Shown: piece by piece, positions 1 through 64,000 of the stretch
How positions within the stretch are numbered: the first letter of the stretch is position 1
How the letters are laid out: each line of letters begins with the position of its first letter
DNA from: Sorangium cellulosum
GTDB lineage: Bacteria > Myxococcota_A > Polyangia > Polyangiales > Polyangiaceae
Assembly (NCBI RefSeq): GCF_001589285.1
Contig: NZ_JEMA01000372.1
Coordinates: 145-64,144 of the forward strand
Direction of reading: 5' to 3'
DNA: 64,000 bases
The notes under the pieces: generated by a model
Told to the model about the DNA's origin: nothing
Seen by the model: the letters and a program-made list of their open reading frames with translations, nothing else
Databases searched by the model: none
Made by a program: the position numbers and the translations under genes

Positions 1-288
1 GGCGGGCGCGCGAGCCGACGCGGGCGGCTCGCCGAACGGGAAGATCGGCAGGACGTCGAGGACCTGGGGGGCGCTGCGCTCGCCGGCCCTCAGCGCGCTC
101 AGGTCGATGACCCCCGAGGACGCGTCGCGATCGTCGTCCGCGACGTGCGCCGCAGGCGAGGTCGTGGCGGCGGCGCTCTCCGTGGTCGGCTGGGCGTCCA
201 CCGAGAACGCGACCGAGGTGTCTTCTCCGGGGTTGGCGACAGCGGATCGGTGTTCGTTCGTCCACTCCTTGTGCTGCGTGCTCTTCAT
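1..288 (-). CDS. N-terminal part of an unrecognised protein, cut by the window edge
   Basis: An open frame runs from an ATG at 288 to the left edge with no stop, so about 96 codons are visible. The first 55 residues are polar and rich in Ala, Thr, Ser and Asp, with no signal peptide or membrane segment. A more ordered stretch follows (IDLSALRAGE, then PIFPFGEPP). Only a weak Shine-Dalgarno (AGAAG) precedes the ATG. A disordered N-terminal arm like this is common in large myxobacterial proteins, but no family can be named from this part. The gene is divergent from the lipoprotein gene at 717. Whether it is real depends on sequence beyond the window. Confidence 0.45.
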   Translation of the reverse strand, partial: MKSTQHKEWTNEHRSAVANPGEDTSVAFSVDAQPTTESAAATTSPAAHVADDDRDASSGVIDLSALRAGERSAPQVLDVLPIFPFGEPPASARAPA

Positions 289-716
289 GGTTGCTTCTGC
301 TTCAGCCGTATCGGCCGAACGCTGGAGTCGTGACCCACGGGCGGCCGGTCGGCGTGTCCTTTCGTGATTTGGACATGCGCACGCGCGATCGCTTGGGCCA
401 GGGGCGCGCGTCCGCGCGCGTTTCATGGCTCACCGCGCGCGTCACCGCGCTCCACGCCGCGCTGCGCGCGCCGTCGTACGCAGCGACGGACGCACCCGTA
501 GGCGAGATCGGGGCGCACCTGAGGCGACGGACGTCGGCGGCGTTCGCGATCTTGCGAGCGGACTCGCGACGCCCATACTTCGACCGCTCGGATCGCCGAG
601 GGCGTGCAGCCGGCGGGTATCATGACCGCGTGCGCTCGGGGAAGTTGGTTGCGATCGGGGCGTTCCTCGTCGAACAGAAGTTCCCACGCAAACGCGGATC
701 GGATACTTGAGGTGAG
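289..716. other. Intergenic region between divergent genes
   Basis: This 428 bp stretch separates the start of the leftward partial gene from the start of the rightward lipoprotein gene, so it should hold both promoters. Only overlapping, poorly coding frames occur here. I see no convincing promoter hexamers, RNA gene or repeat. Confidence 0.5.
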
Positions 717-1154
717 ATGAAACCTACACGGCTCTTCACGGTTCTGGGGGCGCTGGCGTTCCCCCTCGCGGTGGCTCTGGTCAGCAACGGGTGCAAGAAG
801 GAGGAGGAGGAGCTGCCGCCGGTGCCCCCGGCGCTGCCGACGCCGGCCCCGACGCCGACGCCCACGACGCAGATCGTGCCCGAAGAGGACGCCGGGGCGG
901 ACGCGGCCGACGCCGACGTCGCGGACGCAGATGCCGGGAAGAAGGTGGTCGGAACGGGCGACCCGAGCGGCATCCGCAAGTGCTGCGCGGCGCTGCGCCA
1001 GAACGCGAAGTCGGCGCCCCCCGAGCAGCAGGGCGGCTACCTCGCGGCGGCCTCGGCGTGCGACGGCCTGGCGAACTCGCCGCAAGGCCGGCAGGCGCTC
1101 TCGACGCTGCGCGGCCTCCTGCTCGGCGCGCAGATGCCTGCCTCCTGCCAGTAA
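717..1154 (+). CDS. Small putative lipoprotein, function unknown
   Basis: The protein has 145 residues. A short basic N-terminus (MKPTR) is followed by a hydrophobic stretch (residues 6-24) and a lipobox-like VSNGC with the candidate lipid-attached Cys at 26. The mature protein begins with an acidic KKEEEE run, then a Pro/Thr linker (about 33-50) and an Ala/Asp-rich tract of DADVADADAG type (about 57-72). The C-terminal part (80-145) looks folded and has several Cys (CCAAL, SACDG, final SCQ) that could form disulfides outside the membrane. A good Shine-Dalgarno (GAGGTGAG) ends just before the ATG. Lipoproteins with an acidic spacer and small Cys-containing C-terminal domain are frequent in myxobacteria. 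No function can be assigned. Confidence 0.8.
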   Translation: MKPTRLFTVLGALAFPLAVALVSNGCKKEEEELPPVPPALPTPAPTPTPTTQIVPEEDAGADAADADVADADAGKKVVGTGDPSGIRKCCAALRQNAKSAPPEQQGGYLAAASACDGLANSPQGRQALSTLRGLLLGAQMPASCQ

Positions 1155-1266
1155 CGGCGAGGCGGGAAGCGAGGCCGCGGGAGAGCTGCGGCGCGGCCCC
1201 TCCGCCGGACGTGCTGGCGGAGCGGGCCGAGGCCCGACGGCGGCGATGCCGTGCTCGCGGCAACGT

Positions 1267-1318
1267 CAGCCGTGCACGTGGCCTCAGCCGTGCGCGTGGG
1301 CCTCAGCCGTGCACGTAG
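1267..1318. repeat. Three tandem copies of an approximately 18-bp unit spanning a gene end
   Basis: The unit CAGCCGTGCACGTGGCCT (1267-1284) recurs with small changes at 1285-1303 and, truncated, at 1304-1318. The last copy contains the final codons and stop of the L,D-transpeptidase gene (VHG-stop). The array therefore looks like duplication of the gene's terminal bases, probably by replication slippage. Confidence 0.75.
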
Positions 1319-3096
1319 ACGAGCGTGCCGCCGCCCTCGATGTTGAGGGCGCCGTGCCACTCGGGCGGGACGGCGGGCTCGGTCCACTCGAAGAGCCAGG
1401 CCGCGTCGGCGGGCGCCAGGTTGATGCAGCCGTGGCTGCGCGCCTTGCCGAACTCGTCGTGCCAGTAGGCGCCGTGAAGCGCGTACCCTTCGTGGAAGTA
1501 CTGCGTGTACGGCACGTCTCGCAGGTCGAACGCCTCGGACGCCTCGTCGTCGCCGTCCATCGTGGTCGAGACGTGCTTCGCGTGGATGTAGAACGACCCG
1601 CGGACGGTGGCGTCGGTCTCCTCGGGATCCGCCATGCCGCTGCGCCCGCTGGAGATGAGCGCCGCGAACACGGGGCGCGTGCCCTCGTAGGCGACGAGGA
1701 TCTGGCGGCGGATCGAGATGTCGATCCACTTCTTGCCGTCGCGCGCGAACCCCTGAGGGTCCTTGCGCAGCTCGGCGATGACGAGGTGGTCGCCAGCGAG
1801 CCATGAGCCCTCGGTCGTCTCGAGCAGCCCCTTCGCGCCGCCGCGCGTGCGGCCGGTGAGCACCCAGCCCGAGCGGAACGGCGCGAGGCCCGCGTCGACG
1901 AGCGAGCGGCCCGACGCCGACGGACGATGCTTGCTCGCGCCGTGGGCGCGGACGAACGCAGGCGCGCCCTTCAGGCCGGGATCGACGCGGGGGTCGGTGC
2001 CGGGCGGCGGCGGAGGAAGCTCGTCGGCGGGGGGCTCGGCGATGGAGAACGAGGCGCTGGCGGCGTGGGCGGGGGAAGCGGCCGGGGACGTGGGGGCGAC
2101 CGCGGGCGTCGGGGAGGCCGGGGCCGCGCCGGCGATCGGAGCGGCGGTGCCGGGCGGGGACGTGGGGCCGGCGGCGCTTGCGGGGACCTCGGCGCCCTCG
2201 GCGTCGAGATCCTTGATGACGACGCCGCGAAGCGCGCTGAGGCGCGCGGGGCGGGTGCGATCGAGCGGGATGAGGTCGAGCTCGGTGGTGAGGCCGAAGC
2301 GGCGGTTGGTCCACTCGAAGGTGGTGATGAGGCCGAAGGCGGAGCTCTCCTTGGCGCGGCCGGTGTGCACGGAGTAGTGGAGCTTCTCCTCGGCGCCGTA
2401 CGGCTTGGGGAGATCGCGGCCGGCGAGCAGGAACGCGGGCACCGTGTCGAGCGGCAAGGAAGAGGGCGCGACGGCGGCGCGGGCGAGGTGGCCGTTGAGC
2501 GTGGAGCCCTCGACGCGGCGCTGATCCTCGACCGTGGGGAGCCGGAAATAGAGGTGCGGCGGGGGCGAGCCCGACATGACGTAGTGGTACGGCACGGGCG
2601 CTCCGCGGCGCGGGCCGCGCACAGCGGCGGCGACCACCTGGTGCTCGAGCGCGAGCGAGGCGCCCTTGCCGACACAGACGTAGCCGCGCGGCGCGATCCG
2701 GTACCAGCCGCCAGCGCACCCCTTGGTGCCCGCGGGGATCTCGGCCCGGTCGACGACCGCGCCAGCGCGCAGGTAGCCGAGCTTCGTGGAGCGCTCGTCG
2801 GGGGCGACGTAGATCCAGGTGCGCATCGCGATGCTGGCGATCTTCGCGCCCTGGCCCGGGAGGGTGGCCTCCTTGGGAGCGGCGGAGGCGGCGGCGAGAG
2901 AAGGCGAGCCGGGAGAGGGCGAGCCGGGAGAGGAAGCGGCTGCGTTGTCGGGCGACGCGGGGGCGCCGGATGCGGTGGCTGCAGGAGCGTCGGGGCGGCG
3001 GTCATCGGTCGCCCGGCCGGGTGGATCCTGGGCCGGAGAGCAGGCGGCGGCCAGGAGGGCGAGGGCGGGCGCGGAGGTACGAGCGAGGGAAGGCAT
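1303..3096 (-). CDS. Lipoprotein-type L,D-transpeptidase (YkuD domain) with SH3-like domain
   Basis: The protein has 597 residues. The N-terminus (LALLAAAC) is a lipobox, so it is probably anchored in an envelope membrane. A bacterial SH3-like domain lies near residues 90-145 (two WxY-type strands and a GYVCVGKG turn). A long Ala/Pro/Ser/Thr linker occupies about 300-365. The C-terminal YkuD catalytic domain (about 455-590) carries the signature HGAYW, then SHGCINL with the nucleophilic Cys. L,D-transpeptidases form 3-3 peptidoglycan cross-links or attach proteins to peptidoglycan, acting outside the inner membrane. YkuD domains linked to an SH3-like region are known in large Gram-negative enzymes. 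The middle part (150-290) is unassigned. The gene is convergent with the lipoprotein gene at 717, and its stop lies inside a small tandem repeat. Confidence 0.88.
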   Translation of the reverse strand: MPSLARTSAPALALLAAACSPAQDPPGRATDDRRPDAPAATASGAPASPDNAAASSPGSPSPGSPSLAAASAAPKEATLPGQGAKIASIAMRTWIYVAPDERSTKLGYLRAGAVVDRAEIPAGTKGCAGGWYRIAPRGYVCVGKGASLALEHQVVAAAVRGPRRGAPVPYHYVMSGSPPPHLYFRLPTVEDQRRVEGSTLNGHLARAAVAPSSLPLDTVPAFLLAGRDLPKPYGAEEKLHYSVHTGRAKESSAFGLITTFEWTNRRFGLTTELDLIPLDRTRPARLSALRGVVIKDLDAEGAEVPASAAGPTSPPGTAAPIAGAAPASPTPAVAPTSPAASPAHAASASFSIAEPPADELPPPPPGTDPRVDPGLKGAPAFVRAHGASKHRPSASGRSLVDAGLAPFRSGWVLTGRTRGGAKGLLETTEGSWLAGDHLVIAELRKDPQGFARDGKKWIDISIRRQILVAYEGTRPVFAALISSGRSGMADPEETDATVRGSFYIHAKHVSTTMDGDDEASEAFDLRDVPYTQYFHEGYALHGAYWHDEFGKARSHGCINLAPADAAWLFEWTEPAVPPEWHGALNIEGGGTLVYVHG

Positions 3097-3315
3097 CGAC
3101 GCGAGGGCGCAGGCGGAGACGGGGAGAGCAAGGCCGCGGGCGCCCGGGCGGGCGTGCGCGAGGACGCGACCAGCGGGCCACGAGGAGCTGGAGCGCGAGC
3201 CGAGCGGGCGAGGTGTACGCCGAGCGGCGGGGGCGATGCAATCTCCTGCCGCGCGGCGCGGGCGGGGCGGCGGACGGGACGGCGAGGCGTCGCGCCCGCC
3301 TAGCGTCGCGCTCGC

Positions 3316-4080
3316 CTAGCGCTTGACCTTCTTCGCGAGCAGGTCGCCCAGCGTGCCGAAGTTGCGCGGAGCGGGCTTGGCGCTCTTGTCGCCCTTGTCA
3401 TTGCCACCGCCGGAGCGCTCGGCCTTGGCGTACGACTCGAACTGGCCGCGCTCCTCGTCGACGCGGAGCGCGGAGATCGACAGGCGGATCTTGCCGGACT
3501 CGTCCACGTTGAGGATCTTCGCCTCGACCTCCTGGCCCACGGTGAAGTGCTTCTTCAGATCGGCCGCGCGCGGCGTCGCCGTCTCGGCCGTCGGGACGAG
3601 GCCGCGGCCCGAGCGGCCCGACGTGCCGGCGATCTGGACGAAGACACCGTACCGCTCGATGCCGGTCACCTTGCCCTTGACGCGGGCCCCCTCGACGAGC
3701 AGCGGCGCACCACCGGCAGCCGGCGAAGAGACAGCGAGCGGCGACGCGCTGTCGCCGTCATCGCTCGCACGAACGACAACCGGGGTGAGGCGCACCTGGC
3801 CGGTGGCGAAGTCGACGCCCGAGACGACAGCAGAGACGCGCGAGCCGACCGAGACCCGGAGGTTGCCGTCGCCATCGCTCAGGGCAACGCGCTCGAACAT
3901 GCCCTCCTGCTTGCCACCGAGATCCGCGAAGACCGCCTCGCGCGCGACCGCGACGATGGTCACCTCGACGGTCTCGCCCGTCTGGTACTGACGGCGGCGC
4001 TGCTTGCCAGCCCCCTCGGACTGCTCGAACAGCGAAGCGAACGATTCTTTGGAGGCGGCGGAAGGGCGCGGCGGCGACAT
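3316..4080 (-). CDS. S1 RNA-binding domain protein (two S1 repeats)
   Basis: The protein has 254 residues. Two oligonucleotide-binding S1 repeats are visible. The first spans about 33-105 (GETVEVTIVAVAREAVFADLG, degenerate). The second spans about 130-205 (VKGKVTGIERYGVFVQI, then LVP and VGQEVEAKILNVD), ending in KIRLSISA as is typical of S1 domains. The N-terminus (SFASLFEQSE) and C-terminus (FGTLGDLLAKK) resemble S1 proteins of Tex/RpsA style, but the length is too short for ribosomal protein S1. Likely a cytoplasmic RNA-binding or translation-associated protein. It is the last chromosomal gene before the tRNA where the island begins. Confidence 0.85.
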   Translation of the reverse strand: MSPPRPSAASKESFASLFEQSEGAGKQRRRQYQTGETVEVTIVAVAREAVFADLGGKQEGMFERVALSDGDGNLRVSVGSRVSAVVSGVDFATGQVRLTPVVVRASDDGDSASPLAVSSPAAGGAPLLVEGARVKGKVTGIERYGVFVQIAGTSGRSGRGLVPTAETATPRAADLKKHFTVGQEVEAKILNVDESGKIRLSISALRVDEERGQFESYAKAERSGGGNDKGDKSAKPAPRNFGTLGDLLAKKVKR

Positions 4081-4427
4081 GGCGGGACCTCATAGCGCGA
4101 GGCGAGGGCGCGAGGAAGGCGGCCGTGAGGGAGAAGCGAGGGGGGAGAGAGACGGGAGGGGAGGAGAGGCGGGCGGGACGGGGTGGACGGGGGCGTTCCG
4201 GCGAGGGGAGGGTGAGCGGGGACGGGAGCGGGAGCACGGCGCCTGGAGGGGGGCGTCGGCGACGGGGGCGCGGGAAGGCAGCAGCAGGGAGAGGAGCGCT
4301 GCGCCTGGGTCTGGGAGCACACGCAGCGCGCTCGGCGGCGCGGCGCGGCGCGAAGCGGGCGGCGGGGGCAGGAAAGGAAAGGTGGAACCTGCCTGGACCT
4401 TCTGCTAGCTTCGCCGGCCGCTGAATC
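4081..4427. other. Purine-rich spacer with many G runs upstream of tRNA-Lys
   Basis: No credible gene lies here. From about 4090 to 4390 the plus strand is strongly purine-skewed, with repeated runs of three to six G, so it could form G-quadruplexes on that strand. It contains the promoter space of the S1 gene (leftward) and of tRNA-Lys (rightward). Confidence 0.6.
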
Positions 4428-4508
<81 letters not shown>

Positions 4509-5666
4509 CTACGCGGAACTGCTGACCTTTCCGACCAGCACCCCCGCCTGTTCCAGGTTTTCTCCACGGACCGCCCCGGCGGGCGGCCCGTCGAGCAGCG
4601 CGATCGCGCTCCGCTTCGCGCTCGGCGAGAGGTGCATGTAGCCCATGGTCGTCGAGACGTCGCGGTGCCCGGCGAGCTCCTTGATCGCCATCACGGGCGC
4701 CCCCCGCATCGCGAGGTGCGAGCAGAACGTGTGGCGGAGGATGTGCGGGCCCTCGAGCACGGCGAGCCCGGCGCGGCGCGTCGCCTGCCGCATCCAGCGC
4801 GCGACCGTCCGCCCCGTGATGGGCGAGCCGTCGTCCTCGCAGAGCACGCGGTCGCTCCGGAGGTGGCGGTGCGCCTTGAGGGCCGCCGCGAGCCGCTGCG
4901 TCAGGTCGACGATGCGGCCGCGCCCGCCTTTCGGGGTGGACTCGATGCCGTTCCAGTCCGCCCGGCGGATGTGGACCTGGGCGCGAACCAGATCGACGTC
5001 GCCCCAGCGGAGCGAGATCATCTCGCCCCGGCGGAGCCCCGCCTCCGCGCCGAGGAGCACCATCAGGTGCGCGCCCCAGCCGACCTTCCGGGCGCCCTCG
5101 ACGAGCCGGTCGAGCTCGTCGAACTCGAGGAAGCCCTTGTCGGGCTTCGGAGCCTTGAGCAGCGCGACGCGGCACGGCATGGCGGGGATGACCTCCCACT
5201 CGACCGCGACGCGGAGCATCTTGCCCAGGACGCACAGGATGTTGTTCACCGTCTTCGCCGACAGCCTGCCGAGCCGCGCCTTGAGCCGCTGCACGTCCTC
5301 GCTCTTGATGGCGTCGAGCCGCCTCGATCCGAGGGCAGGCTCCAGGTAGAGCCTCAGGATCCGCTTCTTCGCATCGATCCCGCTCGGCTTCTGCCGGTTC
5401 GCCTCCGCGTAGCCCTCGATGAACCGCGGGGCGAACTCGCTGAGCGTGGGCACCTCCTTCGTCGTGGCCTCGGTTTCGGGCTTCGTGAGGGCTTCGAGCA
5501 GAAGCTCCCGCTCCCTCGCCTCGCCCCAGCGCTGGGCCTGCTGCTTCGTCGACACCGGGGCCCTTCGGCGCTCGCGCACCTCCCTGCCGCCCGGCATCGT
5601 GACGCAGATGTCCACCTCCCAGCCTTCCCTCTTCGACCGCGTGTACGGCCGAACTTTCACCGTCAT
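4509..5666 (-). CDS. int: Tyrosine site-specific recombinase (integrase)
   Basis: The protein has 385 residues, the normal length for phage/ICE integrases. It has an N-terminal arm-binding part, then a SAM-like core-binding domain (about 73-165) and a catalytic domain (about 175-355). The catalytic residues are visible: Arg in GLRRGEM (about 212-213), HILRH (His308, Arg311), His in AGHRD (334) and the tyrosine in MGYMH (343). It cuts and rejoins att sites during integration and excision. Its ATG overlaps the stop of the upstream HTH gene (ATGA at 5663-5666), so the two are translationally coupled. It lies 8 bp from tRNA-Lys, its likely target. Confidence 0.95.
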   Translation of the reverse strand: MTVKVRPYTRSKREGWEVDICVTMPGGREVRERRRAPVSTKQQAQRWGEARERELLLEALTKPETEATTKEVPTLSEFAPRFIEGYAEANRQKPSGIDAKKRILRLYLEPALGSRRLDAIKSEDVQRLKARLGRLSAKTVNNILCVLGKMLRVAVEWEVIPAMPCRVALLKAPKPDKGFLEFDELDRLVEGARKVGWGAHLMVLLGAEAGLRRGEMISLRWGDVDLVRAQVHIRRADWNGIESTPKGGRGRIVDLTQRLAAALKAHRHLRSDRVLCEDDGSPITGRTVARWMRQATRRAGLAVLEGPHILRHTFCSHLAMRGAPVMAIKELAGHRDVSTTMGYMHLSPSAKRSAIALLDGPPAGAVRGENLEQAGVLVGKVSSSA

Positions 5667-5965
5667 CGTCGGGTTCTCCCCGGCGATGGCGCTCGCCTCT
5701 CGTCGAGCCAGCGTAGCAGGTCGTCGCGGTGGACGAGGAGGCGCCGGCCGATGCGGACGGCGCCGGGGAGGGCGGCGCGCTCGGCCATCGCGTAGACGGC
5801 CTTGCGGGTGGTGCGGAGGAGGGTCGCGACCTCGTCGGCGGTGAGGAGCAGCGGCAGCTCATCCCGAGTGGTCGGGCCTGTCATCGCGCGCCTGCCGGTA
5901 GGCGGCGGCGCCGGCGCGTCCGGCGCGTCGACTGGACGAGCATCGCCGCGGATGTCGCGGGTCAT
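5663..5965 (-). CDS. Excisionase-like helix-turn-helix DNA-binding protein
   Basis: The protein has 100 residues from the ATG at 5965; a second possible ATG lies about 27 codons later. After a Pro/Ala-rich leader it has a MerR/excisionase-type winged helix: LLTADEVATLLRTTRKAVYAMAER (recognition helix), then LPGAVRIGRRLLVHRDDLLRWLDE. Such proteins bind near att sites and steer integrases to excision, or act as repressors. The chosen start forms an ATGA overlap with the 79-residue gene upstream, and its stop overlaps the integrase start, so the three genes form one coupled unit. A much longer in-frame extension to 6430 exists but runs through the neighbouring gene and is rejected. Confidence 0.82.
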   Translation of the reverse strand: MTRDIRGDARPVDAPDAPAPPPTGRRAMTGPTTRDELPLLLTADEVATLLRTTRKAVYAMAERAALPGAVRIGRRLLVHRDDLLRWLDERRAPSPGRTRR

Positions 5966-6201
5966 GTGCCCTCCGTGGCAAGCCAGCGCTCGGAGGACGG
6001 GATGCGCATGAGAAGCCCGAGCGTCCCGGCGCGGATGCCTCCGATGTTCGCCTCGATGTCGCCGTCGGCCGTACGAACGGCGCGGCACTCGAGCGCGCGT
6101 TGGAGCGCGTCGGGCGGCATGTCGAGGCACCCGGCGGCGGTCTTCAAGGAGAGCCAGCCGCGTGGACGTTGGGGGACGGGGGCGGAGGGGCGCTTGCTCA
6201 T
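5962..6201 (-). CDS. Small predicted DNA-binding protein of the integrase operon
   Basis: The protein has 79 residues. WLSLKTAAGCLDMPPDALQRAL looks like the two helices of a helix-turn-helix, followed by a short strand region with charged residues, as in small excisionase or regulator proteins. It is the first gene of a coupled trio: its stop overlaps the next ATG (ATGA at 5962-5965). No family was recognised with certainty. A role with the integrase (directionality or repression) is an inference from position. Confidence 0.65.
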   Translation of the reverse strand: MSKRPSAPVPQRPRGWLSLKTAAGCLDMPPDALQRALECRAVRTADGDIEANIGGIRAGTLGLLMRIPSSERWLATEGT

Positions 6202-6345
6202 CGGCCGCTCCGCGGCGCCGCATGCGGCGGGTACATGCCGAGCGGTGCTTGGCTGCTCGAGCTACCGTCGTCGTGCATGCCCGCGTGTTACCTCGGGCGC
6301 TTACCGCTCTTGCCGCAAATGCGCGTCCGGCCTTTACGGTGGATG

Positions 6346-7260
6346 TCAGGACGGATCGGTCGGGCTCTCGGGCGAAGGGGGCGCCCCTGCGTCGTAGCGG
6401 CGCACGATCGCGAGCAGTTCCTCGTTCCATACCTTCATGACCGCGTCCACGAGTCGTTCCGGGAGGCCTCTTGATGCGAGCAAGCGCAGCAAGTAGCCGA
6501 GCATCTCCGAGCCACCGACCGGCTCGTCATCGAGCATGCACCTGGCGTCCAACGGCCGCTTGAAGTGGCCTGCACGCTGCTTACGGCCGCCGAGCGCTGC
6601 GGAGGTTTTTTCGAGCGTCTCAGGACCCACGTCAGTCACCTCGTGGCCCACCACGTTGGCCAGTCGTCGCAACAAGCCCTCGTCCTTGTCGGCCAAATCT
6701 AACGTGGAGCGCGGGACGGCCGCATCGACCACGCGCGTGAGCAGCGTGCTGGGCAGCGGCACCTCCCACCAAGCAAAGCGGCTCCGCACGAAGTTGGTCA
6801 GCTCCCGCCTGAACGGTTCATTGTGATTCAGGGAGTGGCTCGGCAAGCCTTTCCTTTTTCTGTCAGCTTGCTCCGAGTTCCATTTCTGCCTGCGCTTCCG
6901 GACAAGGTCGGCGACCTCGCGCAACGCCTGCGCGGTTCGCACCTGTTTGACCAGCTTTCGGCGCTCATCACGGTGGCGAAGGACGGTCTGGACCACCTTC
7001 TTCAAGACGGTGGGCGTGCCGCTGAGCTTCCCGACTGCCACACGGATCGCGCGGTCGCTGACGGCCAGGTGCGGGTCCATCGGTGCGTGTGGCGTCTCGT
7101 ACTCCACCGCGAGTCGAAGCAGCTCCAGGACCGCTTCCCTGAGCGTTTCCGACGATAGCTCGTAGGAATGCTCCGCGTGCTCGCGCGTCGGGCGCCGGGG
7201 CCGGCCAGAGCCCTGCGGGGTCGTCCTCGTCGTCTCGCCGTTCCCTCTACCCGTCGTCAT
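6346..7260 (-). CDS. Hypothetical protein of the island
   Basis: The protein has 304 residues from the ATG at 7260, which has a strong Shine-Dalgarno (GGAGG, 9 bp upstream). A longer frame to 7722 runs into the upstream regulatory region and is not preferred. The N-terminus is basic and disordered, and the rest is helical and rich in Arg, Leu and Glu (VLKKVVQTVLRHRDERRKLVKQ; LLRRLANVVGHEV). No enzymatic motif, membrane segment or signal peptide is visible. It is divergent from the ParB-like gene at 7515, sharing a 254 bp promoter region. Function unknown. Confidence 0.7.
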   Translation of the reverse strand: MTTGRGNGETTRTTPQGSGRPRRPTREHAEHSYELSSETLREAVLELLRLAVEYETPHAPMDPHLAVSDRAIRVAVGKLSGTPTVLKKVVQTVLRHRDERRKLVKQVRTAQALREVADLVRKRRQKWNSEQADRKRKGLPSHSLNHNEPFRRELTNFVRSRFAWWEVPLPSTLLTRVVDAAVPRSTLDLADKDEGLLRRLANVVGHEVTDVGPETLEKTSAALGGRKQRAGHFKRPLDARCMLDDEPVGGSEMLGYLLRLLASRGLPERLVDAVMKVWNEELLAIVRRYDAGAPPSPESPTDPS

Positions 7261-7514
7261 TGAGTGGCTTCCTCCAGCTAGAAGTACCGCAACTTGTACC
7301 GCTCCGTTTACGGCAACGCTCCCCCGCCAGCGTGGAACACCACGCGGCACCAGATAGTGGTCCGGTAGGAGCAGCCGACGATGGAGGTGAGCTTGAACAT
7401 CTGTGCAGCGCCAAGGGCGACCCTGCGTCAGGGCATCGTCCGTCAACCGTCGCCCCCGCATCGCTTTGACGAGCCGGGCCGCTCGCTCTCGGGGACTGCC
7501 TGATGAGGACGCCG

Positions 7515-8870
7515 ATGGTCGACGGATGCGACGCCAGAGCGCCTCGAACGGCAGACGCGATCGACGGGCACGACGGCAGCCAACGCTGCGCAAATTGCGG
7601 TGTGCTCGGTCTCCGCACCGTCGCGTTGCTCTGCCCGAAACGGGGCTGCGGCGAGGCGATCCTCGAGAATACGACGGCATCGGAAGCGGACCTCCGGGCC
7701 GAGGCTGCTCGTGAGCACACATGCACCCGCTGTGGCACGTTGGCGAAGGCGATCGAGATGATCGAGTGTCCCAGCTGTCTACATCCGGTGCGCGCCGACG
7801 TCGAGGCTATCTCGCCCCCTTGGGGTGCAGCGACTGGGCAGAGCGCCGATGAGGCCGAGGTTAGCGTTCCGCAGATCGAGATCACCGTCGACGAGGAGTT
7901 CTCGAAGCTTATCCCTCCACTCTCGCCGGAGGAACTTGCTCAGCTCGAGCGGCACCTCTTGGCCGAGGGGTGCCATGATCCCCTCCTTGTCTGGGACGAC
8001 GGGCAGCAGCGGATCTTGATGGACGGGCACAACCGGTACCAGATCTGCCGGCGCCATCGCATCCGCTACACCGTGCGGACTATCCATCTGTCGGACCGGG
8101 ACACGGCGCGCACGTGGATTCTGGAACACCAGCTGGGCCGTCGCAATCTCACGCCCGAGGCTCTGGCGTATCTGCGGGGGAAGCTCTATAGTAGCTACAA
8201 GCACCAGGGGGCCCGGACGGACCTGCCTGCTGGTCACTCTGACCAGAGGTTGACGACGGCGGGGCAGCTCGCCGCCGCACATCATGTCGGCGAGAAGACG
8301 ATTCGACGGGATGCCCAGTTCGCCGAGCAGCTCGACCAGCTCGCCGAGGCGGTCGGCCCGGACATCAAGCACGCGGTGCTCGCGCGCGACGCGAAGATCT
8401 CGCGCACCGATGTTGGCCGGCTCCTCAAGCTCGACTCGCCGATCCGCAACCGCATCGTCGCGCGGAGCCGGGAAGGCGAGCCGGCCGCTCGGCTGATCAA
8501 AGATGCCTTGGCGGCCGCCGGCCGCCGCGAGCGGCCTTCTCCAACTGCGTCGGCAGTCGGAGCGGCGGCGGATACGGGCTGCAGCGCCATCCAGCCTGAG
8601 GCGCTGACAGGCGCGACAGTGATGCAGGTGGACGTGCAGGAGTTGCCGCCCACCACCGCGCTTCGCCCTGCCTCGCCCGCGAACAACGATGCTTTGAATG
8701 TCGTCGAGCAGAGCTCATTGGCTAAGGTGATCCGGGCACTAGCCGAGGTGGCGCAAGCTTTGAACCAGGTTACGCCTGGCGAGATCCAGGCCGATATCCT
8801 ACTGTCGATCCGTGAGCGCCTCGAGAAGGTTCAGTTGGCTCTGCAAGCTCATGAGGCGGTCCATGGCTGA
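7515..8870 (+). CDS. ParB/Spo0J-like domain protein with N-terminal zinc ribbons
   Basis: The protein has 451 residues from the ATG at 7515 (GAGG 6 bp upstream); an ATG at 7503 is also possible. The N-terminus has two zinc-ribbon-like Cys sets (CANCG with CPKRGC; CTRCG with CPSC) at about 25-95. A ParB N-terminal-like domain follows (about 125-215): PPLSPEELAQLERHLL, then ILMDGHNRYQI in the position of the ParB nucleotide-binding motif. A helical HTH region (about 235-340, GEKTIRRDAQFAEQLDQL) would bind DNA. The C-terminus ends in a possible coiled coil. ParB-like proteins serve in plasmid or element partition, or as regulators or nucleases. No ParA partner is seen nearby. Zinc ribbons ahead of a ParB fold are unusual. 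Confidence 0.78.
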   Translation: MVDGCDARAPRTADAIDGHDGSQRCANCGVLGLRTVALLCPKRGCGEAILENTTASEADLRAEAAREHTCTRCGTLAKAIEMIECPSCLHPVRADVEAISPPWGAATGQSADEAEVSVPQIEITVDEEFSKLIPPLSPEELAQLERHLLAEGCHDPLLVWDDGQQRILMDGHNRYQICRRHRIRYTVRTIHLSDRDTARTWILEHQLGRRNLTPEALAYLRGKLYSSYKHQGARTDLPAGHSDQRLTTAGQLAAAHHVGEKTIRRDAQFAEQLDQLAEAVGPDIKHAVLARDAKISRTDVGRLLKLDSPIRNRIVARSREGEPAARLIKDALAAAGRRERPSPTASAVGAAADTGCSAIQPEALTGATVMQVDVQELPPTTALRPASPANNDALNVVEQSSLAKVIRALAEVAQALNQVTPGEIQADILLSIRERLEKVQLALQAHEAVHG

Positions 8871-9354
8871 GCTGACCATGCCGACCATAGACGTCCGCTC
8901 GACTCCAAGCTCAGCGGGTGGAGCTGTTCGCCGTCTTCCCCTTCTCGGCGTCCAGACGCGTTCGAGGTCCGCTCGACGATGGATCCGGGGCGAGATGGCC
9001 GCATATGGATCAGGAGCTGGATCGAGATGTGTCAAACGGTTTGGTTCAAGTGCCGTGGCCACGTTCCTGATCTCTACCTCTGTAACGTTGATTTAGACAT
9101 TGAGGCCGCCGTGGCCGCGGGGTCCGGTGTTCGTCGGCATGGATGAAGTTGCCTGGGTGCCCCGTCGGATCCGGTAGGGCCCATTCCGGTCCGAGTGCTG
9201 CTGCGGAGTATTGGTTCTCCCGTCTTAAGTAACGCCAGTACGCACCTTAGCTTTGGAATGCAATAACACAGACCGCCGCTATCACAGTGAACGGCGGGAG
9301 TGCGTAACCAACAGCTACGACGCTGCTAACGTCGTATTGTTCATGGAGATCTGG
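8871..9354. other. Intergenic region of lower G+C
   Basis: Between the ParB-like gene and the next rightward gene lie 484 bp. The last 150 bp are relatively AT-rich and should hold the promoter of the gene at 9355. The open frames here are weak shadows. No RNA gene or terminator was recognised. Confidence 0.4.
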
Positions 9355-10368
9355 ATGTCTAAGAAGGATGATTCCAAGGAGAACAAGAGTGCGGAAACTT
9401 GCACCACCGAGCCACGTTCTGTGTGTATGCGCGCTAACGCTGGCCCAGCCCCCTCGGTGGAGAGAGCCGGTGCTCCACGAGAACCCGTCGGATCCGCGGA
9501 CGAGGGGGTCTATACCGCCGAGGAGGTCGGGACCACGTATGGCATCACGGCCGACGAGGTGATGACGATCGCCGAAGGGCTCGGCATCATCGGCGATCCT
9601 CGGTACGGCAGATGGATTCCATCAGATTCCCCTCGTAGCAAGTCCGAAGAGCGGATCCCCCTATCTACCCATGTGGGTCCTGTTGTGCGCGCGAACATCG
9701 AGCACATGTTGCGCCAGATAGATGATCGAATCAAGGAACTCATGGTCAAGAGCGTCGAGACTGGTCCGGGTTTCACGATTCTGGTGTGCGATCCGACGGA
9801 GCCGCTCGCAGAACAGATTCCGTTCGATGACAAACTCGAGTTCATGGCATATGCGGAACGAAAGCCTCTTGCGGCGTTGCTTCCGACAGAGACCGTTCTG
9901 CGGTACCTCGAACACTTCGAGCGGACGCCGGACCTGCTGACAATGCTCGATCGGTTGCAGGCGCCGAGGGATGGAGCGCGAGTGCCCATTGTACTGGTGT
10001 ATGGCCGCCTCCTCGGCTTTCACGAAGCCGTTCTGGTCCCCAACGACTTCGAGCTGATCCCCGGAGTCGACGTGCAGCAGCTTCCAGGGTTCGATGCATA
10101 CGAGATCTCGCTCGCTGGAGTCATCAAGGTACTCTGCGGAGCTGACCTCCGAGATGCCAATGCTGGGTGGCCCACCGAGCGGGTCCGTCTTGCCCGGGCA
10201 AGGGCTATTGCTGCCATCGAGGCGGAGCGCGTGAAGCCCAATCCGCGCTCGGTGGACGAGGTGCTCGTCGGCACATTCGGAGGCGATCGGCTGCGACGCG
10301 CGTTCGAGACCGAAGGTGTCGAGGGCGTCGTGCGCGTGATTGACTCGGTTCTGCGCGCGGCCAACTAA
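9355..10368 (+). CDS. Hypothetical protein, unknown family
   Basis: The protein has 337 residues from the ATG at 9355, chosen because GGAGAT lies 7 bp upstream; frames extending to 9253 lack such a signal. A disordered, charged N-terminus (1-45) is followed by EEVGTTYGITADEVMTIAEG, a possible helix-turn-helix. A mixed alpha/beta body then contains FTILVCDPTEPLAEQ and a C-terminal helical region. No catalytic signature could be named. It sits between the ParB-like gene and the replication polymerase, with an IS inserted just downstream. Codon use is less GC-extreme than in the chromosomal genes, as in other island genes here. Confidence 0.75.
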   Translation: MSKKDDSKENKSAETCTTEPRSVCMRANAGPAPSVERAGAPREPVGSADEGVYTAEEVGTTYGITADEVMTIAEGLGIIGDPRYGRWIPSDSPRSKSEERIPLSTHVGPVVRANIEHMLRQIDDRIKELMVKSVETGPGFTILVCDPTEPLAEQIPFDDKLEFMAYAERKPLAALLPTETVLRYLEHFERTPDLLTMLDRLQAPRDGARVPIVLVYGRLLGFHEAVLVPNDFELIPGVDVQQLPGFDAYEISLAGVIKVLCGADLRDANAGWPTERVRLARARAIAAIEAERVKPNPRSVDEVLVGTFGGDRLRRAFETEGVEGVVRVIDSVLRAAN

Positions 10369-10554
10369 GATGCAAAATGGCTACAGCGTTCCTGGCGAAA
10401 GACCAGTAGTCTGATACCGACATAACGAGCCTCTCGTGAGCTCGGCCCTCGCGGAAGGGCGCGCTGGCCCAGCGTAAACGGGCGGTCTTGCGTCGCCCGC
10501 CTGGGTTAGGCGCACCGGAGAATGGCCGGAGTGGCGCAGGGCGACTTAGAGCGT

Positions 10555-10926
10555 CTAACAAAACCCCGTCGGGATATAGCGGAGACAGATCAGGCATACC
10601 GCGAGCAGGAGGAATGCTCGATGGATATCGGCACGCCGCTCGTAGCGCACGGTCAAGCGCCGGAAGCGACGCAGCCATGCGATCGTCCGCTCGACGACCC
10701 AGCGGTAACGGCCGAGCTTCTCCGATGACTCAATGCCCTTGCGAGCGATGCGGGGTACGATATGCCGCAGATGGCAAGCCAAACGCAGGGCCGGATCGTC
10801 GTAGGCCTTATCGGCGTGCAGCTTCTTGGGGCGGCGCCGCGGTCGGCCGCGAGGACGCGCGATCGGCGGCACCGCATCCACCATGGGGGTGAACATCTTC
10901 GAATCGTGGACGTTAGCCGGCGTCAT
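10555..10926 (-). CDS. IS5-family transposase, C-terminal part (OrfB)
   Basis: The visible frame from its first ATG has 123 residues, but it is open upstream to the slippery run at 11021-11031 and would be made as an OrfA-OrfB fusion. It holds the second catalytic Asp (LHADKAYDD) and the catalytic Glu (WVVERTIAWL, the conserved Y-(2)-R-(3)-E-(6)-K-like region). With the Asp in OrfA all three DDE residues are present, so the element may still be active. Confidence 0.9.
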   Translation of the reverse strand: MTPANVHDSKMFTPMVDAVPPIARPRGRPRRRPKKLHADKAYDDPALRLACHLRHIVPRIARKGIESSEKLGRYRWVVERTIAWLRRFRRLTVRYERRADIHRAFLLLAVCLICLRYIPTGFC

Positions 10927-11390
10927 CTCGACGGCGAGCGGGATACCATTCTGATCGACCAGAACGTGATATTTCGAGCCCGCCCGGCCGCGATCGGTCG
11001 GGTTCGGGCCAGTCTCTTCGCCCCCCTTTTTGCCGGAACCTGCGAGGCATCCAGCGCAGCACGATCCCAGTTGATCTTGTCAGCGCCACCGAGTTCATCA
11101 AGCAGGGCCTGGTGGAGCCGATCCCAGACGCCAGCCCGCTGCCAATCGCGCAACCTGCGCCAGCACGTCATGCCACTGCAGCCGAGCTCTTGTGGCAGAT
11201 ACTCCCAAGGGATCCCCGTCTTGAGCACGAGCAAGATCCCGGTCAGGGCGATCCGATCAGGCGTACGCGGCCGGCCCCCCTGCGGCTTCGGCTCCGTTTT
11301 CGGCAATAGAGGTTCGATTCGTTCCCAGAGTTCGTCCGGCACCAACAGCTTGCCCACGCTGTATTCTGCCGCACCCTCCGCTCCCTTCAA
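10923..11390 (-). CDS. IS5-family transposase, N-terminal part (OrfA)
   Basis: The frame has 155 residues. It begins with the DUF4096-type helix-turn-helix (LVPDELWERIEPLLP, then GGRPRTPDR and GIPWEYLPQELG). The DDE active site starts here: the first Asp lies in AALDASQVPA. In frame 0 the sequence after AKRG is nonsense-like. Shifting by -1 at the A5G6 run gives AKKGG, then PTDRGRAG, the usual continuation. Full transposase therefore needs the programmed frameshift into OrfB. OrfA alone may act as a regulator, as in related elements. Confidence 0.9.
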   Translation of the reverse strand: MKGAEGAAEYSVGKLLVPDELWERIEPLLPKTEPKPQGGRPRTPDRIALTGILLVLKTGIPWEYLPQELGCSGMTCWRRLRDWQRAGVWDRLHQALLDELGGADKINWDRAALDASQVPAKRGAKRLARTRPIAAGRARNITFWSIRMVSRSPSR

Positions 11391-11424
11391 GCGAGCGTGG
11401 TCAGCGGCCTATTGTTAGGCGCTC

Positions 11425-11805
11425 TTATTTTGCTGGGATAGCGAATGGCGTTCCGCCTGTGCGGCTCATGCGGACCAGGTAGGAAACGTCACCTGGATAA
11501 CTGAGCTGTCATGCCGGCAGCTCGACAACGACATTCGAAATCGTAGGCTTCGACCCAGCGGCGCTGCCGCGCACGGACGCAGCACAGCCCGGAGCTTCGT
11601 TGAGCGTGACCTTGTTGCTCTGGGGTGAACAACATCGTCGACCTCGGTGCGACCGCTCGCCATGTGCGCCACGGGATCCAGCGGCTCGCTCGGAATTCGC
11701 AACGGATCGGGACGCAGGATGTTGTGGCAATAAAGATTTTGTGCTGAGCCAGAAAAACAACGGCTCCCGTCGCCGCCAAGCAGAGGGAGCCATTAAGGAT
11801 GAATC
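11425..11805. other. Leader region of the replication polymerase gene
   Basis: These 381 bp lie between the IS and the large polymerase gene. The part from about 11715 to 11765 is AT-rich compared with its surroundings and is the best place for a promoter or an unwinding element. A hairpin follows directly before the ribosome-binding site. No gene is credible here. Confidence 0.45.
11762..11791 (+). promoter_or_regulatory. Hairpin abutting the ribosome-binding site of the polymerase gene
   Basis: GGCTCCC (11762-11768) pairs with GGGAGCC (11785-11791) around a 16-nt loop. The Shine-Dalgarno AAGGA starts a few bases later. Its position suggests translational or attenuation control of the replication gene; this is inference. 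Confidence 0.5.
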
Positions 11806-14800
11806 ATGAGTGTAGCATGTCAGGTCGAGGACCCCAATGCCGGGAACACCACGCAGCACGGACTACCTTTTGAGTCCCATCACATCGCGTACCTCCGGGA
11901 ACGCGCCGTCGATCCCGAAAGGGCCGCCTCCGCCGGGTGGCGGTCGGTTACTGCGGAGGAGGGCGCGAAGCTGCTCGGCCGAGAGCAGCCTCTGTCCTGT
12001 GGTGGCATCGCGATCCCGTACGCCAACGCGCCAGGTTATGCACGAATCCGGCTCGATCAGGTATACCCCCGCTACCTAGCCCCTGCGGGTCGAGAAATCC
12101 CTATCTACATCCCGCCGGGCTGCCAGGTGGAGGGCTCCGCACCGATCCATGTGGTCGAGTCGCCGGGCAAGGCGCTCGCGCTCCAGCACCACGGCTGGGA
12201 CGCCGTCGGCCTGGGCGGGGTCCAGACGACGCTCACGAAGAAGGACTACAAGCTCAACGAGTCCTGGAACGTGGTGGCGCTCTACCGGCGCGAGGTCGTC
12301 ATCGTCTCCGACGCCGGTCGGGCATGGAATGCGGACGTGGCGCGGGCCGAGGCCAGGCTGGCGATGGCCCTCGAGCAGGCGGGCGCGAAGGTGAGGCTCG
12401 CGGCGCTGCCGCCGCGCGAAGGCGGTGGCGACCAGGGACCGGACGACTTCCTCGCCGCCAGCGGGAACTCGGAGTTGCGCAAGGTGCTCGACGCCGCCGT
12501 GGCCGCAGATCCAGTCGCTCGCGCGAAGAGCGTCTCCGCCGAGCAAGCCATCCCGCTCCTCGGTGATCTGCCGTTCTTGTGGTCACTCAAGGAGCGAGGC
12601 GTCGCCGTACAGAAGCAGGTCACCCTGATGCTGCGCAAGTACAGCATCAAGGAGAGCGATCTCCGCAGTGCGTTGAAAGAGGCCGAGGAGAAGAGCCGAA
12701 ACCGTAGGGCTGAAGCGGATCAGACGCAGCCCCGCTTCTCCTATGCGATTCGCGAGCGAAAGCTGTGCGTGGTGACCTCGCCGGACGGCGCGATGGAGGA
12801 TTGCCAGCCGCTCACGAACTTCACCGCGCAGATCGATCGGGACGAGCTCCTCGACGACGGCGCGGAGAAGAGGCGCAGGTTTATCATCTCGGGGACGCTC
12901 GAGGATGGTCGGGCGCTGCCTCCGGTGCGGCTCGATCTCTCGGAGCTCAGCAGCGACATGTGGCCGCGGATCCACTGGGGCGCGTCGGCCAGAGTCGCCG
13001 CAGTAGCGCGAGCGCCGGCACATCTCCTCGCGGCGATCCAGGCGGTGTCCAACCCGACGCAGACCCACATGTTCACGCACACCGGCTGGCGCGAACTCGA
13101 CGGCGAGGCGACGTTCCTCCACGCCGACGGCGCCGTCGGAGGCCAAGACGTTGCGGTTCAGCTGGATGGCGGGCTCAGCCGGTACAAGCTCCCGCCCGTG
13201 CCGGAGGACCTTCCGGGCGCCGTGAAGCTCTCGCTCTCCTTCCTTGATCTGGCCGATCCACAAATCACGGTCCCGCTCTTCTGCGCGGTGTTCCGCGCGC
13301 CGCTGCAGCATGCCCTGTACTGTGACGCGACGGTCGCGCTGTGTGGCACCACGGGCAGCCTGAAGACCACCCTCAGCGCGCTGGCGATGAGCCACTTCGG
13401 CGACTTCGACGCGGAGCACCTGCCTGCGAGCTGGTCGTCGACGGCGAACGCCCTCGAGCGGATGGCGTTCCTGGCCAAGGACGTGCTACTCGCCGTCGAC
13501 GACTTCGCGCCGACGAAGGCGGAGGCCGGGGATGACCTGCACCGCAAGGCGGCGCAGCTCCTGCGTGCGATCGGCAATGCCAATAGCCGTAGCCGGCTCC
13601 AGTCCGACTGCTCGGCGCGCCCGGACCGCCCGCCGCGGGCGCTCGTGTTGAGCACGGGAGAGGATGTCCCGAGCGGGGAATCGATCCAGGCGCGCCTCGT
13701 CACGGTCCGGATGAAGCCGGGCGACGTCGATCTCGCGAAGCTCACCGAGCTTCAGAAGAACCGCCGGCGCCTGCCGCACACGATGCTGGGCTACCTCATG
13801 TGGTTGAAGGCGCAGATGCCGGGCCTGCACGCGCGCATGGAGACGCGCTTCATCGAGCTGCGCACGGAGCTACACCAGGAGGGCCAGCACCTGCGCGCTC
13901 CTGCAGCGATTGCGCACCTGCTCCTCGGCATAGAGTACTTCTGTGGGTTCGCGAAGGACGTCGGCGTCCTCGACGACGAGGAAGCTGCGACACTCGTCCA
14001 GAGGGCCCGCGCCTCGCTGCTCGCCAACGCCGCCGAACAGAGCCGTGCCGCTGTCGACGCGAACCCCGTCCACCGTTTCATCGACGTGCTCCGTACGCTC
14101 CTCTTGCAGGGCAAGGTCAAGACGGTGGACGTCGCGTTCGCGCTCGACACGGCCGAGGCCCACGGCATCGGCTGGCACGACAAGGACTACCTGTACCTGG
14201 TCCCCGACGCCGCCTACTCGGCCGTGGTCGAGGCCCTGCGTGCACGGGGACAGGCGATGCCCATCGGAGCGCGCATGCTCTGGTCACGGCTGGTCGACGA
14301 GGGGTTCGTCGACGGGGAGCCCGAAGGGCGCTCGACTCGCAAGAAGCACGTCGGCGGTGTGAAAGGCAATCGTGAGCGCGTGCTGTGGCTTCGCCGGGAT
14401 GCGATCCAGCTGCGCGACGAGATCGCTGACCTCGTCGACGAGGCCGCCCGAGAGGACGAGGACGACCCTGACGACGATCCCGGTGGCGGCGGCAGCCAGG
14501 GAGGCGGCGGGGCGGCCGACGGGGACGGGCAGGGATTCGGCTCACACTTCGGCTTCCGCTTCCCGGTCCTCCGTTCGCCCGAATCCACGGGGTTGGCCTC
14601 GGGCCCCGGAACTGCGCCCCGGAGCCCCGTTCCTCAAGACCGAGCGGGGCCCAGAACGGGGCTCATCCGCGTCTCGCTCCCCCCGCACGAAACCGAGCAA
14701 TTCCAGGACATCAGAGAGTGTCATAGTAGGCTAAATAGCAACGAAATCTCACAGAGCCCCGAAGCCCCGATCGTTCGAGGGGTGAGTGCTCACGCCTATG

Positions 14801-16710
14801 CGCCGCACAATGACGTGGACGCTGGCCATGTCGATGCAGAGCGCCTGTATGGCTCGGCGCCCTCCCCCGAGCGCTGCGGGGCTTCGGGGCTCCGCGCGGC
14901 GAGGACTCCACTCCCACGCGCACCTGCCAGCGTAAATGTTCGCAGCGGCTCGTGTTTTCGCTCTGACCAGCTTCAAGATCCCGGCCCCGACACGGGCCCC
15001 GAAGCGCCCCAGAACGGGGGCGGAGTCCTGCACGAAACGGGGCTCGATGACCTGGAGCGCTTCGCGACGGCCATCCTCCGCGCCGGGAGGGTGGGTCTGG
15101 TCGTCCACTCGACCGGGCCCGACCTCATCGATGACGGTCCCGTGATCGTCACCGTCGCCCTGCCAGGTGGCGAGGCGCGTGTGTTTTATACATTCGGCGG
15201 CGAGCCGCTCGGCCCCGTGGCAGAGGCCCTTTGCGAGGTCACCGTCGTCGGCCACGATCTCAAACGCGCGCTGACACATCTCCAGTATCACCTCGGCTTC
15301 ATGCCGCGCGTGGTCAGCGATACAGCCATCGCATTGCGGCTGCTCGACGGCGGCGAGAACCTGAAGAACAAGGAGGCCTTCTCCTTCGAGCGCGCGTGCG
15401 AACGCACCTTGGGCGGTAAGAGGAGCAGAAAGAACATTGACTGGTGGACCGAGCCGAGCCCCGAGCTACAGGACGAATTGGCGCAAGAGGCACGGGATGT
15501 GCTGCGGCTCGCGAACATCTTTCAGAAGGACATCGCTGAGGAGCACCTGGAAGCCATCGCCGAACTCGAGTGCAAGGTGCTCCCCATCATCGCAGAGATG
15601 GAGGTGAATGGTGTTCCCGTCGACCGAGGCCGATGGGAGCGGATCGTCAACTTGTGGACCGCCGAGGCCGCCGAGCTCAAGAAGAACCTGGTCGCCGCGC
15701 TGGGCGTGCAGAACGTTGACAGCAACGACGACGTACTCGCCGCGCTTCGGCGGCTTGGTCTTCAGGTCGAGCGCACCAACGGCGAGGCGCTCGCGCCCTA
15801 CATGCATCTGCCCGTTGTCCGGCAGCTCATCCGCTACCGGCGCGAGCGCAGTTTCGTGGCTGGAGCTGGCGAAGGTGTTCTCCGTGCTCTCAAGCGCTCG
15901 GAAGATGGGCGGCTACATGCAACCATAAACCAGATCGGGGCCACCACCGGCCGCATGTCCGCCGAGCAGCCGAACGTCCTCGGTCTGCCACGGGACAAGA
16001 TGATCCGCCGCTGCATCACCGCCTCGCCCGGCAAGAAGCTCATCACGGGGGACTACAGCACGATCGAGTTGCGCGTCGTCGCCGACCAGACGGGAGACGA
16101 GCAGCTCAAGGCGGTCTTCCGGAAGAACGGTGATCCGCACCGGCACACAGCGTCGCTGGTGATGGGTGTACCCGAGGAGCAGGTAACCGAAGAACAACGG
16201 CGCCGCGCGAAGCCGTTGAACTTCGGCTTCTCGTTCGCCATGGGCAAGGACAAGCTCATCGCGTACGCGCGAAAGAACTACGGTGTCGAGCTCACGATCG
16301 ACGAGGCCGAGCAGTTCAGGCAGAAGTTCTTCCAGAACTACTCTGGCGTCGCCGCATGGCAGAAGGAGATCGCCGAGCAGATGCCAACCAAGATGCGCAC
16401 CAAGAGCGGCCGGATTTCTTACTACTTCGATCCCGATGAGGAGTACAACGCCCGCTTGGCCTTCCCGGTCCAGGGCACCGCCGCCGACGGCATGAAGCAG
16501 GCGATGGTGCTCCTGGCCCCGTACATCCAGCGGCTCGGGGCGCGGATGATCCTCGCCGTGCATGACGAGTTGCTCGTGGAAGCGCCCGAGGAGCACGCCG
16601 AGGAGGTCAAGGAGCTCATGCGCAACTGCATGATCGCTGGGATGAAGAAGTACGTGGATTCGGTGCCGATCGTGGTCGAGCCGAAGGTCATGTCGCGCTG
16701 GGGGATGTAG
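11806..16710 (+). CDS. Toprim/DUF3854 - DUF927 helicase-like - family A DNA polymerase fusion
   Basis: The protein has 1634 residues. Residues about 110-215 resemble a DUF3854 Toprim domain (VVESPGKALAL; VSDAGRAWNADV). Residues about 330-870 match DUF927, a P-loop helicase-like ATPase, with Walker A GTTGSLKTT (514-522) and AVDDFAP as Walker B. An acidic/Gly linker follows (about 880-915). The C-terminal half is DNA polymerase I-like. Its exonuclease region (about 1080-1230) lacks the DxE pair (VHSTGPD instead) and the motif II Asp, so proofreading is probably lost. The polymerase motifs are intact: A DYSTIELR (Asp 1416), B RRRAKPLNFGFSF and C HDELL (1586-1590). The start has AAGGA 8 bp upstream. 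It probably replicates the element. No primase catalytic domain other than the Toprim-like part is seen. Confidence 0.93.
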   Translation: MSVACQVEDPNAGNTTQHGLPFESHHIAYLRERAVDPERAASAGWRSVTAEEGAKLLGREQPLSCGGIAIPYANAPGYARIRLDQVYPRYLAPAGREIPIYIPPGCQVEGSAPIHVVESPGKALALQHHGWDAVGLGGVQTTLTKKDYKLNESWNVVALYRREVVIVSDAGRAWNADVARAEARLAMALEQAGAKVRLAALPPREGGGDQGPDDFLAASGNSELRKVLDAAVAADPVARAKSVSAEQAIPLLGDLPFLWSLKERGVAVQKQVTLMLRKYSIKESDLRSALKEAEEKSRNRRAEADQTQPRFSYAIRERKLCVVTSPDGAMEDCQPLTNFTAQIDRDELLDDGAEKRRRFIISGTLEDGRALPPVRLDLSELSSDMWPRIHWGASARVAAVARAPAHLLAAIQAVSNPTQTHMFTHTGWRELDGEATFLHADGAVGGQDVAVQLDGGLSRYKLPPVPEDLPGAVKLSLSFLDLADPQITVPLFCAVFRAPLQHALYCDATVALCGTTGSLKTTLSALAMSHFGDFDAEHLPASWSSTANALERMAFLAKDVLLAVDDFAPTKAEAGDDLHRKAAQLLRAIGNANSRSRLQSDCSARPDRPPRALVLSTGEDVPSGESIQARLVTVRMKPGDVDLAKLTELQKNRRRLPHTMLGYLMWLKAQMPGLHARMETRFIELRTELHQEGQHLRAPAAIAHLLLGIEYFCGFAKDVGVLDDEEAATLVQRARASLLANAAEQSRAAVDANPVHRFIDVLRTLLLQGKVKTVDVAFALDTAEAHGIGWHDKDYLYLVPDAAYSAVVEALRARGQAMPIGARMLWSRLVDEGFVDGEPEGRSTRKKHVGGVKGNRERVLWLRRDAIQLRDEIADLVDEAAREDEDDPDDDPGGGGSQGGGGAADGDGQGFGSHFGFRFPVLRSPESTGLASGPGTAPRSPVPQDRAGPRTGLIRVSLPPHETEQFQDIRECHSRLNSNEISQSPEAPIVRGVSAHAYAPHNDVDAGHVDAERLYGSAPSPERCGASGLRAARTPLPRAPASVNVRSGSCFRSDQLQDPGPDTGPEAPQNGGGVLHETGLDDLERFATAILRAGRVGLVVHSTGPDLIDDGPVIVTVALPGGEARVFYTFGGEPLGPVAEALCEVTVVGHDLKRALTHLQYHLGFMPRVVSDTAIALRLLDGGENLKNKEAFSFERACERTLGGKRSRKNIDWWTEPSPELQDELAQEARDVLRLANIFQKDIAEEHLEAIAELECKVLPIIAEMEVNGVPVDRGRWERIVNLWTAEAAELKKNLVAALGVQNVDSNDDVLAALRRLGLQVERTNGEALAPYMHLPVVRQLIRYRRERSFVAGAGEGVLRALKRSEDGRLHATINQIGATTGRMSAEQPNVLGLPRDKMIRRCITASPGKKLITGDYSTIELRVVADQTGDEQLKAVFRKNGDPHRHTASLVMGVPEEQVTEEQRRRAKPLNFGFSFAMGKDKLIAYARKNYGVELTIDEAEQFRQKFFQNYSGVAAWQKEIAEQMPTKMRTKSGRISYYFDPDEEYNARLAFPVQGTAADGMKQAMVLLAPYIQRLGARMILAVHDELLVEAPEEHAEEVKELMRNCMIAGMKKYVDSVPIVVEPKVMSRWGM

Positions 16711-16776
16711 ATCACGGACGTGAGCGCCGTGGGTCGGCTCGGCGTAGGCCACCAGAACGGGATCGAGAGGGTTGCC

Positions 16777-17640
16777 ATGAGAGAGCAGGACAAGAACATC
16801 GGCGCGCCTCCGTCCGAGCGGTCCGAGCGGCTCCAGGAGCGGGAGACGGGCGCGGACAGCGTGCAACAGCGGCCTCTCCCGCCCTCGAGGCCCGACGATC
16901 TGGCGGTGCAGGACCACATCCCTGCCGCCGTGAGGCCGACCGAGCCACGTCCACCGCTCAGCGTGCCCCTCCATCTCGCGTTCGTCGCGCGTGGAGAAGC
17001 CGTGCTGAAGGAGCTTAACGCCGCCTCGCCCGACGCAGGCCCCGAGGAGCGACTCTTGTGCCAGCCGGTCGCCGATGAGGTCGCCATCGTCTCGGCGCTG
17101 CTGGCGACCCAGGCCCAGCTCGCCGCCCGGCTCTCCTTCTTCATCGCTGACCACAAACAAATGGCCGGCATCTCGAAGGTCCTCCGCGACGTGGTCCTCG
17201 TGACGGACTCGATCTCCAAGCGCGTCTTGGGAGCGCTCGCCGTCGCCGCGGACTTCCGGGCGCAGAGGCGGTTCCTGGCCAACCGGCGATCATCTCGGAG
17301 GGCTTCGCGGACGACGCGGACAATGGATGCTATGCCTCGATACCATGCCCCGACCCAACGACATTCGCCTGAGCGCTGGATAACAGACCGGCTAGAGGAG
17401 TGCGTCTGGTCGCTCGCGAAGGCAGTCGAGAGGTGCCAGGGGGTGTCCGTCATGGACACCCCTTTGGCGTGCCGACAGCCAGCTTGCAGCGAGGTGCGCT
17501 CGACCGTCAGGGTACGCAATGAGCGCCAAGGGGTGTGTATTATGCACACCCCTTTGGCGTGCAGGAAGCCCAGCAGCAGCGAGGCTCGCTCAACAACACG
17601 ACGCGCGCGAGCCCGGATAAGGGTGCATGGAAGACGTTGA
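16777..17640 (+). CDS. Hypothetical protein with a duplicated C-terminal unit
   Basis: The protein has 287 residues from the ATG at 16777 (GAGAGG 6 bp upstream). The first 55 residues are disordered. Residues 60-165 look like a folded helical domain (LLATQAQLAARLSFFIADHKQMAG). After about 175 the sequence becomes Arg/Thr-rich and irregular, then contains two 30-residue units starting QGVSVMDTPLACR and QGVCIMHTPLACR. These units coincide with two DNA hairpins 90 bp apart, so the C-terminus may be non-functional read-through of a DNA or RNA structure. Directly downstream of the polymerase gene (66 bp), it could be co-transcribed. The N-terminal two thirds are likely real; the end is doubtful. 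Confidence 0.55.
   Translation: MREQDKNIGAPPSERSERLQERETGADSVQQRPLPPSRPDDLAVQDHIPAAVRPTEPRPPLSVPLHLAFVARGEAVLKELNAASPDAGPEERLLCQPVADEVAIVSALLATQAQLAARLSFFIADHKQMAGISKVLRDVVLVTDSISKRVLGALAVAADFRAQRRFLANRRSSRRASRTTRTMDAMPRYHAPTQRHSPERWITDRLEECVWSLAKAVERCQGVSVMDTPLACRQPACSEVRSTVRVRNERQGVCIMHTPLACRKPSSSEARSTTRRARARIRVHGRR
17431..17472. repeat. Palindromic repeat unit 1 (hairpin)
   Basis: GGGGTGTCC (17440-17448) pairs with GGACACCCC (17454-17462) around the 5-nt loop GTCAT. The flanks GGTGCCA and TTTGGCGTGC extend the symmetry imperfectly. It is the partner of the unit at 17521-17562. Confidence 0.8.
17521..17562. repeat. Palindromic repeat unit 2 (hairpin)
   Basis: GGGGTGTG (17530-17537) pairs with CACACCCC (17545-17552) around a 7-nt loop. 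CGCCAA before and TTTGGCG after extend the stem with one bulge. It starts exactly 90 bp after unit 1. The eighth stem pair changes from C-G to G-C on both arms, a compensated change. Confidence 0.8.
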
Positions 17641-18082
17641 TCGGCTGCTTGAGATCGGGGATGGGAGGCCGCGTACGCGCGGTGCAGGACGACCTGACGT
17701 GCTGAGCCGGTGTACGCAGAAGGACGTAGCGAGATGACGCGTTCTCTTCGCTGCAGATCGGGGCGTTCTTTTGGCCGACCAACATCGAGTTGCGCCACGA
17801 CACACTGCCGGCAACCACCATCCGGAGCGTCCCCGAGGACCACCCATGAATGGAGTTGCCTGGGAGGCGGCGTGCTGGAGAAAGGTCGTCATTCCTGCTC
17901 GTTCGGTGCACGATCGAGGTGGGCGCCCGCGTGGTTCTTCTCTCCCGGGAGCGTCGTGCCTCTCGCTGAAATCCTGGCGTTTGTGCTGCGGCAGGAGGAA
18001 CAGGTGCCGTGGATGGCGCCGAACGACGGTGCTGGCGAGCTCATCAATCATAGACTCCGGAAGGATGCAGACCGAGTTGGGG
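17641..18082. other. Region without a supported gene at a convergent junction
   Basis: These 442 bp separate the rightward replication genes from the end of the long leftward gene train. Long frames exist on both strands (for example 17590-18537 minus) but their translations lack recognisable or protein-like order. The region could hold terminators for both directions; no clear stem plus T-run was found. Confidence 0.4.
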
Positions 18083-18295
18083 CTAGGCAGCGTGACGTTC
18101 GCGACCTCCAGGGGCTGCCTCTCGGCGCTCTGCCCCGAGAGCTGAGCATCCGAGCCCTGAAGACTCCGACGACGTCTCCCACCGCCCGCCCGCAAGCTCC
18201 GCGAGTTGGTCGAGATCGTCGTGGCTGCCGGTCGACGACGGCGACCAGGGAGGAGAAGGGTAGTCGTTCGGGTTGCCGAGGATGTACTCCGCCAT
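18083..18295 (-). CDS. Small hypothetical protein, last gene of the minus-strand train
   Basis: The protein has 70 residues from the ATG at 18295 (AAGGG 9 bp upstream). It starts MAEYILGNPNDYPSPPW, with a Pro/Ser-rich polar middle and an Arg/Gly-rich tail. A GTG at 18304 is an alternative start. It follows the 84-residue gene by a few bases, in line with an operon. No family is recognised, and it could be a degraded remnant. Confidence 0.45.
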   Translation of the reverse strand: MAEYILGNPNDYPSPPWSPSSTGSHDDLDQLAELAGGRWETSSESSGLGCSALGAERREAAPGGRERHAA

Positions 18296-18310
18296 CCTCG
18301 GCACCCTTGT

Positions 18311-18565
18311 TCAGCGCCCGCTGAGCCCGAAGTTCGGGCGGTACCTTCGCGTCGACGGACGCAAGAGCCGGGGCATCGCGCGCGGCTTGACCAGCATGAC
18401 GTAGTGCTCGTGCCTGGCCTGGACGCCGCGGATGGCGGGCAGCACCCAGTCGTCGGACGGCTCATCATTCGTGGAAAGCCCGGCCGGCTGCGGCGCCTCG
18501 GCAGACCCGGCCACGGGCAGTACGCGTCTCGCGACACCGGTCGTCTTCTTCGACGGCTTCTTCAT
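18311..18565 (-). CDS. Small hypothetical basic protein
   Basis: The protein has 84 residues from the ATG at 18565, preceded by AGAGG at 8 bp. It has a Lys/Arg-rich N-terminus (MKKPSKKTTGVARR), a Pro/Ala linker and a C-terminal part with ARHEHYVMLVKPRAM. No domain is recognised. It lies 75 bp after the 77-residue gene on the same strand. Confidence 0.5.
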   Translation of the reverse strand: MKKPSKKTTGVARRVLPVAGSAEAPQPAGLSTNDEPSDDWVLPAIRGVQARHEHYVMLVKPRAMPRLLRPSTRRYRPNFGLSGR

Positions 18566-18640
18566 CGCATGCCTCTTGCTGTCGTCTTTGTCGGGCCAGC
18601 TGGCGGGCCCGAGCTTCCTCGAGCCCACCAGGAGCGCGGA

Positions 18641-18874
18641 TCAGTGGAGCGCCAGCCGCTGATGGCGGCGCTCGATGGACTCACGCCACGACCCGACGAA
18701 CCCGCGGCCCTTGCAGAGGACGTGGGCCAGGATCACGAACATGCTTACGCGCGGGTTGAACCAGACGACGCGCCCGTCGTCGTCCCCCTGCCAGATGCTC
18801 CCACCGTGCTCGCGGGCGCACATCACGGCGTTGTCGAACGTGTCGAACTCGATGACCCGGGCTCCCTCGATCAT
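18641..18874 (-). CDS. Small hypothetical protein
   Basis: The protein has 77 residues. The ATG at 18874 has GGAG 8 bp upstream and overlaps the preceding stop as ATGA (18871-18874). It contains FDTFDNAVMCAREHGGSIWQGDDDGRV-type alpha/beta sequence and a Trp/Arg-rich end. A single folded domain of unknown function is likely. Coupling to the gene upstream is strong evidence that both are translated. Confidence 0.65.
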   Translation of the reverse strand: MIEGARVIEFDTFDNAVMCAREHGGSIWQGDDDGRVVWFNPRVSMFVILAHVLCKGRGFVGSWRESIERRHQRLALH

Positions 18875-19167
18875 CGCGATCTCCGCGGGCGTGCAGGACG
18901 CGCTCGCTCCGCCGCAGCGCCCTCGAGTGAGTCGAGGTCGACCGACGCCATGGTGATGTACCAGTGCGCCCGGCAGCCTTGGCGGAGCCGACCGGTGTCG
19001 TAGGCCCAGAGCGAGCGCAGGTTCTTCCGGTGCTTCCGCACCTGCTCTTTCTTGATGCACGAGACCGGACCGGTGCACCGGAGCGCCTCGGACGTGTTCG
19101 CGCGGTCGGAGAGCTGCTGCACCCGCTCCGCCAACGCGGCGAGCTCGTTCGCGCGGTCTCTTGGCAT
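18871..19167 (-). CDS. Small hypothetical protein
   Basis: The protein has 98 residues. The ATG at 19167 overlaps the stop of the DUF6884 gene (TGATG); a GTG three bases upstream is the alternative start. The N-terminal half is helical with a likely short coiled coil (ANELAALAERVQQLSDRA). The middle is basic and aromatic (EQVRKHRKNLRSLWAYD). The tail is Arg-rich. No family was recognised. Confidence 0.6.
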   Translation of the reverse strand: MPRDRANELAALAERVQQLSDRANTSEALRCTGPVSCIKKEQVRKHRKNLRSLWAYDTGRLRQGCRAHWYITMASVDLDSLEGAAAERARPARPRRSR

Positions 19168-19655
19168 CACCGCGCACCTCCCGAGGCCCGCTCGTTGGTT
19201 CGGTTGGCCGGGGTGTTGGCCCTGAGCCAGTTTACCCGCGAGCCGCAGCCGGCGATGCCCCGCAGGGGCTCCTCCGGCCGTGGCAGGTTGTACCAGTGCG
19301 CTCCGTGCGCGAGCGCGCTAGTGTACAACGTACCGGCGAGGATCACGAACTGGGGCGGCAGCTCGAAAGACGGCAGGAGCTGACCGACCGTGCGCACGCC
19401 CCAGTCCTCGCGCTCGCGCTTGTTGTACAGGCGCAGGCTCCGGTCGTACGGGCGGAGCACCGCATTCGGTGCGACCGCGCCGTAGAACGCCGACACGATG
19501 AGCACCGCGTCGCAGGTCCTCTCGGCGTAGTCGTACGCGGCCCGGAAGAGCGCCGACGTGTAGAACTCGCGCGCCGGCGCCGGGTGCTTCTGCTTCGAGG
19601 CCGAGCAGCCCACGAGCGCGACCCGCGGGGCGCCCGGCTTCTTCTCCGTGAACAT
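19167..19655 (-). CDS. DUF6884-type protein (YaaA/DpdC-like fold)
   Basis: The protein has 162 residues from the ATG at 19655 (AGAGG 5-6 bp upstream). Motifs typical of DUF6884 are present in order: ALVGCSASKQKH near the start, EFYTSALFRAAYDYAE, LIVSAFYGAV and LRPYDRSL. The same motif order (GC-x-x-x-K, then SAxYGLV, then LRxY) occurs in the DpdC candidate at 55366-56322, so the two may share a fold. Members are common in phages and plasmids, and their reaction is not known to me. Two GC-rich hairpins precede its ribosome-binding site. Confidence 0.75.
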   Translation of the reverse strand: MFTEKKPGAPRVALVGCSASKQKHPAPAREFYTSALFRAAYDYAERTCDAVLIVSAFYGAVAPNAVLRPYDRSLRLYNKREREDWGVRTVGQLLPSFELPPQFVILAGTLYTSALAHGAHWYNLPRPEEPLRGIAGCGSRVNWLRANTPANRTNERASGGAR

Positions 19656-19669
19656 GGACCTCTCCCATC

Positions 19670-19724
19670 GCGCCGCGGAGCGGCGCGTGTGGAAGCGCGC
19701 CCGAGGGAAGCTCCCCAGGCGCGC
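19670..19724 (-). promoter_or_regulatory. Pair of intercistronic hairpins before the DUF6884 gene
   Basis: GCGCGCC (19695-19701) pairs with GGCGCGC (19718-19724). Nearer the start, GCGCCGC (19670-19676) pairs with GCGGCGC (19680-19686). They end about 14 bp before the ATG at 19655 and belong to a recurring pattern in this gene train. Confidence 0.6.
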
Positions 19725-19736
19725 CACGTTGATGCT

Positions 19737-19949
19737 TCAGAAGAGCGCCGGCTCCGCTCCGCGCCGAGGGAGAGCCTCGACGGTGAGCAGATGCCGAGCG
19801 GCGACTTCTTCGGCTACGCTGACGACCCGGGCGGTGCTGTAGCCCTCCGCCTCCTTGCGGCGGACGATGACGCGTTCGCCCGCTTCCGTGATGAGGTGCA
19901 CCGCGCCGCCCGGTGCCGTCTCGATGCGGATGACGCGCAGTACCTTCAC
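19737..19949 (-). CDS. Small hypothetical protein
   Basis: The protein has 70 residues with a GTG start at 19949 that overlaps the preceding stop (GTGA). It is a likely small beta-rich domain (VLRVIRIETAPGGAVHLITEAGERVIVRRKE), ending in a basic tail. The family is unknown. It is part of a run of three overlapping small genes. Confidence 0.6.
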   Translation of the reverse strand: MKVLRVIRIETAPGGAVHLITEAGERVIVRRKEAEGYSTARVVSVAEEVAARHLLTVEALPRRGAEPALF

Positions 19950-20233
19950 CGCAACCTCCTCGACGAAGAGCGCCGGCCTCGTTGCTTCTGCTCGTGCAGG
20001 CGCCGGCCGACCATCTTCGCGACCGCCTCGGCGCCCGCGTTGTCGATGGCCTGAATGAGCAGGTCCTTCTCCGCTCCGGTGACGGAGATGCCGAGGAACA
20101 GCACCCCGGCCATCCGTCGAGCCTCTCGGATGAGCTTCACCATGGCGACGTCACCGCGTACGTGCGCCAGGTTGACGAAGACCGCCCCATCCGATCCCAC
20201 GGCGAACGGCGCCTGTGCGACTTTCCGGTTCAC
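19946..20233 (-). CDS. Small hypothetical protein
   Basis: The protein has 95 residues. The GTG start at 20233 overlaps the stop of the 133-residue gene (GTGA). The sequence alternates strands and helices (DGAVFVNLAHVRGDVAMVKLI; VLFLGISVTGAEKDLLIQAID) like a small alpha/beta domain, with a basic C-terminus. No named family was recognised. Confidence 0.62.
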   Translation of the reverse strand: MNRKVAQAPFAVGSDGAVFVNLAHVRGDVAMVKLIREARRMAGVLFLGISVTGAEKDLLIQAIDNAGAEAVAKMVGRRLHEQKQRGRRSSSRRLR

Positions 20234-20631
20234 GACGACAGTCCCGTGGGCGTGATCCGGGACTTCTGCGAAACGGCTTGTGCGAGCGACAGGAAGAAGT
20301 TCACGACCTCGTGGAGCAAGGGGGAGGGTAGCGGGCCGATCTCCTCGAACGGGTCTGGGATGTCGAGCACGCGCCCGTCTGGGCAGCCGAGCATCAGGGT
20401 GTCGATCCAGTGATCCGTCTCGGCGAGCGGCACCACCCAGTAGCCGACGAGGCCGAGGTCAGCGAGCAGGTCCTGGTAGGACTTCATCATCGCGATCGCG
20501 AACTGGTGGTAGTAGTGCCACTGCGGGTCCGCGGCCGTGCATGCCCGAAGGAGCCTCCGGGTGAGACGACGGCGGACGCGATCCAGGACTGGTGGGGTTA
20601 CGGTCTTCTTCTTCTTCGCGAGTCTCAGCAT
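20230..20631 (-). CDS. Hypothetical protein
   Basis: The protein has 133 residues from the ATG at 20631 (GGAGG 6 bp upstream). It has a strongly basic N-terminus (LAKKKKTV and VRRRLTRRLLRA), then aromatic-rich sequence (WHYYHQFAIAMMKSYQDLLADLG) and a C-terminal helix (LLHEVVNFFLSLAQAV). No catalytic motif is visible. A hairpin with a pyrimidine tail precedes the ribosome-binding site. It heads a set of three overlapping genes. Confidence 0.65.
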   Translation of the reverse strand: MLRLAKKKKTVTPPVLDRVRRRLTRRLLRACTAADPQWHYYHQFAIAMMKSYQDLLADLGLVGYWVVPLAETDHWIDTLMLGCPDGRVLDIPDPFEEIGPLPSPLLHEVVNFFLSLAQAVSQKSRITPTGLSS

Positions 20632-20652
20632 TCAATCCTCCAACGAAGAAGA

Positions 20653-20678
20653 CGGCGCGCAGGAGTGCCTGCCCGCCG
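20653..20678 (-). promoter_or_regulatory. Intercistronic hairpin before the gene at 20230-20631
   Basis: An 11-bp stem with one mismatch (CGGCGCGCAGG with CCTGCCCGCCG) closes a 4-nt loop. On the transcript it is followed by TCTTCTTC and then GGAGG. It has the same layout as the hairpins before comM and the gene at 31299. Confidence 0.6.
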
Positions 20679-20764
20679 CCCTCGTGTTGTTGTTGGTCAC
20701 CAAGGAAGGCGAGCTGCGCTGCCGTCGCGATACGGTTCCCTCCGGACGCCGACGTGCTCGGCGA

Positions 20765-22330
20765 TCAGCCCGGGGGCGTGGCCGCGGTTCCCCGAGGCGG
20801 GAGCAGCACTGCATGCACGGCCTCGGCGACGTGCGGGGCGTGAACGCCGTCGCTGCCGTCGAGGTCCGCGATGGTGCGCGCGACCCGGAGCACACGGCGG
20901 TAGCCCGCCGCGGAGAAGCCCAGCCGCTCGGTGGCGTCGGCGAGGACACGAGCACCGGCCGCGTCCGGCGTCGCGACCTGCTCGAGCTCCCGGGGAGAGA
21001 GCTGGGCGTTGCTCCGACCCGTCGCGCCCGCTCGTGCTCGCTCCTCCTGCGCAGCGCGAGCCGCGATGACGCGCTTCTGCACCTCGCACGAGGGCTCGTC
21101 CTTCGATCTGCTCCGGAGCGCGGCGATGTCGACCGGCGGGAGCGCCACCTGGACATCGAAGCGGTCGAAGAGCGGATCGCTCAGCCTCGCCCGGTAGGCG
21201 CGCAGGCGCTCCGGGGAGCAGACGCAGCGCCGCGCGTAGTCCCCCACGAACCCGCAGGGGCACGGGTTGATGGCGGCGACGACGAGCGTCTGCGCCGGGA
21301 AGGTCGTGTGCGTGCGCCCCCGTACGAGGGTGACGCGGCCCTCATCCAGGGGCTGCCGCAGGGTCTCCAGCACGCTGCTCCGGAAATCGAGCAGCTCATC
21401 AAGGAAGAGCACCCCGTGGTGGGCCAGGGAGACCTCGCCGGGCCGCACCGGCTCACCGCCACCCACGAGGCCAGCCCCGCTCACGGTGTGATGAGGCGCG
21501 CGGAAGGGACGCGTGCCCACGAACCCAACCTCCGGCACGAGGAGCCCGGCAACGGAGTAGACCGAGGTGACTTCGGTCGCCTCCTCGAGCGAGAGGGGTG
21601 GCAAGATCCCCGGCATCCGCCGCGTGAGCGACGTCTTCCCGGCCCCGGGCGGCCCCATGAGCAGGAGGTGATGTCCGCCCCCCGCGGCGATCTCCAGCGC
21701 TCGCCGCGCCGCATGCATCCCGCGGAGGTCGGCCAGGTCCGGCGCCGCCGCCGGGGGCACGACGGGGAACGGCGGAGGCTCTCCCGCGCTCTCCAGCGGG
21801 ACGTCCTCGCGGAAGTAGCGCACGACCTCGACCAGTTGGTCAGCCACGAGCACCCGGATCCCGGGCACCCGCGCGGCCTCCCGGGCATTCGCCTTGGGGA
21901 CGATGGCCCGGGTGATGCCGTGGGCGATGGCCCCGCGCAGGCTCGGGAGCACGCCGCGCACGGGTCGGCTCGCGCCGCCGAGCGAGAGCTCGCCGAGAAC
22001 CAGGGTGTCCCTCCACGACCGCGTGGAGATCTGCCCCAGCGCGGCGAGGATGGTGAGGGCCATTGGCACGTCAAACGTCCCGCTCCTCGCGACCTCCTCC
22101 GGCCCAACACGGACGGAGACCCCGTGCTGGTGGAGATCCACATGGAGCTGCTGCAGCGCGGCGCACACCCGGATGCGGGTCTCCCTCTGCCGCGCCTCGC
22201 TGAGGCCGATTATCTCGAAGGAGGCTGGCGCCTGTGTGATCGTCGTCTCGATGTGAACAAGATGAGCCTCGAGTCCGATCAGGGACACCGAGACCGCGTC
22301 GGTATGCGGCGCGTTCTTGGAATGCTTCAT
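20765..22330 (-). CDS. comM: ComM/YifB-family Mg-chelatase-like AAA+ ATPase
   Basis: The protein has 521 residues, the usual length for ComM. The N-terminal ChlI-like domain (VHIETTITQAPASFEIIGL) is followed by the AAA+ core with Walker A MGPPGAGKT (about 228), FLDEL as Walker B and INPCPCG as the sensor region. The C-terminal Mg_chelatase_C part has RVLRVARTIADL. In Vibrio and other bacteria ComM is a hexameric helicase that drives branch migration when foreign single-stranded DNA is integrated. A copy on a mobile element, near accessory recA and radC, suggests a role in the element's own recombination. The start at 22330 has GGAG 8 bp upstream and overlaps the stop of a small frame (ATGA). 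Confidence 0.93.
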   Translation of the reverse strand: MKHSKNAPHTDAVSVSLIGLEAHLVHIETTITQAPASFEIIGLSEARQRETRIRVCAALQQLHVDLHQHGVSVRVGPEEVARSGTFDVPMALTILAALGQISTRSWRDTLVLGELSLGGASRPVRGVLPSLRGAIAHGITRAIVPKANAREAARVPGIRVLVADQLVEVVRYFREDVPLESAGEPPPFPVVPPAAAPDLADLRGMHAARRALEIAAGGGHHLLLMGPPGAGKTSLTRRMPGILPPLSLEEATEVTSVYSVAGLLVPEVGFVGTRPFRAPHHTVSGAGLVGGGEPVRPGEVSLAHHGVLFLDELLDFRSSVLETLRQPLDEGRVTLVRGRTHTTFPAQTLVVAAINPCPCGFVGDYARRCVCSPERLRAYRARLSDPLFDRFDVQVALPPVDIAALRSRSKDEPSCEVQKRVIAARAAQEERARAGATGRSNAQLSPRELEQVATPDAAGARVLADATERLGFSAAGYRRVLRVARTIADLDGSDGVHAPHVAEAVHAVLLPPRGTAATPPG

Positions 22331-22485
22331 GTCATGACTCCGAAGAAGCGAAAGCGGCGCACGGAAATCCCGCACGCCGCCATCGGCTGCTTCTCTGGTT
22401 GTGCTTGACGGGTGAGAACTGGACGTGAGTTGGACGCCCCTGAGGCGACCTCTTCGAGGGTGACGGCGCCGACGAGCTCCGCTAC
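22327..22485 (-). pseudogene. Remnant of the third gene of the duplicated small-protein cassette
   Basis: A 53-codon open frame begins where the homologous cassette at 33.6 kb has a coupled GTG start, but here that codon reads GTA and the upstream stop is TAG. Its first residues (VAELVGAVTLEEV) align with the VSELIGEALLELL start of the gene at 33225-33575; the rest does not. Its stop overlaps the comM start (ATGA). It may be untranslated, or use another start. Confidence 0.45.
22354..22380 (-). promoter_or_regulatory. Intercistronic hairpin before comM
   Basis: An 11-bp stem with two mismatches closes the 5-nt loop. On the transcript it is followed by TTTCGCTTCTTC and the GGAG of comM. It resembles the hairpin at 31351-31382 in loop and flank. 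Confidence 0.6.
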
Positions 22486-22640
22486 GACGACGGCCGGATC
22501 GCCTCCGAGATGGCCGCTACAAGCAGCCCAGCAACGGCCATGGCGGTGCCCTTCCTCGTCGCCTCCGCGGAGAGCACGCGGATGATGTAGGGGACAGCGG
22601 GATCGGGGCGCTGAGGGGCGAACGTGGACACGTCGGGCAT
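22482..22640 (-). CDS. Small predicted membrane protein, cassette copy 1
   Basis: The protein has 52 residues from the ATG at 22640 with AGGAG 7 bp upstream. A polar N-terminus (1-16) precedes VPYIIRVL, then a charged step (SAEATRKG) and a hydrophobic helix (TAMAVAGLLVAAISEAI). It is clearly homologous to the 48-residue protein at 33572-33718 over the last 37 residues (shared pattern VPYxxRVx...GLLVAAxSEAI). A single membrane-inserted or amphipathic helix is likely. Function unknown. Confidence 0.72.
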   Translation of the reverse strand: MPDVSTFAPQRPDPAVPYIIRVLSAEATRKGTAMAVAGLLVAAISEAIRPSS

Positions 22641-22653
22641 GACGACTCCTGGA

Positions 22654-22667
22654 CGCCCGAGCGGGCG
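22654..22667 (-). promoter_or_regulatory. Short hairpin before the 52-residue gene
   Basis: CGCCC and GGGCG pair around GAGC, followed on the transcript by TCCAGGAG and the ATG. The same place in the other cassette copy has a different but equally paired stem (33734-33749). Confidence 0.55.
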
Positions 22668-22738
22668 CGGTGAAACAAGAACGGGGTGGATGAAAGACAG
22701 AGCGCGGGCGCGTGGGACAACCCGCGAAGCGATTGATC

Positions 22739-22831
22739 TCAGCCCATGCAGGCGAGGATCACCTGCGCGAGCATCGTCAGAACGGCCGCCGTGATGCGCA
22801 GCGCTTTGATGAAAAACTTGGTATTGTTCAT
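22739..22831 (-). CDS. 30-residue hydrophobic peptide, cassette copy 1
   Basis: The frame from the ATG at 22831 begins MNNTKFFIKALR and continues as one hydrophobic helix (ITAAVLTMLAQVILACMG). A homologous frame with an amber codon lies at 33832-33924. Upstream, a 12-codon frame starting MKESP ends in a TGA that overlaps this ATG, and the same arrangement and length occur in the other copy, so translation may be coupled. It is likely a single membrane-spanning peptide. Toxin, holin-like or assembly roles are all possible. Confidence 0.65.
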   Translation of the reverse strand: MNNTKFFIKALRITAAVLTMLAQVILACMG

Positions 22832-23151
22832 GGGTGCAATGCCTCTATGGAGGGGCTCTCCTTCATAGCTCTTATTCCTGCGTTTCGCGGCTCATTGCTC
22901 ACGGCGACGAAAGACGCGGCGGTCGCGTCCTTCTCATGGCCAGAACGTGAGGTGGTCCAGATTGGGCTATCAGAGCCGGGAGCCGGCCACAGTTTCTTCT
23001 GGTTCCCGAAGCACACCGCAACAAGGGGTTAAAGGAGAACGGCGGAAGTCTCCTCCGGGTCCTCCTACGTCCTACGCCTGGGATCACGCAGAGGCCTGCG
23101 GCGCGGCAGCATGGACGTGCTCCATGTAGCATGCGATACGAGCGTCTGTGC
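22832..23151. other. Spacer upstream of the small-protein cassette
   Basis: These 320 bp lie between the ATPase gene stop and the 30-residue peptide gene. The last 40 bp before that gene (transcript AAGAGC, then TGAAGGAGAGC, then CCCCTCC) are conserved at the second cassette at 33.93 kb. The remaining part shows no supported gene; a 62-codon frame ending at 22828 is doubtful. Confidence 0.5.
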
Positions 23152-24273
23152 TTACAGGTTGGGCATCCCGCCGAGGGCGCCGGATAGCCACAGCCGCGAG
23201 AGCGTCATCCCCCTCTTCGTGCACCTGGCGAGCGCGTCGCTGTACCCGACCCGACCCACCTCCGTCGCCCCGCTCTTGTTCCGAGCCACGATGAACAGAC
23301 GCACCCGGTCGTCCCCGAGATCGAGCGCATCGAGCACCTCCGGCCGCTGCGTGACCATGAGCACCTGCGGCCGCCCGAGCTCGTTCAGCAAGATGTGCTG
23401 CACCCGTTCAGCAACCCGGAGCGCCAGGCGCGGGCTCAGCGCATGGTCGGCATTCTCGAAGGCCAGGACGGACGGTCCTTCGGGGAGCAGCAGCAGCATG
23501 AGCGTGTACAGGACGAGGCGCGTGCCGTCGTCGGCCGCGCCGGTGGAGATCCATCGCGCATCACGGCGCAGATGACGGTCAGCGAAGCTGACCCCCTCGT
23601 CCGACACATCCTCGGCCCACTCCGCGAGCCTGCGCACCTCGTCGACGATCCGTCGCCAGAGGACACGCTCTCGCTGCAGCTCGGGGGCGCACTCGAACAA
23701 GACGCCCTTGAGCGACTCAGGGGAGGAACCGTGCGGGCTGTAGATCGCGAACAGATCCAGGGCACGAAGCAGTGCGCTGAGCGGCCCCTCGCCCAGCGTC
23801 GCGCACACCAGCGGAGCGATCCCGCGGTCATGCTCCGGCTTGATCGGGACCGCACTTCCGGTTTCTCGATCCAGCACCAAGCGCCCCACGTTGCGCTCTC
23901 GGGCGGCAAGTTCCTCACCGTTCTCCATCAGTCGCTCTCGGGCGAAGCTCCATGACCACGACCAAGTCTTGGGTTCCTGGAGCCTGGCTTCGTAGCGGGC
24001 TTCCTCGGCCCACGCCTCGATGATCACCTTCGTCTGCCGGCGCTCAAGCGTCCTGAGGAGGGTGCGTTGCTGGGTCCGCGTCACCCGGACCCCGCGTGCG
24101 TTCAAGGCGTCCGGGTCTATCTGGCCCTGCGCAGCCGCACCGAGCAGCGCGATTCCCTCGAGCAGGTTGGTCTTGCCGGCGCCGTTTGGCCCGATGAACA
24201 CGTTGAACTTCCCGAGCTCCAACGTGACGTCCACGATCGTCTTGAAGCCCCGGATTCGGACTTTCTGGAGCAT
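23152..24273 (-). CDS. SMC/OLD-type AAA ATPase
   Basis: The protein has 373 residues from the ATG at 24273 (GGAG 6-7 bp upstream). LQKVRIRGFKTIVDVTLELGKFNVFIGPNGAGKTN gives the ABC-type N-terminus and Walker A (about 26-33). Near the C-terminus ADDGTRLVLYTLMLLLL stands in the signature region and VLAFENADH is a Walker B in which Asp is followed by Ala rather than Glu-Pro. The H-loop-like VTQRPEVLD follows. Such RecF/OLD-like ATPases act in DNA repair, nuclease complexes or phage defence. No TOPRIM domain is present and no partner nuclease is adjacent. It stands directly downstream of the accessory recA. Confidence 0.82.
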   Translation of the reverse strand: MLQKVRIRGFKTIVDVTLELGKFNVFIGPNGAGKTNLLEGIALLGAAAQGQIDPDALNARGVRVTRTQQRTLLRTLERRQTKVIIEAWAEEARYEARLQEPKTWSWSWSFARERLMENGEELAARERNVGRLVLDRETGSAVPIKPEHDRGIAPLVCATLGEGPLSALLRALDLFAIYSPHGSSPESLKGVLFECAPELQRERVLWRRIVDEVRRLAEWAEDVSDEGVSFADRHLRRDARWISTGAADDGTRLVLYTLMLLLLPEGPSVLAFENADHALSPRLALRVAERVQHILLNELGRPQVLMVTQRPEVLDALDLGDDRVRLFIVARNKSGATEVGRVGYSDALARCTKRGMTLSRLWLSGALGGMPNL

Positions 24274-24484
24274 GATTTCTCCTCGGTTGCTGATGGGAAA
24301 GCGCGGCCTGCGCCACGCCACGGGAGCGGCGGCCGTCGCGGGGGAACGCCAGCAAGGTGCAATCAGCCGGCAGGGGCCCGCTCGCCCGAGGCGATGACCG
24401 CGGGCGGAGCTCGGGGGCGGGGAGACAGCCCGCCGCCGAACGCTGCGGGCTGTCCACCTGATCTTGGCCGTCGCTGCCGAGAGC

Positions 24485-25516
24485 TCAGGTCCCCGCGGCT
24501 TCGACCCGCTGGCGTGCCTGGGGCTCGTGCCCGACCGCCTCGACGCCGGCGCGCACAGCCGCGGCCAGCGTCCCGTTCGCGAGCAGCGCCTCCCGAGCTC
24601 GATCGCGCCCGTGGCCGATGTGCTCGCCGCGGAAGGCGAGGTGCGCGCCGTTCTTCTGGATCACCCCGGTCGCGAGGCCGTGGTCGACGAGGTCGCCGGC
24701 GGCGTCGATCCCCTTGCCCCAGCGGATGTCGAACTCCGCCTCCTTGAAGGGCGGCGCCAGCTTGTTCTTGACGATCTTCGCCCGTGTGCGGGCTCCGACG
24801 GTGTCCTCACCCGCCTTCACGGTCCCGATCCGGCGCACGTCGAGGCGCACGCTCGCGTAGAACTTGAGCGCGTTGCCGCCCGTGGTCGTCTCGGGGCTGC
24901 CGAAGACGACGCCGATCTTGTGGCGGAGCTGGTTGATGAAGATCAGGGTGGTCTCGGTGCGGTGCGCGATGCCCGTGAGCTTGCGGAGGGCCTGGCTCAT
25001 CAGCCGCGCCTGCAGCCCGAGGTGCTGGTCGCCCATGTCCCCCTCGATCTCGGCCCTCGGGGTGAGCGCGGCGACCGAGTCGATGACGATGATGTCGACG
25101 GCCGAGGAGCGGGTCAGCATCTCCGCGATCTCGAGCGCCTGCTCGCCGTTGTCCGGCTGGGAGACGAGGAGCCGGTCGGTGTCGACGCCGATCGCGCGCG
25201 CGTACGCGACGTCGAAGGCGTGCTCGGCGTCGATGAACGCCGCAACGCCACCCGTCCGCTGGGCCTCGCGCATGGCGTGCAGCGTGAGGGTGGTCTTGCC
25301 GGACGACTCCGGGCCGTAGATCTCGACGACGCGGCCGCGCGGGTACCCGCCGACGCCGAGGGCGGCGTCGAGCGCGAGCGAGCCGGTGCGGATGACCCGG
25401 ACTTCGGGAATGCTCTCACCACTTCCGAGGGACATGAGGGCTCCCTTTCCGAATTGCTTCTCGATGGCGCCGACCACGGACTGGACGGCGCGGGCCTTAC
25501 TAACGTGAGCGTTCAT
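24485..25516 (-). CDS. recA: Accessory RecA recombinase
   Basis: The protein has 343 residues from the ATG at 25516 (AAGGA 9 bp upstream), normal for RecA. The N-terminal helix ([18 protein letters not shown]), Walker A GPESSGKT (about 68-75), catalytic Glu in FIDAEHAFD, Walker [13 protein letters not shown] and loop-2 [13 protein letters not shown] are present. The C-terminal domain is shortened in its acidic tail. It differs from consensus in several places ([14 protein letters not shown] replaced by AMRE), suggesting a divergent paralogue carried by the element rather than the housekeeping gene. Strand exchange for element integration, repair or DNA uptake is the likely role. Confidence 0.95.
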
Positions 25517-25558
25517 GGGGAAGGTCCTTTGCTGAAGAGGGGGTGCCGAGACAGGAGA

Positions 25559-25595
25559 GCGCCGCGCAGCAGGCAAGGCCTGCGCAGGCGGGCGC
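25559..25595 (-). promoter_or_regulatory. Intercistronic hairpin before recA
   Basis: GCGCC and GGCGC form the outer stem, with GCGC/GCGC and AGGC/GCCT inside, around AAG. On the transcript the tract CTCTCCTGTCTC follows. The ATG of recA is 43 bp further. It could attenuate or process the polycistronic RNA. Confidence 0.55.
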
Positions 25596-25612
25596 CCTTG
25601 CGTGAGCGGTCG

Positions 25613-25894
25613 TCAGGGGAGACCGCGCTCAGCAGCGTCGAGCAGGTTGTAGATGGTCTCCGTCGCCTTCTCGATACGGCGGCGCGCCTCGTGCCTGGAG
25701 AGAACGCGCTCCTGGACGGGGCGCGTGGCGTCTTCGGCCGCGTTGAGGCCCTGGTCCACCTGCTCCCGAAGCACGGTGAGCCACTTGCGCGTGTAGCTGG
25801 GATCGTCGAGTCGGATGGCGTCGTTAGGTGGCGGTCGTTCGGTACGGCCGTCCCACGTGTCGTCGTCCGCCGGGTACTGGCGAGTCTCTGTCAT
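25613..25894 (-). CDS. Small hypothetical protein
   Basis: The protein has 93 residues from the ATG at 25894 (GGAGG 10 bp upstream). It has an acidic N-terminus (PADDDTWDG) and a helical rest with a likely coiled coil (RKWLTVLREQVDQGLNAAED; ARRRIEKATETIYNLLDAAE). No family was recognised. A perfect 12-bp hairpin precedes its ribosome-binding site. Directly upstream of recA in the same direction. Confidence 0.65.
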   Translation of the reverse strand: MTETRQYPADDDTWDGRTERPPPNDAIRLDDPSYTRKWLTVLREQVDQGLNAAEDATRPVQERVLSRHEARRRIEKATETIYNLLDAAERGLP

Positions 25895-25932
25895 GGTGGT
25901 TCGCCTCCAGGTTGGCCTGAGCGAGATGAGAA

Positions 25933-25957
25933 CGGCGCACAGGACTCCTGTGCGCCG
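25933..25957 (-). promoter_or_regulatory. Perfect 12-bp palindrome before the gene at 25613-25894
   Basis: CGGCGCACAGGA pairs exactly with TCCTGTGCGCCG around a single base. On the transcript it is followed by TTCTCATCTC and later GGAGG. As DNA it could be a dimeric protein site; as RNA a processing or attenuator hairpin. Confidence 0.7.
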
Positions 25958-26081
25958 AGGCTGAATCCGACGTTGCAGATGGTTGAGAGCTGGGGGTTCT
26001 CCGATCCTTCTGGATCTCGGCACGGGAGCCGAGGCTCAGAAGGAGGGCGCCCTGTGTGTCGAGAAGGGGGGGCGGAGGAAG

Positions 26082-26435
26082 CTACTCGCCCTTCTCCAGC
26101 TGGGCGTGCACGGCGATCTCGCGCAGCACCTCGCCGGGCGTGCGTCCCTCGTTGTGCGCGATGGCCTCGATGACCTTATCCAGTGGCTGCGAGCAGAGGC
26201 GCGCGCCCACGACCACACGGGGCTGAATGTGGATCGGCGGGGTCTGTGGGTGCGGCCACCTGGGCGGCAACCATGCGTAGGGGATGTCCCTGGGCCAGTT
26301 GCGCTCTACCGAGAGAGCCGACTGGTAGCCCTTCGACTCCAAGTAGGTCTCGATGTCGTGTGGAGATACGCACCGTGTGACTGGCTTGCCGGGGAATGTG
26401 ACACTCATGCGGTGCTTGGGATCTCGGAGGTTCAT
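26082..26435 (-). CDS. Hypothetical protein
   Basis: The protein has 117 residues. The ATG at 26435 overlaps the stop of the sigma-like gene (ATGA) and has GGGGAG upstream. The middle is Pro/Trp-rich (PYAWLPPRWPHPQTPP). The C-terminal part (PLDKVIEAIAHNEGRTPGEVLREIAVHAQLEKG) resembles a ribbon-helix-helix or small helical regulator tail. No firm family assignment. Confidence 0.6.
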   Translation of the reverse strand: MNLRDPKHRMSVTFPGKPVTRCVSPHDIETYLESKGYQSALSVERNWPRDIPYAWLPPRWPHPQTPPIHIQPRVVVGARLCSQPLDKVIEAIAHNEGRTPGEVLREIAVHAQLEKGE

Positions 26436-27010
26436 CGGCTCCCCTTTCGTCTGCGCATGCGAGCGAGCAGCTTGCGAGCCCGGCGGAGCCGGCTAGCGGC
26501 GGTTCCTAGGTGCAAGTGCAGCACGCTCGCGATCTCGGCGCCTCCGTGGCCCAGAGCCGCCAGGGCGATCACTTCTCGCGCCCAGAACGGCATCTGCCAG
26601 AGCGCGAGGAGCGCCTCCATCTCGGCGCGCGCCTGGAGTTGCGCCTCGAGATTCAGGCCCACGACCTGGTGCAGAAGGCCGAGCGGCTCCTGGTGCAGGA
26701 CCTCGTGACGCACGTACGCGCTGCCGAGGTAGTGGGTCGCCTGCCGCCACGCGACACCGCGGAGCCACCGGCGGAGCACCTGCCGAGCGTTCGCGGCAGG
26801 GTCGGGACGATACCGACCCGCCTCGATGGCCCTCCAGGCGCCCAGGACGACAGCCTGCGCGACGTCGGCGCTGTCACGCGCGGGGACGCCGCAGGAGATG
26901 AGCGTGGCCACGATGAAGGCCCGCTCCGCCATGACCTCCGCGATGCTCGGTCGGGCCGGGGGATGTGGCGCGGCGGGGGGGCGGCGTGGCCCCTTGCGCT
27001 CGCGGCTCAC
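26432..27010 (-). CDS. Sigma-70 region-4-like (ECF-type) regulator
   Basis: The protein has 192 residues with a GTG start at 27010 overlapping the preceding stop (GTGA). The first 25 residues are Pro/Arg-rich. A region-2-like helical part (VAQAVVLGAWRAIEAGRY) precedes WLRGVAWRQATHYL. The C-terminal HTH (MPFWAREVIALAALGHGGAEIASVLHLHLGTAASRLRRARKLL) has the classic region-4 layout. It may be an alternative sigma factor or a sigma-like adaptor for element genes. Region 2 is weak, so promoter opening is not certain. No anti-sigma gene is adjacent. Confidence 0.78.
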   Translation of the reverse strand: MSRERKGPRRPPAAPHPPARPSIAEVMAERAFIVATLISCGVPARDSADVAQAVVLGAWRAIEAGRYRPDPAANARQVLRRWLRGVAWRQATHYLGSAYVRHEVLHQEPLGLLHQVVGLNLEAQLQARAEMEALLALWQMPFWAREVIALAALGHGGAEIASVLHLHLGTAASRLRRARKLLARMRRRKGSR

Positions 27011-27342
27011 CGGCCCCTCTCGGAGTTCCGGTAGCGGTCAGCCGCTCCGGGAGAGCTCAACCGGCTGTGCATCATGGAGCCGGCCGCCTGGGCGGCGCGC
27101 ATGGCCATGGCTGGCGACCAGCGGTGCGGGTCGGCGGCGGTGTACCGTCGGTTTCGCGCGCGGACGCCTATGCGTCCGGCGGGCGAGGAGCGGGGGCCGT
27201 ACAGCCCCAGCGGGCTACGGCGCGCGGCAGCGAGCCGGATCGCTTCGGTGTCGATCAGGGAAGGCGGATGAGAACGAGGGCGCCGGCGCGAAGGCGCACG
27301 GCCCCCTTGGCCCGCGGACAGCGGGCGGACTAGAATCAACAT
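27007..27342 (-). CDS. Hypothetical basic protein
   Basis: The protein has 111 residues from the ATG at 27342 with GAGG 7 bp upstream; its stop overlaps the GTG of the sigma-like gene. It is Arg-, Ser- and Pro-rich throughout, with a more ordered C-terminal helix (WSPAMAMRAAQAAGSMMHSRL). No domain was found. Coupling to the next gene supports translation, but the composition leaves doubt. Confidence 0.5.
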   Translation of the reverse strand: MLILVRPLSAGQGGRAPSRRRPRSHPPSLIDTEAIRLAAARRSPLGLYGPRSSPAGRIGVRARNRRYTAADPHRWSPAMAMRAAQAAGSMMHSRLSSPGAADRYRNSERGR

Positions 27343-27522
27343 GTCGCAACCTCGGTCGATGAGGTTTCGGCCACGCAGCCCGGGCGATTGGCGTCGCCGC
27401 GGGCTGCACTACTTCAAGCGGAGATGATCGCGCTGCTACCTCACAGGGAGAGTGCGCAGCGCGCGAGAGCTGCACGAGCAGCAAGAATGCAGCTCCGGGA
27501 CCAGCCCGAAGCTGCGATCGCC

Positions 27523-27915
27523 TTAATCTTCTTCCGGCAGCATGATGGTGATCACGGGCTCGGCGTTGTCACCAGGACCGCAGACCGCCTTGAGCTCCAC
27601 CAGCGAGGGCTTGGTAGAGTCGGTGACCACGTAAAGCGAGAAGGTGATTTCGTTTGTTTCCGGTGGGCGCTGGGCCGCCGTGCGGAACATCCAGAGGACA
27701 TCCCACAGTCGGCCGCGCTCGTCGTTGCGGGCCCGCAGCGCAGCTGGCGTCAGCATTACGTAGCGGGCCCAGACGGAGTGCGTGACGGCGACGGGAAGCC
27801 TGATCCCCATCTCCCGGGCCGTTGACGTCACATCCATCAGGGTGCCGTCCGCGATGGCCTGGGCGCGCGTGTACGCCTCGATGACCTCGAACTCGAGCTC
27901 GTCGTTGTCCGGCAT
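27523..27915 (-). CDS. DUF6573-type protein
   Basis: The protein has 130 residues from the ATG at 27915 (GGAGG 9 bp upstream). It starts with the motif FEVIEAYTRAQAIADGTLMDVT, then GIRLPVAVTHSVW and a body with WDVLWMFRTAA, ending in strands that include LVELKAVCGPGD. This layout matches DUF6573, a small family found mainly in phages, plasmids and integrated elements, whose function is unknown to me. It lies upstream of further element genes and 21 bp downstream of the VWA gene on the same strand. Confidence 0.75.
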   Translation of the reverse strand: MPDNDELEFEVIEAYTRAQAIADGTLMDVTSTAREMGIRLPVAVTHSVWARYVMLTPAALRARNDERGRLWDVLWMFRTAAQRPPETNEITFSLYVVTDSTKPSLVELKAVCGPGDNAEPVITIMLPEED

Positions 27916-27936
27916 CTTGTTTTCCTCCGGTTGGGA

Positions 27937-29106
27937 TTACGTGGCGCCGGCCAGGAGAGAGACGCTCTCGCCTTTCGCGAGCTCTGCGCCGCCGAGGCGC
28001 ATGTAGTGCGCGGCCTTGGCCCGGAGCGGTGAGGTCTCGGCCACCTCGCACTCGATGGCCACCGTCCAGAGCCGCACCCCGAGCGCCAGACCCTCGCGGA
28101 GGGCCGCTTCCTGAGCCGCCTGGTCCTCGTCCACGCCGTCGGTGACGAGGATGATGTCGGCGCCCTGATGGCCCCGCCGGGCGAGCTGCCGGACCTGCTG
28201 CACGGCCATGCCGAGCGCGAGGCCGATGGCCGTCCCCCCGCCGAGGAAGTGACGCACCATGCGCAGCACCACCTCCGTGTCGCCGGGCTTGATGACCTGG
28301 ACGACGGTGGAGGTCGAGTAGTGGACAACGGCGACCGGCCGCTTCTCGTCGAACGCGACGCGGCAGAGCGCGACCGTCGCGGCTTTCGCCCACTCGTTCC
28401 GGGCAGCATGCATGCTCCCGGACTCGTCGAGCGCGATCACGAGCGGCCCCTTCGACTTCTTCGCTTCGCCTCGGACGGCGTACTGCGCGGCCCGCCGGGA
28501 GGCGATTCGCTCCAGGACGACCGTCTCCAGGACGGGATCCATGAGCATGACCTGCTCGGCCGGCAGCAGACGGGACACGTCGTTGCCCTGCTCGACCGAG
28601 TAAACCTCCGCGGGCACGCCGTGGACCCGGCAGGCTCGGGCCCCTCGCAGTGCCGCGTACATGCGGCCAGCGAGGCGTGCGATGCGCTCGACCTGGTGGA
28701 GGTCCCCGTGGGCGAGTTCAACATCGCGCGCGTGGGTCCACGCCGCGCTGACGTCCCAGCCAAACCCCCCGGCCAGGTGCTCGGTGCGCCGGGCCTGCGC
28801 ATCGAAAGCTGCCCACCTCTCCCGGGCGACGCCGCGTAGCTCGAAGGGCGACGCCCTAGGGGGCAGGGCAGGGAGGCAGGCCCACAGCCGCTCGAAGGCG
28901 TACGCCGCCGCCACGTCGTCGGACGCGAGCAGCGCGGCGTGCTCCACCGGTGCGGTGTCCTGCACCGCCTCGGCGAAGGAACCCGCGAGCGGCTCGCTGC
29001 CCACCCCGACGATGGCGTTCCAGAGGTCCCCGGCCGCAGCAGTATCCTGGTCCGCTGCGACCGCCACGGCGCGGTGTGCGCGCCGAGCCTGGAGGAAGGT
29101 CCCCAT
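27937..29106 (-). CDS. VWA (von Willebrand factor A) domain protein, ViaA/CoxE-like
   Basis: The protein has 389 residues from the ATG at 29106 (AGGAGG 6 bp upstream). The N-terminal 200 residues are helical and unassigned. The C-terminal VWA domain (about 220-385) has the metal site DESGSM (227-232), the Thr in GGGTAIG and Asp in VTDGVDED. It stands 9 bp downstream of a MoxR-type AAA+ ATPase. Such pairs (RavA-ViaA, MoxR-CoxE) are chaperone-like machines that remodel protein complexes or help metal-centre insertion. The target here is unknown. Cytoplasmic, no signal peptide. Confidence 0.88.
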   Translation of the reverse strand: MGTFLQARRAHRAVAVAADQDTAAAGDLWNAIVGVGSEPLAGSFAEAVQDTAPVEHAALLASDDVAAAYAFERLWACLPALPPRASPFELRGVARERWAAFDAQARRTEHLAGGFGWDVSAAWTHARDVELAHGDLHQVERIARLAGRMYAALRGARACRVHGVPAEVYSVEQGNDVSRLLPAEQVMLMDPVLETVVLERIASRRAAQYAVRGEAKKSKGPLVIALDESGSMHAARNEWAKAATVALCRVAFDEKRPVAVVHYSTSTVVQVIKPGDTEVVLRMVRHFLGGGTAIGLALGMAVQQVRQLARRGHQGADIILVTDGVDEDQAAQEAALREGLALGVRLWTVAIECEVAETSPLRAKAAHYMRLGGAELAKGESVSLLAGAT

Positions 29107-29115
29107 CGTGACCTC

Positions 29116-30264
29116 CTACAGGGCGTAGCGCTTCGCCAGGTCGGCCTTGAGCGCGTCGTGGACCTTCTTCAGCTCGTCGAGCTTCGGCTGGATGCGCGCC
29201 TGCGCCCGGCGGGACACGCCCTCCTTGAGCTGCTCCTGCACTCGCTTGGCCGCATCGGTGACGTCGGCAGCGAGCTTGGGGAGCGCCTCCAGGTAGGCCG
29301 CCGCCTCCGTGGGCCGGTGGGCGTACGCGCGCAGGGCTTCGTCCACGACCGTGATCGCCTTCGCCACCGCGCTCCTGTCCACCGTGTCCAGCACGGCGAC
29401 GACGCGAGCGCGATCGTCCGGCTTCTGCCAGAGCCCGTACCGGAGCACAGCAAGGTGATCCAGCTCGACCTCGGCGCAGTCGTCGAGCCAGGCGGCGGCG
29501 CGGAGCACGCGGGTGAGCGCGATCCAGCGCCGGTCGGAGACGACGATCCCGTTGGCCTTGAGCTCGTTCCGGATGCGGAGGAGCTCCTGCACGATACGCT
29601 CGGGCAGCGTCACCCGGCCGACGTCCACCCGCGCCGCGTCCCATTCGGCGAGCTTGATCTGAGCCGAGGCCGTGTAGGCGGGCGGCGTCGCCACGAGCTG
29701 CATCCAGGTAGCGTCCGCCTGCACGTACTCGACCAAGTCCCGCAGCAAGAAGCGGTCGTACACCGCCGCCAGGTTCTCCTCCTCGGGCAGCTCGTTCGAC
29801 GCGCCGACCAGCATCCGCAGCGGGATCGGCCGCCCCTTGTAGAGCCGCTCGTTCATCGCCGACAGGAAGGCGTTGAGCACCGAGTCGGACCCCTTGAAGA
29901 CCTCGTCCAGGAAGGCGCACTCGACCCCGGCGAGCCGGCCGTCGAGGTTGCGCTCCCAGAGGTCGTTCTTCAGGGCGCTGAGCTTCACCGGGCCGAAGTA
30001 CTCGTCCTCGGTCCCGAACTTGGTCACCAGCGTCTGGAACTTCCGCGCGTCCGGAAAGCACGACAGGAACCCGAAGAACAAGGCGCTTTTCGCCGTACCC
30101 GGAGGGCCCACGAGCAGCACGTGATTGCCCGAGAGAGCAGCGAGCAGGATGCACTCGACCGCGTTCTCGCGCTCCCGGAAGGCGGCAAGCAAACTGTCGC
30201 GCGCGGTCCGGAACCTGTGCCGCACAGACGTCATATTCACCGAGTTGTTGGTTGTCGACTTCAT
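29116..30264 (-). CDS. MoxR/RavA-family AAA+ ATPase
   Basis: The protein has 382 residues from the ATG at 30264, chosen because GAGG sits 6 bp upstream (an adjacent ATG at 30267 is too close). AAA+ motifs: Walker A GPPGTAKS (about 50), Walker B CAFLDEVFKG (about 108), sensor 1 GASNELP and arginine-finger region YDRFLLRDLVEY. The C-terminal half contains the lid and a long helical tail (KLDELKKVHDALKADLAKRY). Length and motif spacing resemble RavA more than classical MoxR. It forms an operon with the VWA gene downstream, with which it very likely works. Two hairpins lie in its leader. Confidence 0.9.
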   Translation of the reverse strand: MKSTTNNSVNMTSVRHRFRTARDSLLAAFRERENAVECILLAALSGNHVLLVGPPGTAKSALFFGFLSCFPDARKFQTLVTKFGTEDEYFGPVKLSALKNDLWERNLDGRLAGVECAFLDEVFKGSDSVLNAFLSAMNERLYKGRPIPLRMLVGASNELPEEENLAAVYDRFLLRDLVEYVQADATWMQLVATPPAYTASAQIKLAEWDAARVDVGRVTLPERIVQELLRIRNELKANGIVVSDRRWIALTRVLRAAAWLDDCAEVELDHLAVLRYGLWQKPDDRARVVAVLDTVDRSAVAKAITVVDEALRAYAHRPTEAAAYLEALPKLAADVTDAAKRVQEQLKEGVSRRAQARIQPKLDELKKVHDALKADLAKRYAL

Positions 30265-30281
30265 CATCACCTCGTGTATCT

Positions 30282-30335
30282 GCGCAGCGGGTATGCTGCG
30301 CCGGTGCCTCGCCGCGGCGTCACCCACGGCGAGGC
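30282..30335 (-). promoter_or_regulatory. Two hairpins in the leader of the MoxR-type gene
   Basis: GCCTCGCCG (30306-30314) pairs with CGGCGAGGC (30327-30335). GCGCAGC (30282-30288) pairs with GCTGCGC (30295-30301). The second ends about 18 bp before the ATG at 30264. Both fit the recurring hairpin-before-start pattern. Confidence 0.6.
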
Positions 30336-30360
30336 GCCCCCTTTGGTGAACTCGGCCTTC

Positions 30361-31299
30361 TCAGTCGTTGACCACGGGGATGGTGAACGACACGCCATCT
30401 CCGCCGTCGAGCTGGAGCTGGAAGCTGTGCTGGAGCTCTTTGACCCGCGCAGTGATCCGGTCGGCAACACCGGCCAGCACGCCGCGGTAGAGCTCGGCCT
30501 TGGCCGTGAGCTCCTTGCAGAGCTCGACCCGCCGCGCGAGGGCGTTCTGGCGCATGCCTTCGGACGCCGCTTTGTCGAGGTCGGCGATGAGCTCCGCGAC
30601 GTCCGCCTCCAGCGCGCCCTGCGCCGCCGCCCTGGCGACGGCGACGTTGTCGGGCGCGTCGTGCATCTCGATCCGGATCGGCTTCACGCCGAGTTGCTCG
30701 ATCCCCGGCCGGAGCCGGACCCAGGCACCGCACGTGGACGGCGGCAGCAGGTAGAACCCGCCTCGGTCCCGCAGCGGCACGCCGGAGAGCGCCTTGGCCG
30801 TGGCCACCATGGCGAAGGAGATGTCGCGCGTCTCCGCGTGCGTGACGAGGTGGTTCCCGTGGGCGGCCATCGCCTCGGCGTGCGCGAGCGCCTCCGCAAT
30901 GGAAGGCGCGCCGTCGGGCGGCAGGCCCACGATGGTGCCCGTGTGCCGGTCGACCCGGCAGCGTGCGCCGCAGACGTACTCGTCGCCGGCCTCGCCCTCG
31001 CGGGTCTTCTGCACGTAGATGCCCACCGCGGCGCTCGTGTCGCCCTTGGGCCGCGCGAAGGGCCGGACGAGGATGCCGGCCGGGCGCTTCACCTCGGCCG
31101 CGGCGCGCGAGAGCGCGGTGGCCGGATCCATGTCCGGGATGAGGTGGCCGAGCCCCTCGCTCGCGAAGACGCGGCGAGCGGCCTCGCGCGTCACGTCGAT
31201 GCGGTCGGTGTTCCACGAGATGAGATCGCCGATGTGGCGACCTCCCGCGGCAGCGAGGCGCCGCTGGGCGCGCTCGATCGTCGCCGGTGCGCTGTTCAT
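30361..31299 (-). CDS. Phage/element-type hypothetical protein (possibly DUF6744-like)
   Basis: The protein has 312 residues from the ATG at 31299 (AAGGAG 8-9 bp upstream). The N-terminal part (IGDLISWNTDRIDVTREAARRVFASEGL) and the core (GILVRPFARPKGDT, ARCRVDRHTGTI, GNHLVTHAETRDISFAM, GGFYLLPP) resemble a protein type seen near replication or ATPase genes of phages and plasmids, which I tentatively compare to DUF6744. A long helical region (about 225-285) could be a coiled coil. It is the gene upstream of the MoxR/VWA pair and may be part of the same machine. Confidence 0.65.
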   Translation of the reverse strand: MNSAPATIERAQRRLAAAGGRHIGDLISWNTDRIDVTREAARRVFASEGLGHLIPDMDPATALSRAAAEVKRPAGILVRPFARPKGDTSAAVGIYVQKTREGEAGDEYVCGARCRVDRHTGTIVGLPPDGAPSIAEALAHAEAMAAHGNHLVTHAETRDISFAMVATAKALSGVPLRDRGGFYLLPPSTCGAWVRLRPGIEQLGVKPIRIEMHDAPDNVAVARAAAQGALEADVAELIADLDKAASEGMRQNALARRVELCKELTAKAELYRGVLAGVADRITARVKELQHSFQLQLDGGDGVSFTIPVVND

Positions 31300-31350
31300 G
31301 GTGTGGACTCCTTGTCGTGGAGAGTGAGTGTTTGGTGGCGGAGAAGAAGC

Positions 31351-31382
31351 GGGCGCTGCGCGGAATTACCCGCACGCTGCCC
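31351..31382 (-). promoter_or_regulatory. Imperfect intercistronic hairpin before the gene at 30361-31299
   Basis: GGGC/GCCC form the outer stem and GCGG/CCGC the inner stem, with wobble pairs between them. On the transcript TTCTTCTCC follows. The layout is the same as before comM (22354-22380). Confidence 0.55.
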
Positions 31383-31423
31383 AGAGCAGCGGTCCACCAG
31401 AGGACGATGGACCGCGGTGATTG

Positions 31424-32167
31424 CTAGGCCGAGAACGCAGCTTCGGTGAGAGCCTCGGCGAGCCATCCCGTGGTGCGAGCGGCAGCGGGCGCTGCGTTCG
31501 TGGGCACCGGGCGCGGGGCGTCCTGGCTGCGATGCCCCGGGGAAGCTGAAGCTGGAGCTTGCCGGTGCTTCCTGATGGCAGGAGCCGGGATGTTGACGTA
31601 GAGGGCGTGGGCGGATTCGTTCGCTGGCACCACCTGCGAGTAGAGGCTCAGCCCGCCCCGCCCCTGACGCCAGCGGAAGTGGAGCCCGGTCCGGTCCACC
31701 CAGCTCACCAGATCAGGGAACTGCCTCGGAAGTACCTCTGCGACCTCGACCAGCTTCTTGCGGGGCAGATGTACCGCGAAGACACGGCTCACCAGGCTGA
31801 TGTGCTGGACCGTCACATCTGCGAGCAGGTCGCCGAGGAGGAGGCTCATGTCCAGCAGCGCCGCGCTTTCCCGCCAGACTGCGGTCATGGCAAGCCGCTG
31901 GGCTGCTGCCAGGACGGCATCGCGACGGGCTGCCTGATGGCGCAGCGTGCGGGCTTCAGCTCGTTGCTGGAGGAGCGCGCGAACCCGTGGAGCCGCCTCT
32001 TCATCGAGCATGCCGGCCAGCGCCCGGAGCTCGCCGGCGTCAACGCCGAGCAGCCCCGCGAGCTCCTCGTCGTGCTCGGCGACGTAATCCCCGATGTTGT
32101 GCGACCCGGGCTCGAACGCGCGAAGAACGCGCTCCAGCCCTGCCAGGCCGCTACGCCGCCCGGCCAT
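31424..32167 (-). CDS. Hypothetical protein
   Basis: The protein has 247 residues from the ATG at 32167; this start lies 17 bp inside the preceding gene. It is rich in Leu, Ala and Arg helices (LLGVDAGELRALAGMLDEEAAPRVRALLQQR). A central part VSRVFAVHLPRKKLVEVAEVLPRQFPDLVSWVD is followed by RTGLHFRWRQGRGGLSLYSQVV and a disordered Pro/Ala tail. No recognised motif. It is possibly structural or DNA-associated, from composition only. Confidence 0.65.
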   Translation of the reverse strand: MAGRRSGLAGLERVLRAFEPGSHNIGDYVAEHDEELAGLLGVDAGELRALAGMLDEEAAPRVRALLQQRAEARTLRHQAARRDAVLAAAQRLAMTAVWRESAALLDMSLLLGDLLADVTVQHISLVSRVFAVHLPRKKLVEVAEVLPRQFPDLVSWVDRTGLHFRWRQGRGGLSLYSQVVPANESAHALYVNIPAPAIRKHRQAPASASPGHRSQDAPRPVPTNAAPAAARTTGWLAEALTEAAFSA

Positions 32168-32438
32168 GGACGATCACGCCCTCGTCGGGGTTCGTGGGCT
32201 CCGGGAGGTCCAGGTCCGGCGAGGGCACCGGAAGCTGGTCGGTCCGCTTCTTCGCCTTGACCAGGTCGCGGGCGAAGTCGTGATCGGGGCTGTTGCCCAG
32301 CGCGGCGCGGCGCAGCCGCCGGGCGACGGCGAACGGATTCATGCTGCGCGGAACGCGCAGGGAGGCGGTGCCGAGCGACAGGAGCAGACGGCGCTCGGCG
32401 AGGGTCGAGGGGCGGAGCGTACGACCGTTGATGCGCAT
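32151..32438 (-). CDS. Small hypothetical basic protein
   Basis: The protein has 95 residues from the ATG at 32438 (AAGGA 8 bp upstream). It begins MRINGRTLRPSTLAERRLLLSLG, basic and helical, then has a Pro/Asp-rich tail (PVPSPDLDLPEPTNPDEG). A strong hairpin with a T-rich 3' side lies just before its ribosome-binding site, between it and radC. No family recognised. Confidence 0.6.
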   Translation of the reverse strand: MRINGRTLRPSTLAERRLLLSLGTASLRVPRSMNPFAVARRLRRAALGNSPDHDFARDLVKAKKRTDQLPVPSPDLDLPEPTNPDEGVIVHGRAA

Positions 32439-32466
32439 GAGATGTTCCTTTCTGCGAAAACGGAAA

Positions 32467-32504
32467 GGCGCCCGGAGCACGAGAGCTCGTGCCAGCGGGC
32501 GCCC
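32467..32504 (-). promoter_or_regulatory. Strong hairpin with T-rich tail between radC and the next gene
   Basis: GGCGCCCG pairs with CGGGCGCC (outer 8 bp) and GCACGAG with CTCGTGC (inner 7 bp) around AG. On the transcript TTTCCGTTTTCGC follows, so it could act as a partial terminator or attenuator. The next gene's AAGGA starts about 17 bp later. Confidence 0.7.
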
Positions 32505-32596
32505 TGTGGGGTCAGGATTTGCAAGAGGGGGCGTCAGCGCTGCTGTGGGCCAGCGCAGCGCGACGATGCAGTCGACACGTTTTGTCGGCAGGCTTT

Positions 32597-33244
32597 TTAC
32601 AGGATGATGCAGAGGTCGAGCATGGAGCTGAATCCTCCGCCGCGACCTCCGATGATGATGTGGTCGACCAGGGGAATGCTCACGAGGTCAGCAGCCGTCT
32701 TCATCGCCGTCGTGAGCGCGATGTCCTCCGGGCTGGGCATCGGATCTCCGGATGGGTGGTTGTGCACGAGAACGAATGCGCTGGCGCCGGCACGGATGAC
32801 CGGCCGCAGCGCATCGGCGACGGTGAGCGCGGCGCCGTGCCTCCCGCCCCGCGCCAGCTCGAGCTCGGCCATGAACTCGTTCCGGCCGTTGAGCGCGATG
32901 GCGAGCATCACCTCGTAGACGAGCCCGCCCAGCCGGTCGGCGTAGATGCGGGCGATGTCCGCCGAGCACGAGAACCTGTGCTTCGGCAACGAGGGGTAGC
33001 CGTTACGGACGAGCTGCTGCAACGCCAGTACGGCGCGGCGCTGGACCTTCGTGAGCCGGAGCCGCTCCAGTTCGTGCTCGCTGAGGTCTCGCCAGCCGCC
33101 AGGGGCGCGGGTGAGCCGGTCCGCGATGCGCTGGCTCCGCAGGATGGTGCGGAGCAGCTCGGCCTCAGGTGCCGCGAGCTCGCCCCCGAGCGGAACAGCT
33201 AGGTGCTCAGCTCCGGGGCCAGCCTTACCGCGGCCAGCCGGCAT
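32597..33244 (-). CDS. radC: RadC-family JAB/MPN domain protein
   Basis: The protein has 215 residues, about the normal size. The N-terminal part is a shortened helical region. The JAB domain (about 95-215) has the metal site HNHPSGDPMPSPED with Asp, preceded by LNGRNEFMAELELARGG and followed by LVDHIIIG. RadC-like proteins are very common on plasmids and integrative elements (YeeS type). Their exact role in DNA processing is unsettled, and the old DNA-repair assignment is doubtful. The start at 33244 overlaps the preceding gene by 20 bp; a slightly later start is possible. Confidence 0.9.
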   Translation of the reverse strand: MPAGRGKAGPGAEHLAVPLGGELAAPEAELLRTILRSQRIADRLTRAPGGWRDLSEHELERLRLTKVQRRAVLALQQLVRNGYPSLPKHRFSCSADIARIYADRLGGLVYEVMLAIALNGRNEFMAELELARGGRHGAALTVADALRPVIRAGASAFVLVHNHPSGDPMPSPEDIALTTAMKTAADLVSIPLVDHIIIGGRGGGFSSMLDLCIIL

Positions 33245-33575
33245 GGCCGTCGCGCCAGTAGGTCTCGTCGTCCTTGTCGAACAAGGACCGCTGGCCGTAG
33301 GGCGAGCCGTAACGCGGAGCGCTGGGCGGTGCGGACGGGCCCATGTGGATCCGGGGCGCCGGGCCCTGCCGTGCGGCGAGCATGAAGCTCGGCCGGTTCC
33401 GGTCGACGATCACGACGCCGGTGAATGTTGAGCCGTCGGCGCTGAAGAGCTCGACACCCGGGGGCGGGGTTGCCGCCTCCCGGAGCCAGTCGAGCACGTT
33501 CGCAGCCGTTGGCACGCGCCGGGGCAGCCCCTGCCGGAGCAGCTCCAGCAGGGCCTCGCCGATGAGCTCGCTCAC
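33225..33575 (-). CDS. Hypothetical protein, third gene of the small-protein cassette
   Basis: The protein has 116 residues. The GTG at 33575 overlaps the stop of the 48-residue membrane protein (GTGA). It has an N-terminal helical part (VSELIGEALLELLRQGLPRRV; NVLDWLREA), a short beta segment (VELFSADGSTFTGVVIVDRN), then a Pro/Gly/Arg-rich tail. No known domain. In the other cassette copy the equivalent start codon is GTA and only the first residues align, so this copy is the intact one. Confidence 0.65.
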   Translation of the reverse strand: MSELIGEALLELLRQGLPRRVPTAANVLDWLREAATPPPGVELFSADGSTFTGVVIVDRNRPSFMLAARQGPAPRIHMGPSAPPSAPRYGSPYGQRSLFDKDDETYWRDGHAGWPR

Positions 33576-33718
33576 CGCGACGGCCAGATTGCCTCCGACA
33601 CGGCCGCAACCAGGAGGCCGGCGACCGCGGCGGCGGCGCCCTTCTTCACGGCTTCGTTCGTGAACACGCGGAGGACGTAGGGGACAGGGGAGGGAGCGTT
33701 CTCGTTGATCTGAAACAT
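33572..33718 (-). CDS. Small predicted membrane protein, cassette copy 2
   Basis: The protein has 48 residues from the ATG at 33718 (AGGAGA upstream). It has the same plan as the 52-residue protein at 22482-22640: a polar start, VPYVLRVF, the charged step TNEAVKKG and the helix AAAAVAGLLVAAVSEAI. Most third-codon positions differ from copy 1 while the hydrophobic pattern and key residues are kept, which suggests both are translated and selected. Its stop overlaps the next start (GTGA). Confidence 0.75.
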   Translation of the reverse strand: MFQINENAPSPVPYVLRVFTNEAVKKGAAAAVAGLLVAAVSEAIWPSR

Positions 33719-33733
33719 GGGGATCTCTCCTGG

Positions 33734-33749
33734 GCGCCGATAAAGGCGC
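33734..33749 (-). promoter_or_regulatory. Short hairpin before the 48-residue gene
   Basis: GCGCC pairs with GGCGC around GATAAA, then CCAGGAGAG and the ATG follow on the transcript. It matches in place the hairpin of cassette copy 1 (22654-22667), with a different sequence but preserved pairing. Confidence 0.55.
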
Positions 33750-33831
33750 GGTTGATGTGGGTATGGGACGTGGAAGAGGACGTGAGACGGAGCCTGGTGG
33801 GGCTGCCGAAGCTCGGTGCGTGGCGGGGCGG

Positions 33832-33924
33832 TCAGCTCATGCAGGCTAGGATCACCTGGGCGACCATCGTGAAGACGGCCGTGGAGAGACGGAGGGACGT
33901 CAGCTAGATCTTGGGGTTGTTCAT
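33832..33924 (-). pseudogene. 30-residue hydrophobic peptide frame with an in-frame amber codon, cassette copy 2
   Basis: The frame starts MNNPKI at 33924 as in copy 1 (MNNTKF), hits TAG at codon 7 (33904-33906), and then continues in register with LTSLRLSTAVFTMVAQVIL and ends ACMS at the expected stop. The remaining reading is intact. It is either an inactivated copy or one using internal initiation or amber read-through. A 12-codon leader frame (VKESS...) overlaps its ATG as in copy 1. Confidence 0.6.
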
Positions 33925-34984
33925 GGGCGTGACGCTCCCGGAGGGGAGCTCTCCTTCACCGCTCTTATCTCTTCGATTTTGCTTGGATTTCCTACGGCGT
34001 TGAGAGGCGCAACGGTCCCGTTTCTGAGGCGCGCGGTGGCGCCGTCACGCGATCTTGTTCTCTGTCCGTCTCCCTGATACTCGGGGTGCGCCAGCCACCG
34101 ACGACCCTAGTCCCGCCGCGCTCGCTTCAGGCGGTCACGAACACCAGCAGTCGGACGACGCTGGCGACCAGAGCCAAGCAACGCAGTCGGGAGAAGCCAG
34201 CGCGCGCGGTCCGCGCGAAGGGAGCGTTCTTTCCAGCCGGCACGCGCCTGTACTTGCCGCCCCGCGCTTCGGCGTCACCTGCGCCGTCTCCTTGCTCCTC
34301 GCCTCCACCACTCAGCGGCGCAGCGACTCAGTCGTCGTGCCGATCGCCTGCCCGCTCGGTCTACCCAGCAAGCGACGTCAGCGCCTGCGTGCGTTGCTTC
34401 TTCGTAAACCTCCGGCCCTGCAACCCTTCGGCTTCTCCGTCGGCTGGTTCCTCGATCGCGCCTTCGTCATCGTCGCCTCTGCACCGACGCTGTAGGTGCC
34501 AAGGTGCCCACATCCTCCTCGGTGGTGCCGTCGCTTGCGAACTTTCCGGGCCGGTGTGCGGCAGGACGCGGGGGATCGGATCAGGTAGCCGGCCGTCCCT
34601 GTTGACATGACGCGGCCTTCGGCGCGATGTTGGTCGCAAGCAGGCGACGTGTGCTCTCGATGGGGCGAAATCTCATCGAATTGACGACATGAAAGAGAGC
34701 GCGAGCTCAGCTCTGAAAACGCACGCCATGTGGAACCCGCTCGACACGACCGACCTTCGACGGCCTATCGCCGCTCGACCTTCTGTCCGACGGGACACGT
34801 CCGTATCCTGCAGTTGGGGCACTTCTGGGTTGGGGGATAGGCGGTGCTGGTGCACCTCCCCACGGCCTACTCACGCACATACGCGCCGGTTGCCACCCCG
34901 ATCCCCGCGCAGGAACCCGGACACGAGGCCGTCTGCACCTCATGCACACCGTGCACCGTGGCAGGCGCTACGAGGCGACGGACA
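33925..34984. other. About 1 kb region between the element gene train and the Dpd restriction operon
   Basis: The region lies between divergent units and must hold the promoters of the leftward train and of dpdE. The first 40 bp are conserved with the leader at 22832-22870. Several overlapping frames of 60-170 codons have irregular, low-order translations and no ribosome-binding sites. Composition drops slightly near 34600-34700. No RNA gene was recognised. It is a candidate junction between two modules of the island. Confidence 0.5.
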
Positions 34985-37900
34985 ATGATGAGGGAACCTC
35001 AGATCGGCTGGAAGGTTCTAGTGCGTGGTCGGGAGTCTGACGGCTTTGCAGACGTCGCGTCATACCGCGAGCAGGATGACCGCGTCGAGGTGAGGTTTCA
35101 CCAGAGTCCTGTCGAGGCGCGCGCGGAGAAGGTACGCGTGGAGGATCTCGTGTGCGAAGCCTTGCCGGTTCAGACCCGCTGCTACGTTCGAGATGGCGAC
35201 GCGTGGCGCGTGGGGCGTATTGTTGCGAGCTCGGAGGGGCTTCCCGGTGAACGGCAGTACTACGTCCAGTTCCCAAACGACTCACGTCCGCGCCTCCTCC
35301 GCGAGACAGAATTCCGCATCCGCTCGAATGCGGGCACCTCGGACCCCGTCACGACGCTAGCCGAGTTAGCGCACGAGACGCCTTACTTCTTCGAGCGGCG
35401 GTGCCGCTGGATCGAGCGCTACGAGCGCTACCGTGACGGCGCCGCGGGTCTGACTGGCCTGGCGTCCTCACGCGTCGAAATCTTCGCGCACCAGTTGGAG
35501 ATCGTGCGACGCGTGCTGGCCGATCCGACGATCCGCTACCTGCTGGCCGACGAGGTGGGTCTGGGGAAGACGATTGAGGCGGGCGCGATCGTCCGCCAGT
35601 TGGTGCTCGACCTCCCGCGCCTGCGGGTCCGAGTGCTCGCGCCGGCCGTGCTCGTGCCACAGTGGCTGCATGAACTGAAGACCCGCTTCGCACTGGGTGG
35701 CGTTCCCGTTCTGTCTTTCGAGCAGTTCAACACCCTGGAACAGGCTAAGGACTCGACGGACCTGCTTGTGATCGACGAGGCCCACCGCCTCGTCGCGCAG
35801 GCCAGCCACACGTCACATGCGTTCGTCCGCTTGGCCGCGTTGTGCCACCCGACGCGCACGCGCCACCTACTACTCCTGTCAGGGACGCCCGTGCTCCACC
35901 GGGAAAGCGAACTGCTGGCTCTCCTGCACCTCCTCGATCCCGACGTCTACCGACTCGGCGAGTCCGAGTCGTTTTCGCGGCGACTCGCGCGGCGCGAGCC
36001 CATCGGTAGCGCCTACGCCCAACTGGTGCGCGCCCGGACTCCAGCCCTGCGGCTCCGCGCCGCGATGCGCCTCCGGGAGGCGATTCCCGAGGACGAGGCG
36101 GTGGCACGCGCAGTCGATCGGCTCGCGACCGCGCTAGCGGCGAAGGATGAACCCGGGGTGGAGCGGGCGGCGGACGCGCTCAGCGTCCATGTCAGCGAGA
36201 CCTATCGGATCTACCGCCGGTTGCTTCGCGTGCGCCGCGCGACCCTAGTCGAACTGGGGGAGCTCGCCGAGCGGCGGAGGGTCGGACCTGCGGAGGCCGC
36301 AGCGCATGGCACGGACGGCGCGCATGCATGGCAGGCTCTCGAGGAGTGGCGCATCCGCGCCGCAGCCCGCACGGCCTCGGCCCCCGCGCAGGACCGGCAG
36401 CGCGCGGCGACGCTGTATTGGCACCTCGCCTCCGCGGTCGCCGCTGACCGCACAGCCCTGCGCGACCGGGGCTCTCGCTGGTCTGCCGAGGTGCCGCCCG
36501 AGGAGCGCGCGCTGCTCGCAGCGCTTCTGGACGTGGACGACGCCGTAGACGACCGCCGTGTTGAGGCACTGCTTCGTGCGCTCCGAGCCCGCCCCGGCGG
36601 CGTGTGGGTAGTCTTCTGCGGCACCGCCGCCGCGTGCGTGTCCCTGCGTGACGCGCTGGCGGTCCGGTGGCCCGGCCTGGGCCTATATGTGGTCTCCGCA
36701 GCGACCCAGAACGCGGAAGCGCCGCTCCACGCGTTTCGGAACGGCTCGGGCCCGCGCGTGCTGCTCGCCGACGCCGTCGGCGAGGAGGGCCTGAACCTGC
36801 AATGCGCTGACGCGCTGCTGTGCTGGGACCTGCCCGCCGACCCAATGCGCCTAGAGCAGCGGATTGGTCGCCTCGACCGCCGCGACCGCGTCCGGGCCTT
36901 CGAGTGCGGCGTCGTCCTCTCGCACGCCGACGCCGACCTCGCGCTCGATGCGGCCTGGTACGAGGTCCTGCGGGACGGCTTCGATGTGTTCAGGCGCCCA
37001 ATCGCCGACCTGCAGCTGCTGATGGACCGGGAGCTGGACCGCCTCAAGATATGCGCCTTCGAGGGCGGGCCGGCGGCGCTGCGGGCGCAGATCCCAGCAG
37101 TGCGCGACGCCGTCAGGGATGAGCGTGAGCGCGTCGAGCGGGACGAGGCCATCGACGGGCTGCGCCTCCAAAGGCCCGGCGAATGCCCGGCGTGGAGCCG
37201 GCTGGATGAGGTCGAGGCTGAGGAGGAGGAGCTCGCCGAGGCGATGCTGGACTACGCGCGCGCGAACATGAAGCTGACCGTGAGAAACGTTCGCGAGCGC
37301 GGCACGATCGCGGTGACCAGCGGCGACCAGGCGATCGTGCCAGCGTCACTGCTGAAGAGCTTCCAGGGCCTCGCGGGACGGCAGGGCACCTTCGTGCGCG
37401 GGCGCGCGCTCAAGGAGCCGTCGCTCGATTTCCTCCGTCCCGGCCACCCGCTTGTCGATGTCTTCCGGGCGATCGCGGCGCACGACGAGCGCGGCCAGGC
37501 CTTTGCGATGGCGCGCTGGATTCCCGGTCTCGCCGAACCGCTGCTCATCTTCCGCCTCGGCATCGATGTCGAACTCGACCTCGATACGGTCGCGTGCGAG
37601 GCCGAGGCGCTCGCGCTCGATGCCGTGGGGCGCGCCGGCCTGCTACGGCTGGCCAACACGTGGCGTCCCTCGCGCTGGTGGGAAGTCTGGCTGGCGCCCG
37701 ATGGTAGCGCAGCCGACGACACCGCTGTGGAGCACTGCGATCGGCCGTACGATAAGGCGCGGGGCGACGTGAACCTCGGCGGCGACCGCGTGCAGGTGCT
37801 CGCGGCGCTGGTCCAGCCGTCGAGCTGGCGGGCGACCTGCTGCCGAGTCGCGTCGGCCGCCCTGGATGCGATCCAGGCCCGGCGTGAGTTCCAGGACGCC

Positions 37901-38113
37901 GTAGCGACCGCGCGCCGTGAGGCTGCCGGGCACTTCGAGGTGCTGCGGGCGCGAGGCCGGGCACGCGCTGCTGCCGGCCTGGGTGACACGACCGCCGCGG
38001 CCGAACTCGAGCGCGCCGCGGCGCTCGTCGACCAGCTGATCGCGGCTCCGCGTCTGCGGATCGACGTGATGGGTGCCTACGTCCTCTCGGGGCAGCGGTT
38101 CCGGGCACCATGA
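34985..38113 (+). CDS. dpdE: DpdE: SNF2-type helicase of the Dpd system
   Basis: The protein has 1042 residues from the ATG at 34985 (GAGGCGA upstream; an ATG follows directly at 34988). The N-terminal small domain (1-90) is Tudor/SH3-like (WKVLVRGRESDGFADV). The SNF2-like helicase has Walker A ADEVGLGKTIEAG (about 184-196), DEAH (about 262), SGTPVLHRESELLALLHLL as motif III and the C-terminal lobe with ADAVGEEGLNLQ and IGRLDRRDR as motifs V/VI. In Dpd islands DpdE belongs to the restriction set and presumably moves on DNA to find or process unmodified targets. First gene of a plus-strand operon; its stop overlaps dpdF (ATGA). Confidence 0.88.
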   Translation: MMREPQIGWKVLVRGRESDGFADVASYREQDDRVEVRFHQSPVEARAEKVRVEDLVCEALPVQTRCYVRDGDAWRVGRIVASSEGLPGERQYYVQFPNDSRPRLLRETEFRIRSNAGTSDPVTTLAELAHETPYFFERRCRWIERYERYRDGAAGLTGLASSRVEIFAHQLEIVRRVLADPTIRYLLADEVGLGKTIEAGAIVRQLVLDLPRLRVRVLAPAVLVPQWLHELKTRFALGGVPVLSFEQFNTLEQAKDSTDLLVIDEAHRLVAQASHTSHAFVRLAALCHPTRTRHLLLLSGTPVLHRESELLALLHLLDPDVYRLGESESFSRRLARREPIGSAYAQLVRARTPALRLRAAMRLREAIPEDEAVARAVDRLATALAAKDEPGVERAADALSVHVSETYRIYRRLLRVRRATLVELGELAERRRVGPAEAAAHGTDGAHAWQALEEWRIRAAARTASAPAQDRQRAATLYWHLASAVAADRTALRDRGSRWSAEVPPEERALLAALLDVDDAVDDRRVEALLRALRARPGGVWVVFCGTAAACVSLRDALAVRWPGLGLYVVSAATQNAEAPLHAFRNGSGPRVLLADAVGEEGLNLQCADALLCWDLPADPMRLEQRIGRLDRRDRVRAFECGVVLSHADADLALDAAWYEVLRDGFDVFRRPIADLQLLMDRELDRLKICAFEGGPAALRAQIPAVRDAVRDERERVERDEAIDGLRLQRPGECPAWSRLDEVEAEEEELAEAMLDYARANMKLTVRNVRERGTIAVTSGDQAIVPASLLKSFQGLAGRQGTFVRGRALKEPSLDFLRPGHPLVDVFRAIAAHDERGQAFAMARWIPGLAEPLLIFRLGIDVELDLDTVACEAEALALDAVGRAGLLRLANTWRPSRWWEVWLAPDGSAADDTAVEHCDRPYDKARGDVNLGGDRVQVLAALVQPSSWRATCCRVASAALDAIQARREFQDAVATARREAAGHFEVLRARGRARAAAGLGDTTAAAELERAAALVDQLIAAPRLRIDVMGAYVLSGQRFRAP

Positions 38114-40620
38114 GCGGGGAGCTTCCGTGGCTGCTCGGCGCGTTGGTTGATCCGGCGAGCGCGCTTGCGAGCTATCCGCCGACCGCGCTGCGCCGGCTAC
38201 CGCATCGCCGCCTAATTGCCGCGCTCGCCACCGTGCAGCGCGGAGGCCGCGGGCCCGGGCCCGGGGATTTAGTCGCGCTCCTGCGCGCCGTGCTGCGGCA
38301 CGAGAGCGGTCCGCGGGGCGACGCGCCGTTTGTGCTCGCCATGCCGAAGCGATGGCTGGCGGGCTGCACGGACCGGCACCTCGCGCGCGGGTCGTTGCGC
38401 ATCGTTGGACGAGACGGCGATTCGATGCGCCTAGTAGCCGACGAGTGGCGCCCGGGCTGGCTTGTCAGCCGCGCCGACGAACTCGGACCCGAGGCCTCGC
38501 TGTTTGAGCGGGCGCCGCGCCGGCGCGACCCGCCTGTTCCGGGCGATCCAGGCCTCAAGTTGTTGGCCCTGCAGGATTACCAGTCCGAGGCTCAGCGCGA
38601 GGCCGTGCGCGCCGTCGAGTGCGCCGGACCGGGGAGCACAGTCATCATCAACCTGCCGACCGGTAGCGGCAAGAGCACCTGCGCGCTGTTGCCGGCGCTC
38701 CGGCCCCTGCCCGACGCCGGCGGGCTGCGAGGAGTGACCCCGATCGTCGTCCCGACTGTGGCCCTGGCGCTCGACCTCGAGGCCCGGTGTCGGGCCTTCG
38801 TCCCGCACCGTACGGCGTACCGCCCGCGCGACGCCGCGGAGTTTACGGCGCGCTGTCGCGATGGCACGCAAGGGCCGCTCTTTCTGGCTCCGGAAACCCT
38901 CGTAGGCGACACCGCGACATCGCTCCGCGAAGCCGCGGCGAAGGGCTACCTCCGGCTCTTCGTCGTGGACGAGGCTCATATAATCAACGCCTGGGGCGAC
39001 GAGTTCCGGCCGGCGTTCCAGCAGATCGCGGGGACCCGCCGCGCGTTGCTGGAGGCGTGCGGTGCGCGTCCGTTCGTCACGCTGCTGATGTCCGCCACGC
39101 TCACGCCGTACAACCTGGCCACGCTCGAGGACCTCTTCGGCAGCCCGGGTCCCGTCCAGCACGTCCACGCGGTCCGACTGCGGCCCGAGCCATCGTACTG
39201 GTTCCGGCGCGCGCTGTCCGAGGGCCAGCAGCAGACCTGGCTGGAGGAGGCGCTGTGGCACCTGCCGCGCCCGCTGATCCTCTACACCACGCAGCGGAGA
39301 TCGGCCGCTAGTTGGTATGCGACGCTGAGCGGACAGGGCTTCTCGCGACTCGGGCTCGTCGACGGCGCGAGCTCGGACCAGCATCGCGCCGAGGTGCTGC
39401 GGGCCTGGAACGCCGACGAACTCGACATCGTCGTGGCGACGTCGGCCTTCGGCCTGGGCGTCGACAAGTCCGATGTGCGCGCCGTGCTGCACGCCACACT
39501 CCCCGAAGACATCGACCGGTTCTACCAGGACGTCGGCCGTGCGGGGCGCGATGGCTATGGGTCGCTCTCGCTGCTTATCTGGACCGCCTCAGACGAGCGA
39601 GTCGCCGAGCGCCTCGCATCGCCGAAGTTCATCAGTGCGCAACGAGGGCTCGAGCGGTGGTGCGCGATGTTCCTGTCAGAGCGCCGTCAGGTCGGGCCCG
39701 CGGCGCGCTTCCTCGTCCCGCTGGACGAACGCCCCAGTATGGACGAGGGCGACATCGACATGGCTAGCGACGCGAACGAGGCCTGGAACGTTCGCACGCT
39801 CATGCTCATGCAGCGCGCCGGGTTCCTCGAGGTCGAGGGCGCCGGCGCTGTGACGTACCCGGCGCTCTGGGTTCACGTGCTGCGATCCGATCACACGGAG
39901 CTCGCGGCCTGGCAGCGCGACCTCGAACCGCGTCGTGCGGAGTTCTCCGAGGCGCGCGAGCAGGGCCTGGCGCTGCTACGCCAGGCGCTCGAGAGCGGGG
40001 CCGGATGCATCGCCGAGACCCTCGCCCGCGCCTATCAGCGGTCCCCGGACGTGCCGGCCGTGCGTGCGTGTGGTGGGTGCCCGCGCTGTCGACTCGCCGG
40101 GCGCGCGCCCCACGCTGGACGCCTCCGCGCGCGGTACTCGGCGCCACTGCGGGCGGCGCGTCCCCTCGGCGGGGGAGTAACGGACCTCCTTGCCGGTCAG
40201 CGGTGTGCCTTCGTGCTGTATGATCGGGCGGGGGACCTTGCTCAGTTGAACAGCGCCCTGCGGGAGCTCGTGCGGTGGTTGTTGCGTGAGGGAGTCGTCA
40301 ACTTCGTCGCGCCCCGCGCGCACCTGGCCCGGTGGAGCGATATGTTCCGGGAGCGTCCCGAGCATCCGGCGTTCTTCCACGACAGCCTGGTCCGCGGCGT
40401 CGTCCGAGATCAACCGACGGCGGTGTTCGTGGTGGACGACGCGCTCGAGGAGCGCTGGGGCGAGATCTGGGCCGCGCGCACGACGGCCGCGGCGCCCGCG
40501 GTGATCGTCGCGCCGGACGACCTTCGCCAGCCCGACCACCCCGCGCGCCTCGCGCGTGACGTCCTGGCGCCGTGCCCGGCGGTGACGCTGAGCCAGTGGG
40601 AGGATCGATACAGCCTATGA
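38110..40620 (+). CDS. dpdF: DpdF: RecQ-like helicase of the Dpd system
   Basis: The protein has 836 residues. The RecQ-type motor has Walker A LPTGSGKST (about 180-188), DEAHIINAWGDEFRP (DEAH plus the RecQ aromatic-rich loop), MSATLTPYN and FGLGVDKSDVR with QDVGRAGRDGYG (motifs V/VI, about 470). A Cys set RACGGCPRCR (about 650) may be a zinc site. The C-terminal 150 residues are an unassigned alpha/beta domain. A duplex unwinder for the restriction arm is likely. Both ends overlap neighbours by ATGA, so it is coupled to dpdE and dpdG. Confidence 0.88.
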   Translation: MSGELPWLLGALVDPASALASYPPTALRRLPHRRLIAALATVQRGGRGPGPGDLVALLRAVLRHESGPRGDAPFVLAMPKRWLAGCTDRHLARGSLRIVGRDGDSMRLVADEWRPGWLVSRADELGPEASLFERAPRRRDPPVPGDPGLKLLALQDYQSEAQREAVRAVECAGPGSTVIINLPTGSGKSTCALLPALRPLPDAGGLRGVTPIVVPTVALALDLEARCRAFVPHRTAYRPRDAAEFTARCRDGTQGPLFLAPETLVGDTATSLREAAAKGYLRLFVVDEAHIINAWGDEFRPAFQQIAGTRRALLEACGARPFVTLLMSATLTPYNLATLEDLFGSPGPVQHVHAVRLRPEPSYWFRRALSEGQQQTWLEEALWHLPRPLILYTTQRRSAASWYATLSGQGFSRLGLVDGASSDQHRAEVLRAWNADELDIVVATSAFGLGVDKSDVRAVLHATLPEDIDRFYQDVGRAGRDGYGSLSLLIWTASDERVAERLASPKFISAQRGLERWCAMFLSERRQVGPAARFLVPLDERPSMDEGDIDMASDANEAWNVRTLMLMQRAGFLEVEGAGAVTYPALWVHVLRSDHTELAAWQRDLEPRRAEFSEAREQGLALLRQALESGAGCIAETLARAYQRSPDVPAVRACGGCPRCRLAGRAPHAGRLRARYSAPLRAARPLGGGVTDLLAGQRCAFVLYDRAGDLAQLNSALRELVRWLLREGVVNFVAPRAHLARWSDMFRERPEHPAFFHDSLVRGVVRDQPTAVFVVDDALEERWGEIWAARTTAAAPAVIVAPDDLRQPDHPARLARDVLAPCPAVTLSQWEDRYSL

Positions 40621-41555
40621 ACATCCACGCGCGGTTCACCGTCGTTCCGAGCCGCATCCTGGGACTGCTCCGCGTAGTCTGCGCCTCCAAGGGCGGACAC
40701 CCGCGGGAGGAGGTGACCGCGTTAATGCAGCCTGAGCCGCTGCTGCGCGAGGGCAGGAAGAAGGGGGGCGGGGCCGATGACGACGAGCAGGAGAACAAGA
40801 AGAAGCCGGACTTGGCCAACGAAGCAATCGCGACGGCACTCGACATGGGACTCATCGAGGCGTACCGCGACGGTCATGATCGCGAACTGCTCCGCATTCC
40901 GGAGGCGATGCGGCGAAGACTGCTAATCAGCAGTGCCTTCTCGGACGAGGCGTGCTGGCAGTGCTTGGCCGCCGTTGCGCTCCAAGACGGCGCCCACGAC
41001 AACCCCTTCGCCGAGTTCTGCGCCTGGCTCCAGTTCTACACGCCCGTCCGACTGCCGGTCGATGAGAGCGCGATCCGGAAGGCGCTGGAGGACGACGGGC
41101 TCGAACTGGACCGCTTGCAGATGCGCAACAAGGCGGCGCTGCAGAATGCGTTCTACTGGTCTCACTACCTCGGGCTGTCGTGGCACCGGCGCCCAGGAAG
41201 GGTCTCGGACGGCGTGGTCCCGGACCCGTCGGGGTGCCTCCGGCGCCACATCGATGACGTGCTACCTCCGCGGCTAGGCGATATCCATGTGCGCGATCTG
41301 CGCGCGCGCATTGCGGCCGTCTGCCCTGTGCTCGACGGGGGCGTTCACCACGAGCGCGTCGGGCGCCGGCTGGCCGAGCGGAACCGCCCGCATGCGCTCG
41401 CACCGGACCGCCTCACGCCGGGGTTGTCCTTCGCGCTGCGCCATCTGCGCGACGCACGCATGATCGATTATTACTGTCCGAATGATCAGCGTGACTTCCT
41501 ACTTATGACGCGCGACGAGAAGATCGCCTTCGTCCGCCGCACCGAGGAGTCCTGA
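40617..41555 (+). CDS. dpdG: DpdG: conserved Dpd-system protein of unknown function
   Basis: The protein has 312 residues from the ATG at 40617, which overlaps the dpdF stop (ATGA). There is a winged-helix-like start (PSRILGLLRVVCASKGGHPREEV), a Lys/Glu-rich insert (about 40-65), then helical repeats (WQCLAAVALQDGAHDNPFAEFCAWLQFY). No catalytic motif. The assignment rests mainly on position between DpdF- and DpdH-type genes and on size. It may be an adaptor or DNA-recognition subunit; that is inference. Confidence 0.72.
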   Translation: MNIHARFTVVPSRILGLLRVVCASKGGHPREEVTALMQPEPLLREGRKKGGGADDDEQENKKKPDLANEAIATALDMGLIEAYRDGHDRELLRIPEAMRRRLLISSAFSDEACWQCLAAVALQDGAHDNPFAEFCAWLQFYTPVRLPVDESAIRKALEDDGLELDRLQMRNKAALQNAFYWSHYLGLSWHRRPGRVSDGVVPDPSGCLRRHIDDVLPPRLGDIHVRDLRARIAAVCPVLDGGVHHERVGRRLAERNRPHALAPDRLTPGLSFALRHLRDARMIDYYCPNDQRDFLLMTRDEKIAFVRRTEES

Positions 41556-41559
41556 GCGC

Positions 41560-44500
41560 ATGGCCCATACGTTCCCGCACCTCGTCTGCTGGCACGATCG
41601 CGCGCGCGCCGAGGTCATGAACACGATCGCACTCGACGTGCGCCCGTCGGTCTTCCGCGCGACCCACCACCCGAGCCCGCTACGCTTGCGGGGGGCCGTC
41701 GAGGGCCGCTTCGACGTCTTGGCCGAGGGCGACTACATCGAAGGCTTCCTGGCCCCAGCGGCCCCGCACGCCTTTGACGTGGCGGTGGGAGACAGCGGCA
41801 CCGGCAAGTCACACTTCGTGCGGTGGATCTACGAAGAACTGCGGCGCCGCGACCCCGCGGGCCGGCGCTACCGCGTCGTACTGGTGCCCCGCTCGAGCGC
41901 CAATCTCGCCGACGTCGTGCGCCGCATCCTCGAGGGCTTTGACGGCGAGATTGCGCGCGGGCTACGCCAGGAACTCGAGGGCGCGCAGAACCTGAGCCTC
42001 GCTGGTGCCAAGACCCGCGTGCTGGACGAGTTCGCGTACGTGCTTGAACATGAGAGGGCCCACATCGCGCCGCCGGGCCGCCAACTGGACGACCTCGAGC
42101 GCGAGGTGCTTGACGCGCTTCCGAGCCTGCTCCACGCGCCCCCGCTGCGCGAGGAACTGCTGAAGCGTTCTGAGGGCGCCGTCGAGCGGATCGCGCAGCA
42201 CGTGCTCGGCACGCGCGAGCGCGTCGAAGAAGAGGGACTGGACCTCGCGTGGAAGCGCGGCGATCTTGCGTTTACGCAGCGGGCGATCGACCGCGCGCAA
42301 GGCGCAGGCGATCTCGCCGCTCAGTTCCCTGAGGACCCCGCCCTCGCCGACCTCGCGACAGGCTTTCTCAACCGCGCGCGCGCCGTCGCGCTGCCTCGCC
42401 TGATCCGGCTGCGCCGTGGCGACCTGATCCGCGCGCTCGCCGAGGTCCGGCGGAGCATTGGGGGAGGCCGCGACCTGGTGCTCCTGATCGAGGATCTGTC
42501 GGTGACCGAAGGGCTCGACGCCGAACTGATCGAGGCGTTGCTGGTGCGCCCGTCAGAGGGCGGCGGTGCGCTTTGCAAGCTGCGTAGCGTCGTGGGCGTC
42601 ACGAACGACGACTTCGCGCGCATGCGCGACAACGTCAAAGAGGGCCGCATCCGGCAGGTCGTCTACTTCAATGTGCCGGTCGGGGACGATGAGGCGCATG
42701 CCTTTTCGGCAGAGGACCTCGCACGGTTCGCTGCGGGCTACCTCAACGCCACGCGACACGATATGGACGCGCTCGACGCATGGGCCGCGCGCGCCGCGCA
42801 CGACGAACCGTTGCCGTCACCCTGCGACGACTGCCGGGCGCAGCGGGACTGCCATCTGGCCTTCGGGAGCGTCGATGGGCGGGGGCTCTACCCGCTGTCC
42901 CGGGAGTCGCTCGTGCGGCTCTACCGCGCCGTTGCCGGGGCGGACGCGCGGAGCCGCGCCTTCAATCCGCGGTTGCTGGTCGGCCGGGTGCTCAACCGCG
43001 TGCTTGACGATGCCGAGCACGCCATTCCCGCGCAGAACCACCCGAGCGAGGAACTGCGGAACACCTTTGGCCTGCAGCTGGTCGGAGACCAGACCACACG
43101 CCAGATCCGAAACCAACTCCGCGACCAGAGCAAGGTCGAGCGGCTGGTTCGCCTCATCGAGATGTACTCGCCGCTCCCGCAGGCCGAGAAGCCGCCGCTG
43201 GACCCGGGCATTGCGGCGGCGTTCGAGGTGACCGGGGTGCAGTTCCTGACCGAGGCCTCGATACCGAGCGGCCCGGCGAAATCTCCCAAGCTGCCCTCGA
43301 CGCGGCCGCCCCCGCCTCCTAAGGTCGACCCGTTTGCTGCCTGGTTCAACGGGGCGCCGGTAGATGACACGCATCTGAACGCATGGCGCACCGCCATCGT
43401 TGACGCAGTAAAAGCGTGGATCGACTGGGATGCCGAGCGACTCGCGCTGGCTCGGTCGAAGCTGCGCGCACAGGATATCTGGATCGACGGCCAGGTAACC
43501 AAGATGAGGGGCACGCCGATCCTGTCGGTGACGCGCTCGCCCGAGGCCGCCGGAGCCCTCCGGCTGCTGACTGGATACATCCCGGCGACGACGGAGTCCG
43601 AGTACGACGACGGCTTGCTCAACGTGCGGGCGGTGATGCCCCAATGGGCGGACGCGGTGCGCGCGGGGCTTTCGCGATTCGTCACCGAGTTAGGCGCGGT
43701 CTCGCCCGCGCAGGTGGCCGCGAGCGTGCTCGCTGTGGGCGCGATGATCCGAGGAGCGGTCGGTCGCGATGCGTCGCCATCCGTGCTGCTTGCGGCGGCC
43801 CTTGAGCGGTGGCCGGACAAGGGCGAGGAGGGTCGGAGCCCGGAGTGGAAGGCTCTTTGGGGCGCATACACCACATCCAAACGCGCCCTGGAGGCGCGTG
43901 AGTATCTCGCCGATCTACTGGCCTGTTCGAAGGGTGGCGCGATGGGCACAATCATCGACCCAACGCCTGTGCTACCGGCGCTCGACTACGTCCGCCAGTA
44001 CGCCAAGCCCGTCGCGTTGCCGCCGGAGGCCGCCAGGTGGGACGTGTTCAAGGGCGTGTACGACTTAGCGAGAGAGGTGGCGCTGCACCTCGATCATGCG
44101 ATTGCCGCGGAGCGCGTAGCGGCGGAGGTGTGGTTGAACGAAATCCGAACGTTGGTCGACGTCTCGGCGCCCAAGAAGGCGCTCACCGCGGTCGATATGG
44201 CGTTGGAGACGGCTTTCCAGCACGACGCGTTCGATGCAAAGGGGCACAGCAAGATCCGGGAGCGCCTGAAGGAGGTCCGAGCCGACGCCATTAAGTCTAA
44301 CGCCCAGCATGCCGAGACGGCCCGCTCCGCTACGTCGGATTTCGAGCGACTCGTGGCGCTAGGTAAGCTCGACCGCGAGAAGATGGCCCTGAACCTTGAG
44401 TTGCTCCGTGAGGCGGACGTCTCCGTGCGGGCGTCTTCCGAGAAGACCGAGATCAAGATCAATGCGCTCACCGGCGGCGATCTACACGAGTTCGAGCAGG

Positions 44501-44574
44501 ACATCGGCGCACTGCTCGGCCGTTTGGCGACCGCACTGGGAGGCCTGGCCGGCGAGAGGGAAGTGGAATCATAG
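41560..44574 (+). CDS. dpdH: DpdH: large P-loop ATPase of the Dpd system
   Basis: The protein has 1004 residues. Walker A GDSGTGKSHFVRW lies at about 77-89 and a Walker B-like VLLIEDLSV at about 308, followed by a sensor region VVGVTNDDFARM. A Cys set CDDCRAQRDC (about 425) suggests a small zinc site. The C-terminal third is helical with probable coiled coils. The first 60 residues (HPSPLRLRG) may be a DNA- or partner-binding arm. The gene starts 4 bp after dpdG. In Dpd islands DpdH is the ATPase paired with DpdG and DpdI in the restriction set. Confidence 0.8.
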   Translation: MAHTFPHLVCWHDRARAEVMNTIALDVRPSVFRATHHPSPLRLRGAVEGRFDVLAEGDYIEGFLAPAAPHAFDVAVGDSGTGKSHFVRWIYEELRRRDPAGRRYRVVLVPRSSANLADVVRRILEGFDGEIARGLRQELEGAQNLSLAGAKTRVLDEFAYVLEHERAHIAPPGRQLDDLEREVLDALPSLLHAPPLREELLKRSEGAVERIAQHVLGTRERVEEEGLDLAWKRGDLAFTQRAIDRAQGAGDLAAQFPEDPALADLATGFLNRARAVALPRLIRLRRGDLIRALAEVRRSIGGGRDLVLLIEDLSVTEGLDAELIEALLVRPSEGGGALCKLRSVVGVTNDDFARMRDNVKEGRIRQVVYFNVPVGDDEAHAFSAEDLARFAAGYLNATRHDMDALDAWAARAAHDEPLPSPCDDCRAQRDCHLAFGSVDGRGLYPLSRESLVRLYRAVAGADARSRAFNPRLLVGRVLNRVLDDAEHAIPAQNHPSEELRNTFGLQLVGDQTTRQIRNQLRDQSKVERLVRLIEMYSPLPQAEKPPLDPGIAAAFEVTGVQFLTEASIPSGPAKSPKLPSTRPPPPPKVDPFAAWFNGAPVDDTHLNAWRTAIVDAVKAWIDWDAERLALARSKLRAQDIWIDGQVTKMRGTPILSVTRSPEAAGALRLLTGYIPATTESEYDDGLLNVRAVMPQWADAVRAGLSRFVTELGAVSPAQVAASVLAVGAMIRGAVGRDASPSVLLAAALERWPDKGEEGRSPEWKALWGAYTTSKRALEAREYLADLLACSKGGAMGTIIDPTPVLPALDYVRQYAKPVALPPEAARWDVFKGVYDLAREVALHLDHAIAAERVAAEVWLNEIRTLVDVSAPKKALTAVDMALETAFQHDAFDAKGHSKIRERLKEVRADAIKSNAQHAETARSATSDFERLVALGKLDREKMALNLELLREADVSVRASSEKTEIKINALTGGDLHEFEQDIGALLGRLATALGGLAGEREVES

Positions 44575-44576
44575 CA

Positions 44577-45314
44577 ATGGATCCTGCCGAAACGAAGCCA
44601 CCTAAGGGCGGTGAACTCGCCGCGCGTGCCGAGGCGCTCCAGTTCGCGGTTAGTACGTACGCGGGCTTGATTCCGAAGGCGCAAAAGATCAAGGGACTCG
44701 CGGTCCGCCGGAAGACTCTCCAGGACCTCGTCAATATTGTGGAGGGGCTCGCGGCATCGGCCCGCCTTGTGGCGAAGGCAACTGGGGAGAATCCCGCGGC
44801 GCGCGTCGCGGGCCTCAAGGAACTCTGCGCGGCGGTCGCGGGGCTCGCGAAGAAGGTCAGTCGCGATGTCACGGAGATCACGGACGCCAACGCCCTCTCG
44901 GCGCTCAAGACCGACAAGGTGTTTGCCAGCGCGCGCGAGGCGCTCCATGCTGCGTGGCAGCAGTGGGTGCTCCGGGACTTCGCAGCCGCAGGCCCGGAGA
45001 GTGTCCTTGCGCACTACCCCGCGTTCAAGGCCAAGGCCCAGGACGTCAAGCAGTTGCGCGAGAGCCTCGACAAGCTCGCGAGTAGACTCCCCGATACCGA
45101 ACACGACATCGACACCGTGCTCGAGGCGCGTTCGCGGCTTACTGCGGCCCTCGCCGAGCTCGCGGGCCCGGACCTCGACGCCGACGTTGCGGACTTCCTC
45201 CGTGCCGCCGCCACGACCGGCTATTCCGTTGAGGACCTGCTCGCGCGGCCCGCACTCATCGCGTGGATCCAGCGTCACGGTCTGGCCAAGACCCTCAGCA
45301 TCCGGGTGCGTTGA
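44577..45314 (+). CDS. dpdI: DpdI: coiled-coil-rich Dpd-system protein
   Basis: The protein has 245 residues and starts directly after the dpdH stop. It is almost wholly helical with heptad-like Ala/Leu/Lys patterns (LVNIVEGLAASARLVAKA; LKELCAAVAGLAKKVSRDV; VKQLRESLDKLASRL). No enzymatic motif or membrane segment. It is probably a structural partner of DpdH or DpdJ. The name is assigned from gene order in known Dpd clusters, not from a distinctive motif. Confidence 0.68.
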   Translation: MDPAETKPPKGGELAARAEALQFAVSTYAGLIPKAQKIKGLAVRRKTLQDLVNIVEGLAASARLVAKATGENPAARVAGLKELCAAVAGLAKKVSRDVTEITDANALSALKTDKVFASAREALHAAWQQWVLRDFAAAGPESVLAHYPAFKAKAQDVKQLRESLDKLASRLPDTEHDIDTVLEARSRLTAALAELAGPDLDADVADFLRAAATTGYSVEDLLARPALIAWIQRHGLAKTLSIRVR

Positions 45315-45339
45315 GCCCCTGGGATCGGAGGAACACCCG

Positions 45340-48300
45340 ATGGACGACGAAGAATTGGTGCTTCAGGCGCTCTACTCCTTGGAGGGACGCCGCCTCTCAG
45401 CGGGACAGTTCGACGGCTGGACGACACCGGCGGAGGTCGCCGCCGCGCTGCCTGAAGGGCACGCGCAGCGGGGCGACGCGCTCTGGACCCGCGCGGTGCT
45501 CGAGCGCCTTTGGCTCCGCCGGCGCGTGCTGCAGGTCCCGGACGCCAGCGAAGGAGCCGAGCCCCCCACGCTGCACGACGTGGTGCTCCGCGAGCGCGAC
45601 GCGTACGCTGACGCCGACACGCGGATCCCCGTGGAGCAGAACGACTGCCGGCTCGGCGACGGCTATCCGTGGGAGCGTGCCGCGCGGTACGCGGCCGACA
45701 TACCGACCCGCTATCGCTCGCGGGTCGCGGAGGTGACACGCCTGCTCTCGTTGAATTTCCAGCGCTTCGGCATGGCGCCGGCGACCGGCCTGCTGCGCTA
45801 CGAGCGCCGGTCGCAGGTCCGTCCGCTCTATGATGTGCCGCTCTCGAGGCTGGCCGACCAGGTCGCCGACGCGATCCAGGCCAGGCGGCTTCCGCTCGAC
45901 GTCGCCGACGATGCCACTGAGGTGTCGCTGGGGAGCGGCGTCGACCGAGCGCGGCTAGCCGCGGCCGTGCACGCCGTGCTCGGCGCCCTCGCGGACGACT
46001 TCGCGGTCCGCGGCGCCGAGGCAGTCGTCGCATCCTTCCAGGCGCGCTCGATCCTCGCCACGATGGCGGGGCTGTACTCGCCCGAGTACCGCGAGCAGTT
46101 CGCCGGCCACATCGTGACCGCGGGCGTCGGGTCGGGGAAGTCGTACGCGTTCCAACTCGGCGCGCTCATCCATGTTGCCTACGAAGCTCTCTGCGGCCGA
46201 CGAAAGCTCCAGGTCCTGTTCCTGTATCCCCGGGTGGTCCTTGCGGTGAACCAGTTCCAGGAGCTCTTCCGGCTCATCGACGGCGTCTCGAAGCGCCTGG
46301 CCAAGGAGCTGTCGGTGCCCCTCGCCAGCCCGGTGCTCGACGCCGGGGGCCAGCTCCCGCGACAGTTCTTCCCCGACCCAAGGGACCAAAAGGAGACCGG
46401 AGCGCGCTACAAGGCTATACAGCAGGCGTACCAGGAGCGGAGGCAGGTCCTCATTTCGAATCTCGACACGGTCGTCAACCGCCTTGTGCATCCCGAGGCA
46501 TCGCAGGGGCTCTGCAGGGATCTGGAGCTCGTGGTGCTGGACGAGGCGCACCTCTTGAGCGGACTCTACGGCGCCCACGCCAAGATGCTGCTAAAGCGTC
46601 TCTGCCAACTCCGGGCGCTCTGGCGGCTGCGCCGGGAGCACCCCGACCAGCTGTTCGAGGGTATCCTGAGCCGGCGCGGCGACGTGCGCGCGCCGTACTT
46701 CATCGGCGCGAGCGCGACCATCTCGGAGCCGCGTCAACACCTCGGCCGCGTGCTTGACGTGCCACCGTCGCGTCTCCGCCACGTGGACATCGGTGAGAAG
46801 GTCGAGACGGGATGGATCCACCACGTGTTTCTGCGGCAGCGGCCCGAGGTCAGCAGCATGACGGCCGTGACCAACGCGGTCTCGTGCCTGGTCCACAACC
46901 GCCGCGACGGGCTCTATCACGAGTACTACCAGCGCCGCCATGGCGGGGACCCGCTGCGCCTCGACGAGATCCCCAACCCCGTGCAGGCGCAGAACGGCCC
47001 GGTCGTTCCGCGCGCCACAGCGCATATTCACAAGACTCTGGGGTTTTCCGACTCCCTCGACGGGGTCAATCGATGGGCCGACCTCGTCGCGGATAACGAG
47101 CAGACCAAAACGAGCTCGATGTCCAACTCGCCCAACCCGGGGATGAGTAGCCTGCCGTACTTCGCTCGCTTCCAGGAGCCGCTGTGGCGCCAACTGCACC
47201 AGACCGCGTTCCCCGCAGAGGTGCCAAAGTGGCAGGAAACCGTTGCCCGACAGTATGGGGAACTGTGCCGCGACTGCAAGCGCGGCGTGCGGCGCGAGAT
47301 TGCGCGCGTCCCGCCGGGCCTCCGAGCCGCTCAGCAGCAGGCTGTCCGCAACCTTTGGCGGCTCGATCCGGACGCCAAGGATTCCTACGCGGTGTACCTC
47401 CACATCGGGAAGGACTGGCTGGAGAGTGAATGGTTCGCGCCGCTGCACGAGGCCGCCGCGGCCGATCGGATCGGCAACCTGGACCAGTGCGGTTTTCTCC
47501 GCGCCGGACTCTGCTGGTGGTGGTCACGCGACCACCTCGGGAGTAATCATCCGCAGCCCGCTACAGGTGCCGATCCGGTTAACGGCTTCAAGCGCCCCTG
47601 CGGCGCCGCGGAACAGGTATATCACCCGCTGAACGCGATCCGCGTGCGTGGGTTCACGTCGAAGGTCAACCTCGACGTCTTCGCTATCGACTCAATTAAC
47701 GATGTGTTCCGGGGACCCACGAGCGTGATGCTCCGGGGAAATCAGAGCCAGCTCGGCAACGAGACTCAGGACAACGTCGCGATGGTTATCGGGTCGCCGC
47801 GGATCGAGGTCGGCATCGATCTGGCGCGCGTGAGCGACGGTGTGACGTACCGCGCGATGCGCGATCCGGCGAGCTTGCAGCAGAAGGTCGGGCGCGTCGG
47901 GCGCGAGGCCGCGTCGGACAGCGTCCTCGTGCACGTCGTGACCGAGAACGCGCGTGACCATTTCTACTTTCGCAACACCCGGATCGCACTCGACCCCGAC
48001 TACCTCCAGCCGATCCCGCTCCACGAGAATAATCGCATCGTGGCTCGAACGCACTACTTCATGGCCATCGTTGACTTCCTCTGCCTCCAGGGGGACGGGC
48101 CGGCCCAGGGGCAACTCACGGACCTGGGCCACCGACTCGCGCTCATCAACGATCACGGGCTGGCGAAGCCATTCGCAGGCACCTGGGAGAAGAAGGTCCG
48201 CGCGGTATACGAGTTTCTCTTCGGGAACTCTCCTCGGGCCGCCCAGAATCTGACCAACCTCGCGCGCTATCTCGAGGGCCTCGGCGCGCGGCCAGACGAC

Positions 48301-50895
48301 ATCGCCGAGTCACGTTGCAACGCCCAGCCTCAGGACGCGCCGCTGTCGCGCGCAGCGGGAGCCGTGGACGTGTTCCGCCACGAACTCGGGCCGAACTTGC
48401 TGCTCACACCGCTGGGCGCGGTTGGCAAGCAAACCACGCTCGCCGCGATCTGCTCCTGGCCGGATATGACGTGGGGCAGGGTGCCGACGGCTGGCCTGCC
48501 ACGCCATGAGGAGTTCCTGCGGAGCCTGCCCGTCGACAAAGCGCAGCGGGACCGCTCCTACCTGTACCAGATCCTCACGCTCCCACTGTTCCTTCGCGGC
48601 GTGCCGGCACGCAACATCTCTGGGGACCAGCCCTTCGTCTGGGCCCCCAATCTATTCGAGGCTGCCGGAACCCAGCACGTCCGCATCTTCGAGGAGCGCG
48701 GCGGGCAACTCCGCGACTTGGACTTCGAGCCGCTCGGGCTCGCGCTGGCGCTGCTCGTCCCCGGGACCGTGACATACCGCTACGGCGCCAACCCGCGCAA
48801 GATTCCGGTCGCGCGGTTCGGCGCGCGGGGGCTGACCGAGCTGCAGCCCGGGCTGCAGGCGGTGCGGCTGGAGGTCGCTGACGCGGAGTTCTACCAGCCC
48901 GCGGATTGCGCGCCCCTCGCGCCCGCGGATCTACCCGCGAACTACCCGTGGGCCGGGGCCACAGTCCACGTGTACCGGCCTCGCCAGATCGGCACCATCT
49001 GGGCGTCCAGCGAGCCGCTGGTCACACCGGACGGGTTGCTTGTCGACGGTGACAGCGCGGGTTTCGACACCGAGGCAAAATTCCAAGTGCACACGCCACC
49101 GCGATGCTACCCGCTGCGGTGGTTCCGCATCGAGCTGGCGGCCATAGACGCGGCGCCGCCGCCGTGTCGGTTCGCCGCCGGGTTCGACGTGCCGCCCGGC
49201 CAGGCGCCCCTTAAGCCGCTGCCGCTCCCGGTCATACTCTCGCCCTTCAGTGCGATCCGCTACAGCCGCGAGCTGGATGTTACGGAGTTCGTCTGGGGCC
49301 TCGACCGCCAGTTTATGTCCCGCGATGTTCGTGATCCGGCGCGCCTGGTCTACTGCGACGCCGAGCAGAACCTCGCGCCCGCCGTGTTGGGGCGGCACTT
49401 CAAAACCCCGGGGCTCCAGTTCGACCTAGACCTAGGGCCGGCGTCCAGCACCGCACGATTCCTTACGAGCGTCTGGGAGCAACCGGCGTCACCGGTGCAC
49501 CAGGCCGTGCTGCTGAAAACTCTCTACGGGTTTCTTGAGGAACACGCACGGGCTCCCCTGCCCGATGACCAGCCTTCATGGGTGGATCGGAAGCGTCCAT
49601 CGCTATTCGTCGTCCGGAACCTGCGCACGCTCGTGCTCGCCCACCTGCTAGAGCGCTGGCATCCAGCACCCAAGGAGCGGCGGCGCCCGGATGCGCCGTT
49701 TGTCTTAACGTTTGATGACCTTGCCGGGTGCTTCACGCCCGGCCATCCCGCGTTCATCTCGCCGCCACGCTTCCGCGACCTCTGCGCGCGGGTGGCTGCC
49801 GTGCAGAACGCCGCTTCCGCCGACCTCCGGGAAGACACCCTGCTCGCCTGCCATCCCAACTTCGTGGGCGCCTGCGACGCGATCGGCGCGCTAACCTCGG
49901 CGTTTTTCCGCGCGACTGCCGAGGAATTGCTGCTCAACACGCTGGGGCTCACGCTACACGCGGCGGCGCTCCGCCTGACCGGCGCCGAGTCGGGCGACCT
50001 CGAGTACTTCTACCGCCGGCGCGACAACGTCGCGGCGCTCTACCTGTTCGACGCCGACGAGGCCGGCAACGGCACCACCGACCTCGTCCAGCGCACGTTC
50101 TACGTGTCGGCCGCAGAGCGGGTGCTGGACGCGCGGCGACGGGCGCTCAACCTCCCGACCGAGGCGCTCCCGACGCTCGACTTCGCAGACTGTCTGGAGG
50201 ACGCGTGCCAAGAGTGTGAGAGCAGCCAGGCGTCGCAGCTCGCTTATCAGGACGCCCCAGCTACCGGGCCGTGCCTAGCGGACCTGCGGAACGCGCGCGA
50301 GGGCGAGCGCCAGTCCGCCGGTCGCGTCTTCGATTTCTTGCGCGACCAGGTCGGACTCGCGTCCATGGACCACGCGCTCGCCTTGCAGCAGTGCCCGGAG
50401 TTCCTCATGTGGCTCAGCCGCTACCCGGTCTACGCGGGTGAGCCGCTCGTGCCGTCACGCGAAGTGCCGAACATCCAGGCGCTCGAATCGGCCCTCGGCT
50501 GCTGCATCGATGGGTGCGTCGCTTGTGTGGTGGCACCGGAGCAGAACCTGCGGGGTGTGCTCTCGGCGCGCGACACGGTGAGCAAGCTCCTGCTCGATGC
50601 GTTCTACCGCACGCAAGTGTGCGAGGCCGGGACACCGCTCGCGCAGGTCTGCTACCCGGGGACCGGGCCGGGGCGCACCGAACTGTGGACGGACCTCGCG
50701 ATGCGCGTCGCCTCCGCCGTCGGCCAGGACGCCGGCGAGCCGCCAGTCGTTGTGCGCCTGAACGCCGCGAGTGCGCCACTCGACGTCACCATCATGCGCG
50801 CCGCGGTGCCCGCCGGATGGCATCGCGTCTTCCGTCCCACGTGGGAGCCTGCCGGCATGCCCGGCCCACGCGTCCGCCCCCGCATGTCCCTTTGA
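45340..50895 (+). CDS. dpdJ: DpdJ: giant DEAD-box-like helicase with Cys-rich C-terminus
   Basis: The protein has 1851 residues. The start at 45340 (GGAGG 9-10 bp upstream) is chosen over a longer frame that is a shadow of dpdI. Motor motifs are Walker A VGSGKSYAF (about 262), VLDEAHLLSG (about 400), GASATISE, and the C-lobe SPRIEVGIDLARVSDG with QKVGRVGREA (about 850). The distal part resembles DUF1998-containing helicases (DrmB/MrfB style), with two Cys clusters: CLEDACQECE (about 1620) and CCIDGCVACVV (about 1725). It is the largest restriction-arm protein and probably the main DNA translocase. Confidence 0.87.
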   Translation: MDDEELVLQALYSLEGRRLSAGQFDGWTTPAEVAAALPEGHAQRGDALWTRAVLERLWLRRRVLQVPDASEGAEPPTLHDVVLRERDAYADADTRIPVEQNDCRLGDGYPWERAARYAADIPTRYRSRVAEVTRLLSLNFQRFGMAPATGLLRYERRSQVRPLYDVPLSRLADQVADAIQARRLPLDVADDATEVSLGSGVDRARLAAAVHAVLGALADDFAVRGAEAVVASFQARSILATMAGLYSPEYREQFAGHIVTAGVGSGKSYAFQLGALIHVAYEALCGRRKLQVLFLYPRVVLAVNQFQELFRLIDGVSKRLAKELSVPLASPVLDAGGQLPRQFFPDPRDQKETGARYKAIQQAYQERRQVLISNLDTVVNRLVHPEASQGLCRDLELVVLDEAHLLSGLYGAHAKMLLKRLCQLRALWRLRREHPDQLFEGILSRRGDVRAPYFIGASATISEPRQHLGRVLDVPPSRLRHVDIGEKVETGWIHHVFLRQRPEVSSMTAVTNAVSCLVHNRRDGLYHEYYQRRHGGDPLRLDEIPNPVQAQNGPVVPRATAHIHKTLGFSDSLDGVNRWADLVADNEQTKTSSMSNSPNPGMSSLPYFARFQEPLWRQLHQTAFPAEVPKWQETVARQYGELCRDCKRGVRREIARVPPGLRAAQQQAVRNLWRLDPDAKDSYAVYLHIGKDWLESEWFAPLHEAAAADRIGNLDQCGFLRAGLCWWWSRDHLGSNHPQPATGADPVNGFKRPCGAAEQVYHPLNAIRVRGFTSKVNLDVFAIDSINDVFRGPTSVMLRGNQSQLGNETQDNVAMVIGSPRIEVGIDLARVSDGVTYRAMRDPASLQQKVGRVGREAASDSVLVHVVTENARDHFYFRNTRIALDPDYLQPIPLHENNRIVARTHYFMAIVDFLCLQGDGPAQGQLTDLGHRLALINDHGLAKPFAGTWEKKVRAVYEFLFGNSPRAAQNLTNLARYLEGLGARPDDIAESRCNAQPQDAPLSRAAGAVDVFRHELGPNLLLTPLGAVGKQTTLAAICSWPDMTWGRVPTAGLPRHEEFLRSLPVDKAQRDRSYLYQILTLPLFLRGVPARNISGDQPFVWAPNLFEAAGTQHVRIFEERGGQLRDLDFEPLGLALALLVPGTVTYRYGANPRKIPVARFGARGLTELQPGLQAVRLEVADAEFYQPADCAPLAPADLPANYPWAGATVHVYRPRQIGTIWASSEPLVTPDGLLVDGDSAGFDTEAKFQVHTPPRCYPLRWFRIELAAIDAAPPPCRFAAGFDVPPGQAPLKPLPLPVILSPFSAIRYSRELDVTEFVWGLDRQFMSRDVRDPARLVYCDAEQNLAPAVLGRHFKTPGLQFDLDLGPASSTARFLTSVWEQPASPVHQAVLLKTLYGFLEEHARAPLPDDQPSWVDRKRPSLFVVRNLRTLVLAHLLERWHPAPKERRRPDAPFVLTFDDLAGCFTPGHPAFISPPRFRDLCARVAAVQNAASADLREDTLLACHPNFVGACDAIGALTSAFFRATAEELLLNTLGLTLHAAALRLTGAESGDLEYFYRRRDNVAALYLFDADEAGNGTTDLVQRTFYVSAAERVLDARRRALNLPTEALPTLDFADCLEDACQECESSQASQLAYQDAPATGPCLADLRNAREGERQSAGRVFDFLRDQVGLASMDHALALQQCPEFLMWLSRYPVYAGEPLVPSREVPNIQALESALGCCIDGCVACVVAPEQNLRGVLSARDTVSKLLLDAFYRTQVCEAGTPLAQVCYPGTGPGRTELWTDLAMRVASAVGQDAGEPPVVVRLNAASAPLDVTIMRAAVPAGWHRVFRPTWEPAGMPGPRVRPRMSL

Positions 50896-50921
50896 CCTCA
50901 TGACGTTCGAGGAGTTCAGCT

Positions 50922-51485
50922 ATGCCCAACGTGACCTGGCAGGAGCCTCAGGCGCTGGTTGATCTGCTGGCAATGAACTTGTTCGCACACCGCAACGACA
51001 TGGGCCTTCCCGGGCCGCGACAGATTGCGGTTGTGTCGCCTTGGCTCTCGGACGTCGAACTCGCGCTTCGACCCGGTGTCTGGCACCAGAACTTGGCGGT
51101 TGGCGCGGCTGACGGCAGCCCGACACTGGTCGACGTGCTGCGTGCCTTCTGCGCAGAGGGCTGGCTGGTTGAGCTCGCCGTGTTGTCATACGGTGCGGGG
51201 CCACCCATCCCGAAGGACCCTGCGAAGTTCTTAGCGGAGCGGCAGTGTCTGGTGCGGATGCTCGCCGCCGGCGCGGCGGTCTACTTCGTCCCGGGCCTAC
51301 ACGCAAAAGGCGTCGTGACGCCTCTCGGCATCATCACCGGGTCGACGAATTTGACCACCAGTGGGCTGTTCGCCCAGTCGCAGAACGCCAACTATTTCGC
51401 ACATAACCACGCCGACTACGCAGCGAATCGGGTGCAGTTGTTGTCGCGTTATGCAGGCATTGCCCCGGCGACGGCCGTTCCCTGA
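50922..51485 (+). CDS. dpdK: DpdK: phospholipase D-like nuclease of the Dpd system
   Basis: The protein has 187 residues. The PLD active-site motif is present once: GLHAKGVV (His-x-Lys, about 126-130) followed by GSTNLTTSG, as in dimeric PLD nucleases. The first half (PRQIAVVSPWLSDVEL) gives the usual PLD strand and helix order. It would be the DNA-cutting subunit of the restriction arm, working as a dimer. It is the last gene of the plus-strand operon, 27 bp after dpdJ and convergent with dpdB1, whose stop is 247 bp away. Confidence 0.87.
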   Translation: MPNVTWQEPQALVDLLAMNLFAHRNDMGLPGPRQIAVVSPWLSDVELALRPGVWHQNLAVGAADGSPTLVDVLRAFCAEGWLVELAVLSYGAGPPIPKDPAKFLAERQCLVRMLAAGAAVYFVPGLHAKGVVTPLGIITGSTNLTTSGLFAQSQNANYFAHNHADYAANRVQLLSRYAGIAPATAVP

Positions 51486-51732
51486 GCGAGGAGGCGCTGC
51501 CTTCGGCATGGCTCTGACCTTCTGGCAACATTGCGGGACTCTTGCCCTACCACGTGACGGCCTAACGCCCACGCCAAGGAGATCGAACACTGGCACCGGG
51601 GCCGGCACAGCGTGGCCTGCAACACATAGACTCGCGCTGACCAGCAGGGCACGTCCGATCCTCGAGTTCCCGGGATTGCCGGGTATACCAACCCGTGGCG
51701 AAGCCGCGCCCTGGGCTACGAGACACCTCCGG

Positions 51733-52887
51733 TCAGGCGCCGTTCAGGCTTAACTGCCGCCCGCGCGGCGCGCCGGGCTTGTTCCACACAATCGATTTGT
51801 ATTGGAGCAGGAGGTAGTTGACAAGCATCTGGATATCCTTGGTCGTGTTCTGAATCTCGTTCCACTTCCGCTGTTGCCCGGGTCCGAACTCCCAGTACCC
51901 GTCGGTCCAGCGACAGAGCGGCTTCAGCGGCTTCAGATCTCGCACGAACATCGCCTCAGTCGGTAGCCCTTTGTGACGATACCGCTCTGCGATTGTATCC
52001 ATCAGGAATCCGAGGCTGACGATCCCGGCACCATGCATCAAACGCGACCGCTTCGGAGGTAGCCCCCACGAATCATCAAAAACGGTGCTTACAGCACGCC
52101 AGAAAGCGAAGAGAACGCCGAGCATAGCCTCGATGTCGGCCTCACCTCCGCTGCCATCGCGCAATCGGTACAGCACACCGTCACTCAGACTGTTCTCCAC
52201 CATCTTGAGGATAGAGTTATCCTTGATCGCCCCTGTCGGGTTCGTTGGCGTGTGGATCATTCCCCGCAGCGGCGACGCCGCATCTTGGTTCAGCCTGATC
52301 ATGAGATGGGCGGGCAGCCGGCGGCGCTGGAGCAACGTCGGGAGCGCGGTATCGGTCGTCGGGAGCAGTTCGTAGATAAGCCCCTTGGGCAGCGGCTTGG
52401 TCGAATTGACGAGGATAAACTGCTCCGTCTGCTCGCGCACATCATCGGTCACGAACGCGCTCACGCAGATCGGGAACGACTTGACAGAAGCATCCCGGAT
52501 CGCCGCGAGCCGTTGCTGGCCGTCCACAATGAACCCGGGACGCTCCTCCTCGGGAGCTTCATCATCCACCGGAATCACGAGTGTTCCGGCACGCGCGTAT
52601 GCGCCTTTGTGCCCGGGGTGCGACTCAAAGCGAACGCGCGAGTCGAACGCCAGCACTACGGCATTCGGGATCATCGGCGACTCGCTCTCGACGTAGGTCC
52701 GGATCTCCTCGATGTGCGCCAGCACCTCCGGCCGTTGATAGCCCTGTAGGTCGTCCCCCGTGTTCCGCCGAATACGGGACACCGTCGCAAATGATGGGAC
52801 TAACTTGGCGTCCACCGCGAAGGTGTAGAGGGTGCGCTTAGCAGACTGACGCACCTCAATGGCTGGGAGACGGAGTTCGGTCTTCAT
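51733..52887 (-). CDS. dpdB: DpdB1: DGQHR-domain (DndB/ParB-like) partner of DpdA, first copy
   Basis: The protein has 384 residues. The DGQHR motif is VDGQQRLAAI (121-130), followed by the conserved LVNSTKPLPKGL (about 160). QGYQRPEV (48-55) and the C-terminal RLMHGAGI and WTDGYW blocks are shared with the second copy. DpdB works with DpdA to place preQ0 in DNA and belongs to the ParB/sulfiredoxin-like fold. The ATG at 52887 overlaps the dpdA stop (ATGA), so it is coupled to dpdA. It is the last gene of the modification operon. Confidence 0.9.
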   Translation of the reverse strand: MKTELRLPAIEVRQSAKRTLYTFAVDAKLVPSFATVSRIRRNTGDDLQGYQRPEVLAHIEEIRTYVESESPMIPNAVVLAFDSRVRFESHPGHKGAYARAGTLVIPVDDEAPEEERPGFIVDGQQRLAAIRDASVKSFPICVSAFVTDDVREQTEQFILVNSTKPLPKGLIYELLPTTDTALPTLLQRRRLPAHLMIRLNQDAASPLRGMIHTPTNPTGAIKDNSILKMVENSLSDGVLYRLRDGSGGEADIEAMLGVLFAFWRAVSTVFDDSWGLPPKRSRLMHGAGIVSLGFLMDTIAERYRHKGLPTEAMFVRDLKPLKPLCRWTDGYWEFGPGQQRKWNEIQNTTKDIQMLVNYLLLQYKSIVWNKPGAPRGRQLSLNGA

Positions 52888-54191
52888 GAGAATACCTCAG
52901 GAGCGGAGGTGCGACGGGCGTGTGGAGGTGGAGACGTCCGCTCGGCGATCTGGTCAGTACCACCGCCGAGTTGCCGTGCGAGTCTTCGATAGAATACCCA
53001 CGTGTTATGAAATCCGCGGCGCCGGTTGCGCTCCGCGCCGCGGAACAGGATCACGTGGTGCCCCAGCTTGCGGCAGACATCGCAGGAGCATTGTTTCCAG
53101 GGGCGATCTGTGAGCACCTCGCGATATGTCTCGCGGTAATCCGACAAATTTCCGCACAGCTCGTCGTATCGCTGAAGCGAATCGAGCACAACACCGACTT
53201 CAAGCTCTCCCGCATCGAACCGCCGCATTCCATCGAGGCACGTACGCTCTAACTCGCGCGCCTTCCCCTGTGACACCTTACCCGACGAGATCCGCTTCTG
53301 TAGCTTCGGGTTTCCCTCCACCTGTGGAATGCGCACGGCGACGTACGTACGGTCCATAGTGTGGTAGTTGTCCTTGTCATCCTTGAACGCTTGGCGGAGT
53401 GGGGAGGTGCTATCGAAGCTCTTGACGCCCATTTGGGCGAAGACTTGTACTTGTTCGGTCCGTGTTACACCGAGAAGGTGTAGCCGGGTATCCTTGCCTC
53501 TCACGCTGTCAATAGCCCCGAGCGCGGCCAGTATCTCCGGCGTCTTGAGAGGGACCATTCCACCGACTGCGATGTAGCGATAGCCTATCTTCTGGAGTTG
53601 CTGCGTGGCCCTCGCGTACGAACGCGGGCTCCACCCCTGGGCCACACCGAGCGGCTCGAAAGGTAGTCGTTCATCCTTCCATCGCCTGAAGAACTCGCTC
53701 GCGAGTTCAAGCGTGATCTCTTGCCGCTCGCGCAGTTCGGCTGGCACCTCGGCGCCAGGTTCATCCCACTCGGCACTGTACGCCAGGATCACGTGGTCTA
53801 CGGAGATGCCGTAGTCAAACCCGCAATCGACGTAGAATTGAATCACCTCGTCGACTGTGTAGGGTGGAACTTGATCCTTGACATACGTGAACGCTCCGCA
53901 GTCGCCCATTGTTGCGATGGGTACGTCACTTTTTCGGTCAATGCGGAAGAACTCGCGTGCCCCCACGCGGAGCAGCCTGTGACGCTGCGCTAGCGTGTAG
54001 CGTCCCCCGGCGCTTTCGGAGCCGTCGACGATGCCCTTCGAGACCAGGATACCGTCGAGCACGCGCTCCGCGAATACCTCATGGGCGTAGAGGTCGTCGC
54101 GTTGGCGCAGGCGCGTCGCGGACCGTCGCTCACGCTCGAAATCGAAGCTTGGATCCACGAGATCCTGACTGTCAGGCAGAAAGTACTTCAC
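52884..54191 (-). CDS. dpdA: DpdA: DNA tRNA-guanine-transglycosylase paralogue
   Basis: The protein has 435 residues with a GTG start at 54191 that overlaps the dpdB2 stop (GTGA); a longer frame to 54476 is a shadow of dpdB2. It keeps the TGT plan: MGDCGAF (Asp 97) for base recognition and catalysis, VGGMVPL, and GVKSFDSTSPLR with the nucleophilic Asp at 260. The zinc site is CSCDVC (368, 370, 373) plus His 395. DpdA swaps guanine for preQ0 in DNA, instead of acting on tRNA as bacterial TGT does. It is coupled to a dpdB on each side. Confidence 0.93.
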   Translation of the reverse strand: MKYFLPDSQDLVDPSFDFERERRSATRLRQRDDLYAHEVFAERVLDGILVSKGIVDGSESAGGRYTLAQRHRLLRVGAREFFRIDRKSDVPIATMGDCGAFTYVKDQVPPYTVDEVIQFYVDCGFDYGISVDHVILAYSAEWDEPGAEVPAELRERQEITLELASEFFRRWKDERLPFEPLGVAQGWSPRSYARATQQLQKIGYRYIAVGGMVPLKTPEILAALGAIDSVRGKDTRLHLLGVTRTEQVQVFAQMGVKSFDSTSPLRQAFKDDKDNYHTMDRTYVAVRIPQVEGNPKLQKRISSGKVSQGKARELERTCLDGMRRFDAGELEVGVVLDSLQRYDELCGNLSDYRETYREVLTDRPWKQCSCDVCRKLGHHVILFRGAERNRRRGFHNTWVFYRRLARQLGGGTDQIAERTSPPPHARRTSAPEVFS

Positions 54192-55366
54192 CGCGTTTCG
54201 CCCCTTTGATCGTGGTAGGTCCGAAGCAAGAAATCCGAGAGGCCGCGGACGTGCGCCGGCACGTTCTGGAGCTCGTTCCAGCGCAGGCCGAGCTCGGTCC
54301 AGGAGCCCGAAGTCCAGTGGCATGCGCGGGCGAGAGGGGAAAGTTCGCGCAGAACGCGCCGCGGCGCGTCGGCCGCATCGACGTTGATAGATCCCATCAC
54401 CCTGTCCATCAGCCGGCCCATAGCACGCATGCCGGCGCTGTGCATCAGGCGACTCTGGGTGGGCGGCAGCCCCCAAGCATCGGGGAAGGTGTCCCGTACG
54501 GCATTCCAGTAAACGAGCAGGAGCTTTCTGATCCCGGCGAAGTCAGTTTGCGCGGTGGCCACGTTGCGGTAGGAGAACAGGCAGCCCGAGGGGTTCGTGA
54601 GGCTCTCCTGCAGGATTTGCATGACCGATGTGTCAGAGAGCACCTCGCTCTTGCGAGCTCCCTTCGTCGACGAAGCGCGACGAATGAGACCGTAAAAAGG
54701 GGACTTAGGATCTCGATTCAAAAGGTCGCATAGGACCGCCGGTGCGCGCCGGATGGCGAGGTTCGACGGCAGGATTGTGTCGACGTCCGGCAGGAGCTCG
54801 CTGATGAGCCCGCGTGGCAGCGGCTTCGTGCTGTTCACCAGAAGGAACTGCTCTCGCTGTGTCGCGACATCGTCGGCCACGAAGGCGTTGACAGCCACGG
54901 GGAAGTCATTGCGTTGGCTTCTGGAAAGGGCCATCGCGCGCTGCTGGCCGTCGACGATCCAGGCGGGCTTCGGGTCGTCCAGACCTGGGAGTGGGATCAC
55001 GATGGTTCCCGCGTCGGCGAGTCCATCATCAGCGCCAGGGCCGCGCTCTCTCTGGAAACGCACGGACGAGGAGAGGGACAGGATGATCGAGTTCGGGAAC
55101 AGCATGCCGCCTTGGCGGCCGTCGAGATAGGCCTGGATGTTTCGGATGTGCTGGCGTACCTCGGGACGTTGGTAGCCGAGCAACTCGCCTCGGGCGTCGC
55201 GTGCGATGCGCGAGATGTCCGCGATCTTCAGGATCTCTTCAGCGCGGAGACTGAAGAGGTAAAGAGGTCGCTCCGGATCCTGCATGATGCGCAGTGCTCT
55301 GCGACGGATCACCGCACGGCGGATGATCCCCTTGTGGGCGGTCGTCTTCTTCGCGGCGCGCGGCAT
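54188..55366 (-). CDS. dpdB: DpdB2: second DGQHR-domain partner of DpdA
   Basis: The protein has 392 residues. The ATG at 55366 overlaps the dpdC stop (TGATG). Compared with DpdB1 it has a longer basic N-terminus (MPRAAKKTTAHKG), the motif VDGQQRAMAL (138-147), the same LVNSTKPLPRGL, GYQRPEVR and RLMHSAGM blocks, and a distinct middle (GIRKLLLVYWNAVRD). Both copies are full length with all shared motifs, so neither looks decayed. By eye they are perhaps about one third identical, so the duplication is old or one copy was acquired. Its stop overlaps the dpdA start. Confidence 0.9.
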   Translation of the reverse strand: MPRAAKKTTAHKGIIRRAVIRRRALRIMQDPERPLYLFSLRAEEILKIADISRIARDARGELLGYQRPEVRQHIRNIQAYLDGRQGGMLFPNSIILSLSSSVRFQRERGPGADDGLADAGTIVIPLPGLDDPKPAWIVDGQQRAMALSRSQRNDFPVAVNAFVADDVATQREQFLLVNSTKPLPRGLISELLPDVDTILPSNLAIRRAPAVLCDLLNRDPKSPFYGLIRRASSTKGARKSEVLSDTSVMQILQESLTNPSGCLFSYRNVATAQTDFAGIRKLLLVYWNAVRDTFPDAWGLPPTQSRLMHSAGMRAMGRLMDRVMGSINVDAADAPRRVLRELSPLARACHWTSGSWTELGLRWNELQNVPAHVRGLSDFLLRTYHDQRGETR

Positions 55367-56322
55367 CAACGTTCCTTTACCTGGAGAAAAAGCTGCCTGA
55401 ACCGTGCCTGTTCGCATGCGCGCCCGCTGTCACGGAGGGCCCTGAGCAACTGCGTGTGCGTGGCCGTTGGATTGCTTCGAAGGTTCTGGGCAACGAAGCT
55501 GCGAACGGCTTCGTCGTCGAGTGGGGTTCGATCATATTGCTGAGGAGGCGGCGCCGCGCGGGCTAGACCGATGAAGCGATCTCGGACAGCGGTGGCGGCG
55601 AGCCCGCGTCGGGCGGCTTCCTCGAGGATGCGCCGGGCGATGCGTGCATGCAGGGACAGTCGGCTCCCGCCGACCGTCGTCTGCAGCGACGCGACAGATG
55701 GAACCCAATTCCGGCGCAGCGTTTCGTGGGAAGTCCCTGGATCTCCGGAGACGATGAGCAGGTCGTCCTGCTCCCGCAGCGCGGATGCGGCTTGCGCTAA
55801 GTCGTCCGCCATCGCGCGGACGTATCGGGGCGAGGCCACGACGAGCAGCTTCGCACCCGCAGACGCAAGCGCCAGATCCGCCAGGGTCCGGGGTGCGGTT
55901 TGGTGCGGCCCCGGCCGCCCGGCCAGCGCATGCCACCAGCGGCGCGCGGTCTCATCTCCCGCGGTGCCTTCCGCGACGGAGTCGGGGTGGCCCGGCGTGA
56001 ACGTCGCCCCGTACGCGCGGAGGTGCGCTTCCGCGGGCACGAGTCCGTACCCAGCGGACGCCACCCACAAGCGAGCGTCCAGCCCCGCCTCATGTGCAAC
56101 GCGCGGCAGGTCACGGACCACGGTCCAATGATCGCCAGCGTAGAGATCGACCGCCGGAACCGACGGCGAGCTGTGCTGCTCGAGTGTGCGCCACCAGGCA
56201 CCGAAGAGGTCCCCCGGGCGCTTCTCGCGAACGGCTTGGATGCGCAGATCCCCCGGAACCGGAAGCCGCTTCCGATCAGTGCAACCGGCGACAATCTGGA
56301 CGACCGGACGAGTCACGATCAC
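55366..56322 (-). CDS. dpdC: DpdC-type protein (converts DNA preQ0 to the amide form)
   Basis: The protein has 318 residues from the GTG at 56322; another GTG at 56316 has a better-placed AAGG. The first half has a YaaA/DUF6884-like motif order: QIVAGCTDRKRL, AVDLYAGDHW, VASAGYGLVP, LRAYGATFTPGH. Next come VVASPRYVRAM and VSGDPGTSHE. The last 80 residues are helical. In Salmonella the DpdC protein turns 2'-deoxy-preQ0 in DNA into 2'-deoxy-7-amido-7-deazaguanosine. The assignment rests on motifs and on position next to dpdA/B and the preQ0 genes. Confidence 0.8.
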   Translation of the reverse strand: MIVTRPVVQIVAGCTDRKRLPVPGDLRIQAVREKRPGDLFGAWWRTLEQHSSPSVPAVDLYAGDHWTVVRDLPRVAHEAGLDARLWVASAGYGLVPAEAHLRAYGATFTPGHPDSVAEGTAGDETARRWWHALAGRPGPHQTAPRTLADLALASAGAKLLVVASPRYVRAMADDLAQAASALREQDDLLIVSGDPGTSHETLRRNWVPSVASLQTTVGGSRLSLHARIARRILEEAARRGLAATAVRDRFIGLARAAPPPQQYDRTPLDDEAVRSFVAQNLRSNPTATHTQLLRALRDSGRACEQARFRQLFLQVKER

Positions 56323-56330
56323 CTTGGATT

Positions 56331-57197
56331 CTACAGAAAAGGGCGCGGCGCTACACCGCTGCCGGATCCCCCGCCAAGGGGACGCTGCGGCGGCTCCTGC
56401 CTGCCGCTCCGCGCCTGCTCTACCTGCGCGAACGCGCTGTGGTTGTGGATACTCTCGTCGCTCTTCGCGTGCACCCTGAACCAGGCGACGCGCGGGTCCT
56501 CCTGGAGCTTCAGCGCCACGTCGCGTACGACATCCTCGACAAACGCCGGGTTGTCGTAGGCCTGCATCGTTACGTGGCGCTCGTCCGGACGCTTCAGGAG
56601 GGGGTACACGGGGGCCGACGCCGATGCCTCGGCGACCTCGACGAGCTCCTCGATCCAGATGAAGTTCGACGGATCGGGCGTAGGCGACGTCCCACGGACC
56701 TCGATCGTCACATAGGTCCGCTGGTTGTGCGCGCCGTAGTCGCTGATGGCCTTGCTGCAGGGGCAGAGGGTCGTGACTGGTACCCGGACGCCGAGCACGA
56801 AGTCTTCGCTCGTGCCGCTCGTCTCACCGGTGAGCGAGCACTCGTAGTCGATCAGGCCGCAGGCGCCGCTCACCGGGGCCCGCCGCTCCAGAAAATAGGG
56901 GAACACAACCTTCACCTGGGCGGTCTCCGCATGCAGTCGTTCGCGCAGGGCGCGCAGGATCCGCGGCAGGGTGCGTACCGTCACCTCACCGCGGTGCTCC
57001 TCGAGCACCTCGATGAAGCGGCTCATGTGCGTCCCCTTGAAGTCGTGGGGAAGCCCTACGGACATCGAGATCTTTGCGATGGTGTGCTGCCGCTCGTGGG
57101 CGCGGTCGAGCACCACGATCGGGTAGGCGAGGTCGCTGACCCCAGCCTGGTTGATGGGGATGCCGCGTGCGTCACGACGACCCTGCACGTCCTCCAT
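56331..57197 (-). CDS. folE2: GTP cyclohydrolase I type B (FolE2), first step of preQ0 synthesis
   Basis: The protein has 288 residues from the ATG at 57197 (GAGG 8 bp upstream, inside the end of queD); the longer frame to 57404 is a queD shadow. FolE2 marks are MSVGLPHDFKGTHMSRF, the Cys of LCPCSKAISDYGAHNQR and FIWIEELVEVAE. It converts GTP to dihydroneopterin triphosphate. This is the metal-flexible FolE2 form rather than the zinc enzyme FolE. The C-terminal 25 residues are Pro/Gly/Arg-rich. It sits between queD and dpdC, so it serves the DNA-modification operon. Confidence 0.93.
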   Translation of the reverse strand: MEDVQGRRDARGIPINQAGVSDLAYPIVVLDRAHERQHTIAKISMSVGLPHDFKGTHMSRFIEVLEEHRGEVTVRTLPRILRALRERLHAETAQVKVVFPYFLERRAPVSGACGLIDYECSLTGETSGTSEDFVLGVRVPVTTLCPCSKAISDYGAHNQRTYVTIEVRGTSPTPDPSNFIWIEELVEVAEASASAPVYPLLKRPDERHVTMQAYDNPAFVEDVVRDVALKLQEDPRVAWFRVHAKSDESIHNHSAFAQVEQARSGRQEPPQRPLGGGSGSGVAPRPFL

Positions 57198-57198
57198 C

Positions 57199-57558
57199 TT
57201 AGCCCTCTCCTCGATAGATACAGCCGGAGGTGCACGTTTCACGAACGACGATCGCTGAGAGGCCCGGCAGCGATGGGGCGAGCTTTCCCCAGATCCACTT
57301 CGCCAAGTTCTCGCTTGTCGGGTTAGATAAGCCTTCAATTTCGTTGAGGAAATTGTGATCGAGTACCTTGTGCGCAGGCTCAAACGCAGCCTTGATATCC
57401 GCAAAATCCAGCACCCAGCCGGTTTCCCTCTCCACGTCGCCGCGTACGTGGACCTCGCAGCGGAAGGAGTGTCCGTGTAGTCGGCTGCACTTATGGCCGG
57501 GGGGCACGTTGGGCAGCCGATGCGCGGCTTCGAAGGTGAATTCCTTGAAAATCTCCAT
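57199..57558 (-). CDS. queD: 6-carboxytetrahydropterin synthase (QueD)
   Basis: The protein has 119 residues, a normal length. Zinc ligands are His in EAAHRLP (15) and the two His of LHGHSF; the catalytic Cys lies in [15 protein letters not shown] and LDHNFLN complete the family pattern. A Glu near the end ([11 protein letters not shown]) matches the substrate-binding Glu. It turns dihydroneopterin triphosphate into 6-carboxy-tetrahydropterin. The stop is 1 bp from the folE2 start, and the start is 11 bp after queE. Confidence 0.95.
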
Positions 57559-57569
57559 GCGTCACCCTC

Positions 57570-58211
57570 TCAAGGGATTCCGAGCATCTTGTGCATTTGA
57601 AGGCTGAGCCGCCATTGCGGATGCTCCAAGCAGTAGCGCAGCGCGAGTTCGGTGTTTCGTTGTCGCAACAGGCCATCCATCGGCTGCAGGTAGAAGCGCG
57701 AAAAATTGAGGCCTTCGAAGACGTGAGGCTCGGCGCCTTCCTGGGGAAATACGAGTTTCAACTCGTCCCCGGAGTTAAGCAGCAGGTCGGTGCCCGCCTT
57801 GGGGCTGACGCATGTCCAGTCGATCCCAGGTGGTGGGAGCTGCGTTCCGTTCGTCTCGATTGCTACTTCGAAGTCCGCTGCATGGAACGCCTCAACGAGC
57901 GCCCTGTCGAGTTGGAGAAGCGGTTCGCCTCCTGTGCAGACGACGTAACGCCGGTTGACCGGCGCGGCGTTATGGGGCCAGGCGTTTGCTACGGCTTGAG
58001 CGAGGTCTTGCTCAGTTGTGAACCGTCCACCGCCTGGTCCGTTCATGCCTACGAAATCTGTGTCGCAAAAGCGGCAAACCGCTCCCTGGCGGTCCTCCTC
58101 GCGACCCGTCCATAGATTACACCCAGTGAAGCGGCAAAAGACGGCCGGTCTACCAGCTTGGGCTCCCTCGCCTTGCAGGGTGTAGAAGATCTCTTTAACC
58201 AAGTATGTCAT
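57570..58211 (-). CDS. queE: 7-carboxy-7-deazaguanine synthase (QueE), radical SAM
   Basis: The protein has 213 residues from the ATG at 58211, which overlaps the queC stop (ATGA). It begins [18 protein letters not shown]. The radical-SAM cluster is the long-spaced QueE form [11 protein letters not shown], then VCRFCDTDF. The SAM-binding [11 protein letters not shown] and IETNGTQ follow. It rearranges 6-carboxy-tetrahydropterin to 7-carboxy-7-deazaguanine. It belongs to the Dpd modification operon. Confidence 0.95.
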
Positions 58212-58921
58212 GCGAGAGCACGCGCATCGACGCGGTAGGGAGCTGGATCTGTGAGACCGCTCTCCGCGAAGCCCTTCAGACGCAGGAGGCAAGCATCGCA
58301 TCGCCCGCAGGCCTCGCCCTGAGCAGACGGGTCGTAGCAGGTGAGCGTCAGCTCGTACTCGACACCGAGCGCCAATCCACGCTGGATAATCTGTGCTTTG
58401 GTCAGGTGGATGAGCGGCGTATGAATTTTGAGATGCTGTCGCCCTTCTACGCCTGACTTCGTCGCGAGATTCGCCATACGCTCGAAAGCTTCAATGTACT
58501 CGGGGCGGCAGTCCGGGTAGCCGCTGTAGTCGAGGGCGTTGACACCCAGAAATATGTCACTCGCGCCGAGTACTTCCGCCCATGCGAGGGCGAAGGACAG
58601 GAAAATCGTATTCCGTGCAGGGACATAGGTGACGGGGATACCGTTGCCGATAGCGTCAAGAGAACGCCCCTTAGGCACGGCGATGTCGCTCGTGAGAGCG
58701 GAGCCTCCGAACACCCTCAGATCGATCTGCGCGACGACGTGCTGGATGCCACCAAAGCGCTGCGCAACGCGTCGCGCGGCTTCGATCTCTCCCTCATGTC
58801 GCTGGCCATAGCGGAAGGTGAGAGCGTGAGTGTCGTATCCCTCGCTCTGCGCGATGGCCAGTGTGGTCGTAGAGTCGAGTCCACCGCTCAAGAGTACGAC
58901 AGCTTTCGGTTTGTTCAGCAT
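58208..58921 (-). CDS. queC: 7-cyano-7-deazaguanine (preQ0) synthase (QueC)
   Basis: The protein has 237 residues. The PP-loop [14 protein letters not shown] (8-21), [27 protein letters not shown], and the zinc site [14 protein letters not shown] near the C-terminus are all present. It converts 7-carboxy-7-deazaguanine to preQ0 with ATP and ammonia, giving the base that DpdA inserts. GAGGGAGA stands before the ATG. It starts 9 bp after the HTH gene and overlaps queE. Confidence 0.96.
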
Positions 58922-58930
58922 GATTCTCCC

Positions 58931-59188
58931 TCAGCGTTGGGCTCGCCTGCCGTTGAACAGCTTCAGTTGGTTGGGAGGTGTGTCATCGATGGGCTCGAGT
59001 CGATGGGCGAATTCACGTATTGTGTCGAGTTCGTCGGCTGTGAAGACTACCTGACGGTCCCGGTAGCGCCGGCCTACTGGGATCTTCCCGTCCTGTCTCC
59101 AACGCCAGAGAGTCTGGCGGGACACGCCAATGTCGCGGACTACCTCGGCGGCGGAGAAATAGGTAGTTCCGTCGAGGACGAAACTCAT
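58931..59188 (-). CDS. MerR/excisionase-type HTH regulator at the head of the modification operon
   Basis: The protein has 85 residues from the ATG at 59188; a TTG at 59251 would add 21 residues, and neither has a strong ribosome-binding site. The winged-helix core is TTYFSAAEVVRDIGVSRQTLWRWRQDGKIP, then YRDRQVVFTADELDTIREFA. It is the first gene before queC. A restriction-modification-like controller role, keeping modification ahead of restriction, is plausible but inferred from place alone. An AT-rich stretch with short repeats lies upstream. Confidence 0.78.
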   Translation of the reverse strand: MSFVLDGTTYFSAAEVVRDIGVSRQTLWRWRQDGKIPVGRRYRDRQVVFTADELDTIREFAHRLEPIDDTPPNQLKLFNGRRAQR

Positions 59189-59251
59189 GCTGTACTGGTG
59201 TTCAGGTTGCAGAGCGTAACAGCTGTCACGAACCGTCAGGTTCTGGTGCAA

Positions 59252-59626
59252 CCTATCCCGCTGCGTCGTGCGCCGTCAAGGGCCTGGGGAACGGCTGGGT
59301 AGCGTACTTTTGGAAAAATGTGTCTTATGTGAAATTTTTGACTTGCCCTGGGTCTCCTGCTCCTGAGGGGTCGGAGGCTAGGTGATGGGCTTATCCAGAG
59401 GTGAAGGGAGAAAATTCGGAAGAACATCGCAATGCCCTTCCAGCGCCCATGCGGAATGTCTCTCAGCATGTGACTGCACCACCCAGCGCTGGGATGATGC
59501 CGCGACCGAGTTGTCTAAAGATGTACGTGGGCGCCTCGGTGTCTCCACGAGGTGGCGTTCGCGTGCCCGTTCCTGCGTAAGTTCCCCGTCGGCACCTGCT
59601 CAGCCCGGCGTTAGGCAGGAGCAACG
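59252..59626. other. Upstream region of the Dpd modification operon
   Basis: These 375 bp hold no convincing gene. The AT-rich stretch at 59308-59345 is the lowest G+C in this part and is the best promoter or operator candidate for the HTH-queC operon. The rest shows no recognised element. Confidence 0.5.
59314..59339 (-). promoter_or_regulatory. AT-rich inverted and direct repeat, candidate operator/promoter
   Basis: AAAAAT (59314-59319) and ATTTTT (59334-59339) are inverted, and ATGTG occurs at 59319-59323 and 59327-59331. It lies 63-150 bp before the possible starts of the HTH gene, a fitting place for an autoregulatory site. Confidence 0.4.
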
Positions 59627-59890
59627 TCAATGCACGACCACCTCGAAGCCAAGCCGCTGAAGAATTTTCGCAACGAACTGGCCGCCGCTGAAGTCCTTCG
59701 CCTCGATCTCCCGCTCGTTAGCGTGGCGGTAGGCGTCGCGCAGGACCCGCTTGGCCGGCAGCTCACGGCCATCGAAGCGGACGAAGTAAGACCCACCTCC
59801 CTTCGGCGCCCCGCTCGCCATGAGCTCCCGGCATGCCTGCTCTACATGTTCGCGCCGAATCTTCCCGAATCGCTCTCCAGTCGTCGCCAT
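59627..59890 (-). CDS. Small protein resembling the ScoMcrA N-terminal head domain
   Basis: The protein has 87 residues from the ATG at 59890 (GAGG 5 bp upstream). The pattern RREHVEQACRELMASG, then SYFVRFDGRELPAKRVLRDAYRHA and FSGGQFVAKILQRLGFEVV, resembles the head domain found at the N-terminus of modification-dependent HNH nucleases such as ScoMcrA. Here it stands alone without SRA or HNH parts. It may be a free adaptor, or what is left of a type IV restriction gene at the island's edge. Transcribed towards the Dpd modification operon. Confidence 0.6.
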   Translation of the reverse strand: MATTGERFGKIRREHVEQACRELMASGAPKGGGSYFVRFDGRELPAKRVLRDAYRHANEREIEAKDFSGGQFVAKILQRLGFEVVVH

Positions 59891-60126
59891 TTCCACCTCG
59901 TAAGGCTTCGGTCGCCGCCAGAATAGTCGTGAGCGAGGTCAGTGGGCCACCCTCAGCCCCAGCACGAAGTGCGCAAGAACAGTACCAGCGGACGGTGGAG
60001 GCTGCCGGTTTGCGCGCAGAGATGCAGGGTTGGTGGGCAGTAGCTTCGAATGTGAACTTTTGTTCAGTGTGTGCGCGATCTTCTGGATGCACGCTCACGA
60101 ACACGCAATTTTGCGGTGGCTCTCCG

Positions 60127-62388
60127 CTATCGGACCGAAGCCTCGCCGAGCTCGATGCCCTCCAACTGCACACCGGTCAGGGCGCCCGCGACGTCACGCA
60201 AGAACGCGAGCAGCCTCGAGCGTGGCTCCGGTGGGAAGGGGGTCTCCGGCACTTCCAGCTGAGCCGTAGCGGCGGCAAGGTTCTCGATCACGGCAGCCAG
60301 TCGCCGCCTTGCGCCGCGGCTGGTCGCCTCCTGGTCAGCGCGTCCCAGGGCGCCGAGCGCTTCATAGAGGCCGACCCCGAGGGCATCGGCCACCGCGTCG
60401 CGCACCGTGGTCTCACGCGCAGGTGCCCCCCGCCGTGGCGCCCGATCGTGAAGCAGCGGGATGGAAGCGCGTGCGATCATCGCCCCGCTCTTCCGGCAGT
60501 TGATGCACCACGTGGTGTCGCCTCGCCGTGATCGTACCGAGCCCGACCGAACCTGGACGAATGCGTCCGCCCGTAGCACCCGCGGCGTGAAGAGCACCGT
60601 GTTGCCGCCCGCGACCGTCGCCGCATCGAGGTGCCCCCATGCGGTCGGAGGCACCTCGTCGAGCGACGGCAGCGCCGGCCGCGTCACCGGCAACCCGAGC
60701 ACGAGTCGCTCGACTACCTCGTCCCACACCCACTCGCCCGACTCACGCCACCAGGCCGCGCGCAGGGGCATCCAGAGCCCTTCGCCCCGATCCGTCGTCA
60801 GATCGTAGTAGGGATCACGCCGTCGCAGCCAGGCCGCGAGCCTTCGCCCCCTCTCTGACGTCTGAACCCCTGGAGCCGGCGTCGACGTCAGATCGAAGAT
60901 CTGCCGCCGGAGGAGGCCGAGCGCAGGCACGGGTGCCGCCCCGCTGTTGCCGCCGACGAGCGCATCGATGCCGCTCGGGCCGCAACGCAGCGCCAGGAGC
61001 TCGAGCCGATGCAGCAGCGCGCCTCCGGCGACGCGCCGGAAGCCGCGCTCGATCGAGGGAACCAGGACCTCGAAGCGGAAATCCTCGTCGAGGGACCACA
61101 CGGGCGCCTCGGAGGATGGTTCCCATCCGCGCTCGCACGCGGCGCGAAACGCGAAGGCCCTGGCCTCGCACAGGGAGAGCGGGCGGGACGAGCTCGGTAC
61201 ATGAACCTCGGCGACCACGATCCTGGGGTCGGTCCACGTCCTCAGCGTCGCGCCGTGCTCGTCGTCGATCTCGGGGTCGCGGTCGTTGCGAACGAAGAGC
61301 AGCTCGACGAGTGGCCCCCCTGCGCTGGCCCGCCAGCGTGAACGTTCGAGCGCGCGTTGAAGCGACGCGAGGAGCGCTGCCACGCTCCCGGCCGTGTCCG
61401 TCGTGATGACGACGATGCGCAGCGACCGAAGCCTCGGCGCAGCGCCATCGCGCTCGAACGCCTCGCACAGGCGGTCGATGAACGCCTGCCGTGCGTCGAC
61501 GTCCGTGTCGCTGCAGCACGTCTCCTCGATCAGAGCCGTCTCCGCGGCATGCAGCAGCCCTGGGAAGTGTGCCGCGATCGTGCCCGCGGCGAGCGCCTGC
61601 TGCAGCCGACGCTCCAGCGCCGCCGGGGCCCAGGGGTCTACACCCCAGAGGTCGATCGCGCGCGTCCGGAACGCGGCCTCCTGCCGATGATCCATCCTCG
61701 GCCCATGCAGCTGCAGGAACCCTTCGAGCCCTGGCGGGATGGCCTGCGCTCCGCGACGGGACAAGCGCTCCCCGTCGTGGGCGTGGTACTCGACCAAGGG
61801 CGTGAGGATTCGCCGATAGCGGCGCGGTTGCGCCGCGACGAGGCGCAGGCCGAAATCCATGTCGTTGAACGACGGCAGGCTCTCGGAGAAGCCCCCGGCT
61901 GCCCAGAAGAGCTCCCGCGTCAGGACGAGGTTGCTGCCCCGCAGACCGGGGTTGGCCACCAGGAACACCCCCGCATCAAGCGTCTCCGGGGGAACCTTTT
62001 CGGGCCGCACCCCGTCGCGGTTGTGCTTCTCGAAGGCGGTCAGCGCGAGATCGAAGGCCGGTCCGTCCGCGAAGACCTCGGCGAGGTAACCGGGCTTCCA
62101 GACATCGTCGTCGTCGAGGAAGCACAGGTGGTGGGCGCGCGCCACGCGGGCCCCGTGGTTGCGCGCGGCTCCAGCACCGCGTGAGTCCCCCACCGCCAGG
62201 ACGGTGCAGGGGAGCCCCGCGATCTGCGCGGCCACATCGCGCACGGCGTCCTCCGCCGCGTCGACGATCACGAGGATCTCGCGTGGCCTGAGGAGCTGAG
62301 CGAGCACCGAAGCGAGCGCCCTCCGCAGCAGGATGGGCCGGCGCCCCGTGGTGGGCACGATGACGGCGGCGTCGATCAGGTCGCTCAA
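60127..62388 (-). CDS. Large glycosyltransferase family 2-like protein
   Basis: The protein has 753 residues. The TTG start at 62388 overlaps the stop of the gene upstream (TTGA). The N-terminal GT-A domain (about 1-230) has AAVIVPTTGRRPILLRRALASVL, RNHGARVA and LDDDDVWKPGY (the Asp-rich metal site), then GGFSESLPSFNDMDFGLRL. A second domain (about 320-650) also looks glycosyltransferase-like (IVVITTDTAGSVAALLASL; VWSLDEDFRFE), and a helical tail ends it. It is cytoplasmic. It probably glycosylates a polysaccharide or natural product together with the next two genes. Confidence 0.83.
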   Translation of the reverse strand: MSDLIDAAVIVPTTGRRPILLRRALASVLAQLLRPREILVIVDAAEDAVRDVAAQIAGLPCTVLAVGDSRGAGAARNHGARVARAHHLCFLDDDDVWKPGYLAEVFADGPAFDLALTAFEKHNRDGVRPEKVPPETLDAGVFLVANPGLRGSNLVLTRELFWAAGGFSESLPSFNDMDFGLRLVAAQPRRYRRILTPLVEYHAHDGERLSRRGAQAIPPGLEGFLQLHGPRMDHRQEAAFRTRAIDLWGVDPWAPAALERRLQQALAAGTIAAHFPGLLHAAETALIEETCCSDTDVDARQAFIDRLCEAFERDGAAPRLRSLRIVVITTDTAGSVAALLASLQRALERSRWRASAGGPLVELLFVRNDRDPEIDDEHGATLRTWTDPRIVVAEVHVPSSSRPLSLCEARAFAFRAACERGWEPSSEAPVWSLDEDFRFEVLVPSIERGFRRVAGGALLHRLELLALRCGPSGIDALVGGNSGAAPVPALGLLRRQIFDLTSTPAPGVQTSERGRRLAAWLRRRDPYYDLTTDRGEGLWMPLRAAWWRESGEWVWDEVVERLVLGLPVTRPALPSLDEVPPTAWGHLDAATVAGGNTVLFTPRVLRADAFVQVRSGSVRSRRGDTTWCINCRKSGAMIARASIPLLHDRAPRRGAPARETTVRDAVADALGVGLYEALGALGRADQEATSRGARRRLAAVIENLAAATAQLEVPETPFPPEPRSRLLAFLRDVAGALTGVQLEGIELGEASVR

Positions 62389-63512
62389 GGAGCGCGCTCG
62401 CGCCAGAAGCGGTGGATGTCGCTCGCGATCGCGGCCCCGCCCGGCGCGCCCAGCGATGACCGGAATCGGCGCCGGGCAGCCTCGCGAGAGGCGACCTCGC
62501 GGATCTGCATCGCCACGTGGCGTGCGGCCGCCTCCAGCACCGCACCAGAGCGTAACGCCGTCCGGAGCGCTGCGAGCACCCGCTCGGTGTAGGCGCCTTC
62601 GTCATCGATCCGCTCGGGCAGGTCCAGCGCGGGGACCAGGCCCGGGAGGTTGATGCCAGGGGGGACGAGCTCAACGGCCTCGTAACGGGCAAGCTGGAGC
62701 ACCTGCGTGGCGTTCTGCGGGGGAAGGAACACCACAGGAACATCGAGCCAGAGCGCCTCGAAGACCGCGTTGAGCCCGGGGGCGGTCAGGAACAGCGCGG
62801 CGTCGGCGAGCGCCTGCAGATACGCCGGCTGCGGCAGGCTCACGGCCTTCGCGCGGGGCGGCAGGATCGGACCAAGCACGGCGCACGCATCGCTCCCGGC
62901 GGCGATGAGGATCGGCCCGGGAGGTAGCAGCGGCTCCACTTCGTGCAGGATACGGGCGACCCACTCGAGGAACATCGGCGCCCGGCCAGGATCGATGAAG
63001 CGCGAGCGCACCCCGCCCAGGTTGATCAGCGTGCCTTGCGGCGCCTTCGACCGCGGAGGCATGGTCCGGATCAAGGGGCCGACCACGACCGGTCGCACGG
63101 CCGGCGGCAGGGCCTCGACCCGCTCACGGACGCCGGGGAACGCCTGCGCGTAGCCGCGCTGCGCAGCCGTCCACACCGCATGGTCCTTGCGTGCGCTGTA
63201 CCAGTACAGAATATCCACGAAGAAGATCGGCAGCCCGCGCCGGCGGTAGACCTCGATGTTGGCCAGGTTCGAGACCACGAGCGCCGCGTCGAAGTGCTCT
63301 CCTTCGAGCGCTCTCGCAACGGCGTCGGGATCCTTCACGTCGACCGCGATGGTGCGCGTGATCGCCGGGTCGGCGCCGAGCAACTCGGCTGTGACGTCGC
63401 GCACCAGCGCGACCGCCTCGGCGTCGACGTGCTCCAGGATGGCCAGGAGCGCCGAGCTCGATCCGTAGGCCATCGGGTTGGCATCGCAGAGCAGGCGCGG
63501 TCGCTGGGTCAC
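62385..63512 (-). CDS. GT-B-type glycosyltransferase (MGT/MurG-like)
   Basis: The protein has 375 residues with a GTG start at 63512 overlapping the carbamoyltransferase stop (GTGA). The N-domain has LLCDANPMAYGSSSALLAIL. The C-domain has TLINLGGVRSRF, ILIAAGSDA and the donor-site region LTAPGLNAVFEALWLDVPVVFLPPQNATQ, as in UDP-glycosyltransferases. Family beyond GT-B is not certain. It is coupled to both neighbours, so the three gene products likely act in one pathway. Confidence 0.8.
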   Translation of the reverse strand: MTQRPRLLCDANPMAYGSSSALLAILEHVDAEAVALVRDVTAELLGADPAITRTIAVDVKDPDAVARALEGEHFDAALVVSNLANIEVYRRRGLPIFFVDILYWYSARKDHAVWTAAQRGYAQAFPGVRERVEALPPAVRPVVVGPLIRTMPPRSKAPQGTLINLGGVRSRFIDPGRAPMFLEWVARILHEVEPLLPPGPILIAAGSDACAVLGPILPPRAKAVSLPQPAYLQALADAALFLTAPGLNAVFEALWLDVPVVFLPPQNATQVLQLARYEAVELVPPGINLPGLVPALDLPERIDDEGAYTERVLAALRTALRSGAVLEAAARHVAMQIREVASREAARRRFRSSLGAPGGAAIASDIHRFWRERAP

Positions 63513-64000
63513 GGGAGCACTCCTCCTGCGAACCGTTGCACCGCTGCCTCGTCGCGCGGCACCAGCCAGCCCTCGATCCAGGCGAAGTCCAGGTGCGTCT
63601 CGTCGAGCGCGTCGAGCGCCGCGCTGGCGCGCTGGAGGAGTGGACGGCCCTTCGTGTTGAAGGACGTGTTCAGCACGATGGGCGGCTCACCCTGCTGCTC
63701 GAGCGCTTCGAGTAACCGCCCCAGGAACGTCTCTGGTGCGACGATCTGCGCCCGCGCCGTCCCGTCGAGGTGCGCTGCGGCAGGGAAGCGGACGAGCGCC
63801 TCGGGGCGCATCTCGACGGCGAAGGACATGTAGGGCGAGGGGGCCGCATCCAGGAGGAACTCTCTCGCCCGCGCCGCCGCGACGGCCGGGGCCAAGGGCC
63901 GGTACCACTCCCGCGACTTGATGCGGGCGTTGATCCGCTCCTTCACCTCGCGAGAGCCGGGCAGCGCCAGCAGCGAGCGGTGCCCGAGCGCTCGTGGTCC
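63509..64000 (-). CDS. NodU/CmcH-type carbamoyltransferase, C-terminal part (cut by window edge)
   Basis: 164 codons including the stop are visible and the frame stays open to the right edge. The first visible residues GPRALGHRSLLA are the family hallmark, followed by RIKSREWYRPLAPAV, SPYMSFAVEM, LDGTARAQIV and LNTSFNTKGRPLL, all typical of O-carbamoyltransferases that move a carbamoyl group from carbamoyl phosphate to a sugar or other hydroxyl. The N-terminal catalytic part lies outside the window. First gene of the coupled three-gene unit. Confidence 0.92.
   Translation of the reverse strand, partial: GPRALGHRSLLALPGSREVKERINARIKSREWYRPLAPAVAAARAREFLLDAAPSPYMSFAVEMRPEALVRFPAAAHLDGTARAQIVAPETFLGRLLEALEQQGEPPIVLNTSFNTKGRPLLQRASAALDALDETHLDFAWIEGWLVPRDEAAVQRFAGGVLP

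Follow-up and report, generated by a model that had tools for sequence, protein, structure and literature searches.

The window analysed here, a stretch of 64,000 nucleotides from Sorangium cellulosum contig NZ_JEMA01000372.1, carries genes of a Dpd system, a bacterial system that replaces a guanine in the cell's own DNA by an unusual base. FolE2, QueD, QueE and QueC make preQ0, DpdA swaps preQ0 for guanine in DNA with DpdB giving ATP-dependent help, DpdC converts the inserted preQ0 to dADG, and DNA that lacks the modification is restricted by the dpdE-K arm. On the minus strand of the window the order of transcription is queC-queE-queD-folE2-dpdC-dpdB-dpdA-dpdB, with all four preQ0 supply genes inside the operon (Table 1). 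The restriction arm, dpdE-F-G-H-I-J-K, lies on the plus strand and is convergent to the modification operon. We designate the copy of DpdB encoded upstream of dpdA as DpdB-U and the downstream copy as DpdB-D. Judged by its sequence, this is a real, intact and apparently complete cluster for 7-deazaguanine DNA modification and restriction, with the core order dpdC-dpdB(U)-dpdA-dpdB(D).

Table 1. Genes of the Dpd cluster, in window positions.
Feature	Positions	Strand	Properties and best evidence
dpdE, SNF2-type helicase, restriction arm	34844..38113	+	PADLOC DpdE 4.7e-178
dpdF, DEAD helicase, restriction arm	38110..40620	+	PADLOC DpdF 3.3e-177
dpdG	40572..41555	+	PADLOC DpdG 2e-5 (weak); iterated profile finds homologues in other clusters, flanked by dpdF and dpdH
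dpdH, AAA-type ATPase	41560..44574	+	PADLOC DpdH 3.3e-86
probable dpdI	44577..45314	+	No PADLOC match; homologues beside dpdJ in 13 other Dpd loci
dpdJ, large DEAD-helicase protein	44737..50895	+	PF00270 1.6e-11; homologous to dpdJ elsewhere; true start probably near 45310
dpdK, phospholipase D-like	50922..51485	+	PADLOC DpdK 4.1e-10
dpdB-D	51733..52887	-	384 aa; ATG; NF041060 490 bits; PADLOC DpdB 4e-151
dpdA, DNA-guanine transglycosylase	52884..54191	-	435 aa; GTG; NF041059 565.9 bits
dpdB-U, accessory paralogue (putative)	54188..55366	-	392 aa; ATG...TGA; NF041060 418.8 bits; U group in DpdB trees
dpdC	55366..56322	-	318 aa; PADLOC DpdC 2.7e-85
folE2, GTP cyclohydrolase, preQ0 step 1	56331..57404	-	PF02649 5.7e-92 (residues 70-326); NF010200 above cut-off; true start probably inside the annotated frame, past the end of queD
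queD, 6-carboxytetrahydropterin synthase	57199..57558	-	PF01242 130 bits, window 57205-57555 (contig 57349-57699)
queE, 7-carboxy-7-deazaguanine synthase	57570..58301	-	TIGR04508 345 bits, cut-off 240
queC, 7-cyano-7-deazaguanine (preQ0) synthase	58208..58921	-	PF06508 1.8e-75; TIGR00364 above cut-off

Over residues 1-408, DpdA matches 7UI4, a DNA-guanine transglycosylase of known structure, at 5e-124, and it scores well above the bacterial-type NF041059 cut-off of 200 bits. No dpdD was found beside dpdK-dpdJ, and a Polyangium DpdD query run against the genome, with no positive control, returned no match. Just upstream of queC, a small HTH_17/MerR-type protein is encoded on the minus strand (58931-59251) and is a candidate regulator of the operon. 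Beyond it, a minus-strand stretch at 60127-63946 adjoins the Dpd cluster and encodes a family 2 glycosyltransferase, a carbamoyltransferase C-terminus and a protein with weak, below-cut-off similarity to cytosylglucuronate synthase (TIGR04467). These genes probably belong to a separate biosynthetic cluster.

The initial annotation of this DNA had reported two intact DpdB proteins flanking a single DpdA, all translationally coupled, and both the coordinates and the junctions are correct. The stop of dpdC and the start of dpdB-U overlap at TGATG, and the dpdB-U/dpdA and dpdA/dpdB-D junctions are 4-nt overlaps, GTGA and ATGA, respectively. Each DpdB exceeds the NF041060 equivalog cut-off of 300 bits, the two are 39% identical to each other, and the same genome gave no DpdB match besides these two copies. 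As the annotation had described, the pair differs widely outside a few shared blocks, and all four of the blocks that it listed (DGQQR, LVNSTKPLPxGL, GYQRPEV and RLMHxAG) are found in both proteins. It had also named the loss of essential residues from one copy as a result that would count against its view; neither copy is broken, and the motifs are kept in both.

Across the two classes of DpdB, the GxQR and DGQQR (VDGQQR) motifs, N161 and E173 of the next segment (DpdB-D numbering) and the SRLxH motif are 96-100% conserved. Each class has near-invariant residues of its own: W136, R108-G109 and S232 in U (numbered on the window U protein), and T215, P217 and G219 in D. AF2 models of the window proteins have a mean pLDDT of 87.4 (U) and 91.2 (D). 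In both, the N-terminal domain precedes a helical part and has matches to ParB, Noc, KorB and sulfiredoxin. The best Z scores are middling, 8.9 for U and 8.1 for D, and the ParB-like matches agree with the published picture of DpdB as a ParB-like ATPase required for insertion (PMC12839542). DndB of the phosphorothioation system shares Pfam PF14072 and the DGQxR domain with the window proteins; however, both of these pass the DpdB equivalog cut-off and not a Dnd one. No dnd modification genes were found beside them, the neighbors being Dpd and preQ0 genes.

The initial annotation had noted that the described minimal machinery uses one DpdB, which holds for the characterised enterobacterial system, dpdCAB (PMC12707154), and a single D-type copy is present in all of the enterobacterial loci that we surveyed. 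The Dpd system of Salmonella enterica Montevideo and other enterobacteria (dpdC-dpdA-dpdB, dpdD-K) has the same modification core as the window, with a 7UI4-like DpdA and a DpdC, and its restriction arm is likewise convergent to that core (compare L018). It has only the D-type DpdB, whereas the window adds a second DpdB between dpdC and dpdA, has its own folE2-queCDE, and has no dpdD detected next to dpdK-dpdJ. The window's order, dpdC-dpdB(U)-dpdA-dpdB(D), recurs in Polyangium sp. 6x1 (L024), on plasmids of Sinorhizobium americanum (NZ_CP013053.1) and Agrobacterium vitis (CP146243.1), where both copies are annotated as DpdB, and in Micromonospora spp. These other two-dpdB clusters differ from the window only in divergence, position of the que genes and restriction arm. 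The nearest relatives of the window U, A and D proteins are all those of Polyangium sp. 6x1, at 67, 74 and 77% identity, respectively.

To see how common the arrangement is, we surveyed loci found with a six-sequence DpdA profile, taking the best 80 of 201 related genome loci together with four viral contigs and plasmid and phage records. Only a DpdB that adjoins DpdA and shares its strand was counted, and the tally includes one extra locus that was read completely. Among the 88 dpdA loci with an adjoining dpdB, 57 (65%) have dpdB on both sides of dpdA and 31 have it downstream only, in a sample that leans towards the window's DpdA because of how the genome loci were chosen. Even draws of genomes from three phyla, with the centers not counted, gave the pair in three of five dpdB-bearing genomes, and plasmid records with a DpdB match had it in two places in 9 of 16 cases. 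Six distant DpdA proteins, on four viral contigs and two plasmids, have no adjoining dpdB. The rarity of the dpdB pair that was implied at the outset is not borne out by these counts. Tandem dpdB had been named as a finding that would speak against the proposal if it were the usual state in all Dpd clusters; among the loci surveyed it is largely the usual state, though not in all clusters. A 2025 preprint, in the portion available, reports more additional copies of dpdB (801) than of any other dpd gene, and in that portion does not split the extra copies into classes (PMC11888242). Frequent extra dpdB copies had already been reported there. The window locus is an unremarkable example of an architecture that is common. 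Among individual loci, dpdB-D downstream of dpdA appears to be in pieces in Nannocystis pusilla (L034) and to be interrupted by about 4.8 kb in an Acidobacteriaceae MAG (L083). On a Vibrio contig (L091), two divergent dpdA-dpdB pairs occupy opposite strands.

The two copies are not equivalent in their distribution. D is present throughout, and U is missing from about a third of the clusters, including those of the enterobacterial type. No case of U without D was found among the loci with enough sequence; three loci that appeared to have only U either reach the edge of the contig or locus (L042, L015) or have a wider gap (L048). In loci with D only, dpdC stands directly before dpdA, and in 53 of 54 paired loci it stands directly before dpdB-U, showing that U sits as a single gene between C and A. 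In 52 of the 57 paired loci, the stop of U and the start of dpdA share exactly 4 nt. When the presence of U is mapped on the DpdA tree, at least about 10 changes are needed, 6 of them forced by well-supported branches. We conclude that U is optional, having been gained or lost repeatedly, and that D is constant. Close relatives illustrate this: two acidimicrobial loci without U (L056 and L057) and one with U (L058) have DpdA and DpdB-D proteins that are 85-90% identical and DpdC proteins that are 68-71% identical. The closeness of A and D in these loci suggests that neither has had to adapt much to U.

We also asked what else accompanies U. An association with one restriction arm is unsupported, as U is found both with dpdD-K-J arms and with dpdE-F-G-H arms. 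In-cluster queC/queE genes lie nearby in 48 of 51 U loci and in 4 of 23 loci without U, a link that rests on about five independent pairs and is therefore not phylogenetically significant. Several genomes with dpdA and dpdB (L047, L056, L057/L058, L060, L063 and L088), several of them from Acidimicrobiia and one from another actinobacterium, gave only weak or partial matches to QueC when searched in full, some being incomplete MAGs. Such genomes may salvage preQ0 or use another base.

The annotation had left to a tree of DpdB homologues the question of whether the two copies are paralogues or of separate origin, and the answer is that they are ancient paralogues. In a FastTree phylogeny of 145 DpdB proteins, every one of the 57 upstream copies falls in a single group (local support 100). 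With seven other DGQHR proteins as the outgroup, IQ-TREE places the 24 sampled U copies on one side of a branch with support of 87/92, and the downstream copies form another side with weak support (59/65). On these sequences the U copies make up one clade that is well, though not decisively, supported. The U copies group together against the D copies across several phyla, which dates the pair to an ancient duplication. U and D are on average 36.4% identical when taken from one locus and 36.5% when taken from different loci, and this equality argues against any recent duplication or gene conversion, so a recent tandem duplication can be set aside. A degenerate second copy is ruled out by motifs that are intact in the window and across the U class, whose members share 54% mean pairwise identity over several phyla. 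Two paired loci that took no part in profile building (L119 and L120) sort as expected, the U profile giving the higher score to each upstream copy and the D profile to each downstream copy (own-class versus other-class bits of 570 vs 368 and 536 vs 347, and 524 vs 344 and 432 vs 247). Distances among U, D and A proteins correlate at 0.88-0.94, much of which is explained by co-inheritance alone.

ParB proteins work on DNA as nucleotide-bound dimers. Going by family roles, we predict that the que and fol genes of the window supply preQ0, that DpdA and DpdB-D insert it, and that DpdC converts it to dADG. DpdB-U, from a gene coupled to dpdA, would be made together with DpdA. We hypothesize that it then joins the DpdA/DpdB-D machine as an accessory ParB-like subunit, that U and D form a mixed complex on DpdA and DNA, and that U adjusts the sites or the amount of base insertion instead of doing a separate job. 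The coupling to DpdA, the constant company of D, the kept motifs and the optional presence of U all suggest such a role, to which we assign a probability of about one half; the physical association and the tuning are the parts that we infer. Against it, U is dispensable, as shown by the clusters that do without it and by its changes on the DpdA tree, A and D seem to need little adjustment to its presence, co-inheritance accounts for much of the distance correlation, and the structural matches are middling. More tentatively, DpdB-U could be a second, functionally distinct class of DpdB, whose heteromer with D acts with DpdA to give a site choice or a switch that is missing from the single-DpdB Salmonella system.

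Three other roles for DpdB-U were weighed. It is rather unlikely that U is a DndB-like regulator with no part in base insertion, acting by repression of the operon or by limiting the use of nucleotides. DndB, a relative in the ParB superfamily with the same Pfam domain, PF14072, is described as a regulator (PMC12707154; PMC12839542), and optional presence would suit such a protein; however, U keeps the motifs of D, lies inside the modification operon with its 4-nt coupling to dpdA, and has DpdB, not DndB, as its best NCBIfam and PADLOC match. We consider it unlikely that U and D are alternative partners through which a single DpdA gains two sequence specificities. In favor of this, two subfamilies that are ancient, conserved separately and marked by different near-invariant residues stand around one transglycosylase, yet a real alternative partner would be expected to occur by itself in some loci, and U never replaces D, D alone being the only single state seen. 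That the copies are redundant leftovers of duplication, as the repeated loss or gain of U might suggest, is highly improbable, since redundant copies would not be kept across several phyla at such identity and with their motifs intact.

The papers that we consulted describe no role for the second DpdB. A single DpdB serves the best-studied Dpd system, but two that are ancient and separately conserved are present in most of the related clusters surveyed, and thus a common version of this machine contains a part whose role those papers do not describe. What the second DpdB does is a sound question, and close natural relatives with and without U, such as L058 compared with L056 and L057, make its role testable.
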